From Bacilli bacterium (GTDB lineage Bacteria; Bacillota_I; Bacilli_A; Izemoplasmatales; Hujiaoplasmataceae), in the NCBI GenBank assembly GCA_016935815.1, contig JAFGQH010000059.1, positions 1 to 43,863 of the forward strand: a stretch of 43,863 nt of DNA, in the 5' to 3' direction. The notes under the pieces are model-generated. The model did not search any database. It was not told the origin of the DNA and saw only the letters and a list, made by a program, of their open reading frames with translations. Position numbers and translations under genes: made by a program. Below, one piece after another: positions 1-43,863 of the stretch (positions are counted from its first letter, which is position 1; each line of letters starts with the position of its first letter).

Positions 1-90
1 TCAATTATAAAATAGTCCGTTTATAAAAATCTAATAAGAAGGAGATCTAATGTATATCTGAGGACTACATATATATATTAGGAGGAGTGT
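1..90 (+). promoter_or_regulatory. 5' leader of the M6 protease gene with a three-codon mini-ORF
   Basis: This leader precedes the lipoprotein gene. An AAGGAG Shine-Dalgarno-like sequence (40-45) stands five bases before an ATG at 51-53, which is followed by TAT ATC and then a TGA stop, so a ribosome could translate three codons. A second, stronger site GGAGG (81-85) serves the real start at 91. An AT-repeat tract (about 67-79) lies between them. No clear -35/-10 pair is visible, because the promoter may lie outside the window. Whether the mini-ORF is translated is unknown. Confidence 0.35.
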
Positions 91-1599
91 ATGAAACAAA
101 AATTGATTTTACTAGCGGTGGCATTATTGTTTGGATTATCGATGATGTCTTGTGATTTCTTTTTGACATCTGCGACTACTACCACAACACTTGATTCCTC
201 CGAAATCACTTCTGTAACTTCTGTCACCTCGGTTTCGACTACCGAAGTGGAATCTACAACCACAGAAGCAGCTACTACAACAGCATCTACTACTCAGACA
301 ACAGAATCTTCCACAACTCAATCAACAGAAGAACTGACCGCTGAACCATTCTATCCAACAGGATATTCTCTGTTGCAAGATGAAATGGATGAAATTGGCA
401 TTCCTTCTGAAGGAGATATCAAAATTCTTGTCTTCGCTGTCGATTTCAGTGATTATCCTAGTGCAACCTATGGTACACCGATATCAGATTTGGAAACAGC
501 TTATAATGCTACGTCAGATCAAATCCAATTTGAATCTCTTCGCAGTTTCTATCAGAAGAGTTCATTTGATAAATTGAACTTATCCGCAGATATTTATGGA
601 TATTATAGAGCAGATCATCCTTCCACTTATTACGAGGATGAGTATGATTCAGGCACATGGTATGTTGACACGGATTTGGTTAATGAAGTACTATCCTACT
701 ATGACAGTCAAATTGATTATACTCAGTATGATGCAAACCACGATGGTTATATCGATGGAATTTACATTGTGTATACACATCCTGTCAGCTGGTCAACAGG
801 TTCTGATCTTTGGTGGGCATACCAATATTTCTATGCGTACACTTCTGATTACTTTGATAATGTGAGACCAAATTTCTTTGTTTGGTCAGGTTCTGAATTC
901 TACACCGATGATGACGGTTATATTGACGCAAGAACCGTAATTCACGAAACCGGACATATGCTTGGGTTGGATGATTACTATGATTACAATTCCGGCGACA
1001 GCAATGAAGGCGGACTAGGAGGCGGAGACATGATGGACGGTGCTGTAGGGGATCATGGGCCATTCTCGAAAATCCTCCTTGGTTGGATAACACCACTGGT
1101 AGTAGAAGAAAGCATGCAAGTAGATATCATGTCCTATGCGAATACGGGAGATGTATTGCTGATCATTGATTCATGGGATAATACCATCTTTGATGAATAC
1201 TTATTGGTTGTTTTCTATACGCCAACGAATCTATATGAGGATGATGCGTTTTATTACTACACAGTACCTGGGGTTGTCATTTATCATGTAAGTGCCGCAA
1301 TCGATGATGGATATAACGATCCAAATTATTACACCATGTTTAATAATGACAACACATCCACAGAAGATAAATTAATTAACATCATAGAAGCCGATTTAGA
1401 AGACAATCACGATGGAACGACTAGACGTTATGATTCGGAAGATTATACTCAGAATACAGACTTATTCCTTGTAGGGGATATATTCGGAGATACGATTTAT
1501 CCTGACTATGAGTGGTATACGGGGGTTGCGATCGGATTCACCATCGAAATTGTGGCGATGGATTCTAATACCGCAACAATACGAATTATATATTCATAA
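91..1599 (+). CDS. Secreted M6-family (immune inhibitor A-like) metalloprotease lipoprotein
   Basis: The 502-residue product starts with a lipoprotein signal peptide (hydrophobic residues about 5-19, lipobox ending S-M-M-S-C with Cys21). A low-complexity Thr/Ser/Glu-rich stalk follows (about 28-85), then the catalytic domain. The zinc motif HETGH is at 285-289 and continues as MLGLDDYYD, which is the extended HExxHxxGLxD form of M6 peptidases. A Gly-rich stretch and a Met-Asp sequence (GGGDMMDG) follow, as expected for the Met-turn. The protein should be anchored outside the membrane by a lipidated Cys and degrade extracellular protein. The start is fixed by GGAGG at 81-85. It is a single-gene unit that shares a terminator with the convergent gene downstream. 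The substrate is unknown. Confidence 0.85.
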   Translation: MKQKLILLAVALLFGLSMMSCDFFLTSATTTTTLDSSEITSVTSVTSVSTTEVESTTTEAATTTASTTQTTESSTTQSTEELTAEPFYPTGYSLLQDEMDEIGIPSEGDIKILVFAVDFSDYPSATYGTPISDLETAYNATSDQIQFESLRSFYQKSSFDKLNLSADIYGYYRADHPSTYYEDEYDSGTWYVDTDLVNEVLSYYDSQIDYTQYDANHDGYIDGIYIVYTHPVSWSTGSDLWWAYQYFYAYTSDYFDNVRPNFFVWSGSEFYTDDDGYIDARTVIHETGHMLGLDDYYDYNSGDSNEGGLGGGDMMDGAVGDHGPFSKILLGWITPLVVEESMQVDIMSYANTGDVLLIIDSWDNTIFDEYLLVVFYTPTNLYEDDAFYYYTVPGVVIYHVSAAIDDGYNDPNYYTMFNNDNTSTEDKLINIIEADLEDNHDGTTRRYDSEDYTQNTDLFLVGDIFGDTIYPDYEWYTGVAIGFTIEIVAMDSNTATIRIIYS

Positions 1600-1601
1600 A
1601 A

Positions 1602-1625
1602 AAAAGGGACCTGAGTCCCTTTTTA
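1602..1625. terminator. Bidirectional intrinsic terminator between convergent genes
   Basis: The stem AAGGGAC (1604-1610) pairs with GTCCCTT (1615-1621) around a CTGA loop. It is flanked by an A run upstream and a T run downstream, so it can end transcription from both the protease gene and the opposing membrane-protein gene. Confidence 0.85.
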
Positions 1626-2207
1626 TATGACAATGTTTCGTTTTTCATCTCTGTCTAGCAAGTAAATAATCCAAACTTGAACCAACATGATTACGCCTTT
1701 TGCGATGATCGCTACGATCGCAATAACGAAATACATCGTTTGGAGATCGACTGGGTTGGGGCCGAAGATTCCCGCTAAGATATTACTGATCGGGATACGA
1801 TAGTAAGATAGCAAGGCATAGTGAGTCAAAGCTACAAATACGAACAATCCTTTTAATAGGTTGCTTTTTGGTCGGCTCTGTAAAACCAATATAAAAACAG
1901 CGATATTTTCAGCAATCCCGAGGATATAGGAAAATCTTCCGACTAAGCGGATCTTGGCTGAAGCGAGCGCATAATCTTGAAGATAATGCCATAGATACAC
2001 GGAAGACAACAATCCAAATATCGATATGACGGCTATCCATAATATGATTGGATATTTCCGAAAGTACAGAAATACGATCATATAGAAAGGCACTAGTAGT
2101 ATGAATGACAACAATGGTGAAAAATTCTGTATAAGAAGATCCCCAAGTCCAATTTGTAAAATCGCGGACAAAGCCACGATTATCATAGATATATTCCTCT
2201 TCCTCAT
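1623..2207 (-). CDS. Uncharacterised polytopic membrane protein
   Basis: This 194-residue protein is almost entirely hydrophobic, with roughly six membrane segments and short loops. It has a charged N terminus (MRKRN) and a charged C-terminal tail (DRDEKRN). No catalytic motif or recognisable family signature is visible. The start is supported by an AGAAGGGG ribosome binding site at 2219-2212 and an extended -10 promoter further upstream on the minus strand. It is monocistronic and convergent with the protease gene. I do not recognise it, and a sensor, transporter component or envelope protein would all be possible. Confidence 0.6.
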   Translation of the reverse strand: MRKRNISMIIVALSAILQIGLGDLLIQNFSPLLSFILLVPFYMIVFLYFRKYPIILWIAVISIFGLLSSVYLWHYLQDYALASAKIRLVGRFSYILGIAENIAVFILVLQSRPKSNLLKGLFVFVALTHYALLSYYRIPISNILAGIFGPNPVDLQTMYFVIAIVAIIAKGVIMLVQVWIIYLLDRDEKRNIVI

Positions 2208-2228
2208 GCTTACCCCTTCTTTATGTTT

Positions 2229-2237
2229 ATTATATCA
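2229..2237 (-). promoter_or_regulatory. Extended -10 promoter of the membrane-protein gene
   Basis: Read on the minus strand the sequence is TGATATAAT, a TGN extension plus a perfect -10 hexamer, about 20 bases upstream of the start codon at 2207. No good -35 was found. Confidence 0.6.
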
Positions 2238-2295
2238 TAAAGATTAAAAAACCAAATCCGATTTCAAAATAACAAAGAGATATTGTCAGAAAAAG

Positions 2296-2304
2296 TGTTA
2301 TAAT
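2296..2304 (+). promoter_or_regulatory. Extended -10 promoter of the ABC-2 transporter pair
   Basis: TGTTATAAT (TGN plus a perfect -10) lies 44 bases upstream of the ATPase start at 2349. A TTGTCA at 2283-2288 is only 10 bases away, too close to be its -35, so the extended -10 probably acts alone. Confidence 0.6.
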
Positions 2305-2348
2305 GTATTTGGTGAATTTTGCGTAATTTGTTCGAATGGAGGCATACT

Positions 2349-3242
2349 ATGATACAAATAGATCAACTTACGAAGTACTATGGAAAACACGCCAGAGGTA
2401 TTCTGGATTTGACTCTTGAAGTCAAAAAAGGAGAAATTTTCGGATTTATCGGTCCGAACGGAGCTGGTAAATCCACAACGGTTAGAACGTTGTTGAATTT
2501 CATTTTCCCTACCAGTGGGAATGCAACGGTTATGGGACTTGATATCCTTAAGGATACTGTTGAAATACGAAAACATGTAGGATATATTCCGGCAGAAGTC
2601 AACTATTATGATGACATGACAGTCAAAGAGTTTCTATCTTATTCAACTCATTTCTACAGTGATGATGCGGATGAACGAATGGCATATCTTGTTGAAAAGT
2701 TGGAAGTGGAGCTTGATAAGAAAGTCGGAGACCTATCCTTTGGAAACAAGAAAAAGGTTGCGATTGTTGTTGCGTTTGTGATTGAACCAGACATCTACAT
2801 TTTGGATGAACCGACGAGCGGACTTGATCCATTGATGCAATCCATATTCTTTGAACTGCTAGAACAAGAAAAGAAACGTGGTGCGACTATTTTCTTTTCA
2901 TCTCACGTCTTAAGTGATGTCCAACGCATCTGCGACAGAGTCGGAATCATCAAGGAAGGCCGATTGATCAAGATTGAAACCATTGATCAAATATTGAAAA
3001 CAAAAGCGAAAAATGTTCGAATTGTCAGTGATGATTTAAAACTGAAGAATAATGGTAACATCGTCAATCTCAAGAAGAATGACAATGTGACCACGTTCAC
3101 TTACAAAGGTGACATGAATAAGTTGTTGGCATCTCTACAAGGAGCAAATATAATAGACGTTTCTATTGTAGAACCAACTTTAGAAGAAATCTTTATGCAT
3201 TATTATGCCAAAGGAGATGAGACAAATGAAGTTGTTGATTAA
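2349..3242 (+). CDS. ABC transporter ATP-binding protein (ABC-2/NatA type)
   Basis: This 297-residue ATPase energises the permease encoded immediately downstream. Visible motifs are the Walker A GPNGAGKST (about residues 36-44), a non-canonical signature LSFGNKKKV, the Walker B IYILDEPTSGLD and an H-loop SSHVLSD. The C-terminal ~80 residues are the usual variable extension of drug/bacteriocin-type exporter ATPases. An upstream ATG at 2319 is in frame but has no ribosome binding site. GGAGG at 2338-2342 selects the ATG at 2349. The 17-base overlap with the permease gene implies translational coupling. The substrate (drug, peptide, Na+ or lipid) cannot be told from sequence. Confidence 0.9.
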   Translation: MIQIDQLTKYYGKHARGILDLTLEVKKGEIFGFIGPNGAGKSTTVRTLLNFIFPTSGNATVMGLDILKDTVEIRKHVGYIPAEVNYYDDMTVKEFLSYSTHFYSDDADERMAYLVEKLEVELDKKVGDLSFGNKKKVAIVVAFVIEPDIYILDEPTSGLDPLMQSIFFELLEQEKKRGATIFFSSHVLSDVQRICDRVGIIKEGRLIKIETIDQILKTKAKNVRIVSDDLKLKNNGNIVNLKKNDNVTTFTYKGDMNKLLASLQGANIIDVSIVEPTLEEIFMHYYAKGDETNEVVD

Positions 3243-4029
3243 GACAGAATTCAAACGCAATCTCCGTTCTTGGTTTTTGTGGTCTTCCATCATCATCGGA
3301 TTGACTATTTTAGAGATCACATTATTTCCAGCTTTCAAAGATTCCATATCCAATTTAATTGATATGATGAGTACTTTTCCAGATTCTTTTCTAGAGTTGT
3401 TTGGATTAAATCAAGGAGGACTCGATCTTACCACAGCCTATGGTTGGTTTGGTATGGAAGGATACTTGTTCATGCTATTGATTGGTGGAAGTTATGCTGG
3501 AATCCTTGGTTCAGGGATTTTATCCAAAGAAGAAGACGACAAAACGATCGAATTCCTATTATCCAAACCGATTTCTCGTAATCAAGTATTACTTGGAAAA
3601 GCAATTGTTGTATTGATTAATATCACTTTGCTGAATGTAATATTGTTCGGAATCATGTCCTTCATTTTTGCAAGCATCACTGATTACGAATTCGTAACGA
3701 CATTATTCATCTGTATTGGTCCGTTCCTGCTTGAAATTATGTTTGCTGCCATAGCGATGTTCATAGGTGTTTTCATGACCAAATCAAGGTCTGTTATGAG
3801 TACTTCACTAGGTCTTGTGATGGGGCTTTACTTTGTGGAGATCATCGCGACAGTAACAAATAAACTGGACTTTTTAAAGTATTTCTCACCATATGAGTAT
3901 GTCAATGCAGTTTCTGTAGTCAAGGATCATTCGATTAAGCCATTGTATCTATTGATTATGCTTGGCGTGATGTTGATCAGTGCGGTAGGAACTTGGTTCT
4001 TCTATAATCGAAAAGATATTTCCGTATAA
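3226..4029 (+). CDS. ABC-2 type transporter permease
   Basis: The 267-residue membrane protein has about six hydrophobic segments with a large N-terminal extracytoplasmic portion after the first one, the organisation of ABC-2 permeases. A typical cytoplasmic motif, EEDDKTIEFLLSKPISR, follows the second hydrophobic region and is characteristic of this family. The start at 3226 is chosen because AAGGAG (3211-3216) is correctly spaced. It overlaps the ATPase gene by 17 bases. The transcription unit ends at the hairpin just downstream. It forms the membrane channel of the exporter, and its substrate is unknown. Confidence 0.88.
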   Translation: MKLLIKTEFKRNLRSWFLWSSIIIGLTILEITLFPAFKDSISNLIDMMSTFPDSFLELFGLNQGGLDLTTAYGWFGMEGYLFMLLIGGSYAGILGSGILSKEEDDKTIEFLLSKPISRNQVLLGKAIVVLINITLLNVILFGIMSFIFASITDYEFVTTLFICIGPFLLEIMFAAIAMFIGVFMTKSRSVMSTSLGLVMGLYFVEIIATVTNKLDFLKYFSPYEYVNAVSVVKDHSIKPLYLLIMLGVMLISAVGTWFFYNRKDISV

Positions 4030-4030
4030 A

Positions 4031-4065
4031 AAAAGAGTGCGACCGAGAGGTTGCACTCATTTGTT
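4031..4065. terminator. Intrinsic terminator between the ABC permease and pepT
   Basis: A 10-bp stem, GAGTGCGACC (4035-4044) with GGTTGCACTC (4049-4058) and a GAGA loop, is flanked by A-rich sequence on the left and a T-rich stretch on the right. It can serve both convergent genes. Confidence 0.8.
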
Positions 4066-5286
4066 TTATAAAGCGGCTATTTTTGAGATGATGGTTTTTA
4101 CGATTTCAACGGCCTGATTCATTTCTTGAATCGAGGCATATTCAAACGGACCGTGATAGTTGTACCCACCCGTACCCAAGTTCGGACAAGGCAATCCCAT
4201 ATAAGTCAATCTTGCGCCATCGGTACCACCTCGTATCGGTTCGATGATAGGCTCAAGACGGTGTTCCTTGATTGAATCAATTGCGATATCTAATACATAT
4301 TGATGATCTTTCAGGATTTCCGCCATATTGAAATAGGAATCATTGATATCCAAGAGACAAGTTCTATCTCCATATTTCTTGTTGATAGTGTCGCAAACAA
4401 ATCCGAAATATTCTTTTTGAGATTCGAAGATTTTCCGATCGTGATTTCGAATGATGTAATCCATAACTGTTTTTTCAACGGTTCCACGGATTTGAACCAT
4501 ATGATTGAATCCCTCATATTCTTCCGTGGATTCTGGTTTCATATGAACTGGAAGAAATGCATCAAATTCATATGCGACACCAATCGAATTGACCATCTTG
4601 TTCTTTGCAGAACCAGGATGAACGGATTTTCCGTTGATCGTTACTTTTGCAGAAGCGGCGTTGAAGTTCTCATAAGCGATTTCTCCTACTTTTCCACCAT
4701 CCAGAGTGAAACCGAAATCAGCATTTACGGTTTTGACATCCAGGAATTTCGTCCCGTCTCCAACTTCTTCATCTGGTGTAAACACAATGACAATTTCTCC
4801 ATGTTCAAAATCTGGATTCGATACGAGAAATTCTGCAATCGTCATGATTTCGGCTACCCCTAGTTTATCATCGGCACCTAGAAGTGTGGTTCCGTCTGTT
4901 ACGACCAAATCGTGACCGATATTACCTTCCAAAGAAGGAAACACAGTTGGCTGCAACAAGATATTGTCTTCTTCATTTAGAACAATGACCGAACCATCAT
5001 ATTGTTTGATGATTCTTGGATTCACGTTGCATCCGGATGCATCAGGAGATGTATCGACATGGGCAATCAAAGCCATGGATGGTACTTTTTTATTTGTGTT
5101 TTTATGGATTCTACTGATTAGATATCCATATTCATCGATATTTGCTTCGAGGTTTAATTCCTCGATTTCTTTCTTTAGGAATTTCATCAGTTCCAATTGC
5201 TTCAAAGTGGAAGGATATGTATCTGATTCCATCTTTGATTGAGTATCAAATTTGACATAATTTAAAAATCGTTCCAATACTTTCAT
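4066..5286 (-). CDS. pepT: Peptidase T (tripeptide aminopeptidase, M20B)
   Basis: This cytosolic zinc aminopeptidase removes the N-terminal residue from tripeptides. The 406-residue length fits the family. Metal-site segments are clear in order: AHVDTSPDASG, the bridging-Asp block DGTTLLGADDKLGVAE, FTPDEEVGDGT with the catalytic/metal Glu pair, the dimerisation-domain block FTLDGGKVGE, and C-terminal EPIRGGTDGARL and GTGGYNYHGPFE. A GTG at 5295 is in frame, but AGGTGA at 5298-5293 sits correctly before the ATG at 5286, so the shorter form is preferred. It is monocistronic, and its role is peptide-nitrogen supply. Confidence 0.95.
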   Translation of the reverse strand: MKVLERFLNYVKFDTQSKMESDTYPSTLKQLELMKFLKKEIEELNLEANIDEYGYLISRIHKNTNKKVPSMALIAHVDTSPDASGCNVNPRIIKQYDGSVIVLNEEDNILLQPTVFPSLEGNIGHDLVVTDGTTLLGADDKLGVAEIMTIAEFLVSNPDFEHGEIVIVFTPDEEVGDGTKFLDVKTVNADFGFTLDGGKVGEIAYENFNAASAKVTINGKSVHPGSAKNKMVNSIGVAYEFDAFLPVHMKPESTEEYEGFNHMVQIRGTVEKTVMDYIIRNHDRKIFESQKEYFGFVCDTINKKYGDRTCLLDINDSYFNMAEILKDHQYVLDIAIDSIKEHRLEPIIEPIRGGTDGARLTYMGLPCPNLGTGGYNYHGPFEYASIQEMNQAVEIVKTIISKIAAL

Positions 5287-5395
5287 TCTCTTCACCTTAT
5301 TTTCTTTTTGATATCAATATTATACACTAAAACAATTCAATCGACCATTGATTTGGTCAATTTTATCTTTCAATAATCGCACCTGGTAAAACTTG

Positions 5396-5404
5396 TGATA
5401 TAAT
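5396..5404 (+). promoter_or_regulatory. Extended -10 promoter of the hydrolase/acyltransferase cassette
   Basis: TGATATAAT is a TGN extension plus a perfect -10. It gives a predicted start site about 12 bases before the ATG at 5423. AAGGTG (5412-5417) is the ribosome binding site. No -35 is recognisable. Confidence 0.65.
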
Positions 5405-5422
5405 AAGTTGCAAGGTGAGAAT

Positions 5423-6349
5423 ATGTTACATTACACAAAACACAAACAATTTATGAGTGACAAGTTTGGCGTTTGGATGATCAAAAGCGCCACTAAGCTT
5501 GATAGCGTAAAAGAACGGAAAGCCGTTGATTTCAAAGCGTTGTACAGTTCCAAGTTGTCACCGGATTACAAATATCCGAAATCGATTGACTTTGAGATCA
5601 TTTCTTTGGATGGGGTTAAAGTTGAAGTTATAAAGAATGTAGATCAGATACCGAAATATGCATTGATTCAACTTCATGGAGGAGCTTATGTGATGGGGTA
5701 TAATGATACCTATCGAAAGGTTGCGAAAACGTATTTGGCCTTTCGTGAGAACATGGCTGTCTATTCATTGCGTTACAGTCTGGCGCCAAGACATCCTTAC
5801 CCACATGCATTAAATGAGTCGATTCGACTGTTCCAGTATTTGCTTGATCAGGGATACGACCCGAATAACATCATCATTGCTGGAGATTCGGCGGGTGGAG
5901 GATTGGCAATTGCGACATCGCTGTATCTCAGAGATCATAATTTGCCGATGCCAAAGGCATTGATTGTTATGTCTCCTTGGACCAATCTCGCAATGAATGG
6001 AAAATCACACGAATTCAATAAGCTGGTCGATCCGATGTTTGGCGAAGGAACACAACCCCTGAATGTCAAAGCTTATGTATCCGATCATGACGTAACAAAC
6101 CCATATATTTCGCCTAAATACGGTTCATTTGATACATTCACTGATATGTTGATGTTTGTTGGTGGAGATGAACTGATTTGGTCCGATACCATGGATGTAG
6201 CGGAATCCGCAAAAGAAAACAATGAAATCATTGTCCATGATTTTGAAGGCATGTTCCATGTCTTTCCTTTGGCTTTCCAGAAAATCAAATCCAGTCGCAC
6301 CGCGTGGCAATTGATTCAAGAATATATACAGGATAAACTGAGAGGGTAG
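5423..6349 (+). CDS. Alpha/beta hydrolase (hormone-sensitive lipase-type esterase)
   Basis: The 308-residue cytosolic esterase-like enzyme has the HSL-family oxyanion motif HGGAYVMG (about residue 90), the nucleophile elbow GDSAGGG (about 155) and a C-terminal Asp/His pair in GDELIWSD and FEGMFHVFP. These complete a Ser-Asp-His triad. It should hydrolyse short or medium acyl esters. It is first in a three-gene cassette, four bases ahead of an HxxxDG acyltransferase, so the two may make and remove the same acyl ester. That pairing is inference. A TTG at 5408 is in frame but the ATG at 5423 has the ribosome binding site. Confidence 0.88.
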   Translation: MLHYTKHKQFMSDKFGVWMIKSATKLDSVKERKAVDFKALYSSKLSPDYKYPKSIDFEIISLDGVKVEVIKNVDQIPKYALIQLHGGAYVMGYNDTYRKVAKTYLAFRENMAVYSLRYSLAPRHPYPHALNESIRLFQYLLDQGYDPNNIIIAGDSAGGGLAIATSLYLRDHNLPMPKALIVMSPWTNLAMNGKSHEFNKLVDPMFGEGTQPLNVKAYVSDHDVTNPYISPKYGSFDTFTDMLMFVGGDELIWSDTMDVAESAKENNEIIVHDFEGMFHVFPLAFQKIKSSRTAWQLIQEYIQDKLRG

Positions 6350-6353
6350 TCAA

Positions 6354-7649
6354 ATGAACCAGAAACTGACAGATTGGTTTAAATTAGACAATTCCGGCAA
6401 GATTTTTCCGGAAGTCTCCAATCAAAGAGAAACAAACACATTTCGGGTCCAAGTCGCTTTAACAGAAGAAGTGGACTCAGATATTCTACAGATGGCAACA
6501 GAAGGGATATTGGAACGATATCCTATGTTTAAAGTGCGAATGAAACATGGAATGTTCTGGAATTATCTGGATTATAATACAAAACCGTTTTTGATTCAAC
6601 CGATGACACATGAAGTGTGTTCCGCCTTGAATCCAAGAGAAAACAACTGCTACTTGTTCAAAGTGTTGTATAGAAACAACATGATTGCCATCGAGATGTT
6701 TCATTCTCTAGCAGATGGTGGCGGAGTTGTCATGCTATTGCAGAGCCTCGTCTATGAATACTTAAAACTGAAAGGGTATAATGTTACACCTGACAATATC
6801 ATAAAAACAAAATACGAACGACCTGTTGCAGAAGAATATGAAGATGCAAATGAGAAATACTACAATGCAAAGAACCGCAAACACGTCCCTGAACAAAGGG
6901 CATATCGAATCAAAGGAACGATGTTGCCGGATAATCTAACCGGACTAATCTCTGGAACAATGGATACAGGTAAAGTATTGGAACTTGCTAGAAGCAAGAA
7001 TCTAACAATGACAGAGTATTTTTCCGCTCTAGCAATGGATGTGATCTATAATACTCAAATTCGATACCGAACCCATTTAAAGAGCAATCAAGCGCCTGTA
7101 AAGATTTTTGTACCAGTGAATTTGAGAAAACATTTTCCTTCTGAAACACTACGTAATTTCTCCAATTTTGTAAAGACGAATCTTGTCTTAGATCGAGATG
7201 ACATTACGTTGGAAGAATTGTTCGAACACACACATGAATCATTCCAAAATGGAATGATTAAGGAAGAATTGATACGCAAGATGAGCGAGAATGTCGCTTT
7301 TGAGAAAAATGTATTATTACGATTCATGCCGTATTTTATCAAACGTTATGCACTTAAGATTGGCTATAACATGTTAGGGATGAAACTCAATACGATGAGT
7401 ATGACGAATATCGGAAGAGTTGTTTTTCCACCTTCTATGGAGCCATACATCAAGGATGTAACTGCGGCTGTAGCTGCTGGGAAATACAATGCGGTCAACT
7501 GCGCGATATTATCCTATAAAGACCAATTGAAAATCTCATTCACGAGGTCGATTTTGGAGACGAACATCGAACGGGAATTCTTCCGTCATTTCACTGAAAA
7601 AGGATTAGATCTAAAGGTTGAGAGCAACTTTGTGGAGGAATTTGTATGA
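6354..7649 (+). CDS. HxxxDG acyltransferase (condensation/PapA/alcohol-acetyltransferase-like)
   Basis: The 431-residue protein carries the hallmark HSLADGG (His117, Asp121) of the CoA-dependent acyltransferase superfamily, in which His acts as general base to transfer an acyl group to an alcohol or amine. An N-terminal half of about 200 residues with the active site and a C-terminal half ending in a beta-strand/SFTRS-type segment match the two-lobed fold. The size and presence of a single domain argue against an NRPS module. It follows the esterase gene by four bases and overlaps the next gene by ATGA, so all three are co-translated. The acceptor is unknown, with glycolipid, alcohol or polyketide-like substrates all possible. 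Confidence 0.75.
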   Translation: MNQKLTDWFKLDNSGKIFPEVSNQRETNTFRVQVALTEEVDSDILQMATEGILERYPMFKVRMKHGMFWNYLDYNTKPFLIQPMTHEVCSALNPRENNCYLFKVLYRNNMIAIEMFHSLADGGGVVMLLQSLVYEYLKLKGYNVTPDNIIKTKYERPVAEEYEDANEKYYNAKNRKHVPEQRAYRIKGTMLPDNLTGLISGTMDTGKVLELARSKNLTMTEYFSALAMDVIYNTQIRYRTHLKSNQAPVKIFVPVNLRKHFPSETLRNFSNFVKTNLVLDRDDITLEELFEHTHESFQNGMIKEELIRKMSENVAFEKNVLLRFMPYFIKRYALKIGYNMLGMKLNTMSMTNIGRVVFPPSMEPYIKDVTAAVAAGKYNAVNCAILSYKDQLKISFTRSILETNIEREFFRHFTEKGLDLKVESNFVEEFV

Positions 7650-8323
7650 AACATTGCGATAAATGCAACATCACAATAGAAACCAAACAACAATATTGTC
7701 CTCTGTGTCATCAAGTATTGTCCGGGGAGTCGAATGCGGATGCAAGAGAAACCTATCCAGATTATATCTCACCAAGAAGAATGTTCTTACCAACGACAAA
7801 AAAAGTGATATTGTTCTTAACGATACTGTCAATCGTGATTCTGATCGTTATTAACTGGGCTGATTTTGATGGCAGATATTGGTCATTGATCCCGATTGGA
7901 GGAATCATTTATTTCTGGTTCTTGGTACGAGTCGGTTTATTCTCTAAACGCAACATTGGATTCCGCTTCGCTTCACTGACGGTTTTACTGATTCTGTTAT
8001 TGATCCTGATTGATTATGAAGGGCAATCCCAGATTCACGGCTGGTCGATAGATTATATGTTGCCTTTGCTTTTAATGACATGTAATCTGGCCATCTCTGC
8101 AACAATTTGGATTCGCTTATTAGATTATAGGGATTACTTCTTATATCTACTTGTAATCATTCTGTTTTCTTTAGCACCGATTATTCTTGTATTGACTGGA
8201 ATTACAACCGTAAGCTGGCCTGCCATAGCCGCGTTCGGAGTGGCGATAGCGATTTTGCTGTTCATCGTTTTCTTTTTCCCAAAGAAGATCAAAGAAGAAA
8301 TCAAAAAACGATTTCACGCATAA
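7646..8323 (+). CDS. Zinc-ribbon polytopic membrane protein (DUF6320-like)
   Basis: This 225-residue protein begins with a small zinc ribbon, Cys4-x2-Cys7 and Cys18-x2-Cys21. A short linker follows, then about six transmembrane segments and a basic C terminus (KKIKEEIKKRFHA). It resembles proteins I know as DUF6320, for which no function is established. The start codon lies in an ATGA overlap with the acyltransferase gene, with GGAGG at 7633-7637. Its fixed position after an esterase and an acyltransferase suggests a membrane partner or substrate-presenting protein for that chemistry, which is inference. The cassette ends at a strong terminator. Confidence 0.7.
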   Translation: MKHCDKCNITIETKQQYCPLCHQVLSGESNADARETYPDYISPRRMFLPTTKKVILFLTILSIVILIVINWADFDGRYWSLIPIGGIIYFWFLVRVGLFSKRNIGFRFASLTVLLILLLILIDYEGQSQIHGWSIDYMLPLLLMTCNLAISATIWIRLLDYRDYFLYLLVIILFSLAPIILVLTGITTVSWPAIAAFGVAIAILLFIVFFFPKKIKEEIKKRFHA

Positions 8324-8357
8324 AAAAACCTCTGCAGATCCTTGCAGAGGTTTTTTA
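8322..8357. terminator. Bidirectional intrinsic terminator
   Basis: CCTCTGCA (8329-8336) pairs with TGCAGAGG (8343-8350) across a six-base loop. An A run precedes it and a T run follows, serving both the acyltransferase cassette and ktrB, which converge here. Confidence 0.9.
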
Positions 8358-8358
8358 T

Positions 8359-9687
8359 TTATCCGATTATGATTTTTTCAGTTGCGTATTCGATGTTTGA
8401 TATCTGAGGAAGACCCCAATTTTTGTTCATAATACCAAAGATTGAAATTGGTCCAAGTCTACCTAAGAACATTAAAAGTGATAACAATATTTTGGAGGCT
8501 GGCAGTAATTCTGCCGTGATTCCCATAGATAATCCGACTGTACCAAAAGCACTAAAGGTTTCAAACAGCATTTTCAGGAAGGTCATATTCTCGCTTGGAT
8601 TGTTTGCTTCAATCAGGGCTAAGGATATAAATACCACCACAATAGATGTCAATGCCAAACCGGCTAATGTGAATGCTTTGGTTCTTGATTCGGAACCGAT
8701 TCTTCGATTGTTGACAATAATCGGTTTTCCTCTTAAAAAACTCGTAATGGATCGAAACATGATATAGAAAGTAGTAGTTTTGATACCACCACCGGTAGAG
8801 TTCGGGGATGCCCCGATGAACATGAATACCATGATCACCATCAAAGTGGAATAAGAGAAGAGGTTCATGTTAACCGTAGAGAAACCAGCGGTTCTCGTTG
8901 TGATGCTTTGAAATACAGCTTCCAACCAAGTTACATTATTGTATTCAAACACTTTGATGATTAGTATTCCGGATACAATCAGGAATAAGGTTGTCTTCAA
9001 AACGATTTTGGAATATAAACTAAGACCGGTCCATTTCTTCTTTGATAAGATATCTCGAATGACAATGAAACCAATACCGCCGATAACAATCATAACCATT
9101 GTGTTGATGTTTAAAAGAACATTTCCACTAAAAGCTTGAAGCGAGGAATCTCCCAAGATATCGAATCCAGCATTGTTGAAAGATGAGATCGAATGAAATG
9201 CGGAAATCCCCAAAGCTTGCCAAAAACCATATTCGGGAACCTGAATGAATACAATCAGGTTGATGATCATTCCAAAGAATTCAATGAGTAATGTAGTGAA
9301 GATGATTGATTTTACCAATCGAACAACACCCGACATGGAATGTTGGTTCAAAGCTTCTTTGATTACATAGCGTTCCGTTACACCAATCTTGATTCCCAAT
9401 ATGATCAATACATAAATCGCAATCGTAACGATTCCGATTCCACCAACTTGAATCAATAAGGCTAAAACGATTTTTCCGAATACCGACAGGGTTGTTGATA
9501 AATCAGGAATGGTAGATAATCCTGTGACACAGACAGCCGATGTCGAGAGGAAGATAGAGTCAAACCAAGACAACGGGTCAGAGCCCTGAGTTGAAATGTT
9601 AAGTTTTAATAGGAAAACACCAATGATGATGATTCCTAAAAAGCTTCCGACAATCACTGATAGCGGTGTGATTTTACGTTTTTTCAT
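8359..9687 (-). CDS. ktrB: Ktr/Trk-type potassium uptake membrane subunit KtrB
   Basis: The 442-residue protein forms the K+-selective pore of a Ktr system. Four pore loops with the filter glycine can be read in order: SAVCVTGLS, SSFNNAGFD, TTRTAGFST and SAFGTVGLS, each between hydrophobic helices. This is the four-fold M1-P-M2 repeat of the family. The lengths match KtrB rather than the longer TrkH. The RCK-domain regulatory partner KtrA is not encoded in this window and is expected elsewhere. An AGGTGG ribosome binding site (9700-9695) fixes the start. The gene stands alone, with its own promoter. Confidence 0.92.
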   Translation of the reverse strand: MKKRKITPLSVIVGSFLGIIIIGVFLLKLNISTQGSDPLSWFDSIFLSTSAVCVTGLSTIPDLSTTLSVFGKIVLALLIQVGGIGIVTIAIYVLIILGIKIGVTERYVIKEALNQHSMSGVVRLVKSIIFTTLLIEFFGMIINLIVFIQVPEYGFWQALGISAFHSISSFNNAGFDILGDSSLQAFSGNVLLNINTMVMIVIGGIGFIVIRDILSKKKWTGLSLYSKIVLKTTLFLIVSGILIIKVFEYNNVTWLEAVFQSITTRTAGFSTVNMNLFSYSTLMVIMVFMFIGASPNSTGGGIKTTTFYIMFRSITSFLRGKPIIVNNRRIGSESRTKAFTLAGLALTSIVVVFISLALIEANNPSENMTFLKMLFETFSAFGTVGLSMGITAELLPASKILLSLLMFLGRLGPISIFGIMNKNWGLPQISNIEYATEKIIIG

Positions 9688-9728
9688 ACTGATACCACCT
9701 TACAAGATTAACCAAAAATACTCAAGTT

Positions 9729-9757
9729 ATTATACTATGCTTTTGCGTTTTTGGCAA
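9729..9757 (-). promoter_or_regulatory. ktrB promoter
   Basis: On the minus strand TTGCCA (9757-9752) is 17 bp from a perfect TATAAT (9734-9729), with the start codon about 40 bases further on. This is a near-consensus vegetative promoter. Confidence 0.75.
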
Positions 9758-9812
9758 ATATGAATGACTTGAAAATAAACTTTCATTTTTCCCTACAATA
9801 ATGACCAAATTT

Positions 9813-9821
9813 TGATATAAT
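9813..9821 (+). promoter_or_regulatory. Extended -10 promoter of the guanylate kinase-like gene
   Basis: TGATATAAT, a perfect extended -10, lies 27 bases before the ATG at 9849. An AGGAGGT ribosome binding site is at 9838-9844. No convincing -35 is present. Confidence 0.65.
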
Positions 9822-9848
9822 GAATATGTCATAATTCAGGAGGTAACC

Positions 9849-10415
9849 ATGTTAGTGTTAATTGGCCCAAGCGCATCCGGAAAAACAGAATCAGCCAAGA
9901 TCATGATCAATCGTTATCCAATCTCTCGCGTTGTCACTTGTACAACTCGACCGAAACGTATCAACGAGATTGATGGGTTCGATTATCATTTCTACTCTCT
10001 TGAAGAATTTAAGAATCTAGAAAAGCAAGGATACTTTATTGAAACCGCGGTTTATAACGGGTTTTGGTACGGTACTCCAAAGAACGAGTTAGGTGATGAT
10101 AAATTCATCATATTGGAGCCCCAAGGTCTAGAATCTTTTTTAGCGCTAAAACCTTGTCTCATTGTTGCTATTTTCTTAAATACAGACGAATCAGTTCGTA
10201 TGTCGAGAATGAAAGAACGAAAAGATAAGACAAAGGATATCGAGAAGCGAATTGAAGCAGATCGAATCGAATTTAATTTGAACCACATAAAAGGACTCGA
10301 CCTCGTGATTGATACGACGGATATCACATTGTCCAATCTCGCTGATCTTGTATATTCAAAATATATAGAATTACTGAAACAAAAACAGGAGAATGATAAT
10401 GGCAGTACATGTTAG
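9849..10415 (+). CDS. Guanylate kinase-like nucleotide kinase
   Basis: The 188-residue protein has a P-loop GPSASGKT (residues 6-13), the GMP-binding segment CTTRPKRINEIDGFDYHF and the GMP-site motif YGTP. It also has an LID-type arginine-rich segment (MSRMKERKDK) and a C-terminal helix pattern of guanylate kinases, which phosphorylate GMP to GDP. It is slightly shorter than the usual ~200-210 residues, and the P-loop has A-S in place of the common G-V/S-G. It may therefore be a divergent paralogue rather than the housekeeping Gmk. It overlaps the acetyltransferase gene by 17 bases. Confidence 0.8.
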   Translation: MLVLIGPSASGKTESAKIMINRYPISRVVTCTTRPKRINEIDGFDYHFYSLEEFKNLEKQGYFIETAVYNGFWYGTPKNELGDDKFIILEPQGLESFLALKPCLIVAIFLNTDESVRMSRMKERKDKTKDIEKRIEADRIEFNLNHIKGLDLVIDTTDITLSNLADLVYSKYIELLKQKQENDNGSTC

Positions 10416-10857
10416 AAAAGCAAAACGCGAAGACTCAGGTTTGATCCTAGATCTCATCAAAGGAATAGCTGAATACGAAAAACTCTCTGATCAAGTTGAA
10501 GCGACTGTATCGCTTTTAGAACAACAATTATTTGATGAAAAAAACGCATTTGTGCTGTTAGCGTTTCACGATGAAATTGCAGTTGGATTCGCACTTTATT
10601 TCTACAATTTCTCCACATTCAAAGGAAAAAAAGGACTATATTTAGAGGACTTATTCGTCAAACCAGAATACCGAGGATTAGGAATTGGAAATATGTTATT
10701 TGAAACATTAAGAGATATTGCCAGACAAGAAAACTGCGGTAGAATGGAATGGGTTTGCCTCGATTGGAATCAACCAGCAATTGACTTCTACCGAAAGAAA
10801 AACGCTCGCTCCATGGACGATTGGATCATCTTCCGCTTAAATGAGGACGACCTTTGA
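10399..10857 (+). CDS. GNAT acetyltransferase of the spermidine/thialysine (SSAT-like) group
   Basis: This 152-residue enzyme would transfer acetyl from acetyl-CoA to an amine. The acetyl-CoA P-loop appears as PEYRGLGIG, preceded by the strand LYLEDLFV. The flanking sequence FYNFSTFKGKKGLYLEDLF and the C-terminal CGRMEWVCLDWNQPAIDFY are characteristic of SSAT/thialysine acetyltransferases rather than of ribosomal-protein or aminoglycoside GNATs. An ATG at 10393 is too close to the AGGAG at 10387-10391, so 10399 is chosen. It is translationally coupled to the upstream kinase gene. The natural substrate could be a polyamine or a lysine analogue. Confidence 0.85.
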   Translation: MAVHVRKAKREDSGLILDLIKGIAEYEKLSDQVEATVSLLEQQLFDEKNAFVLLAFHDEIAVGFALYFYNFSTFKGKKGLYLEDLFVKPEYRGLGIGNMLFETLRDIARQENCGRMEWVCLDWNQPAIDFYRKKNARSMDDWIIFRLNEDDL

Positions 10858-10866
10858 GCAAATCAC

Positions 10867-10895
10867 TTGGAAAAACCAGCAACATTTGATACAAT
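10867..10895 (+). promoter_or_regulatory. Thioredoxin gene promoter
   Basis: TTGGAA (10867-10872), a 17-bp spacer and TACAAT (10890-10895) with a TG extension at 10887-10888 precede trxA. The ribosome binding site is AGGAGG. Confidence 0.7.
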
Positions 10896-10928
10896 TAATT
10901 CGAAATTTTCATAGGAGGAATAGTAATT

Positions 10929-11240
10929 ATGCCAGTAAAAGTTACAACAGAAACATTCAAGAAAGAAGTATTAGAATCAGAAGTTCCAGTAATCGTCGAT
11001 TTCTGGGCACAATGGTGTAGACCTTGCCTGATGTTAGCACCGGTTTTGGAAGAACTGGAAAGCGATATGGAAGGTAAAGTAAAAATCGCAAAAGTCAACG
11101 TTGATGAAGAAGGATATTTGGCAAACCAATTCCGCGTATCCAGCATTCCTACCGTTTATTTGTTTGAAAACGGACAAGTAAAAAATCAAGTCATCGGTTT
11201 GATGAGAAAAGAAGATTTGAAGAGACGTTTGGGACTTTAA
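10929..11240 (+). CDS. trxA: Thioredoxin
   Basis: The 103-residue cytosolic thiol-disulfide reductase has the complete thioredoxin fold. The active site is FWAQWCRPC with Cys30 and Cys33, and the cis-proline loop is SSIPTVYLF. The dipeptide between the cysteines is Arg-Pro rather than the usual Gly-Pro, which may shift redox potential or partner choice. It has its own promoter and terminator, so it is expressed independently of neighbours. Thioredoxin reductase is not in the window. Confidence 0.95.
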   Translation: MPVKVTTETFKKEVLESEVPVIVDFWAQWCRPCLMLAPVLEELESDMEGKVKIAKVNVDEEGYLANQFRVSSIPTVYLFENGQVKNQVIGLMRKEDLKRRLGL

Positions 11241-11276
11241 TCTTTATCACTAGACAACAATAACATCAAAGACATC

Positions 11277-11299
11277 AAAAGCCTGAAGGGGCTTTTTTT
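11277..11299 (+). terminator. Intrinsic terminator of trxA
   Basis: AAAAGCC (11277-11283) pairs with GGCTTTT (11290-11296) around TGAAGG, followed by more T residues. Confidence 0.75.
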
Positions 11300-11311
11300 G
11301 TTTGTCATAAG

Positions 11312-11389
11312 GAAATATTTCAAACCAATTGTGAAATCACTGGATAATTCGAATTAGAGGTTTATCATAAACACCATTTATGATAAAAT
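11312..11389 (+). promoter_or_regulatory. Dyad-rich promoter/operator region of the aroQ-ltaE pair
   Basis: The region holds a perfect 11-bp inverted repeat, TTTATCATAAA (11361-11371) and TTTATGATAAA (11377-11387), separated by CACCA. Its left arm covers a weak -35 (TTTATC, 11361-11366). Its right arm covers the extended -10 TGATAAAAT (11381-11389), with a 17-bp spacer. A 12-bp palindrome TAATTCGAATTA lies just upstream (11345-11356), and ATTTCA/TGAAAT (11317-11322, 11332-11337) forms a further dyad. A dimeric repressor bound at the main repeat would block RNA polymerase. The regulator is not identified. Confidence 0.65.
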
Positions 11390-11414
11390 AAAGAAAGAAT
11401 TCAGAGGTGAAACA

Positions 11415-11678
11415 ATGGAAGATTTAAGAGAACGAATCGATTTAATCGATGAGAGCATCCAAAACCTGTTTTTGGAACGCATGCAGATTGTAAGTCAGAT
11501 AGCCAAATACAAGAAAGAGAACAAACTGCCGGTGTATGATGGAAAAAGAGAACAAACAATCATCGTCAAAAACGTCAGTAGAATCGATGATTTTGACTTG
11601 AAAGATTTATATGAACAGTTCTATACCAAAATGTTGGAAGTATCCAAACAATATCAGGAAAGGATTCTCAAAAGATAA
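11415..11678 (+). CDS. aroQ: Chorismate mutase (AroQ class, stand-alone)
   Basis: This 87-residue all-helical enzyme converts chorismate to prephenate, the branch to phenylalanine and tyrosine. The typical N-terminal pattern LRERIDLID is followed by Arg22 (LERM), Lys33, Asp42 and the RE pair 45-46, which correspond to conserved active-site positions of AroQ enzymes. It has no fused prephenate dehydratase or DAHP synthase domain. It is followed after one base by threonine aldolase, an unusual partner. Expression is probably controlled by the inverted repeat over its promoter. No other shikimate gene is in the window. Confidence 0.85.
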   Translation: MEDLRERIDLIDESIQNLFLERMQIVSQIAKYKKENKLPVYDGKREQTIIVKNVSRIDDFDLKDLYEQFYTKMLEVSKQYQERILKR

Positions 11679-11679
11679 T

Positions 11680-12693
11680 ATGAAATATATCGACCTTAGA
11701 AGTGACACTGTCACAAAACCAACCCAAGAAATGCGCGATGCGATGTATATCGCTCCAGTCGGTGACGATGTCTTCAGTGACGATGAGACGATGAATGCAT
11801 TGGAAGATTTGGTTGCTAAGACTCTAGGCAAAGAAGCGGGAGTATTTGTCCCTTCAGGAACATTCTCAAATCAATTGTCTCTTTTCACACATTGCAATCA
11901 GGGAGACGAGGTGATTGTCGATCAGGACGCTCACATCGTTCAGCATGAATCTGGAGCCTCTCCGGTCATATCCTCAGTCCAATTGTTCACCTTGGAGAGC
12001 AATCATGGAATATGGGATCTGAACAAACTGGAAAGAGTGATTAAGAAAAGGACTTTATCAACCACAGAAACCAGATTGGTTTGCGTCGAAAACGCTTACA
12101 ATGGCTCTGTTCTTCCATTGGATTACATGGAAAGAGTATTTACCCTAGCAAAGCGTCATGGACTGGCAGTGCATCTCGATGGTGCAAGAATCTTCAACGC
12201 AGCGACTGCTCTTGGGGTAGAGGTTAGTGAAATTGCTCAATATGCTGATACGGTAAGCGTCTGTTTATCAAAAGCGCTCGGGGCACCGGCTGGTACGGTT
12301 TTGGTAGGTCCGAAAGATTTCATTGACAAAGCGAGAATGAAACGCAAAATCATGGGTGGAGGAATGCGTCAAGTTGGCATCTTGGCAGCCGCTGCCAAGA
12401 TATCGGTAGAAGTGATGTCAAAGCGACTGGGAATTGACCATGACAATGCAATCTACATGGAAGCGTTGCTAAGAGAAATTCCTGGAATAAAGATTGATGA
12501 ACATCAACGTGATATCAACATGGTTTTCTTTGATATCGATGACGAACGCAAATACAAACTACATGAATTTTTATTTGACAACGGGGTAAAAATATTGGAG
12601 TACGAAGGTATTTTCAGATTCGTCACACATTACGATATCGACCGAGAAGACATTAAAAAAGCGATTGATTTGGTGAAACGATATTTTTCATGA
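11680..12693 (+). CDS. ltaE: Low-specificity L-threonine aldolase
   Basis: The 337-residue PLP enzyme cleaves threonine or allo-threonine to glycine and acetaldehyde. The family start DLRSDTVTKPTQEM is at the N terminus, the PLP-binding lysine is Lys198 in VCLSKALGAP, and HLDGARIFNAA provides the cofactor-contacting Asp-Gly-Ala-Arg. The reading frame is open from 11611, but homology begins at the ATG at 11680, one base after the aroQ stop. The Shine-Dalgarno is poor, so translation probably depends on coupling to aroQ. Glycine from this reaction could feed one-carbon metabolism. Confidence 0.9.
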   Translation: MKYIDLRSDTVTKPTQEMRDAMYIAPVGDDVFSDDETMNALEDLVAKTLGKEAGVFVPSGTFSNQLSLFTHCNQGDEVIVDQDAHIVQHESGASPVISSVQLFTLESNHGIWDLNKLERVIKKRTLSTTETRLVCVENAYNGSVLPLDYMERVFTLAKRHGLAVHLDGARIFNAATALGVEVSEIAQYADTVSVCLSKALGAPAGTVLVGPKDFIDKARMKRKIMGGGMRQVGILAAAAKISVEVMSKRLGIDHDNAIYMEALLREIPGIKIDEHQRDINMVFFDIDDERKYKLHEFLFDNGVKILEYEGIFRFVTHYDIDREDIKKAIDLVKRYFS

Positions 12694-12722
12694 TTTTACA
12701 TAAGTTATATATTTTTTTAATC

Positions 12723-12754
12723 TTGGTATCATACTAGTATTATGTTATAATACT
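12723..12754 (+). promoter_or_regulatory. Rnf operon promoter with overlapping inverted repeats
   Basis: TTGGTA (12723-12728), a 17-bp spacer, then TATAAT (12746-12751) with a TG extension at 12743-12744 form a strong promoter. Two dyads overlap it: GTATCATAC (12726-12734), and AGTATTAT/ATAATACT (12736-12743, 12747-12754) with a three-base centre. These share GTAT/ATAC half-sites and may bind a redox or nutritional regulator. Confidence 0.7.
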
Positions 12755-12784
12755 GTTTGGATTAATTTCGAAGCGGAGGAAAAG

Positions 12785-14086
12785 ATGATGTTTCAAAAAA
12801 CAAGCGGAATACACATCGATGGTAGAAAGGCAATGTCCAAGAAACTGACAATGGAAGAATATTTCAATCCCGAGTATGTTTACATCCATCTGATCAAAAA
12901 CATCGGTCCTTTGAAAGCGACAGTCGCTGCCGGTGATGAGGTCAAGATAGGACAAGTGGTTGCTGTTCGGGAAGGATTCGGAGAAATGAATGTTTCTTCA
13001 TCTGTCAGTGGGACAGTTACAGGGATCAAAAAGGTTTGGCATTCCAGTGGAAGAATGGTCGAAGCGATTGAAATCAAAAATGATTTTCAAAACACAATGG
13101 ACCCCCACATTAAGCCAAACAAAAACATTGACTCTTTGACCAGAGAAGAATACATTGAAAAGATGAAGCTGGCAGGGCTTACTGGTTTAGGTGGGGCAGG
13201 ATTTCCTACTTATATCAAGTACATCACACATCTACCTATTGATACAGTCATTATCAATGCTGTAGAATGTGAACCGTATTTGACATGTGATTTTAGCTTC
13301 ATATTGGAATATCCGGAAAAACTGATGAAAGGCCTTCATCACTTTATCAAAGCGGCAAACGCAAAAAGAGGCGTCATAGTCTACAAAAACTACAACAAGG
13401 AAATCAAAGAATCCTTGCAGAAATACCTTCATAAATATCCGAATATCTCTCTCTTCGAAGTGGAGGATGTCTATCCGGCAGGATGGGAAAAATACATCAT
13501 CGAACGGGTCACGGGAAAAACCTACACTGGACTTCCAAGTGAAGTGGGAGTCATCGTGAACAATTCTTCAACTGCGATTGTGTTCGCAGATATCGTGGAA
13601 CACAATATTCCACTGATTTCTCGACCAATCACAATCACTGGAGAAGGGGTCAAAAAACCTAGAAACTTCTTTGTACCAATTGGAACAAAAGTGAGTGAAT
13701 TGGTTGAAAAATGTGAAGGTTACGCAGATGGTCTTTTACCGACAAAGGCGAATTACATTGCCGGTGGACCGATGACCGGACGAGCGATCTTAATCGATGA
13801 TCTGATCGTCAATGACACCTTGGGTGCCGTTATTGTCAAACCGTTTGTGGAGAAATTGCATCCGGAATGTCTTGGATGCGGAAAATGTGCCGATGTTTGT
13901 CCAGCATATTTGACTCCAACCGAAATTAAAAAAGCAGTTGAAAGCAATGACTTGAATCTTATAAAAGCATTGAATGCAAACAGTTGTGTTCAATGCGGAC
14001 TCTGCTCTTATGTTTGTCCGTCTCATGTCGAGATTACGGACGCTGTCGTCAAAGCGAAAGACATGTTGCGGAAGGGGGCGAAATAA
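12785..14086 (+). CDS. rnfC: Rnf electron transport complex subunit C
   Basis: The 433-residue peripheral subunit is the NADH-binding part of the Rnf complex, which couples ferredoxin:NAD+ oxidoreduction to Na+ or H+ transport. The N terminus has the SGIHIDGRK start and a barrel-sandwich domain. GLGGAGFPTYIK and AVECEPYLTCD mark the Complex-I-51K-like flavin/NADH region. The C terminus has two 4Fe-4S motifs, Cys362/365/368/372 and Cys401/404/407/411. The ribosome binding site GGAGG (12775-12779) serves ATG 12785 or 12788. It leads a seven-gene operon with one-base or short overlaps throughout. Confidence 0.95.
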   Translation: MMFQKTSGIHIDGRKAMSKKLTMEEYFNPEYVYIHLIKNIGPLKATVAAGDEVKIGQVVAVREGFGEMNVSSSVSGTVTGIKKVWHSSGRMVEAIEIKNDFQNTMDPHIKPNKNIDSLTREEYIEKMKLAGLTGLGGAGFPTYIKYITHLPIDTVIINAVECEPYLTCDFSFILEYPEKLMKGLHHFIKAANAKRGVIVYKNYNKEIKESLQKYLHKYPNISLFEVEDVYPAGWEKYIIERVTGKTYTGLPSEVGVIVNNSSTAIVFADIVEHNIPLISRPITITGEGVKKPRNFFVPIGTKVSELVEKCEGYADGLLPTKANYIAGGPMTGRAILIDDLIVNDTLGAVIVKPFVEKLHPECLGCGKCADVCPAYLTPTEIKKAVESNDLNLIKALNANSCVQCGLCSYVCPSHVEITDAVVKAKDMLRKGAK

Positions 14087-15279
14087 TGGCTAGATTTGCG
14101 AATGGAAAAGCACCTTATCTGAGGATGGCGGATCAAGACAATAAAGGAACCGGCATCATCATGAGAGATTTCCTCATTGGATTAATGCCAGTTATTTTGT
14201 TTGCCTGGTACAAGAACGGTATTGCAGTCTTTATGGATGGAAATACAACGTTCTTTGGTATGTTATATCCTTTATTCTTTATTTTGGCAGGGGCAGTATC
14301 TTCGATGTTGATGGAAGCCGTTTTCTTCTTCTTTACAGATCCGGAAGCAAGAACTCTTCCTTCTTTGATGAAGAAACTATCCTTATCATACGCAATCATT
14401 CCGGGATTGATTCTGGCTTTAATGTTACCAATGTATACACCAATCTGGGTATTGATGTTTGGTACTTTCATTGGGAACATTGTCGGGAAGATGATTTTTG
14501 GGGGATTTGGTCACAATATCTGGAACCCGGCATTATTGGGATACGCTGTAATCAAATTCACATTTATGGGTCTGATCAATGCGTCAGGTGGATATTTTAA
14601 CCCATCAGAGATGATTGCTTTATATGATGCGACTGCTGGTTCTACACCACTTGTTGTTCTTTCCAGCTCGCCATTTAGTTATGATTCCATCGTAGCACCG
14701 TTTGGAAACCTATGGACATTTTTCGTTGGTATGACACCAGGCGGAATGGGAGAAACTTCTGTTATGGTTATGCTGGTAAGTTATTTATGGCTTAGTTTCC
14801 GAAAAGTCATCAAATGGACAACACCACTTATCTATGTCGGAGCGGTCTTCGGATTATCTTGGATTGTGGGAGCTCTAAATGGAGATGCAGGACTTTGGTT
14901 CCCTGTTTACAGTATTCTATCCGGAGGTTTGATGTATGGAGCTGTGTTCATGATTACAGAACCGGTCACTACACCAAAGAATCCTCTAGGAAAAATATAT
15001 TTTGCGTTGATGTTGGCGGTATTGACTGTTTTATTCCGCTTTGTGGGTAGTTTACCTGAAGGAGTCGGAACATCGATTATTGTCATGAACATCTTCGCAT
15101 TACCAATTGATAAATATACAGCAATCATTCGTGCCAATCGATGGAGAAAGCCGGCATGGTTCAAAATCGCCACTCTGGCAGTCATCTTGATTGCAATTGG
15201 ACTGTATGCGGTAATTAAAGCTGGAAATGTATATACAGATATCATTTTACCAATCCTTCCTTTTGGAGGTGTGATGTAA
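14086..15279 (+). CDS. rnfD: Rnf electron transport complex subunit D
   Basis: This 397-residue membrane subunit carries covalently bound FMN. The attachment site reads DATAGST (Asp181 to Thr187), matching the Dxx-x-G-A/S-T flavinylation pattern, so Thr187 is the predicted FMN acceptor. About nine or ten transmembrane helices are visible. The frame is open further upstream, but the ATG at 14086 overlaps the rnfC stop (TAATG) and gives the family N terminus (YLRMADQDN). FMN transfer requires ApbE, which is not in the window. Confidence 0.93.
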   Translation: MARFANGKAPYLRMADQDNKGTGIIMRDFLIGLMPVILFAWYKNGIAVFMDGNTTFFGMLYPLFFILAGAVSSMLMEAVFFFFTDPEARTLPSLMKKLSLSYAIIPGLILALMLPMYTPIWVLMFGTFIGNIVGKMIFGGFGHNIWNPALLGYAVIKFTFMGLINASGGYFNPSEMIALYDATAGSTPLVVLSSSPFSYDSIVAPFGNLWTFFVGMTPGGMGETSVMVMLVSYLWLSFRKVIKWTTPLIYVGAVFGLSWIVGALNGDAGLWFPVYSILSGGLMYGAVFMITEPVTTPKNPLGKIYFALMLAVLTVLFRFVGSLPEGVGTSIIVMNIFALPIDKYTAIIRANRWRKPAWFKIATLAVILIAIGLYAVIKAGNVYTDIILPILPFGGVM

Positions 15280-15280
15280 T

Positions 15281-15796
15281 ATGAAATGGTTTTTACATGA
15301 TAAAGGTTTGATTCTGCTCTTGATTTTTATAACAGTAGTGGTGTTTGCGGTTGGTGGAGTATATTTCGATTCCATAGCAGTAGAACAGACTACGACTACA
15401 GAAGCAGAAACAACCACAACTAACGCCGCTACCGATGTAACAACGGCTGCGAACACAGATCCGCATTTCGTCAGTTACGACGAAACAACGAGAGTTTTGG
15501 AATTGAAAACCAATGGATTCCATGGATACATCTATGTCGAATTCACATTAAATGATACATTGGATGGTGTGGCATCTTATCAAATCAAGACATCGACAGA
15601 AACCTATGATGATAGTCACAATGACAATTATACCGGAGGACCTGTACCAAGTGTCGAGACATCGATACTGGATCAATACATGGCAGATACCAGCCCGGTT
15701 GATGGAGTAGCTGGAGCAACTGAAACCAGCAATTCCATCCTAGAGATGCTTGTTGCATTGGATGAATTCATCGCTAGCCTGAATGGAGGTAACTGA
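15281..15796 (+). CDS. Extra Rnf-associated FMN-binding membrane protein (RnfG-like, X)
   Basis: The 171-residue protein has one N-terminal membrane anchor (residues 10-28), a Thr/Glu-rich stalk (36-58) and an extracytoplasmic FMN-binding domain. The segment GFHGYIYVEF followed by ETY matches the start of FMN_bind domains, and VDGVAGATETSNSI contains the flavinylation motif with Thr147 as acceptor. It sits between rnfD and rnfG, where canonical operons have only rnfG, and has its own GGAGGTG ribosome binding site (15265-15271). Because the next gene keeps the RnfG membrane topology but a degenerate motif, this subunit may carry the FMN that RnfG normally holds. Confidence 0.8.
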   Translation: MKWFLHDKGLILLLIFITVVVFAVGGVYFDSIAVEQTTTTEAETTTTNAATDVTTAANTDPHFVSYDETTRVLELKTNGFHGYIYVEFTLNDTLDGVASYQIKTSTETYDDSHNDNYTGGPVPSVETSILDQYMADTSPVDGVAGATETSNSILEMLVALDEFIASLNGGN

Positions 15797-15797
15797 T

Positions 15798-16364
15798 ATG
15801 AGTGGAGGAATTAAATCTGGACTTGTACTATTGGTTCTTGGTATCATCAGTGGTCTCTTACTCGCATCTGTAAATGCTTGGACGGATCCTTATATCAAAG
15901 AAATCGAATTGCAGGAGCAATACGATGCTTTGAAGGAATTCTATTTTGATCCTACGGATCCCAATTATGCAACCTATCAAGTCAGTGATTTGTATGACTT
16001 AACAAAACTGGATGTGAATGAAGGCTCAATTTCAACCATCTTGGTCTTAAAAGATAAGACCTCAGGTACATTAGAATCTTTGGCATATGTTGCTAGTGGA
16101 AATGGATATAATGGAGCTGTTACGATGCTAATTGTGGTTGATTCTGACTTGACAGTAAGAGGGTATAAAATTCTTACTCAAAATGAGAATCCACCAATTC
16201 AAGAAGATTTTATCAATTACGACTATAATGTTTCTGCGATTACAGACTTGTCACAATTTGATGCAATCGCCCATGCAACCTTCACTTCTAATGCTGTGTT
16301 GGCATGTTTCAATGCAGTATCGGAAAGAGCGGCAAATGACTTTGGAGGTGGTTTGAATGAATAA
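15798..16364 (+). CDS. rnfG: Rnf electron transport complex subunit G, with altered FMN motif
   Basis: The 188-residue protein has one N-terminal membrane segment (about 7-26) and an extracytoplasmic FMN_bind-type domain, the topology of RnfG. The usual ETPG is replaced by NENPP (129-133). The SGAT flavinylation motif is replaced by AHAT (Asp155 to Thr161, followed by FTSNAV). The acceptor Thr is retained, so FMN attachment remains possible but uncertain. An in-frame ATG at 15783 is inside the ribosome binding site of the ATG at 15798 (GGAGGT 15785-15790), so the latter is preferred. It overlaps rnfE by eight bases. Confidence 0.85.
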   Translation: MSGGIKSGLVLLVLGIISGLLLASVNAWTDPYIKEIELQEQYDALKEFYFDPTDPNYATYQVSDLYDLTKLDVNEGSISTILVLKDKTSGTLESLAYVASGNGYNGAVTMLIVVDSDLTVRGYKILTQNENPPIQEDFINYDYNVSAITDLSQFDAIAHATFTSNAVLACFNAVSERAANDFGGGLNE

Positions 16365-17028
16365 ACTTCAAAACTTCACCAAAGGATTCATCAAAGAAAA
16401 TCCATTATTCGTTACAGTGCTAGGTATGTGTCCGTCATTGGCCGTTACAACTAGCTTGGAAAAAGCCCTGGGAATGGGTATGGGAGTATTCTTCGTATTG
16501 GTTTTATCCAATTTCATTGTCTCTTTGGTTATGAGTAATCCAAAGATTGCGGAATTGGTACGTCCGGTTCGTATTCCGGTTTATATCGTTATTATCGCCA
16601 CTTTGGTTACAATCGTGGAAATGTTGATGCATGCATTCTTATATGACCTCTATAAATCATTGGGAGTATTCATTCCATTGATCGTTGTGAACTGTATCAT
16701 TCTAGGTAGAGCAGAAGCGTTTGCATCCGAAAACAAACCACTGGATTCCGTATTGGATGGTATGGGAATGGCGTTAGGATTTACAGGAGCGATTGTACTT
16801 ATCAGTTTGTTCCGTGAAATTTTGGGTGCTGGAACCATTACTATATGGGGAAATTTGGTATTGAATTTGAATTTCATATTTAATTTCTTACATATTAAAC
16901 CAATCGACTTATTTGTCCAACCAGCTGGAGCGTTCCTATCATTTGGTTTGATCTTAGCTACGTTGACTGCGATAGGTAACAGTTTCAAACCAAAATCGAT
17001 TGTGAAAGGAGCGACTGCAAATGAATAA
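16357..17028 (+). CDS. rnfE: Rnf electron transport complex subunit E
   Basis: This 223-residue integral membrane subunit has about six helices. Characteristic blocks are ENPLFVTVLGMCPSLAVTT near the N terminus and NCIILGRAEAFAS in the fourth helix. Their cysteines bind the membrane-embedded iron-sulfur cluster shared with RnfA. GGAGGTG (16344-16350) supports the ATG at 16357, and both ends overlap neighbouring genes by eight bases. It is paralogous to RnfA encoded next. Confidence 0.95.
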   Translation: MNKLQNFTKGFIKENPLFVTVLGMCPSLAVTTSLEKALGMGMGVFFVLVLSNFIVSLVMSNPKIAELVRPVRIPVYIVIIATLVTIVEMLMHAFLYDLYKSLGVFIPLIVVNCIILGRAEAFASENKPLDSVLDGMGMALGFTGAIVLISLFREILGAGTITIWGNLVLNLNFIFNFLHIKPIDLFVQPAGAFLSFGLILATLTAIGNSFKPKSIVKGATANE

Positions 17029-17596
17029 TTTGATTGCATTGGCTTTCGCGGCCTTTATCACAGAAAATATCATCTTGACTCAATTCTTGGGAATTTGTCC
17101 ATTCTTGGGGGTTTCTACAAAACGTAAGAATGCACTTGGAATGGGATTTGCAGTCTTGTTTGTCATGCTGATATCCAGTTCAGTCACTTATTTATTGTAT
17201 ACCTTTGTACTCAAGACATTATCGATTGAATATATGAAGACGATCGTATTCATCTTAGTGATTGCATCTCTTGTACAAATGGTTGAGACTTTTATCAAGA
17301 AGGTGTCTCCTGCATTATATAAAGCATTGGGTATTTACTTGCCATTGATTACCACCAACTGCGCTGTTCTTGGTGTGGCACTGTTGAATATCACGAAAGA
17401 GAATAATTTCGTTGAAACCGTAGTCTATACAACCTTCATCGGACTTGGATTCATCTTCGTAATGTATATCTTCTCTATGTTGAGAGAAAAAATCGACAAA
17501 GCACCAGTTCCAAAAGCGTTTCAGGGAATTCCGATTGCCTTGATCGTCGCTTCGATTTTGGCCGTGATCTTCTCAAGATTCGGAGGTATCATCTAA
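17021..17596 (+). CDS. rnfA: Rnf electron transport complex subunit A
   Basis: The 191-residue membrane protein has six helices and the RnfA signatures ENIILTQFLGICPFLGVS and TTNCAVLGVAL. The paired cysteines complete the intramembrane iron-sulfur site with RnfE. AAAGGAG (17005-17011) is the ribosome binding site, and the stop overlaps the rnfB start as TAATG. The length is normal for the family. Confidence 0.95.
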   Translation: MNNLIALAFAAFITENIILTQFLGICPFLGVSTKRKNALGMGFAVLFVMLISSSVTYLLYTFVLKTLSIEYMKTIVFILVIASLVQMVETFIKKVSPALYKALGIYLPLITTNCAVLGVALLNITKENNFVETVVYTTFIGLGFIFVMYIFSMLREKIDKAPVPKAFQGIPIALIVASILAVIFSRFGGII

Positions 17597-17895
17597 TGTG
17601 GGATATCTTATTACCAGCTTTGGTTTTGGCAATCACCGGATTTATTCTTGGAGGACTCATTTTCATAGTCGGAAAAGCGTTCTATGTAGAAGAGGATCCA
17701 AGCATAGAAGAAGTGGTCGAATTACTACCTAAATACAATTGTGGTGCCTGTGGGTATCCCGGTTGTAAAGAAATGGCATCCGGTTTATTGGCTGGCGAAG
17801 CGAAGCCGGCTTTGTGCAAACCGATGAAAAAGGAAGCAATTCCCGCTTTGGAAGCATATCTTAAAGAGTATTTCGCAAAAAAGAAAGAAGCATAG
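17596..17895 (+). CDS. rnfB: Short Rnf subunit B lacking the ferredoxin domain
   Basis: The 99-residue product retains only the N-terminal membrane anchor (about 4-28) and the single 4Fe-4S domain with Cys49, Cys52, Cys57 and Cys74 (YNCGACGYPGCKEMA then LCKP). Canonical RnfB proteins continue with a dicluster ferredoxin domain and are roughly 190 to over 300 residues long. Here a short Lys-rich tail ends at TAG, and a terminator begins within about ten bases, so there is no remnant of the missing part. Electron entry from ferredoxin must use this single cluster, the RnfC clusters, or a separate protein. GGAGGT at 17582-17587 supports the start. Confidence 0.9.
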   Translation: MWDILLPALVLAITGFILGGLIFIVGKAFYVEEDPSIEEVVELLPKYNCGACGYPGCKEMASGLLAGEAKPALCKPMKKEAIPALEAYLKEYFAKKKEA

Positions 17896-17902
17896 AAAAC
17901 AC

Positions 17903-17930
17903 AAAAAGGCAGGTTACACTGCCTTTTTTA
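17903..17930 (+). terminator. Intrinsic terminator of the Rnf operon
   Basis: AAAAAGGCAG (17903-17912) pairs perfectly with CTGCCTTTTT (17919-17928) around a six-base loop. It separates the Rnf operon from the flavin-type lipoprotein gene. Confidence 0.9.
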
Positions 17931-18042
17931 TTTGCATAAAATCAAAAGAAAGCTCTATGTATGGCGATTGTTGTTCACAACGAAATTTTTTTGAAAAACT
18001 TGTATCAATTTCTTATTTCATCTATGAAAGGGTTTTCACTTC

Positions 18043-18051
18043 TGTTATAAT
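18043..18051 (+). promoter_or_regulatory. Extended -10 promoter of the tandem-domain lipoprotein gene
   Basis: TGTTATAAT lies about 30 bases before the start. No good -35 is visible. The gene therefore has its own promoter beyond the Rnf terminator. Confidence 0.6.
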
Positions 18052-18080
18052 AAAAGTATCAAAGAGGAAAGGAGGATATG

Positions 18081-19040
18081 ATGAAAAAACTGTATATCGC
18101 ACTGCTGACTCTGATGTCGGTCTTGATCCTTAGTGGATGTAGCCAGAGCGAATTCAGGGTAGACGGCAAATTTACCGCCTATGAAGTGTCCATTCACAGC
18201 AATGCCCCGCAGTTGACCTATGTTACTGTTACCGTCGAAGACGGTGAAGTCACCGAATACCACATTGATGTACGTCAAGGATATGTTCTGACGACAGAAG
18301 GCGATACCACTGAATATTCATTTCATTGGAATGAAATGACAAAAAAGGAATTGGAATTCGCATATGGCATGAAGGATTATGGTACGGGATATGACTTGAT
18401 TGACGGTGCATGGGTCTTAAACGAAGACTCGCCTGAATTCGAGTGGCATGAACAAGCCTACTTGATTGAGCAACATCTATTAGAGTTTGGTTTAGAGACA
18501 GTGGAGACCATCGAAGGAAGATTCTCCAACATTGCAGGAGTCACAATCAATGAAAGCGGCTTGCTGTTATTGGTGGAAGAAGCATTGGCATTGGCAAAAG
18601 CAGGAAAGTTTCACGCGCTTCTCTGCACAGCTGATGATTTGTATATCGCATCGATGGTGGTGAATGACTCTGGAGAGATTTCAGATTTAACTCTAGACGT
18701 TTTGCAAGGAGATCCGGAAGGGGACACCTTTGCTTGGAATGAATTTACGAAGCAAGAACTCGCAGACGAGTATGGTATGAAAGGTATTGGCGCAGCTTAT
18801 GAATTCTCAAATGGATCATGGGTTGCAAGCGACGAAAAAACATCTTTGGAATGGTACGAACAAGCCAACCTGATCACCGATTACATTGAAACCTATGGCT
18901 GGGATGACAATATCCAAGCCCTGGCGGATCGCGGCGCAACGATTGACGGAACGACCTTGATTGACGATTTAGCCGGCGTGACTATCAGAAGTCAGACTTT
19001 CTACGACGTATTGACAGTATTATTTCAATGCGTTGGTTAA
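18081..19040 (+). CDS. Lipoprotein with two tandem FMN-binding-like domains
   Basis: The 319-residue protein has a lipoprotein signal peptide ending LILSGC (Cys20), followed by an internal duplication of about 140 residues each (about 28-170 and 175-313). Shared landmarks are WNEMTKKEL (83-91) with WNEFTKQEL (219-227), EYGMKGIG-type segments, a W-Y/H-E-Q-A helix, and AGVT at 152-155 and 298-301. Each repeat starts with strands like FMN_bind domains and ends where that family has SGAT, here AGVT, so Thr155 and Thr301 could carry FMN. This resembles, in layout, the twin-flavin lipoproteins of extracellular electron transfer such as PplA. Start 18081 is preferred because GGAGG is at 18071-18075. 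Function is inferred from location after Rnf. Confidence 0.65.
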   Translation: MKKLYIALLTLMSVLILSGCSQSEFRVDGKFTAYEVSIHSNAPQLTYVTVTVEDGEVTEYHIDVRQGYVLTTEGDTTEYSFHWNEMTKKELEFAYGMKDYGTGYDLIDGAWVLNEDSPEFEWHEQAYLIEQHLLEFGLETVETIEGRFSNIAGVTINESGLLLLVEEALALAKAGKFHALLCTADDLYIASMVVNDSGEISDLTLDVLQGDPEGDTFAWNEFTKQELADEYGMKGIGAAYEFSNGSWVASDEKTSLEWYEQANLITDYIETYGWDDNIQALADRGATIDGTTLIDDLAGVTIRSQTFYDVLTVLFQCVG

Positions 19041-19061
19041 AACATCAAGAAAATGTTTTTT

Positions 19062-19094
19062 AGTTGCCAAGCCTTTTGGCAACTATTTTCTTTT
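19062..19094 (+). terminator. Intrinsic terminator of the tandem-domain lipoprotein gene
   Basis: AGTTGCCAA (19062-19070) pairs with TTGGCAACT (19076-19084) around GCCTT, followed by a T-rich stretch. Confidence 0.85.
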
Positions 19095-19097
19095 CAA

Positions 19098-19127
19098 TTG
19101 ACAAACAAACGTTTAGTGCGGTATGAT
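19098..19127 (+). promoter_or_regulatory. Promoter of the 172-residue membrane-anchored protein gene
   Basis: A perfect TTGACA (19098-19103), an 18-bp spacer and TATGAT (19122-19127) precede the ATG at 19149. Confidence 0.7.
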
Positions 19128-19148
19128 ATTTAAACGAGAGGTTACATT

Positions 19149-19667
19149 ATGGAATGGTATTTTTATCTTCTGATTGCAATAGGTTCATTCGTTCTCCTTT
19201 TTGTTCTATTGTATCTACTTCGTCATTATCGATATATAAAAATCGTGGAATCTGTTAAACGGATTCTTTTTGAGAAATTCAAGGACGCGGATGTTATTGA
19301 ACACAATCCGAATCATAGTTATCAACTTGAATTTCAAGCAGAAAAGACATATCTGATCAAATTGATTGATATGAATTCAAATCATGAATTGATTATCACC
19401 AACGCTGATAATGTTGTCGTTAATCAGAATATTCAAGATTGGAAACGATCTACAAAACCGCATTTCATTCCCGGTATGAAAGAATTTATTCGGTATCAAT
19501 CGGATTATAATGAGTCCATCAAAATAGTACTGATTTATCCTGATTGTTACAATATTACTAAATACATTAATGAAAGCGACTGCTATTTGGTAAAAAAGTT
19601 CCAAAAAGTAGACGGAATCTATTTTATCCAATTTAACAGTCTAGGAGAATTTTTGGAAAAACACTAA
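19149..19667 (+). CDS. Membrane-anchored protein of unknown function
   Basis: The 172-residue protein has one N-terminal membrane segment (about 5-24) followed by a basic patch, RHYRYIK. A soluble domain of about 140 residues with alternating hydrophobic strands then faces the cytoplasm by the positive-inside rule. No catalytic motif was recognised. A weak GAGAGG precedes the start. No terminator follows before the tRNA gene, which has its own promoter-like sequence. I do not recognise the family. Confidence 0.55.
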   Translation: MEWYFYLLIAIGSFVLLFVLLYLLRHYRYIKIVESVKRILFEKFKDADVIEHNPNHSYQLEFQAEKTYLIKLIDMNSNHELIITNADNVVVNQNIQDWKRSTKPHFIPGMKEFIRYQSDYNESIKIVLIYPDCYNITKYINESDCYLVKKFQKVDGIYFIQFNSLGEFLEKH

Positions 19668-19675
19668 CTTTTTTC

Positions 19676-19704
19676 TTTACAAATTCCCCCTTTTGTTTTA
19701 TCAT
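19676..19704 (+). promoter_or_regulatory. Candidate promoter of the tRNA-Lys gene
   Basis: TTTACA (19676-19681), a 17-bp spacer and TATCAT (19699-19704) place initiation a few bases before the mature tRNA 5' end at 19716. Confidence 0.55.
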
Positions 19705-19715
19705 ATTATATGCAT

Positions 19716-19791
19716 GCGCCATTAGCTCAGTTGGTAGAGCAAATGACTCTTAATCATTGGGTCGAAGGTTCGAGTCCTTTATGGCGCACCA
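19716..19791 (+). tRNA. tRNA-Lys (anticodon CTT), CCA encoded
   Basis: A full cloverleaf can be drawn. The acceptor stem is GCGCCAT with ATGGCGC, the D arm is GCTC...GAGC, and the anticodon stem AATGA/TCATT bears loop CTCTTAA with anticodon CTT. A T arm with GGTTCGAGTCC follows, then discriminator A and an encoded CCA (19789-19791). It decodes AAG. A terminator hairpin follows, so it is a single-tRNA unit. Confidence 0.95.
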
Positions 19792-19805
19792 TTGTGATAA
19801 ATAGG

Positions 19806-19842
19806 TAGCGTTGCAGAATAATCTCTGCTTCGCTATTTTTTT
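19806..19842 (+). terminator. Intrinsic terminator after tRNA-Lys
   Basis: TAGCG-TT-GCAGA (19806-19817) pairs with TCTGC-TT-CGCTA (19824-19835) with a two-by-two internal loop, followed by a T8 run. Confidence 0.8.
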
Positions 19843-19909
19843 TGCAATCAGAAAGGGATATTGATTTGGAACACAATCAACATGTTTTAGAAAATATTAG
19901 TTTTCCATG

Positions 19910-19938
19910 TTGACAGACGTATTTTTCTATATTATAAT
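19910..19938 (+). promoter_or_regulatory. Perfect consensus promoter of the DUF2975/HTH operon
   Basis: TTGACA (19910-19915), exactly 17 bp, then TATAAT (19933-19938) match the vegetative consensus at every position. Such a strong promoter in front of unknown genes, one of which encodes a DNA-binding protein, suggests that it is normally repressed. Confidence 0.85.
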
Positions 19939-19975
19939 AATTATCGAAAAACAATAATTTTGAAAGGGAAAATGA

Positions 19976-20791
19976 ATGAAGAAAATACTAATAATACTCA
20001 TTTCTTTTTGCGTTCTGGTTCTTGCGACCAATGTGATATACATCTCATTGAGTGATTCGACAGGTCTTGAAGTAGTGAACTTGGAAGATTATGATTCCTA
20101 TATGGAAGAACAGGGATTGGACGCGGATGGTTTTACTTCATCCCAAAAACAGAGTTTGTTTGAACAACAAGCCCGTTATTCCGGTGATTTTGTTTCAACC
20201 GAATATATCGCTCCAAGTACAAATGAGATTTTATTCTCGCGCGATTGGTCTCTATCGGGGAGTGTAGACAGAACGATTGAATGTCCGATTTCTCCTGATG
20301 TATTCCTTTTCTCAGATGGGAATCAGTATATAATTCTTGCCAAGTTCACAGTTCCATATTCATATAATACAAGTGATACACAGCTAGGATTTATAGATGT
20401 AGGGTACTCCAATAATTATCGTCTTTCATTCTCGTATTCAATCTCTTATGTGAAACAAGGGATCGAGTATCAAATACAATCGGGTCAGCTACCATTTGTG
20501 GATGGCACAACCTATATTCCAATCCATCAAAACAGAAGTAGAATTGCTTCATTATCCTATCCCGAATTGATCTATACGATTTATGGTACAGCGATCCCGA
20601 CTGAAGATAATGATTTGATGGATGATCTTTACTTCGGTATCGATTTAGATTTCTATTTTTTAAAGTCTTCAGACCAAGAAACGATATTGATAGGATTCAA
20701 CGAATTCAGCAATACTTACGAACATGACATATACACGGTAACTAGAAGAAGCATCCAATATGATAGGAGTGAAGTAGAATGCCATTTTTAG
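19976..20791 (+). CDS. Secreted or membrane-anchored protein of unknown function
   Basis: The 271-residue protein begins with a single hydrophobic segment (about 3-24, MKKILIILIS...), which could be a signal anchor or a cleaved signal peptide without a lipobox Cys. The rest is acidic and rich in Tyr, Ser and beta-strand-like alternation, consistent with an extracellular domain. No known motif was found. It is the first gene of a four-gene operon and overlaps the DUF2975 gene by 13 bases. A GAAAGGGA ribosome binding site lies at 19962-19969. Confidence 0.6.
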   Translation: MKKILIILISFCVLVLATNVIYISLSDSTGLEVVNLEDYDSYMEEQGLDADGFTSSQKQSLFEQQARYSGDFVSTEYIAPSTNEILFSRDWSLSGSVDRTIECPISPDVFLFSDGNQYIILAKFTVPYSYNTSDTQLGFIDVGYSNNYRLSFSYSISYVKQGIEYQIQSGQLPFVDGTTYIPIHQNRSRIASLSYPELIYTIYGTAIPTEDNDLMDDLYFGIDLDFYFLKSSDQETILIGFNEFSNTYEHDIYTVTRRSIQYDRSEVECHF

Positions 20792-21336
20792 TAGCGCTCA
20801 TGGTTATGATTGCGGTAGCGATTGGAATATTTGTCGGTTATGCGATTCATATTTCTAAGAAAGACAACTATGAATCAACATTGAAGATTCTCACAGTGAT
20901 CGTCAAAGTCGGAATGCTTGTGGCGATCCTTTCTCAAGTTGTTTTGACGATCATTTCGCTTATAGCAACCACCAGTGATGTTATCATCGTTTTAGCAGTT
21001 TTAAAACAGGTGATAACAACAACTTTTCTGATTCTTATCTATAATAACGTGATTAAGCTGATGAACAATCTGGCAAAAAAAGAAATATTCATCACCAGGA
21101 ACAGCTATTACGTGAAGGGAATCGGATTGTTATTTCTATATCTTGCCTTAACAGAAATTATTGTCGGATTGATTGTTGGAGTCATCATGTTTAGAAGTTA
21201 TGGTAATTTCACGATCACTTTTTCTTCGGATTCTTCTGTCTTTGTTTATATTATTGTTGGTTTGGCAATGCAAATCATTGCCAAGATACTGAAGATGGCT
21301 TGCAAAATCTATGAAGAGAATCAATTGACAATATGA
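20779..21336 (+). CDS. DUF2975-type membrane protein (YoaS-like)
   Basis: The 185-residue protein has four membrane segments (about 3-25, 42-65, 70-90 and 115-170 containing two). The conserved helix between the middle segments reads NNVIKLMNNLAKKEIFITRNSYYVKGIG, where short residues after a K-E pair precede a variable loop. This matches DUF2975 proteins such as B. subtilis YoaS, which are usually encoded next to a small Xre-type regulator, as here. The function of the family is unknown, though a membrane sensor that sequesters the regulator is plausible. It overlaps the HTH gene by ATGA. Confidence 0.75.
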   Translation: MPFLVALMVMIAVAIGIFVGYAIHISKKDNYESTLKILTVIVKVGMLVAILSQVVLTIISLIATTSDVIIVLAVLKQVITTTFLILIYNNVIKLMNNLAKKEIFITRNSYYVKGIGLLFLYLALTEIIVGLIVGVIMFRSYGNFTITFSSDSSVFVYIIVGLAMQIIAKILKMACKIYEENQLTI

Positions 21337-21554
21337 TTCGGGTAGATCTGACACAAAAATTAAAAGAAAAAAACATGACATCGAAAGAATTGGCAAATAT
21401 CATCGATATCACAGAGGCCAATCTTTCGATTCTTAGGAGCGGGAAAGCGAAAGCAATTCGATTCACGACGTTGGATGCAATCTGTAAAGCACTGGATTGT
21501 GAACCTGGGGATATCTTGAAATTTGAGGAGGATGAAGACAATGTCTATCAATGA
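21333..21554 (+). CDS. Small Xre/Cro-type HTH regulator (YozG-like)
   Basis: The 73-residue protein is a bare helix-turn-helix domain: MTSKELANIIDITEANLSILRSGKAKAIR spans helices 2-4, and LDAICKALDCEPGDILKF is the standard fifth-helix segment. It follows the DUF2975 gene with a four-base ATGA overlap and overlaps the next gene by 14 bases. The pairing with DUF2975 is common, and the likely target is the operon's own consensus promoter, which is inference. Confidence 0.88.
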   Translation: MIRVDLTQKLKEKNMTSKELANIIDITEANLSILRSGKAKAIRFTTLDAICKALDCEPGDILKFEEDEDNVYQ

Positions 21555-22563
21555 ATTTGTCGGCATATTTATCGTTGTGACACTGATAGGTGGAACTACC
21601 TATGTCATCGTGACAAAACAATATAAGAAACTTTGGCTTATGAGCCCGGTTTATCTTGGTGCAGTGTTATTGCTAGCGGTTTTATTGGTGAATATCCTAG
21701 GACAAGAGAATCTTGAAATCATCTATCAATATGTTGCATTCGATGACGAATTGGACTTGTCCCTGGTCAAGACTCCTGAAAGGAACTATCTGATTTATAC
21801 CAATAGCGACGAAGAAGTATTATATGAAAACCGATATGAAGAACAGCCTTTTCATTCCGAGAAACTTCATCCGATCTATTTGGATGATATGGAAGACTAC
21901 TATATTGTCATTTATAGTTATGATCACACTAAGACGATCACAAATGATCGCTACACTCAAAATGATTATGAGAGAAATCGAAAAAGGGATTTTCTCGTCC
22001 TTATCCGAAAGGACGATGGATTGGTAATATATACCGAGGATTATGAATTGATTGGACGAGAGATCGATCTTAACAGTTTTCAGTCCGGAAATAACATTAT
22101 CACATTCGATATTTTTATTCCATACGAAAAAAACATCTCATATATAAGGTGCATCTCGATTGATGATGATGTGGCCTATGATTCATCCTATATTTATAAC
22201 GATGACATCCATAACACACCGATGATCACCACATTTATGGGAGAGATATATCATTTCCATACTCTCGGGGATCCTTCTGAGATTTTAGAGTTCACGTTGG
22301 CAGGATCTTTCTATTATTATGAAGATAGTTATGGCTTATCTTTTGCAGGAAAAATACGGAGAGACCTATATGGGGCAGAGTTCACAAGGAATCTTGATTT
22401 ATCCCTAGAAGAATATGCTAAAGATGGCTATGTCAGAATCACGGAATCAGGAATATATTATGTATCCAATGATCTCGATTTGGTGTTTAACAATGGATCG
22501 AACTCAGTCATCATCCAAGCGGATATCACTCTTATGGAATGGGAAACCTATATACCGGATTAG
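21541..22563 (+). CDS. Membrane protein with large extracytoplasmic domain, unknown function
   Basis: The 340-residue product has two N-terminal membrane segments (about 6-25 and 33-53). They are followed by a ~285-residue acidic domain very rich in Asp, Glu and Tyr with beta-strand-like alternation, probably outside the cell. No motif was recognised. The longer frame from 21523 is rejected, because GAGGAGG (21525-21531) is spaced for the ATG at 21541. It is the last gene of the DUF2975 operon. The operon encodes two large surface proteins around the membrane/HTH pair. Confidence 0.6.
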   Translation: MSINEFVGIFIVVTLIGGTTYVIVTKQYKKLWLMSPVYLGAVLLLAVLLVNILGQENLEIIYQYVAFDDELDLSLVKTPERNYLIYTNSDEEVLYENRYEEQPFHSEKLHPIYLDDMEDYYIVIYSYDHTKTITNDRYTQNDYERNRKRDFLVLIRKDDGLVIYTEDYELIGREIDLNSFQSGNNIITFDIFIPYEKNISYIRCISIDDDVAYDSSYIYNDDIHNTPMITTFMGEIYHFHTLGDPSEILEFTLAGSFYYYEDSYGLSFAGKIRRDLYGAEFTRNLDLSLEEYAKDGYVRITESGIYYVSNDLDLVFNNGSNSVIIQADITLMEWETYIPD

Positions 22564-22638
22564 CTTTATATAATTCACCCAAACAATCCTTATATTTCAT
22601 GATAGATTTATGATGATGCTTTGATATTACTTTTCCTA

Positions 22639-22670
22639 GGAAATGCATTTTAATGTATTTCCTTTTTTTA
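22639..22670 (+). terminator. Intrinsic terminator of the DUF2975/HTH operon
   Basis: GGAAATGCAT (22639-22648) pairs with ATGTATTTCC (22653-22662) with one G-T pair and a four-base loop, followed by T7. Confidence 0.8.
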
Positions 22671-22747
22671 TTCGAATGCCGATATCAATATCACGAAACA
22701 ATCCATTTTTCGTATTTTCGCATTAAAATAGAAAGACATTGGAAAGA

Positions 22748-22792
22748 GTTGTCATTATATCCTTTACAAGGTTGTCGTTCATATCTTATAAT
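22748..22792 (+). promoter_or_regulatory. hut operon promoter with imperfect direct repeats
   Basis: TTTACA (22763-22768), an 18-bp spacer and TATAAT (22787-22792) precede hutH. Two related sequences beginning GTTGTC (22748-22767 and 22771-22790) are spaced 23 bp apart. The second covers the spacer and -10, and the first covers the -35. They could be tandem regulator sites. Confidence 0.6.
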
Positions 22793-22815
22793 AGATATGA
22801 AAGCTAGGTGATATT

Positions 22816-24333
22816 GTGGTTGAAATTAATGGTTCAAACTTGACGCTCGACTCTTTTTCCAAAGTCGTTCTGGATCATGAAGAATTACAAATTTCCGATA
22901 CCAGCAAAACCCAAGTAAACAATGCGAGACTCTATGTTAAGGAAGTCATCAAATCCGAAGTTCCAACGTATGGAATCAATACCGGATTTGGAAAACTTTC
23001 TGTTGTTTCCATTGCCAAAGAAGATGTCAACAAACTCCAAGAGAATTTGTTGAAGAGTCATGCTTGCGGTGTCGGTGAACCGTTCTCTGAAGAAGTAGTG
23101 AGAGGAATGCTCTTGCTACGGATCAATGCCTTGATCAAAGGGTATAGTGGGATACGGTTATCAGTGATAGAAAAAATGGTAGAATTCTTGAACAAGAATC
23201 TGATTCCAATTGTATATTCTCAAGGAAGTCTTGGCGCAAGTGGCGATCTGGCTCCTTTAAGTCATATGGCTTTGCCACTCTTGGGTCTTGGAGAAGTATA
23301 CTATCAAGGTAAGAAAATGGAAGCCAAAAATGGTTTGGAATTAGCAGGCATAACACCGATTGAAATGTTAGAAGCAAAAGAGGGTTTATCTTTGATCAAT
23401 GGAACCCAAGCAATGACTTCAGTCGCTGCTTTGGCATTGCTGGAAAGCTATGATTTGATGTGTCTTTCCGAGCATGTTTTGGGTTTGACTATGGAGGCGT
23501 TGACAGGTATTGATGAAGTATTTTATGATAAAATCCATCTCTTAAGAAATCAACCAGGCCAAATCAAAGTTGCCAAAACAATGAGGGGAATTCTAAAGGA
23601 TTCCAAATTAACTACAAAACAAGGCGAGTTACGTGTTCAAGACGCGTATTCTTTACGTTGCTCGCCGCAAGTATTGGGTGCTTCATTGGACGCAATCGAT
23701 TATTGCCGCAATGTAGTTGAAAACGAAATGAACGCGGTAACCGATAATCCATTGGTTTTCATTGATGATCAAAAAGTTATCAGTGCAGGTAATTTCCATG
23801 GGCAGCCAATCGCCATAGCTATGGATTTCCTTGCAATTGCGATGAGCGAACTGGCAAATATATCCGAACGCAGAATCGAACGTATGGTCAATACCAATTT
23901 ATCCAATGGTTTGCCTGCTTTTTTAGTTCATAAACCAGGAATCAATTCTGGCTTTATGATCGTTCAATATAGTGCTGCATCCTTGGTCAGCGAGAATAAA
24001 GCCTTAGCTCATCCTGCAAGCGTGGACTCCATTCCATCTTCAGCGAATCAAGAAGACCACGTCTCTATGGGAACAATCTCCGCAAGAAAAACCAGAGATA
24101 TCATCAATAATTCGCAAAAAGTCATCGCAATGGAACTATTTACCGCTTGTCAAGCGCTGAATTTCCGTGATCTGAATAAATTGTCTAGTCGTTCCAAAGA
24201 AATCTACACCTATGTTCGAAAAGAGATTCCGTTTATTCAGGAAGATACCATCATGTATAAAATGATTCATTCTGTCATTGAAATGACAAAGCGATCCGAA
24301 TTCAAACAGTTAATCAATTTGGAGTGTGATTGA
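22816..24333 (+). CDS. hutH: Histidine ammonia-lyase
   Basis: The 505-residue enzyme removes ammonia from histidine to give urocanate, the first step of histidine degradation. The MIO cofactor arises from Ala141-Ser142-Gly143 in SLGASGDLAPLSHM. Family blocks GINTGFGKL, ALIKGYSGIR, NGTQAM, QDAYSLRCSPQ and DNPLVF follow in order. Translation starts at GTG 22816, supported by AGGTGA (22805-22810), and no ATG fits the family N terminus. It is the first gene of a six-gene operon. Confidence 0.96.
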   Translation: MVEINGSNLTLDSFSKVVLDHEELQISDTSKTQVNNARLYVKEVIKSEVPTYGINTGFGKLSVVSIAKEDVNKLQENLLKSHACGVGEPFSEEVVRGMLLLRINALIKGYSGIRLSVIEKMVEFLNKNLIPIVYSQGSLGASGDLAPLSHMALPLLGLGEVYYQGKKMEAKNGLELAGITPIEMLEAKEGLSLINGTQAMTSVAALALLESYDLMCLSEHVLGLTMEALTGIDEVFYDKIHLLRNQPGQIKVAKTMRGILKDSKLTTKQGELRVQDAYSLRCSPQVLGASLDAIDYCRNVVENEMNAVTDNPLVFIDDQKVISAGNFHGQPIAIAMDFLAIAMSELANISERRIERMVNTNLSNGLPAFLVHKPGINSGFMIVQYSAASLVSENKALAHPASVDSIPSSANQEDHVSMGTISARKTRDIINNSQKVIAMELFTACQALNFRDLNKLSSRSKEIYTYVRKEIPFIQEDTIMYKMIHSVIEMTKRSEFKQLINLECD

Positions 24334-24334
24334 T

Positions 24335-26353
24335 ATGAACAAAGCCATCACACTAAGAGATATCTTCCAGACTCTTCCTGAACCGAAACCATTTCAGGAA
24401 GGAATCAGAAGAGCACCAAAAAGAGAGTTCAATCTCACCAAAGTAGAAACCTCTTTGGCATTAAAGAATGCTCTACGTTATATTCCCAAAGAATGGCATG
24501 AGATCCTCGCTCCAGAATTTCTGGAAGAGTTGCTGACAAGAGGCAAAATATACGGCTACCGTTTCCGGCCATTTGGTAGGATTTTCGGAAAATCCATCAA
24601 TGAATATGAAGCGAATACAATCGAAGGAAAAGCATTTCAAGTCATGATTGACAACAATCTTGATTTTGAGATTGCACTTTATCCTTATGAACTCGTCACT
24701 TATGGGGAAACTGGTTCTGTGTTTCAAAACTGGATGCAATACCATTTGACCAAGAAATACCTGGAGATTATGAATGACGAACAAACGTTGGTCCTTCTGT
24801 CTGGACACCCTCTTGGTTTATTCAAATCACATAAACATTCTCCACGAGTGATATTGACAAACGGACTGATGATCGGTGCGTTTGATAATCTTCACCAGTT
24901 TAATCGAGCTTCCAGTCTGGGAGTTGCCAACTATGGGCAGATGACCGCCGGTGGTTGGATGTATATCGGTCCGCAAGGAATCGTACACGGCACCTATTCC
25001 ACTTTGCTGAATGCCGGCAGATCGAAACTCGGCATTCCGGAAAAAGAAGATTTGAAAGGTAAACTGTTTGTGTCTTCGGGTCTAGGAGGTATGAGCGGTG
25101 CTCAAGGCAAAGCCATTGAAATCAGTGGTGGTGTCGGAATCATCGCCGAAGTGGATCATTCTAGAATTGAAACAAGATACAATCAAGGCTGGGTATCTCA
25201 TATTGCCAAAACGGAAGCAGAAGCATTCCAATTGGCCAAAGAAGCACAAAGAGATGGAAAAGCAACAGCGATTGCTTATCATGGGAATATTGTAAATTTA
25301 TTGGAATATGCCGTCAAGGAAAACATCCATATCGACCTATTAAGTGATCAGACTAGTTGTCATGCGGTATATGATGGCGGGTATTGTCCTGTCGGGATTC
25401 GTTTTGAAGAAAGAACAAGACTATTAAGAGAAGATAAAAAGCAATTTGAAAGCCAGGTAAATCAAACACTACATCGCCATTATAATGTAATCAAACAAAT
25501 CGTTAGAAACGGGACCTACTTCTTTGATTATGGAAATTCCTTCATGAAGGCAATCTACGATTCCGGAATCCAAGAAATCTGTAAGAATGGGAAAGACGAT
25601 CTGGATGGTTTTATTTGGCCGTCTTACGTAGAAGATATCATGGGACCAATCCTGTTCGATTATGGCTACGGTCCATTCCGTTGGGTTTGTTTATCCGGAA
25701 AAGAAGAAGATTTGGATCAAACCGATCAAGCGGCTATGGATTGCATCGACAAAGACAGAAGATTCCAGGATTTAGACAATTACAACTGGATTCGTGATGC
25801 AAAGAAAAACAAATTGGTTGTGGGAACCAAAGCAAGAATCCTTTATCAAGACGCCTATGGAAGATTGAAAATCGCTTTAAAATTCAATGAGATGATTCGC
25901 AATGGCGAAATCGGCCCTGTTATGTTGGGTCGAGATCATCATGATACTGGAGGAACCGATTCTCCATTCAGAGAGACATCCAATATCAAGGATGGATCCA
26001 ATATCATGGCGGATATGGCGACACAAGTCGCTCTTGGAAATACAGCAAGAGGAATGTCTCTTGTTACTTTGCACAATGGCGGCGGCGCGGGAATCGGCAA
26101 GGTCATCAACGGCGGATACGGAATGGTTCTAGACGGTAGCGAAAGAGTGGACGAGATATTGAATACAGCGATGCTTCACGATGTGATGGTCGGTGTTACT
26201 CGTCGTGCTTGGGCAAGAAATCAAAACTCAATCGATACAGTGGTAGAATACAATGCGTTGGAGAACAACTCGATGCTAAGCGTACCGTTCCTTACGGATG
26301 AAGATGCCATTTTATCACTTGTGGAAGAAGCATATCAAAAAGGTGGAAAATAA
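24335..26353 (+). CDS. hutU: Urocanate hydratase
   Basis: This 672-residue enzyme uses tightly bound NAD+ as an electrophile to hydrate urocanate to imidazolonepropionate. Typical blocks are QTAGGWMYIGPQG-like (here TAGGWMYIGPQG), SSGLGGMSGAQGKA for NAD+ binding, DQTSCHAVYDGGYCPVG with the active-site Cys region and GRDHHDTGGTDSPFRET. The length matches the longer form seen in anaerobic Firmicutes rather than the ~555-residue proteobacterial form. The ATG at 24335 is one base after the hutH stop and is served by GGAG (24321-24324). Confidence 0.95.
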   Translation: MNKAITLRDIFQTLPEPKPFQEGIRRAPKREFNLTKVETSLALKNALRYIPKEWHEILAPEFLEELLTRGKIYGYRFRPFGRIFGKSINEYEANTIEGKAFQVMIDNNLDFEIALYPYELVTYGETGSVFQNWMQYHLTKKYLEIMNDEQTLVLLSGHPLGLFKSHKHSPRVILTNGLMIGAFDNLHQFNRASSLGVANYGQMTAGGWMYIGPQGIVHGTYSTLLNAGRSKLGIPEKEDLKGKLFVSSGLGGMSGAQGKAIEISGGVGIIAEVDHSRIETRYNQGWVSHIAKTEAEAFQLAKEAQRDGKATAIAYHGNIVNLLEYAVKENIHIDLLSDQTSCHAVYDGGYCPVGIRFEERTRLLREDKKQFESQVNQTLHRHYNVIKQIVRNGTYFFDYGNSFMKAIYDSGIQEICKNGKDDLDGFIWPSYVEDIMGPILFDYGYGPFRWVCLSGKEEDLDQTDQAAMDCIDKDRRFQDLDNYNWIRDAKKNKLVVGTKARILYQDAYGRLKIALKFNEMIRNGEIGPVMLGRDHHDTGGTDSPFRETSNIKDGSNIMADMATQVALGNTARGMSLVTLHNGGGAGIGKVINGGYGMVLDGSERVDEILNTAMLHDVMVGVTRRAWARNQNSIDTVVEYNALENNSMLSVPFLTDEDAILSLVEEAYQKGGK

Positions 26354-26354
26354 G

Positions 26355-27314
26355 ATGAAAATAGTGGAATGCGTTCCAAATTTCTCCGAAGGTAGAGATA
26401 TCGACAAAATCGAACGAATCATGTCGGTTGTCAAAACCAATGCTTTTATTCGTTTGATTAACTATGAATCCGATGCCGACTATAATCGTACGGTTGTGAC
26501 CCTCGTGGGAGAACCGGATAAGATGGTCGATTTGATTCTTGACTTAACAAAAATCTGTCTTCAAGAAATCGATCTGAATCATCACAGTGGCGAACATGCA
26601 AGAATGGGTGCCATTGATGTGATTCCTTTCATCCCTATAAGCGACATTTCCATGGCGGAATGTGTCGCATTGTCAGAACAATGTGCAAGAAGAATCAACG
26701 AGAAGTATGATATCCCTGTTTTCTTGTATGCTGAGGCTGCAAAAAAACCGGAAAGAGAGTTGTTACCGAACATTCGCAAAGGCGAATTTGAAGGGATGAA
26801 AACAAAAATCCAAGAATCTGAATGGAAACCTGATTTTGGAAAACCAGAAATCCATCCGACATTTGGTACTGTCGCGGTTGGAGCTAGAGATTTTTTAATC
26901 GCTTATAATATTGATTTGGCTACAGAAGACGAAAATCCAGCGAAGCAGATTGCCAAAGCAATTCGAAAATCTTCCGGCGGATTTCAATATATCCAAGCAG
27001 GACCGGTATATCTGGAAAACAGAAAACATACGCAAGTTACTATGAATATTTTGAATTATAAAAAGAATCCAATTTATCGTATCTTTGAAACAGTACGGAT
27101 GGAAGCCAAACAATATCAAGTGGAAGTCACTGGAGCTGAAATCGTCGGCTTGATACCGAAGGATGCTTTGATTCGTTCGTTGAAATATTATTACAAGTCT
27201 CAAAAAATTGCGTTCCCTGAAAATATCTCATTTGAGATGATTGTGGAAGATGCTAGAAAATACTTGTTATTTCGAGATTTCAACGAGACCAAAATCATAG
27301 ATTATTTTCTATAG
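26355..27314 (+). CDS. ftcD: Glutamate formimidoyltransferase
   Basis: The 319-residue enzyme transfers the formimino group of formiminoglutamate to tetrahydrofolate, releasing glutamate. The N-terminal signature ECVPNFSEGRD and the block HHSGEHARMGAIDVIPFIP with catalytic His residues are clear, and GTVAVGARDFLIAYNIDL starts the second subdomain. It has only the transferase domains, because the cyclodeaminase is a separate gene two positions downstream. AGGTGG (26341-26346) selects the ATG at 26355, two bases after hutU ends. Confidence 0.94.
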   Translation: MKIVECVPNFSEGRDIDKIERIMSVVKTNAFIRLINYESDADYNRTVVTLVGEPDKMVDLILDLTKICLQEIDLNHHSGEHARMGAIDVIPFIPISDISMAECVALSEQCARRINEKYDIPVFLYAEAAKKPERELLPNIRKGEFEGMKTKIQESEWKPDFGKPEIHPTFGTVAVGARDFLIAYNIDLATEDENPAKQIAKAIRKSSGGFQYIQAGPVYLENRKHTQVTMNILNYKKNPIYRIFETVRMEAKQYQVEVTGAEIVGLIPKDALIRSLKYYYKSQKIAFPENISFEMIVEDARKYLLFRDFNETKIIDYFL

Positions 27315-27322
27315 GAGAGCAT

Positions 27323-28582
27323 ATGGCACAACGGACACTTATCAAAAATATCAAATATTGTTATACATCGAACGAGTCACCTCCTGTCAAAGGTCATGAC
27401 ATGTCCAAAATCGATGTATTTGACAATGTCAACATACTGATTGAAGATGATAGGATCAGCAAAATCAGTAAAAACCCAATTGAAGAACCTGGTTTGGATT
27501 TGATCTATGACGCGTCGGGATTGATTTGTGTTCCGGGATTCATCGATTCTCATACCCACTTGGTATTTGGAGGGTCGAGAGAACATGAGTTCGCCAAGAA
27601 ACTTGCCGGTGTTCCATATCTTGAAATTTTAAAACAAGGTGGGGGAATCCTTAGTACTGTCAAGCAGACCAAAAACGCAACCTTTGATGAGTTGTACAGA
27701 CAAGCCAAGAAATCATTGGATGAGATGTTGCTATTCGGGGTTACAACAATCGAAGCTAAATCGGGCTACGGGCTATCGCTAGACACTGAAATCAAACAAC
27801 TTGAAGTATTGAGAAAGTTGAATGAAACTCATCCAATCGATATTCACATCACGTATTTAGGTGCCCACGCATTTCCAAAGGAATATGAAAATCACAGATC
27901 TGATTTCATCCAACAGATTCAAAGTGATTTGAAAATCATTCACCAGAAAGGATTGGCAGAATCCGTCGATGTCTTCTGTGAAGTTGGAGTATTCTCTGCA
28001 GAAGAAACCAAAAAGATTTTGGATACAGCTAAGTCGTTAGGATTTAAATTGCGTGTTCATACGGATGAAATCGAATCAATAGGAGGTACTTTGGTAGCTT
28101 TGGATTTAAAGGCTAAGACAGTTGACCATTTGATGGCTTTGAAAGAAGAGGATATGGCTTTACTTGCAAAAAGTGATACAATAGCTAACCTCTTACCATC
28201 CACATCGTTCTTTTTAAACAAGGAATATGCTCCTGCCAGAAAAATGATTGATGCCGGAGTCGCATTGGCGATATCCAGCGACTACAATCCTGGTTCGACG
28301 CCATCTGAGAATTATCAACTTACCATGCAAATCGCAGCCAATAAGCTTCGGATGGTTCCAACGGAAGTTCTGACAGCGGCGACTGTCAATCCAGCATTTA
28401 GTCTTGATATTTCCAATACACATGGCAAGATTTCTGTTGGATACAAAGCGGACTTAGTTCTATTGGATGTCAATAATCTAGATTATTTTCTATATCACTA
28501 TGGGATCAATCATACAAAAGCGGTATTCAAATCAGGGCGATTGGTCGTTGATCATCGCCAATTATTGGAGGAAGAACTATGA
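27323..28582 (+). CDS. hutI: Imidazolonepropionase
   Basis: This 419-residue metal-dependent amidohydrolase opens imidazolonepropionate to formiminoglutamate. Key segments are HTHLVFGGSREHEFAKKLAG with the first metal His pair, a YLGAHAFP strand, LRVHTDEIE with another ligand His, and SSDYNPGSTPSENYQ with the catalytic Asp. GGAGAG precedes the ATG after an eight-base gap from ftcD. The stop overlaps the fchA start by ATGA. Confidence 0.95.
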   Translation: MAQRTLIKNIKYCYTSNESPPVKGHDMSKIDVFDNVNILIEDDRISKISKNPIEEPGLDLIYDASGLICVPGFIDSHTHLVFGGSREHEFAKKLAGVPYLEILKQGGGILSTVKQTKNATFDELYRQAKKSLDEMLLFGVTTIEAKSGYGLSLDTEIKQLEVLRKLNETHPIDIHITYLGAHAFPKEYENHRSDFIQQIQSDLKIIHQKGLAESVDVFCEVGVFSAEETKKILDTAKSLGFKLRVHTDEIESIGGTLVALDLKAKTVDHLMALKEEDMALLAKSDTIANLLPSTSFFLNKEYAPARKMIDAGVALAISSDYNPGSTPSENYQLTMQIAANKLRMVPTEVLTAATVNPAFSLDISNTHGKISVGYKADLVLLDVNNLDYFLYHYGINHTKAVFKSGRLVVDHRQLLEEEL

Positions 28583-29220
28583 AACTCGTCGACATGAAAC
28601 TTGAGTCATTCTTACATGAATTAGCTTCCAATTCACCAGCACCTGGAGGAGGGAGTGTCAGTGCATTAGCCGGCGCTAATGCTGCATCGCTTGTAATCAT
28701 GGTATCCAGCCTGACTACAAACAAGAAGAAATACAAAGCATTACCGGAACAGGAGCAGAATAAATATCAAGATATTATTTGCAAGTTCGAACATGCAAAA
28801 AAGCAGTTCACAATGTATATCGATGAAGATACAGAATCGTTCAACCAAGTGATGGCTGCTTTCGGACTACCGAAACAATCTGAGGAAGAAATAATGACAA
28901 GAAATCAAGCGATAGAGACCGCAACAATCGCATCCATCAAGACACCGATGAAAGTTGCTCTTTTGGCACTTGAATTGATGAGAGAGATGGATATCGTGAT
29001 TCAAATGTCCAATCGCAACACTGTTTCAGATCAAGGAGTCGCGATATTGTTGCTACACTCTGCGTTTCTTGGAGCACTCATGAACGTTAAAATCAATTTG
29101 CCTGGATTGAGTCAAAAAGAACTGATAAAAGAATACAAAGATGTTATAATGGAACTAACAGATGAAGCAAGAGATATAAAGGATAGACTTCTAGAAGAAG
29201 TCAATTATCTTTTGGATTAG
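28579..29220 (+). CDS. fchA: Formimidoyltetrahydrofolate cyclodeaminase
   Basis: The 213-residue helical enzyme converts 5-formimino-THF to 5,10-methenyl-THF and ammonia, completing salvage of the histidine-derived one-carbon unit. The signature [20 protein letters not shown], near residue 17, is diagnostic for the folate-binding cyclodeaminase fold. It corresponds to the C-terminal domain of the fused mammalian FTCD, but is separate here. GGAGG (28567-28571) is the ribosome binding site. Confidence 0.93.
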
Positions 29221-29228
29221 GAGGAATT

Positions 29229-29876
29229 ATGAAGTTATTTGCGGATACAGCCATAATTAGTGAAATTGAAGAAGTCAGTACCTGGGGGATTATCAGTGGT
29301 GTTACTACGAATCCTTCTTTGATAGCGAAGTCCGGAATCAGCCTGACCGACGCTATTCAGAAAATTGTCAATTTGATTGATGGACCGATTAGCGCTGAAG
29401 TGCAAGAAGGCAATGCCACCGATATGGTGGAAGAGGCCAAAATATATGCCAAGATGCACAAGAACATCGTTATTAAGATACCAATGACTCTGGAAGGAGT
29501 TAAAGCTGTAAAGCAGCTTTCCACATTTGGTATCAAGACCAATGTGACACTTGTATTCTCCACTTCGCAAGCACTAATGGCTGCTACAGCCGGCGCCACG
29601 TATGTTTCTCCATTCATGGGTCGTATTGATGATTTGACCGGCCGGGATGATGCTGGATTCGAATTGGTCAAGGCTGTCAAAGACATGTTCAAAACATACG
29701 GATTCAAAACACAGATCATAGCGGCGTCCATACGTCATAACAACCATGTTGACCAAGCCATGAAGGCAGGAGCCGATATCGCAACGATACCGTTCAAAGT
29801 ATTGAACGATATGGTAAAACATGAACTGACGGACAGAGGCTTGAAGATTTTTAGAGAAGCATCACAAAATAAATAA
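29229..29876 (+). CDS. Transaldolase-like fructose-6-phosphate aldolase (TalC/FSA type)
   Basis: The 215-residue class I aldolase of the small transaldolase subfamily has the N-terminal [23 protein letters not shown], the Schiff-base lysine in IVIKIPMT, and [12 protein letters not shown]. It would catalyse transaldolase exchange or dihydroxyacetone/fructose-6-phosphate aldol reactions in sugar-phosphate metabolism. Its place as the sixth gene of the hut operon, eight bases after fchA with GGAGGA before the start, has no obvious link to histidine breakdown. Transaldolase and FSA activity cannot be separated by eye. Confidence 0.9.
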
Positions 29877-29889
29877 TGACAAACCGATA

Positions 29890-29918
29890 AACATGGGGTA
29901 ATATTCCCATGTTTTTTC
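29890..29918 (+). terminator. Intrinsic terminator of the hut operon
   Basis: AACATGGG (29890-29897) pairs with CCCATGTT (29906-29913) around an eight-base loop, followed by T residues. Confidence 0.85.
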
Positions 29919-29958
29919 ATTTAAAAAAATAGAATGCGTTCATTAATAAAGCAAATCA

Positions 29959-29979
29959 ATATGAAGCACACATTCATAT
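29959..29979 (+). promoter_or_regulatory. Inverted repeat in the promoter region of the HD-GYP signalling operon
   Basis: ATATGAA (29959-29965) and TTCATAT (29973-29979) form a 7-bp dyad with a seven-base centre, about 40 bases before the start codon. Weak -10 candidates (TATGAT at 29987-29992, TATAGA at 29995-30000) lie just downstream. It could be an operator, but the evidence is modest. Confidence 0.3.
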
Positions 29980-30016
29980 ATATCCGTATGATAGTATAGA
30001 ATAAGAGGGGAACATT

Positions 30017-31051
30017 ATGGAAAAAATACGATTAGCGATTATTGACGATGAACCAATCAATCTTCAGGTATTAAGCAAATTGCTGATGAACGAATATAAC
30101 ATCAGCGTATTCAAATCGGGAGAATCATTCCTGAGTCACATGGATAAAATGCAGAAGCCTAGTTTGATTCTTCTCGATATCATCATGCCGGGGCTTGATG
30201 GGTATCAAACATTGAGGAAAATAAAAGAATACCCTGAATATCAAGAAATACCGGTGATTTTTATCACCTCTTTGGACAGCAGTTTGGATGAAGAAAAAGG
30301 ATTCAATGTAGGGGCGATGGATTATATCATCAAACCATTCAAACCTGTTGTGGTCAAAAAACGAATACGCGTTCAATTGGAATTGAAGGAAGCCAGAGAT
30401 TTTTTGAAAGAGAAGAATGAATGGCTGGAAGATGAAGTAACAAACAGAATCAAAGAAACCATCATTGTCCAAGATGTGACACTGGGTATTGTAACACAAC
30501 TCGTAGAGACCAGAGATCTTGAAACAGGAAACCACATCTATAGGACAAGTAGATATATGGAAATCCTAGCGAAAAAACTCAAGACAAAACAAGAATATAA
30601 AAGCACGTTAACGAGTGAATATATCGAATTGATCACCAAAGCTGCACCATTGCATGATATCGGAAAAATAGGCATCCCGGATTCGATTCTATTGAAACCG
30701 GGCAAGTTGACTCCAGAAGAATATGAAATTATGAAGACGCATGTTCAGAAAGGGGCTGATGCAATTTCTTTGGCAATCAAGCAAACACTTGAGATGCATG
30801 CAAAAGACAAAGAGTCCTCGGCATTGGCTTTACGGTTTTTGGATGTAGCGCATGAAATTATTCTTTATCATCACGAACGCTGGGACGGATTGGGATATCC
30901 CGGGCGTCTGGTAGGATCCAAAACTCCGATTCCAGGAAGAATGATGGCTTTGGCAGATGTGTTTGATGCCCTTACGACACCAAGAGTCTATAAAGCTGCT
31001 TGGAGTTTTGATGAAGCAACCAAATATATCAAGGAACATGCAAAAACCTAA
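30017..31051 (+). pseudogene. HD-GYP response regulator interrupted by an in-frame stop
   Basis: The 344-residue open part holds an N-terminal receiver domain (Asp10, Asp11, phosphorylation site Asp54, Lys in IIKPF) and an HD-GYP c-di-GMP phosphodiesterase domain. In the latter the HD pair is His213-Asp214 and HHERWDGLGYP is at 285-295. TAA at 31049-31051 stops it. The same frame then encodes 25 more residues (31052-31126), beginning with FDPDVV, the conserved sequence that normally follows the KEH-G/A-T segment, and ends at TGA 31127-31129. That stop overlaps the ribosome binding site of the next gene, the expected operon spacing. A CAA to TAA change is the simplest explanation. All catalytic motifs precede the stop, so the product may still work. 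Confidence 0.85.
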
Positions 31052-31139
31052 TTTGATCCCGATGTGGTATGGGCATTTTCGGAAGAAATTGAGCAATTTC
31101 GAAATGTATTTGACATTCTGAAAGATTGAGGTGTAAACG

Positions 31140-34100
31140 ATGGATCATTATCAATCGGATTTTGTATATCATGGTAATGAATTTTTAAATAAATTGCATC
31201 AATGGGTAGGAATTGGTCTTTGGGAGCTCAATCTAAAAGATCAAATTCTTGTCGTGGATTCTGAATTCAACAAACTTAATCATCTGGGATTGGAAGCTCA
31301 ATACAAACTTGATGAAGCGCTTAAATTGTTTGGCCCTATGAAAGCATTGGAATTCAAAACGGTTTTAACCGATGCAATCAAAAAAGAGATACCATTTTCT
31401 ATTATTGTGAATTTTGTCGATAGAAGAAATGCTATGAATTGGTTTAAAATCTCTGGAGGGCCATATTATGAAGAGCAATCGTTGGTATCGTTTCAAGGGA
31501 TTGTTCAGAATATAACAAATCTAATTGAAAGCAAAATATCCATGGAACGATATACCAATTTGTTTGCGGGCTTCTTCCAGACAACCAAAGATCTATACTA
31601 TATTTATGACAAGAGTGGCAATATCATTGAGTTTTTCGGTTCTTCCAAAGAAAATTACGATTCGGATCCAGACAGTCATATTGGAATGAATATCAGCGAA
31701 ATTGTTCCAAAATTCTTATCAAAATTGATTATAAGCAATATTAAAGCAGCCGGTAAGACAAATCAAGTCCAGACATATGAATACGATCTGGAGTTGGACG
31801 ATAGGGGAAACCAACATTATTCCTCCTCCATCAGCAAGATGCCGAATTCCGAATACTTTATTTCTGTAATCAAGAATAAGACCGAAGAATATAAACGGTC
31901 AAAATTACTAGAAGATCTTGCAAAACACAATCAGTATCTTTTAGACAGAGCGCCTCTTCCAGTTGTAATCGCAACTTATGACGATGGAACGATCATGTAT
32001 ATGAATATCAATGCCAAGAAACTGTTTGAATTGGAAGAAGAGGACATCGAAGGAAAATACAACATTTTGGATTTCTATCAATTTCCTCAAGACCGAATTC
32101 GACTGAAGTCTGCCGTTGATAGAGGTGAAGCAGAAGACATACACTTGGAGATGAAGTCCTTCAACAATAAGAGAATTGTTTTGGCTGTAAGTGCCAATTT
32201 GATTGATCATCAAGGACGAAAATCGCTTTTGGTTTCCATAAATGACATTACAAAAATCACCCAAATAGAAAATTCCTACATTCGCGAGAGAGATGCTTTA
32301 TTTGAACGTGTAAAGGAACAAAAAGCATTGCATGCTATTTTTACACTGACAGAGGACATAGCAAAAGCAATAGGAGATGTAGCTCCCGAAATTCCTTTCA
32401 TCTTGAAACATGCGATGCAATATCCAGAATCGACGATGGTAGAACTTTCCATCGGTCAGAGCAAATATGTATTGGATGACTTTATGGATACCCCATGGAT
32501 GATTTCCACGAGCAAAGAAACAAGCGAGGGAATCCCAATTTCAATTAAAATCGCATATTTCGACGAGTTCACTGAAAGAGATCAGGGACCATTTCTCAAC
32601 GAAGAAATCCAATTGTTGGAATCGGTTATTTCCAGAATTGTAGCTTTTGTCAATCAAAAGCGCATGGTAGAGGTAAATGTCGAGCAGGCTGAATTGATGA
32701 ATATCATGTTTCAGCAGACAAAGGACGCTATCATACTGGTAGACTCGTTATCAGGAGACATCATTGATTTCAACACTGCAGCATATGAAAGTCTAGGATA
32801 TACAAGACAAGAATTCTCCAAAATGAACATTCTTGATATCCGACATGACAACAACTATAGAACGCTAGTTGAATTGTATGAAAATCTGACATATGACAAA
32901 ACCTTGCGCTATCAAACAATCAAAATTCGGAAAGATGGAGAACCGATCCATGTCATTTTGACTTTGAAACGAATCTTGTATAAAGGACAGGAATTGATTT
33001 CAAATGTATGGCACGATATCACAGAACAAGTAAATACCCAGGAAAAACAAGAGCAGGAAATCAAGCAACTAGAACTATACACCGATTTCTTACAATACGT
33101 TTCCACGCATCGAATGTCATTGCTAGGTCATTTTGATAAATTTACCAAAGAGATGAACGAAAAATTGTGCAATACAATGGGATTTGATCGTGTATCCGTA
33201 TGGCTGTTTGATGAAACCAAAGAAAATCTTTCCTGCGTGAACATGTATAATCGAATCGATCAAAAAGATGTGTGCGACATCGTCATGAGAAGCGATTTGC
33301 TTCATGAAGAGATTGCTCTTTTCAAGAATAATCGATATGTTGCTTCCGACAACGTCTTGGAAGACGAACGGTTGGAAGAATTGGCGAATCAACTCTTACG
33401 AAAAAACCACATCGGATCGATGTTGGATTGTACTATCAATTCTAGTGGGGATACCAAAGGAATTCTATGTATTCAGACAATAGATCGTCATATCACCTGG
33501 GATGCATCCACCATCAATTTTGGATGTCAGATAGCGGATCAACTCGGAACGATCCTTCTGAATAAGAACCGTATCGAACTTTTAACCAGTCTCAATGAGA
33601 GTGAAAAAATGCTTAAAATCGCTCAAGAAATATCGAAAATCGGTCACTGGAATTATGATTTCGCAACAGATTACTTAAAATTCTCAGATGAAGCCAAACG
33701 ATTGATGAAAGTTGAAGACGGTAAGGCAATATCGGAGGAATTCTATCAGAAGCATATTCATCCCGATGACTATAAGAAAAGTCGAAAAGCTTGGTATGAT
33801 GCATTGGAAGGCAAAAAGACAGACGTCGTATTTCGCTATAACCGGGATGGCAAACAAATTTGGTTGGAGGAAAGACAAGAAGTTCAGTTTGATGAAAAAG
33901 GGAATCCCAAATTCGGTATGGGTACCTTGCAAGATGTAACAGAAAAGATTGAAACCAATGAGAAATTGGATGAATATCGCTTCCATCTGGAAGAAATGAT
34001 TGAAACTCGGACGAAGGAATTGGCAATCGCGAAAGAAGAAGCAGAAAAAGCAAACGAAGCGAAGAGCAGTTTCTTGTCCAATATGTCTCATGAGATTCGA

Positions 34101-36230
34101 ACGCCGATGAATGCGATCATTGGTTATGCTCACTTACTTCAAAGAGATCCACTTACCGATAAGCAAAAACAGCAATTGATCAATTTGAAGGATGCTTCCA
34201 ATCACTTGCTGACATTGATCAATGATATCTTGGATATCTCTAAAATTGAGGCGAACAAAGTGGAAATCGAAGAACGCGAATTCAATCCGTCTGTAGTCAT
34301 CGATCGAGTCATATCAATGGTCTCCGCTAAAATAGAAGAGAAAAACCTCCAAACAATCGTGGATTTTGATCACATACCGCTGCTTTTGATAGGGGATTCA
34401 AACCGCTTTGCTCAAATTATGACAAACTTGATGAGCAATGCGGTCAAATTCACCAAAGAAGGTAAGATCAGAATCATCGCCAGTGTTTTGAAACAGAAAA
34501 ACAATATGGTCCATCTGTCGTTTGAAGTCAGTGATACCGGTATCGGTATGTCTAAGCAACAATTGGATGATCTATTTCAGGACTTCCATCAAGCGGATTC
34601 ATCCATTACCAGACGCTTTGGAGGAACTGGATTAGGACTTTCCATCAGTAAGAAGCTTGCAGAATTCATGGGTGGGACTCTGACGGTAGAAAGTGTCCAT
34701 CACAAAGGTAGTACTTTTACTTTGACATTACCTTTTGAAATCAGTCATAATATACCGAAGGTAGCTTTCAGTTATGCAGAACTAGGATCTAAAGTATTGG
34801 TTATTGACGATTCGGAAGATGCTCGAATTATATTGAAGAATATGTTAAAGGATTATCATTTCCACGTCGATACAGTTGATAACGGCATCGACGGAGTGGA
34901 AATGGCACTGGCTGCGCAGAAATTGAATAGTCCATACAATTTGATTATCGTCGATTGGAAAATGCCAGAATTTGATGGAATTGATACAATATTGATGTTG
35001 CGTTCCAAAAACCTCATGGAAAATCCCAAAGTCATGATGATTACCGGATATAGCAATGAGCTCAAAGGGGAGAATCTGGAAAGTATTGAAATCGATCAAG
35101 TTCTTTTGAAGCCAATCACGCCATCAAAGCTACAGGATGCATTGGCAACCGTATTTGGAAATGCAACTATGTCAAATCGTTTGACTCCTTTGAATTCTGA
35201 TCAAGTGGAGATTAAAAAGGATGCTCATGTTCTTGTTGTAGAAGACAACGAAATCAATCAGGATGTTGCCATTCAACTACTCCAAACATTTGGTATCAAG
35301 TCGACAATTGCCGAAGACGGGATCATCGCTTTGGAATATGCAAAATCCGCAGTGTATGATATGGTTTTGATGGATATACAAATGCCAAGGATGGGTGGAA
35401 TCGAAGCTACAAAAGAAATCCGAAAACTCAACAATTGGCACGAGATACCTATCATTGCCATGACAGCGAATGTTTTGCTGGAGGAAAGAGAACGATGTCT
35501 GGAGGCCGGTATCGATGATGTATTGACGAAACCGATTGATCCAGATCGCTTCTTCGAAACAGTCCTGCGATGGATTCCAACGGTAAACAAAGAAAAAGTG
35601 AAAGAACAAGTATCTGATTTGGAGCAAAGGGATTTTGATTTTTTGCGAGCCATCAATATGATGGACGATATCGATGTGAAAAGCGCTTTGCGATTGGTTT
35701 CAGGTGATATCGGATACTATCGAAACATGTTGGAAATGTTCATTGATCACCATAACAAAGATTATGAAAATATCAAACAAGCATATGAAGCACAAGAATT
35801 TGATACACTGGTTCGTATGGCGCATACGTTAAAAGGAGTATCAGGGAACCTAGGATTCACGAAAATACATATCCAAACGACGAAGCTAGAAAAAATGGCC
35901 AAGGATAAGGATGATCTTAGGGCAATTGATCACGTTATGCAGGAATTTGAAGAACACTTCATGAGTTTGTTGAAACGGTTGGATCAATTGATTCATAAAA
36001 AGTCAACCGTCTCACCCAAAACCAAAGCAGACTTACATAACCAAACAGATGTGGCAATCAGTGATTTGATCGTGTTATTGGAAAACAGTGATATCAAAGT
36101 CCTAGAGTGGTTGGAAAACAATCGAAGCCTGATTGAACAGAAAACCAAATTAAACTATGCAGAATTGCATAGGCTGGTCACGAATTTCGATTTCATCGAA
36201 GCGCTAGATCTCGTGAATCGATATATATGA
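31140..36230 (+). CDS. Giant hybrid sensor histidine kinase (PAS/GAF-HisKA-HATPase-REC-REC-Hpt)
   Basis: The 1696-residue cytoplasmic kinase has no membrane segment. Approximate order: three PAS domains (about 10-125, 130-245, 265-375), a GAF-like domain (about 385-505), a PAS (520-640), a GAF (655-815) and a PAS (825-940). A coiled linker rich in Glu/Ala/Lys leads to the HisKA H-box [14 protein letters not shown] (His984). The ATPase domain has DTGIGM and GGTGLGLS, and two receivers follow (Asp1272 in VDWKMPE, Asp1412 in MDIQMPR). The Hpt domain has AHTLKG (His1562). A multistep phosphorelay is expected, probably ending on the receiver of the HD-GYP protein encoded just upstream. GAGGTG (31128-31133) is the ribosome binding site. 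Confidence 0.93.
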
Positions 36231-36245
36231 AAATGAGGTGATATT

Positions 36246-37349
36246 ATGAAGACAGAAAACTGGAAGTTATATGCAAGTGTCAATACCGAATTTATCTTTC
36301 TAATGAATGAAGAGGGAGTAATACTGGACTATTCTGCAAAAAAAGAAGAGAATCTGTATTTGCCACCTGATAAGTTCATGAATCAGAAAATCTCAGACGT
36401 TTTATCTCCAGACATCGGGGTAAAATGGACCAAGGGAATTGAGATAGTTAAGACATCGAATAAAGAGTATTCTTTTACCTATACTTTGGTGATTCAGGAA
36501 AAACCGATTGATTTTTTATGCGAGATGTTGCCAATCCCTGGAAAAAAACTGTATTTTGCAAAAATCTACAATTATACTGAAGAAGTGAAGATGAGGAAAA
36601 AATTAGACGAATTTGAAGCAACTCTTGATTCCTTGATGCAAAACATCCCTTTCTCTTTGTTGATTACATCTTTGCATAACGGGAATGTCTTATTTGTGAA
36701 TAAAAATATGAGACGCATCTTCAATATAAAGGATACGGATCAATTACCGTTGGATATATCCGCTTTTTATGTAAATGAACAAGATCGCGATATTTTACTG
36801 GAAGATTTAAAGAAATTTGGAAGCGTTCAGAATTATCAAGTAAAGATGTACAATTGGCAGAAAAACATTTATACTGCATCACTATCATCTAGTATCATTC
36901 ATTACAAAGGAGAAGCCGCCGTTGCCACAATCATAGTCGATGTGACGGCGAGAAAGAAAGCAGAGGAAAGCCTGCGAAAAAGTGAGCAACGCTATCGCTT
37001 ATTGGCAGAAAATATTACCGATGTGATTTGGCAGTTCAATTTGACAAAAGACAAATATGAGTATGTCAGTCCCTCTATCAAAGAAATGAGGGGTCTTACT
37101 GTTAAAGAAGCAATGGCAGAGAAGTTACAAGATTCCTTATCCAGAGATTCCTATATTGAAGTCAAAAAGACAATCACAGAGGAATTGAAGACGTTTATGC
37201 AAAACCCGACACCAAGGCATTATTCACGAAAGGTCAAACAGGCAACTTCAACAGGAGATTTCATATCAGTTGATATCAACACCACAGTAAGACTGAGCGA
37301 TGATGGTGATATTATCTTGGTCGGAATAACCAGATTGTTGTCAGAATAG
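36246..37349 (+). CDS. PAS-only sensory protein without output domain
   Basis: The 367-residue protein consists of about three PAS domains (roughly 5-115, 125-235, 250-365). The linker DVTARKKAEESLRKSEQRYRLL is the typical PAC/coiled-coil connector to the third domain. That domain ends at VGITRLLSE, directly before the stop. No kinase, GGDEF, EAL or HTH domain follows, and the terminator leaves no room for a lost one. It is the third gene of the signalling operon, 15 bases after the giant kinase gene, with GAGGTG as ribosome binding site. It may act as a partner or ligand-sensing adaptor of that kinase. That role is inference. Confidence 0.8.
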   Translation: MKTENWKLYASVNTEFIFLMNEEGVILDYSAKKEENLYLPPDKFMNQKISDVLSPDIGVKWTKGIEIVKTSNKEYSFTYTLVIQEKPIDFLCEMLPIPGKKLYFAKIYNYTEEVKMRKKLDEFEATLDSLMQNIPFSLLITSLHNGNVLFVNKNMRRIFNIKDTDQLPLDISAFYVNEQDRDILLEDLKKFGSVQNYQVKMYNWQKNIYTASLSSSIIHYKGEAAVATIIVDVTARKKAEESLRKSEQRYRLLAENITDVIWQFNLTKDKYEYVSPSIKEMRGLTVKEAMAEKLQDSLSRDSYIEVKKTITEELKTFMQNPTPRHYSRKVKQATSTGDFISVDINTTVRLSDDGDIILVGITRLLSE

Positions 37350-37356
37350 TTCAACG

Positions 37357-37386
37357 AACAACCTCAACTTGAGGTTGTTTTTTTGT
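37357..37386 (+). terminator. Intrinsic terminator of the signalling operon
   Basis: AACAACCTCA (37357-37366) pairs with TGAGGTTGTT (37370-37379) around a three-base loop, followed by T residues. Confidence 0.85.
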
Positions 37387-37420
37387 TGTATGATTTTTTT
37401 GTGAGAGAAAGGCATTTTGA

Positions 37421-37449
37421 TTGACATGTGACAGGTTGTCATATATAAT
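37421..37449 (+). promoter_or_regulatory. Consensus promoter with operator-like dyad in the spacer
   Basis: TTGACA (37421-37426), a 17-bp spacer and TATAAT (37444-37449) are fully consensus. Between them lies the dyad AT-n-TGACA-GGT-TGTCA-n-AT (37426-37444). A TetR-family dimer binding here would occlude the promoter, so autorepression of the tetR-ABC operon is likely. Confidence 0.8.
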
Positions 37450-37468
37450 ACGGTCGAGGTGATAAATT

Positions 37469-38092
37469 ATGCCAACAGATACTTTTTTCCGTTTACCAGA
37501 AGACAAACGAAAAAAAATCATTCAAGCTGCCATCAGTGAATTTTCAACTGTGACTTTTGATAAGGCATCCATCAACCAGATCATCAAGGAAGCGGGGATT
37601 TCCCGAGGGAGTTTCTATATGTACTTCGAAGACTTGTATGATTTGGGGCTCTACCTGATGGAACAAACCAAGCAAGAGGTCATGGATGAGATGAGACGTC
37701 GCTACACAAATGGGTCAAATCAATTGGATGGCCTTATGATGTTGTATCATGATGTCGTCTATGATTATTACAATCAGGACACCTATAGAAACCTGTTTAA
37801 GAATATCATTACCTATTTCCAAGGCAGGCCAGAAGCGGAAATGGAAGCTTTGAAAGGGAAATTACCGGTGTGCGAACGCTATGATCAATTGATTCGCATT
37901 CTGGATCCGGTTCAATTTCGCAACCAAAACGAGGATTTTATCAATGAAACTATTGATTTGGCGCTTGTCATCTTCCGAAATGTGATGTTCAAGACCTTTA
38001 TGCTAAATTTGGATAAAGCGACATCAAATCAACTGCTTCGTCAAAACATACAAATATTGAAACATGGATATGGAGGAAATAATAATGCTTAA
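37469..38092 (+). CDS. TetR-family transcriptional regulator
   Basis: The 207-residue protein has an N-terminal TetR DNA-binding domain (about 12-58). The sequence KKIIQAAISEFSTVTFDKASINQII contains the first helices, and KEAGISRGSFYMYFEDLYDL the recognition helix. The C-terminal ligand domain is helical and unremarkable. It is the first gene in an operon with the MacB-like transporter, overlapping it by eight bases. The likely target is the dyad in its own promoter, making it a local regulator of efflux. The ligand is unknown. Confidence 0.92.
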   Translation: MPTDTFFRLPEDKRKKIIQAAISEFSTVTFDKASINQIIKEAGISRGSFYMYFEDLYDLGLYLMEQTKQEVMDEMRRRYTNGSNQLDGLMMLYHDVVYDYYNQDTYRNLFKNIITYFQGRPEAEMEALKGKLPVCERYDQLIRILDPVQFRNQNEDFINETIDLALVIFRNVMFKTFMLNLDKATSNQLLRQNIQILKHGYGGNNNA

Positions 38093-40295
38093 ATTAGTGA
38101 ATATCAGTAAATCATACACAATTGGTGATTTCAATCAAAATGCTTTGGATAACTTGAGTGTTGAATTCAAAAGCAAGGATTTCGTTGCGATACTTGGTCC
38201 TTCCGGATGTGGTAAGACAACATTGCTTAATGTGATCGGTGGATTGGATCATGCCGATAAAGGTGATCTTCTCATCAACGGTAGATCTACCAAAGATTTC
38301 AAAGACGGTGACTGGGATATGTACCGAAACAATTCGATCGGGTTCATCTTCCAATCCCACAATCTGATTACCCATTTATCGGTGTTACAAAATGTCGAGA
38401 TGGGTTTGAGTTTAAGTGGAGTCTCAAAAGCAGAGCGCACCCAACGTGCAACGGAAGTATTGGAACGAGTTGGTTTGAAGGACCACATTCATAAGCGCCC
38501 AAATCAATTGTCCGGTGGTCAATCTCAACGAGTTGCCATTGCGAGAGCTCTGGCAAATAACCCGGAAATCATTTTGGCAGATGAACCAACAGGATCCCTA
38601 GATTCCGAAACATCTGTACAAATCATGGAGTTGATCAAAGAAATCGCGAAAGAAAAATTGGTAATTTTGGTCACACATGACTCTGAACTGGCAAAAAACT
38701 ATGCAAGTCGATTGATCCGTTTGAAAGATGGGCAAATCACGAGCGATTCGAAACCAGAAGAAGCCGGGGCAAAGAATGGTGGAATCAAATTCAAAAAGAC
38801 CGCTATGTCATTTAAGACAGCATTCATTTCTTCTTTGAATAATATCAGAACCAAATTAGGTCGTACCATTTTAACTGCATTAGCAGGCAGTATCGGTATC
38901 ATCGGTATCGCATTGATCCTATCTTTATCAAATGGTTTGGATCAACAAATCTCGAATTTTGAACAAGATACACTTTCCGGATACCCTATCAGCATCACAG
39001 AGTCCAAATTGGATTTTGAAAAGATGATGAATTATAGTCAAGAAGATCTTGTCTCCTATCCAGAGACTGACAGTGCAATCATTTTTGATGAATCGCAACT
39101 GACTTCATTTTTACAGCCGAATACGATCACAGATGATTATATTCAGTATGTAGAAGATTATGTTGCCGGAGACGGACAAACTACACTGGCAGGAGTCAAA
39201 TACCAGTATTATACCAATATGTCTCTTTTGAAATACTTCGAGATTTCTGATACAGCTGGGGCATATATGCCAATCTATCAAGAATCCACCGATTCTGAGG
39301 ATTCTTCCAGTTCTCCATATGCAACAGCGATGAATCTCTTCACACTATTACCAGATGGTACCGTATTCGATAAAAACTATGATTTGATTTATGGTAATCT
39401 TCCAATCAATGATTTGGCAAACGGGCAAGTTCAAGTGGTATTGGTGGTTGATGAATACAACCGTATTTTCAAATCAACATTGGAAGCTTTAGGATTTGAT
39501 ACAACGGATATCACACAAGTAAACTTCAATGATATCGTTGGGACAGAACTAAAACTCTATATCGGAACTTATGATGTGTTGACAAGTGATGTGAATGATG
39601 CGATGACCGTTACAATCAGCGGAATCATCCGACAGAAAGAATCTTCAAATGTCTCATTGTTATACAATGGATTGGGATATACTTCAGATGTTACTAGTTA
39701 TATCTCAGAGAATTATCCGGATGAGGTAGGAGCAATCAAATCCATTCAACTGTATCCAAATGATTTTGATTCTAAAGAATTGGTAAAAGCGCATTTGGAT
39801 GCATACAATACCGATCTTCCTGAAAGTGCAAAAGTAGAGTACATCGATCAAGCGGCTACGATTACAGCCATGGTTGGAGGAGTCATTGATACTATATCGA
39901 TTGTGCTGATTGCATTTACAGCAGTATCACTGGTTGTATCCTCGATTATGATATCCATTATTACTTATGTATCGGTTATTGAACGAACAAAAGAAATCGG
40001 TGTCTTGAGAGCTTTGGGTGCTAGAAAAAAAGATATCTCAAGAATCTTCAATGTTGAGAATATCATTATTGGATTCGGAGCTGGATTTACAGGTATTTTG
40101 GTCAGTGCTTTGCTGTTGATTCCAATCAATTTGATCATCGAACATTTCGCCAATATGGCAAATGTCGCTAGTTTGAATCCGCTCGCTGCGATTATCCTGA
40201 TTTTGATCAGTGTCTTCCTCGCAGTTGTCGCAGGCTTACTTCCAGCGAGAATGGCAGCGAAAAAAGATCCGGTCGTTGCGCTTCGGACAGAATAA
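38085..40295 (+). CDS. MacB-like fused ABC transporter (ATPase plus FtsX-type permease)
   Basis: The 736-residue protein has an N-terminal LolD/MacB-type ATPase with Walker A GPSGCGKT (38-45), signature LSGGQSQR starting at Leu142, Walker B IILADEPTGSLD and an H-loop. A linker leads to a permease with one helix (about 258-285), an extracytoplasmic domain of roughly 320 residues and three C-terminal helices. The FtsX-type motif ERTKEIGVLRALGARKKDI lies between the second and third helices. Such MacB-type proteins act as mechanotransmitters or peptide/lipoprotein/antibiotic exporters. The ATG at 38085 is chosen because GGAGG is at 38072-38076. It is in an operon with the TetR regulator. Confidence 0.9.
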   Translation: MLKLVNISKSYTIGDFNQNALDNLSVEFKSKDFVAILGPSGCGKTTLLNVIGGLDHADKGDLLINGRSTKDFKDGDWDMYRNNSIGFIFQSHNLITHLSVLQNVEMGLSLSGVSKAERTQRATEVLERVGLKDHIHKRPNQLSGGQSQRVAIARALANNPEIILADEPTGSLDSETSVQIMELIKEIAKEKLVILVTHDSELAKNYASRLIRLKDGQITSDSKPEEAGAKNGGIKFKKTAMSFKTAFISSLNNIRTKLGRTILTALAGSIGIIGIALILSLSNGLDQQISNFEQDTLSGYPISITESKLDFEKMMNYSQEDLVSYPETDSAIIFDESQLTSFLQPNTITDDYIQYVEDYVAGDGQTTLAGVKYQYYTNMSLLKYFEISDTAGAYMPIYQESTDSEDSSSSPYATAMNLFTLLPDGTVFDKNYDLIYGNLPINDLANGQVQVVLVVDEYNRIFKSTLEALGFDTTDITQVNFNDIVGTELKLYIGTYDVLTSDVNDAMTVTISGIIRQKESSNVSLLYNGLGYTSDVTSYISENYPDEVGAIKSIQLYPNDFDSKELVKAHLDAYNTDLPESAKVEYIDQAATITAMVGGVIDTISIVLIAFTAVSLVVSSIMISIITYVSVIERTKEIGVLRALGARKKDISRIFNVENIIIGFGAGFTGILVSALLLIPINLIIEHFANMANVASLNPLAAIILILISVFLAVVAGLLPARMAAKKDPVVALRTE

Positions 40296-40331
40296 ATCTA
40301 TAGAAGACAGATAATATATACAAAGATATGA

Positions 40332-40378
40332 GAATATGATATAATTATCAAAGATAATTGATTATCATATTCTTTTTG
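40332..40378 (+). terminator. Long-stem intrinsic terminator of the ABC exporter operon, containing a promoter
   Basis: GAATATGATA-TAATTATC (40332-40349) pairs with GATAATTG (40353-40360) and TATCATATTC (40363-40372) around an AAA loop, with a two-base bulge. T5 follows. The stem's left arm also contains TGATATAAT (40337-40345), an extended -10 for the next gene. Confidence 0.7.
40337..40345 (+). promoter_or_regulatory. Extended -10 promoter inside the terminator stem
   Basis: TGATATAAT would start transcription at about 40352, within the loop of the hairpin. Transcripts from here carry only the right arm and so escape termination, while read-through RNA from upstream forms the full stem. 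The ribosome binding site for the next gene is GGGGG at 40384-40388. Confidence 0.5.
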
Positions 40379-40395
40379 TATATGGGGGATAACAC

Positions 40396-41619
40396 ATGGA
40401 CTTATTTAAGAAATGCGACGATTTTACAACGGTGAATGAGACTCGCGAGCTGGGAATTTATCCTTATTTTCACGCGCTGGAATCCAAACAGGATATCGTC
40501 GTATCGATGGAAGGAAGAAGAGAAATCATGATCGGTTCCAACAACTATTTGGGATTGACTGGTGATCAAAGAGTCATCGATGCCGGCGTAGCAGCAATGA
40601 AAGAATTCGGATCTGGTGTTTCCGGATCAAGATTTTTAAATGGAACACTAACAACTCATGTCACTTTGGAAAAAGAACTGGCTGAGTTTTTGCATAAAGA
40701 AGATTGTGTCACATTCTCTACCGGATTTCAAACGAATCTTGGTATCATATCTGCGATTGCAGGACGTACCGACTTGATTTTTGTCGATCGTGAGAATCAT
40801 GCAAGTATTTATGATGGAGCTAGATTGTCGTTTGCCAAAATGGTTCGCTTCCAACACAATGACATGAAGGATTTGGAATTGCAATTGAAAAATGCAGATC
40901 CAGATAAGGGAAAACTGATTGTTACAGATGGAGTTTTCTCTATGAGTGGCGATATCGCGAATCTTCCAGAAATCGTAAGATTAGCTAAAAAATATGGTGC
41001 GAGAGTCATGGTCGATGATGCCCATGGATTTGGGGTTTTAGGGAAACACGGTCGTGGAACCGCAGAATACTTCGATTTGGAAGATGAAGTCGATATCATC
41101 ATGGGTACGTTTTCTAAATCATTAGCAAGCTTAGGTGGATATATGGTTGCTGATCATAAGGTGGTTGAGTATGTGAAACACAAATCCAGACCGTTCATTT
41201 TCTGTGCGGCAATCACACCTGCAAATGCCGCTACGGCTTTGGAAGCATTACGGATATTAAAAACTGAACCAGAACGTCCAAAAGCGTTATTGGATATTGC
41301 ATCCTATATGAGAAAGAGCTTAAAAAACAAAGGTTTGAATATTATGGAACACTCTATCGTTCCTATCATTCCGATTTATACCTATACTTTTTTGCGTACA
41401 CTAGCAGCATGTAAACTCTTGTTTGAACGCGGCGTTTACGTTAATCCTGTCATTCCGCCAGCTGCTCCGGAAGGCGAATGCATGATTCGTACCAGTTATA
41501 CTTCAACACATACACCGGAATTGATGGACGAAGCCGCAACTATCATTGCGAATGTCTTGAATGAACTACCAGAAGCCGACGAAGATATTTTAGCTTATTT
41601 GGAATCTTTGCATGAGTAA
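40396..41619 (+). CDS. Alpha-oxoamine synthase, serine palmitoyltransferase-like
   Basis: This 407-residue PLP enzyme condenses an amino acid with an acyl-CoA and releases CO2. GTFSKSLASLGGYM carries the PLP lysine Lys241, and VDDAHGFGVLG binds the cofactor. The substrate-specificity stretch SGSRFLNGTL followed by H-x3-LE is the form found in bacterial serine palmitoyltransferases. 2-Amino-3-ketobutyrate CoA ligase has a CGTQ-type sequence, ALA synthase has GTRNISGT, and BioF differs again. It overlaps a short-chain reductase gene by eight bases, which fits reduction of a 3-keto product. The acyl donor and amino acid are not proven, and a KBL-like role cannot be excluded. RBS GGGGG at 40384-40388. 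Confidence 0.8.
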   Translation: MDLFKKCDDFTTVNETRELGIYPYFHALESKQDIVVSMEGRREIMIGSNNYLGLTGDQRVIDAGVAAMKEFGSGVSGSRFLNGTLTTHVTLEKELAEFLHKEDCVTFSTGFQTNLGIISAIAGRTDLIFVDRENHASIYDGARLSFAKMVRFQHNDMKDLELQLKNADPDKGKLIVTDGVFSMSGDIANLPEIVRLAKKYGARVMVDDAHGFGVLGKHGRGTAEYFDLEDEVDIIMGTFSKSLASLGGYMVADHKVVEYVKHKSRPFIFCAAITPANAATALEALRILKTEPERPKALLDIASYMRKSLKNKGLNIMEHSIVPIIPIYTYTFLRTLAACKLLFERGVYVNPVIPPAAPEGECMIRTSYTSTHTPELMDEAATIIANVLNELPEADEDILAYLESLHE

Positions 41620-42406
41620 AGTTATTCTCATCAGCGGAGCATCCAGCGGTATCGGAAAAGAAACAGCACTCTCCATGCTTGCAAAAGGTTATGAAGTCAT
41701 CGGTTTGTCTCGCAGTTATCCGAAGGAAAAACAGGAATATCCTTATGTCCTCTGCGATCTTGGGAAACCAGATGATATCGACCGAGCAGTAGAAGAAATC
41801 TACGCATTGACCGATCACATTGACGTATTAGTCAATTGTGCTGGAATCGGAATTTCTGGTGCCTTGGAACACAATACTTATGAAGAAGCCAACAAGATTA
41901 TGCAAGTGAATGTGCTTGGTCAGTTCTATATCACAAAGAAATTGATCCCATTGATACGAAAAGCAGAACATGGAAAAATCATCAACATTGGCTCAGTTGC
42001 GGGCGAACTCACGATTCCGTTCCAAACCTTCTATTCCATGTCCAAAGCGGCGATGCATCGCTTCACCGAAGGACTGAGAATCGAGTTGAAACCATTTGGT
42101 ATCGGAGTAAGTGCAGTACTGCCTGGAGATACAAAAACCGGATTCACCGCAAATCGATATCAACCTCAGGTCGTAGAAGATGATCTTTACAAAGACCGAA
42201 TCAAACGATCCATTCAAAAGATGGAACAAGATGAACAAAACGGAATGAGTCCGATGTCAGTTGTAAAAGTGATTGACAAACTCATCAAACGTAAGAATAT
42301 GCCGATTCTTGTGACAGTTGGTTTTAGTTATAAAGCGCTAGTATTGTTATCTCGAATCTTACCGAAGAGATTGGTCTATTGGATCATCACAAAGATGTAT
42401 GGATAA
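41612..42406 (+). CDS. Short-chain dehydrogenase/reductase (candidate 3-keto sphingoid reductase)
   Basis: The 264-residue classical SDR has the nucleotide-binding motif SGASSGIG near residue 8, NCAGIG, the catalytic serine in NIGSVAGE and Tyr141-x3-Lys145 in YSMSKAAMH. LPGDTKTGF follows, and a more hydrophobic C terminus (VTVGFSYKALVLLSRILPKR) may touch the membrane. Its start lies inside the upstream oxoamine synthase gene, and there is no good Shine-Dalgarno, so translation is coupled. Reduction of the 3-keto product of that enzyme, as by 3-ketodihydrosphingosine reductase, is the best guess from context. SDR sequence alone does not define substrate. Confidence 0.82.
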   Translation: MSKVILISGASSGIGKETALSMLAKGYEVIGLSRSYPKEKQEYPYVLCDLGKPDDIDRAVEEIYALTDHIDVLVNCAGIGISGALEHNTYEEANKIMQVNVLGQFYITKKLIPLIRKAEHGKIINIGSVAGELTIPFQTFYSMSKAAMHRFTEGLRIELKPFGIGVSAVLPGDTKTGFTANRYQPQVVEDDLYKDRIKRSIQKMEQDEQNGMSPMSVVKVIDKLIKRKNMPILVTVGFSYKALVLLSRILPKRLVYWIITKMYG

Positions 42407-42412
42407 AACATT

Positions 42413-42440
42413 AAAGGATTTGAATTTTCAAATCCTTTTG
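42413..42440 (+). terminator. Intrinsic terminator of the oxoamine synthase/SDR pair
   Basis: AAAGGATTTG (42413-42422) pairs perfectly with CAAATCCTTT (42429-42438) around a six-base loop, followed by T residues. Confidence 0.85.
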
Positions 42441-42461
42441 TTATTCGAAATGGCTCCATTA

Positions 42462-42470
42462 TGTTATAAT
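42462..42470 (+). promoter_or_regulatory. Extended -10 promoter of the hydroxyacid dehydrogenase gene
   Basis: TGTTATAAT gives a start site near 42477. This puts the in-frame GTG at 42475 outside the transcript and favours the ATG at 42496. Confidence 0.6.
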
Positions 42471-42495
42471 TTGAGTGAAAGTGGTGATCAATTTG

Positions 42496-43416
42496 ATGAT
42501 ATATGTCGATCCAAGATTGATTGGAAGAGAAAATTTCAAAACATTAGAGAGTCGATATTCTGATATCGATTTTATCACAGAAATATCAAACAAAGAACAA
42601 CTGGAAGTTTTAATAACAATGCCTCAAGTTGTCAAAAGCATGAAGGTTCAAGAATATCCTAATTTGAAATGGATCCAGTATTTGATGGCTGGTTACGACG
42701 GGGTTGACTTGAATATGTTCAAACAAAAAGGAATTGTGTTCTCCAACGCACAAGATATTTTTTCGAAATCGATCGCAGAAGATGTTTTCACTAAAATCCT
42801 GTTCTTCAACCGACATGTGAAACAATTTGTTCAAAACATGGAACAAAGTATTTGGGAACCCATTCGAGAAGAGCCGGAATTAACTGGATCCAACGCATTG
42901 ATTCTAGGAGTAGGATCCATCGGAAAAGAAGTAGCGAAACGATTCCAAGCGTTCGAAATGAATGTGACAGGTTATCGCGCAACCAAAAAACCCGCTGAGC
43001 ATTTCGACTCAATCATTACGGAAGATGACGAGTTGAACAAAGCCTTGCAAGTTGCGGACTATGTAGTCATGGCACTCCCGTTGAACGAAAAGACCGATCA
43101 CATGTTCAACAAGGAGAAGTTTACTTTAATGAAATCATCAGCGTTATTTATCAATGTTGGTAGAGGGCCATCCGTGAACCAAGATGATTTGGTCGAGGCA
43201 TTGCGAAATCGTCAAATCAGAGGTGCGGGGCTGGATGTTACTGAACCTGAACCGCTTCCCAAAGACCATCCATTATGGAAATTGGATAATGTTTATCTAA
43301 CTCCTCATAATGCATCATCCAGTCCTTATATGAGAGATCGTCTATTTGAAATGATTTGTATGAACCTAGATTTGTACTTGGCTGGAAAACAGGTGCGGTA
43401 TCAAATCAATAATTGA
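42496..43416 (+). CDS. D-2-hydroxyacid dehydrogenase (NAD-dependent)
   Basis: The 306-residue enzyme interconverts a D-2-hydroxyacid and a 2-ketoacid. The Rossmann motif is LGVGSIG, and the catalytic residues appear as Arg in NVGRGPSV, Glu in DVTEPEPLP and His in TPHNASSS. The N-terminal substrate domain is relatively short and divergent (LKWIQYLMAGYDGVD is the conserved core). GTGGTGA (42481-42487) precedes the ATG at 42496. A GTG start at 42475 would add seven residues but lies upstream of the predicted transcription start. The gene is monocistronic. Substrate specificity is unknown. Confidence 0.9.
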   Translation: MIYVDPRLIGRENFKTLESRYSDIDFITEISNKEQLEVLITMPQVVKSMKVQEYPNLKWIQYLMAGYDGVDLNMFKQKGIVFSNAQDIFSKSIAEDVFTKILFFNRHVKQFVQNMEQSIWEPIREEPELTGSNALILGVGSIGKEVAKRFQAFEMNVTGYRATKKPAEHFDSIITEDDELNKALQVADYVVMALPLNEKTDHMFNKEKFTLMKSSALFINVGRGPSVNQDDLVEALRNRQIRGAGLDVTEPEPLPKDHPLWKLDNVYLTPHNASSSPYMRDRLFEMICMNLDLYLAGKQVRYQINN

Positions 43417-43442
43417 TTTTTCAAATTCATCCATGATATAAT
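43413..43442 (+). promoter_or_regulatory. Promoter of the terminal small membrane-protein gene
   Basis: TTGATT (43413-43418), an 18-bp spacer and TATAAT (43437-43442) with TG at 43434-43435 precede the start at 43473. The -35 overlaps the stop codon of the dehydrogenase gene. Confidence 0.6.
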
Positions 43443-43472
43443 AAATCCAATATCGAATAGAAGAGAGAAAGA

Positions 43473-43762
43473 ATGAATACGAATCGGAAACGGTTATTGA
43501 TTATTAATTCAATATTATTCTTAGTATATATGGCTAGTATCTTAGTGATGGTCAGCTTCGAGTTGGGGAATTTTATCAATTTATTGGCAATTGTTTTTTA
43601 TACTGTATTGCAGGGATTATCATTGTCTCTTTGTTCCATATGATCAGTGTAATCACAGACAAACCAGATCATTTCATATACCATTTGATCATATCGATTA
43701 CATATATCCTACTTCTCTTCATCTCGATCATATGGGTTAGTTGGAAATTAATGATGTTTTGA
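43473..43762 (+). pseudogene. Small membrane protein gene split by a frameshift
   Basis: Translation from the ATG at 43473 (GAGAGAAAG upstream) gives 56 residues: a charged start MNTNRKR, then hydrophobic segments, ending at TGA 43641-43643. A T6 run at 43594-43599 marks the break. With one extra T, the second frame continues from about 43600 to TGA 43760-43762 and adds more membrane sequence, including HMISVITDKPDHFIYHLIIS. The restored protein would be about 96 residues with three hydrophobic segments. It is either a recent pseudogene or an assembly error in a homopolymer. Family unknown. Confidence 0.65.
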
Positions 43763-43811
43763 AAAAAAAGGTGCGAATTGGAAAGTGTTCCATTAAAACG
43801 TACAGAAAAAT

Positions 43812-43852
43812 AAAAAGAGTCATATTAGAAGAAATTCTAGTATGACTTTTTG
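43812..43852 (+). terminator. Intrinsic terminator at the window end
   Basis: AGTCATA (43818-43824) pairs with TATGACT (43840-43846), and AGAA (43827-43830) with TTCT (43835-43838) inside it. T5 follows. Confidence 0.75.
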
Positions 43853-43859
43853 ATATAAT
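43851..43859 (+). promoter_or_regulatory. Extended -10 promoter for a gene beyond the window
   Basis: TGATATAAT begins in the T tract of the terminator, so a new transcription unit starts where the previous one stops. Its gene lies outside the window. Confidence 0.5.
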
Positions 43860-43863
43860 ATAA

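Follow-up and report, generated by a model that had tools for sequence, protein, structure and literature searches.

An Rnf operon from a wall-less Izemoplasmatales family with an additional FMN_bind subunit as a candidate electron exit

Rnf redox pumps are generally pictured as closed circuits in which electrons run from ferredoxin to NAD+. The Rnf complexes of C. tetanomorphum (7ZC6), A. woodii (9ERI) and A. vinelandii (8AHX) have six core subunits encoded in one operon, including an RnfC with NADH/FMN and 4Fe-4S sites and one outward FMN_bind protein, RnfG, with a single transmembrane (TM) helix. In multi-flavinylated RnfG, FMN_bind domains are added to Rnf and a second path to outside acceptors has been proposed, and in the NQR/RNF-like unidirectional systems an RnfD/RnfG-type pair exports electrons outward (Meheust 2021, PMC8238504). 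The PplA-like lipoproteins of Listeria extracellular electron transfer (EET) and the FMN-bind2 tandem proteins of Erysipelotrichaceae (PMC10979944) are lipoproteins outside the membrane with two flavin-type domains of ~150 aa, and are likely substrates of the flavin transferase ApbE. Here, we describe an Rnf operon that has features in common with each of these, in a window of 43,863 nucleotides (the whole stretch of DNA analysed; contig JAFGQH010000059.1, assembly GCA_016935815.1) from a bacterium of the Izemoplasmatales. The locus is a variant of the known Rnf machine rather than a new machine. It differs from the three complexes named above in a gene (X) between rnfD and rnfG, an adjoining FMN_bind-like lipoprotein, a short RnfB, an extra C-terminal helix in RnfD and degenerate RnfG and RnfD flavin motifs.

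Open reading frames and Pfam and NCBIfam profiles confirm the gene order rnfC-D-X-G-E-A-B at 12785-17895, as the initial annotation had proposed, with all genes on the + strand. RnfC (12785..14086; 433 aa) has an NADH/FMN domain (Complex1_51K), an SLBB domain and two 4Fe-4S motifs (Pfam; TIGR01945, 316.9 bits, cut-off 245.95), and RnfD (14086..15279; 397 aa) has an NQR2_RnfD_RnfE domain (PF03116, 213 bits). X (15281..15796; 171 aa) is followed by RnfG (15783..16364; 193 aa, or 188 aa from the ATG at 15798), which has a TM helix and an FMN_bind domain, and then by RnfE (16357..17028; 223 aa; PF02508, 205 bits; TIGR01948, 226 bits, cut-off 213), RnfA (17021..17596; 191 aa; PF02508, 189 bits; TIGR01943, 236 bits, cut-off 229) and RnfB (17596..17895; 99 aa). 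While RnfC, RnfE and RnfA exceed their NCBIfam cut-offs, RnfD (160 vs 207 bits), RnfG (TIGR01947, 56.2 vs 102 bits) and RnfB (55.5 vs 68.7 bits) fall below them, and the identity of these three was assigned from synteny and Pfam. All six core subunits (C, D, G, E, A and B) thus lie together in one operon, which distinguishes the locus from the unidirectional systems, and by these profile matches the core set is complete but divergent, with a minimal RnfB. Promoter-scan matches at the operon were at chance level, and the immediate neighbourhood of the operon has no terminal reductase or cytochrome.

RnfB consists of a TM helix and an FeS (FdI) domain only (PF04060, 48.3 bits), matching just residues ~5-75 of solved RnfBs (174-333 aa). 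The absence of any Pfam match to Fer4 clusters in its 99 aa had gone unremarked in the initial annotation. A frameshift or assembly end was ruled out as the cause by the stop codon, the terminator-like hairpin that follows (17903..17928, no strand assigned; A and T runs on both sides; a consensus match from a scan only) and the equal length of RnfB in relatives. The RnfB of T. maritima also has the FdI domain alone (PMC9588780), so a Fer4-bearing RnfB is not universal, and a broad claim of novelty for the short form was dropped. Literature searches on truncated RnfB or Izemoplasmatales EET found nothing relevant. RnfD has the flavin site DATAGSTP and, by hydropathy, one more hydrophobic helix at its C-terminus (residues 359-377). 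A Lys/Arg-rich stretch precedes this helix, an arrangement by which the RnfD C-terminus should lie outside. The helix was ruled out as a marker of X, being common in the class also where X is absent. Pfam finds no PF00175 NAD-binding domain at the RnfD C-terminus, a further difference from the unidirectional systems.

Subunit X has an N-terminal TM helix, a disordered Thr-rich linker (residues 35-60) and one FMN_bind domain. As the initial annotation anticipated, both X and RnfG match FMN_bind (PF04205, cut-off 22): X at 26.2 bits as the annotated protein and 28.1 bits in a six-frame genome search, and RnfG at 44.7 bits. The flavinylation motif of X is intact (DGVAGAT) and the family alignment places the predicted attachment site at Thr147, as had also been noted; the motif fits the ApbE pattern Dxx[S/T]GA[S/T], with a family-common Ala replacing Ser/Thr. 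An AlphaFold model of X (pLDDT 80) has a folded domain beginning at residue 61, and Foldseek matched X to NqrC, but only at low confidence. An ApbE gene lies elsewhere in the genome of the window, and ApbE is present in 34/34 genomes. By its domain content and predicted topology, X is a second outward-facing, membrane-anchored FMN_bind protein with a conserved position. The arrangement departs from multi-flavinylated RnfG in that RnfG is here an ordinary single-domain protein and the extra domains belong to a distinct gene product that has a TM helix of its own or, in another family, to RnfD; X of the window adds one domain.

A survey of related genomes found the C-D-X-G order throughout the wall-less Izemoplasmatales family, with X carrying an FMN domain in 30 of the 32 genomes that have a D-G interval, among them the cultured Hujiaoplasma nucleasis zrk29 (CP051151), which is wall-less by TEM (PMC10470597). 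Because the D-X-G order recurs in about 30 related genomes, the arrangement exceeds chance. PBP transpeptidase is absent in 33/34 genomes. In most genera X contains two FMN_bind domains; zrk29 has three, and the genus of the window a shortened form with one. The flavin-site Thr/Ser is retained in 29 of 30 C-terminal X domains. The exception is G004, of the same genus as the window, where X is a bare membrane stub that has lost the whole FMN domain, leaving RnfG (motif AHVT) as the sole FMN_bind protein of the operon. One further genome (G016) has no X. Since the Rnf operon persists in both genomes and RnfG is kept, X is not essential, and it is X rather than RnfG that is dispensable. In another family, X-like FMN_bind domains are fused to the C-terminus of RnfD (562-762 aa, five loci), which suggests that X and RnfD are physically associated and that X lies on the outer side. 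Within the order, the nearest family, f3, has an Rnf without X. The initial annotation had explained X by subfunctionalisation after duplication; a local duplication was not supported, because X is family-wide and usually two-domain, which rules out a recent rnfG duplication as its origin.

Downstream of rnfB lies a gene that had likewise not been mentioned before (18078..19040, + strand), encoding a 320 aa lipoprotein with two FMN_bind-like domains. Pfam has no match to it and only weak matches in 2 of 25 relatives, and profile-profile matches to the X and RnfG alignments are weak. The FMN_bind fold is assigned from two matches to a solved structure, 2kzx, one in a profile comparison (E 8e-9) and the other from Foldseek (best match, E 1.1e-3, prob 1.00) with an AlphaFold model of pLDDT 93. 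Each domain has an AGVT site (Thr156 and Thr302), a suboptimal motif. We take this protein to resemble PplA, from which it differs, as from the FMN-bind2 proteins, in having AGVT instead of SGAT and in lying below Pfam detection; it adjoins Rnf, whereas PplA-like proteins adjoin an NDH-type EET locus. Among the 28 family loci whose downstream DNA can be seen, 25 have the lipoprotein after rnfB, as do several loci of the RnfD-fusion family. Three genomes have no such gene next to rnfB, and since two of these (G014 and G019) retain X, the link between X and the lipoprotein is not a strict one. Homologues of the lipoprotein in families f12 and f16 stand alone, adjoining lepA and apart from Rnf.

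The best explanation, in which we place about even confidence, is that this Rnf redox pump has an accessory branch through X that carries electrons outward. ApbE would attach FMN to Thr147 of X and probably, less efficiently, flavinylate RnfG and the lipoprotein too. The flavins of the outer face would receive electrons either from ferredoxin, by way of RnfB and RnfA/E, or from NADH, by way of RnfC and RnfD. There, RnfG would retain its usual ion-coupled shuttle between RnfA/E and RnfD, and X, beside RnfD, would draw electrons from RnfD or RnfG and pass them to the lipoprotein and on to a small acceptor outside. With no cell wall, X and the lipoprotein should face the environment directly. The same bifurcation has been proposed for multi-flavinylated RnfG (Meheust 2021, PMC8238504). 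X is most likely an accessory electron exit, from D/G through X and the lipoprotein to the outside; together with the flavin-type lipoprotein that usually adjoins the operon, it probably lets the pump hand electrons directly to the exterior. The initial annotation had suggested such an exit through a second outward flavoprotein, and the conservation of X as an FMN_bind protein agrees with it; judged from sequence, X is most simply explained as a route for electrons to the outside.

X could instead be an extra relay or regulatory flavin that improves transfer or coupling within the RnfA/E-RnfG-RnfD circuit; there would then be no outward branch, and the lipoprotein would be an unrelated neighbour. 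A gene between rnfD and rnfG, fused to rnfD in another family, is as expected of a protein at the G-D interface, and the absence of the lipoprotein beside rnfB in three genomes, two of them with X, and its separation from Rnf in f12 and f16 also fit. However, an X with two to three FMN domains is better suited to transfer over a distance than to a single hop, the remaining operon persists where X is absent (G016) or reduced (G004), and the Rnf of f3 has no X; we consider this relay unlikely. X and the lipoprotein might also spend Rnf electrons on a specific, non-respiratory surface reaction, for example reducing iron so that it can be taken up, or removing oxygen or peroxide. Flavinylated proteins have been tied to iron assimilation (Meheust 2021, PMC8238504), the reduced multi-FMN protein SaFMN3 consumes oxygen (PMC10339131), and the outer membrane face would be exposed in a wall-less cell, but the genes noted on either side of the operon in the window included no iron transporter or peroxidase, and we regard such a use as very unlikely.

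A further alternative, put forward in the initial annotation, is that the outer FMN of the core circuit resides on X and that RnfG in the lineage of the window is an apo or altered-potential structural subunit. The loss of canonical residues on which this was founded is partly borne out. Alignment shows two unusual changes in the RnfG motif DAIAHAT and its surroundings, a G-to-H substitution two residues ahead of the Thr and a replacement of E[TS]PGxG by ENPPIQ; the S-to-A change is common in the family and also present in X, and the attachment Thr (residue 166 from the ATG at 15783, or 161, the number given in the initial annotation, from the internal ATG at 15798, the position equivalent to the start in most relatives) and the Asp are retained. 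These are substitutions only, and a frameshift or sequence error was ruled out. The RnfG terminal branch of the window is 7.96 times that of the core, more than in any other of the 26 taxa and against a tree-wide ratio of 1.98. X has a canonical motif and a rate relative to the core that is not raised but below average (2.31 vs 2.69). Against a hand-over, the Thr/Ser of the flavin site is kept in 31/31 family RnfGs, and the window copy of RnfG evolves under purifying selection (dN/dS about 0.19 by NG86 with dS near-saturated, indicative only; YN00 was unusable through saturation). RnfG of G004 (AHVT) shares the same His, yet X of G004 has no FMN domain. A reciprocal RnfG/X rate shift is not significant as a family rule (Spearman -0.29, p 0.23). 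Imperfect motifs can still take FMN, as A-to-V and G-to-A changes give about 50% flavinylation (PMC12052999; G-to-H is outside that set). That X has taken over the flavin of RnfG is weakly supported, and we judge this alternative distinctly unlikely. Under the preferred reading of an accessory branch, the balance in the genus of the window would have shifted, with X down to one flavin domain and RnfG drifting, short of a demonstrated hand-over.

A broader proposal, which we find doubtful, is that flavin-only EET is hard-wired to Rnf in wall-less bacteria through X, with one to three flavins beside RnfD, and an exposed di-flavin lipoprotein, that Rnf is here a branched respiratory enzyme, and that X is starting to assume the flavin role of a decaying RnfG in the lineage of the window. 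Conservation of an additional outward flavoprotein, as a protein of its own in one family and fused to RnfD in another, makes the proposed open branch testable, and the cultured, wall-less zrk29 has the full arrangement, so that its outer-face flavins would meet the medium directly. Along with the natural series of X with three, two, one or no flavin domains and of RnfG with intact or eroded motifs, these genomes may indicate which outer flavin the pump needs.

The Rnf operon of the window reads rnfC (12785-14086), rnfD (14086-15279), X (15281-15796), rnfG (15783-16364), rnfE, rnfA and rnfB (17596-17895), all tightly packed on the + strand, and X, as the initial annotation had it, lies between rnfD and rnfG according to open reading frames and Pfam. 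All Rnf subunits were identified by Pfam; NCBIfam accepts only RnfC, RnfE and RnfA, with RnfD, RnfG and RnfB scoring below their own cut-offs, so this Rnf is divergent. Against FMN_bind, X scores 26.2 bits (cut-off 22) and RnfG 44.7 bits. A sequence scan places a terminator-like hairpin 3' of rnfB, followed by a lipoprotein gene (18078-19040). Elsewhere in the window (22816-29220), translations read as an apparent histidine-degradation cluster, with histidine ammonia-lyase, urocanase, formiminotransferase, imidazolonepropionase and cyclodeaminase-like genes in a row.

X carries the flavinylation motif DGVAGAT (Thr147), and in its AlphaFold model a transmembrane helix is joined through a disordered, Thr-rich linker to a domain that is folded from residue 61 on. 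Of the 32 Hujiaoplasmataceae genomes in which all or part of the rnfD-rnfG interval can be seen, 30 encode X with an FMN domain (in one of them a contig end interrupts it); in the sister species G004 X is a transmembrane stub of about 70 residues, and G016 has no gene in this interval. The stub (G004 contig 22, locus L041 54-263) ends in LLGGGA, having lost the FMN domain; this locus also has no lipoprotein 3' of rnfB. The number of FMN_bind domains in X is two in most genera and three in the genome matching cultured Hujiaoplasma nucleasis zrk29; in the window's genus X is shortened. The C-terminal domain site is Thr/Ser in 29 of 30 (GA[ST] in 23), the G004 stub being the exception, and the first-domain site, read from the alignment table, is Thr/Ser in all 23 X proteins counted, omitting three short ones with no first domain.

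In the same order, Izemoplasmatales, family f3 has C-D-G-E-A-B with X and lipoprotein both absent, and family f2 has several Rnf operons, in some of which RnfG is 380-670 aa with several FMN_bind-like stretches. Outside the order, in family f18, X is a separate gene in L140, L143 and L163 and is fused to the RnfD C-terminus in L157 (4848-7133), L161 (5302-7509), L162 (1520-3205), L165 (2315-4516) and L166 (1412-3616), giving proteins of 562-762 aa with NQR2_RnfD and one or two FMN_bind domains by Pfam. With a further fusion in L142 (5518-6945), RnfD fusions with one or two C-terminal FMN_bind domains span at least two families. In this group RnfD ends with an additional helix, preceded by a Lys/Arg-rich stretch, that should put the C-terminus outside; this helix is also present where X is absent.

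Of the 28 family loci in which the DNA beyond rnfB is visible, 25 have the lipoprotein there. The window's lipoprotein is a two-domain protein. A search with its profile recovers 2kzx (E 8e-9, IDNVAGVT aligned with TDAISGAT) and, at marginal significance, CPE2226 (E 0.14); 2kzx is also the top structural match of its AlphaFold model (pLDDT 93). In a tested substrate, an A-to-V change in the motif lowers flavinylation by about half (PMC12052999). The zrk29-matching genome encodes a longer version of the lipoprotein, of 829 aa, with four sites of AGVT/TGVS type (L042 8636-11122). A third FMN_bind protein (130 aa, single transmembrane helix, DTIAGATYSS) is encoded on contig 67 of the window's own genome (L073 6086-6478), and similar single-domain frames of 126-146 aa occur away from Rnf in many family members.

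The initial annotation stated that RnfG has lost canonical residues and suggested that, after duplication, X may hold the FMN in its place. The window RnfG does depart from most relatives, whose Gly two positions ahead of the Thr is His here (DAIAHAT) and whose E[TS]PGxG, or a close form of that motif, is replaced by ENPPIQ, but the flavin-bearing Thr is kept, as is Thr/Ser in 31/31 family RnfGs (full GA[ST] in 10/31). With terminal branches measured relative to core genes on the core-gene topology, the window RnfG has the largest ratio (7.96; tree-wide 1.98), and X is below average (2.31; tree-wide 2.69). Identity to L037 is 91% for RnfC, 66% for X and 54% for RnfG, whereas RnfG is mostly 74-87% in other pairs with RnfC near 90%. 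Judged from this branch and this low identity, the window RnfG is drifting, and a hand-over to X in this species is possible. Against it stand an RnfG dN/dS of about 0.19 and G004, whose RnfG shares the Gly-to-His change, yet whose X has no FMN domain; going by these comparisons, hand-over is not why X exists. What stands of the proposal is X as a second outward FMN_bind protein, conserved in place.

RnfB, at 99 aa, consists of just a transmembrane helix and an FeS domain, and its alignment to solved RnfBs of 174-333 aa covers roughly their residues 5-75. The protein is equally short across the order; other FeS matches there, in frames of about 560-580 aa, are too long to be RnfB. Across the class, short frames dominate in the Rnf loci read, with some of 183-194 aa having two FeS domains. 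Such an RnfB is known in kind, since that of T. maritima is likewise FdI only (PMC9588780). In G006 (L043), an otherwise intact operon has an rnfB that appears to be frameshifted or truncated, giving 61 aa with the tail IQLWCLWASGL, possibly through sequencing error.

The flavin transferase ApbE is present in 34/34 family genomes and a penicillin-binding transpeptidase absent in 33/34; zrk29 is wall-less by TEM (PMC10470597). Several members carry an additional Na+-NQR-like set, reading B-C-D-E-F in L072 (G007, 2305-6196) with no adjacent NqrA gene, and similar D/E/A sets occur in L075, L074, L058, L068 and L076.

On the outer face of solved Rnf, RnfG shuttles from RnfA/E to RnfD and back (PMC12174285). 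X, whose gene lies between rnfD and rnfG and which in some family f18 loci is part of RnfD, most likely sits at this outer face and passes electrons outward, and the two-domain lipoprotein would be the natural next carrier. We infer X's membership of the complex, flavinylation and any external acceptor. The same bifurcation has been proposed for RNF clusters with multi-flavinylated RnfG (Meheust 2021, PMC8238504); here, in contrast, the window Rnf is a variant of a known machine with its extra flavins on a separate subunit, in wall-less organisms.
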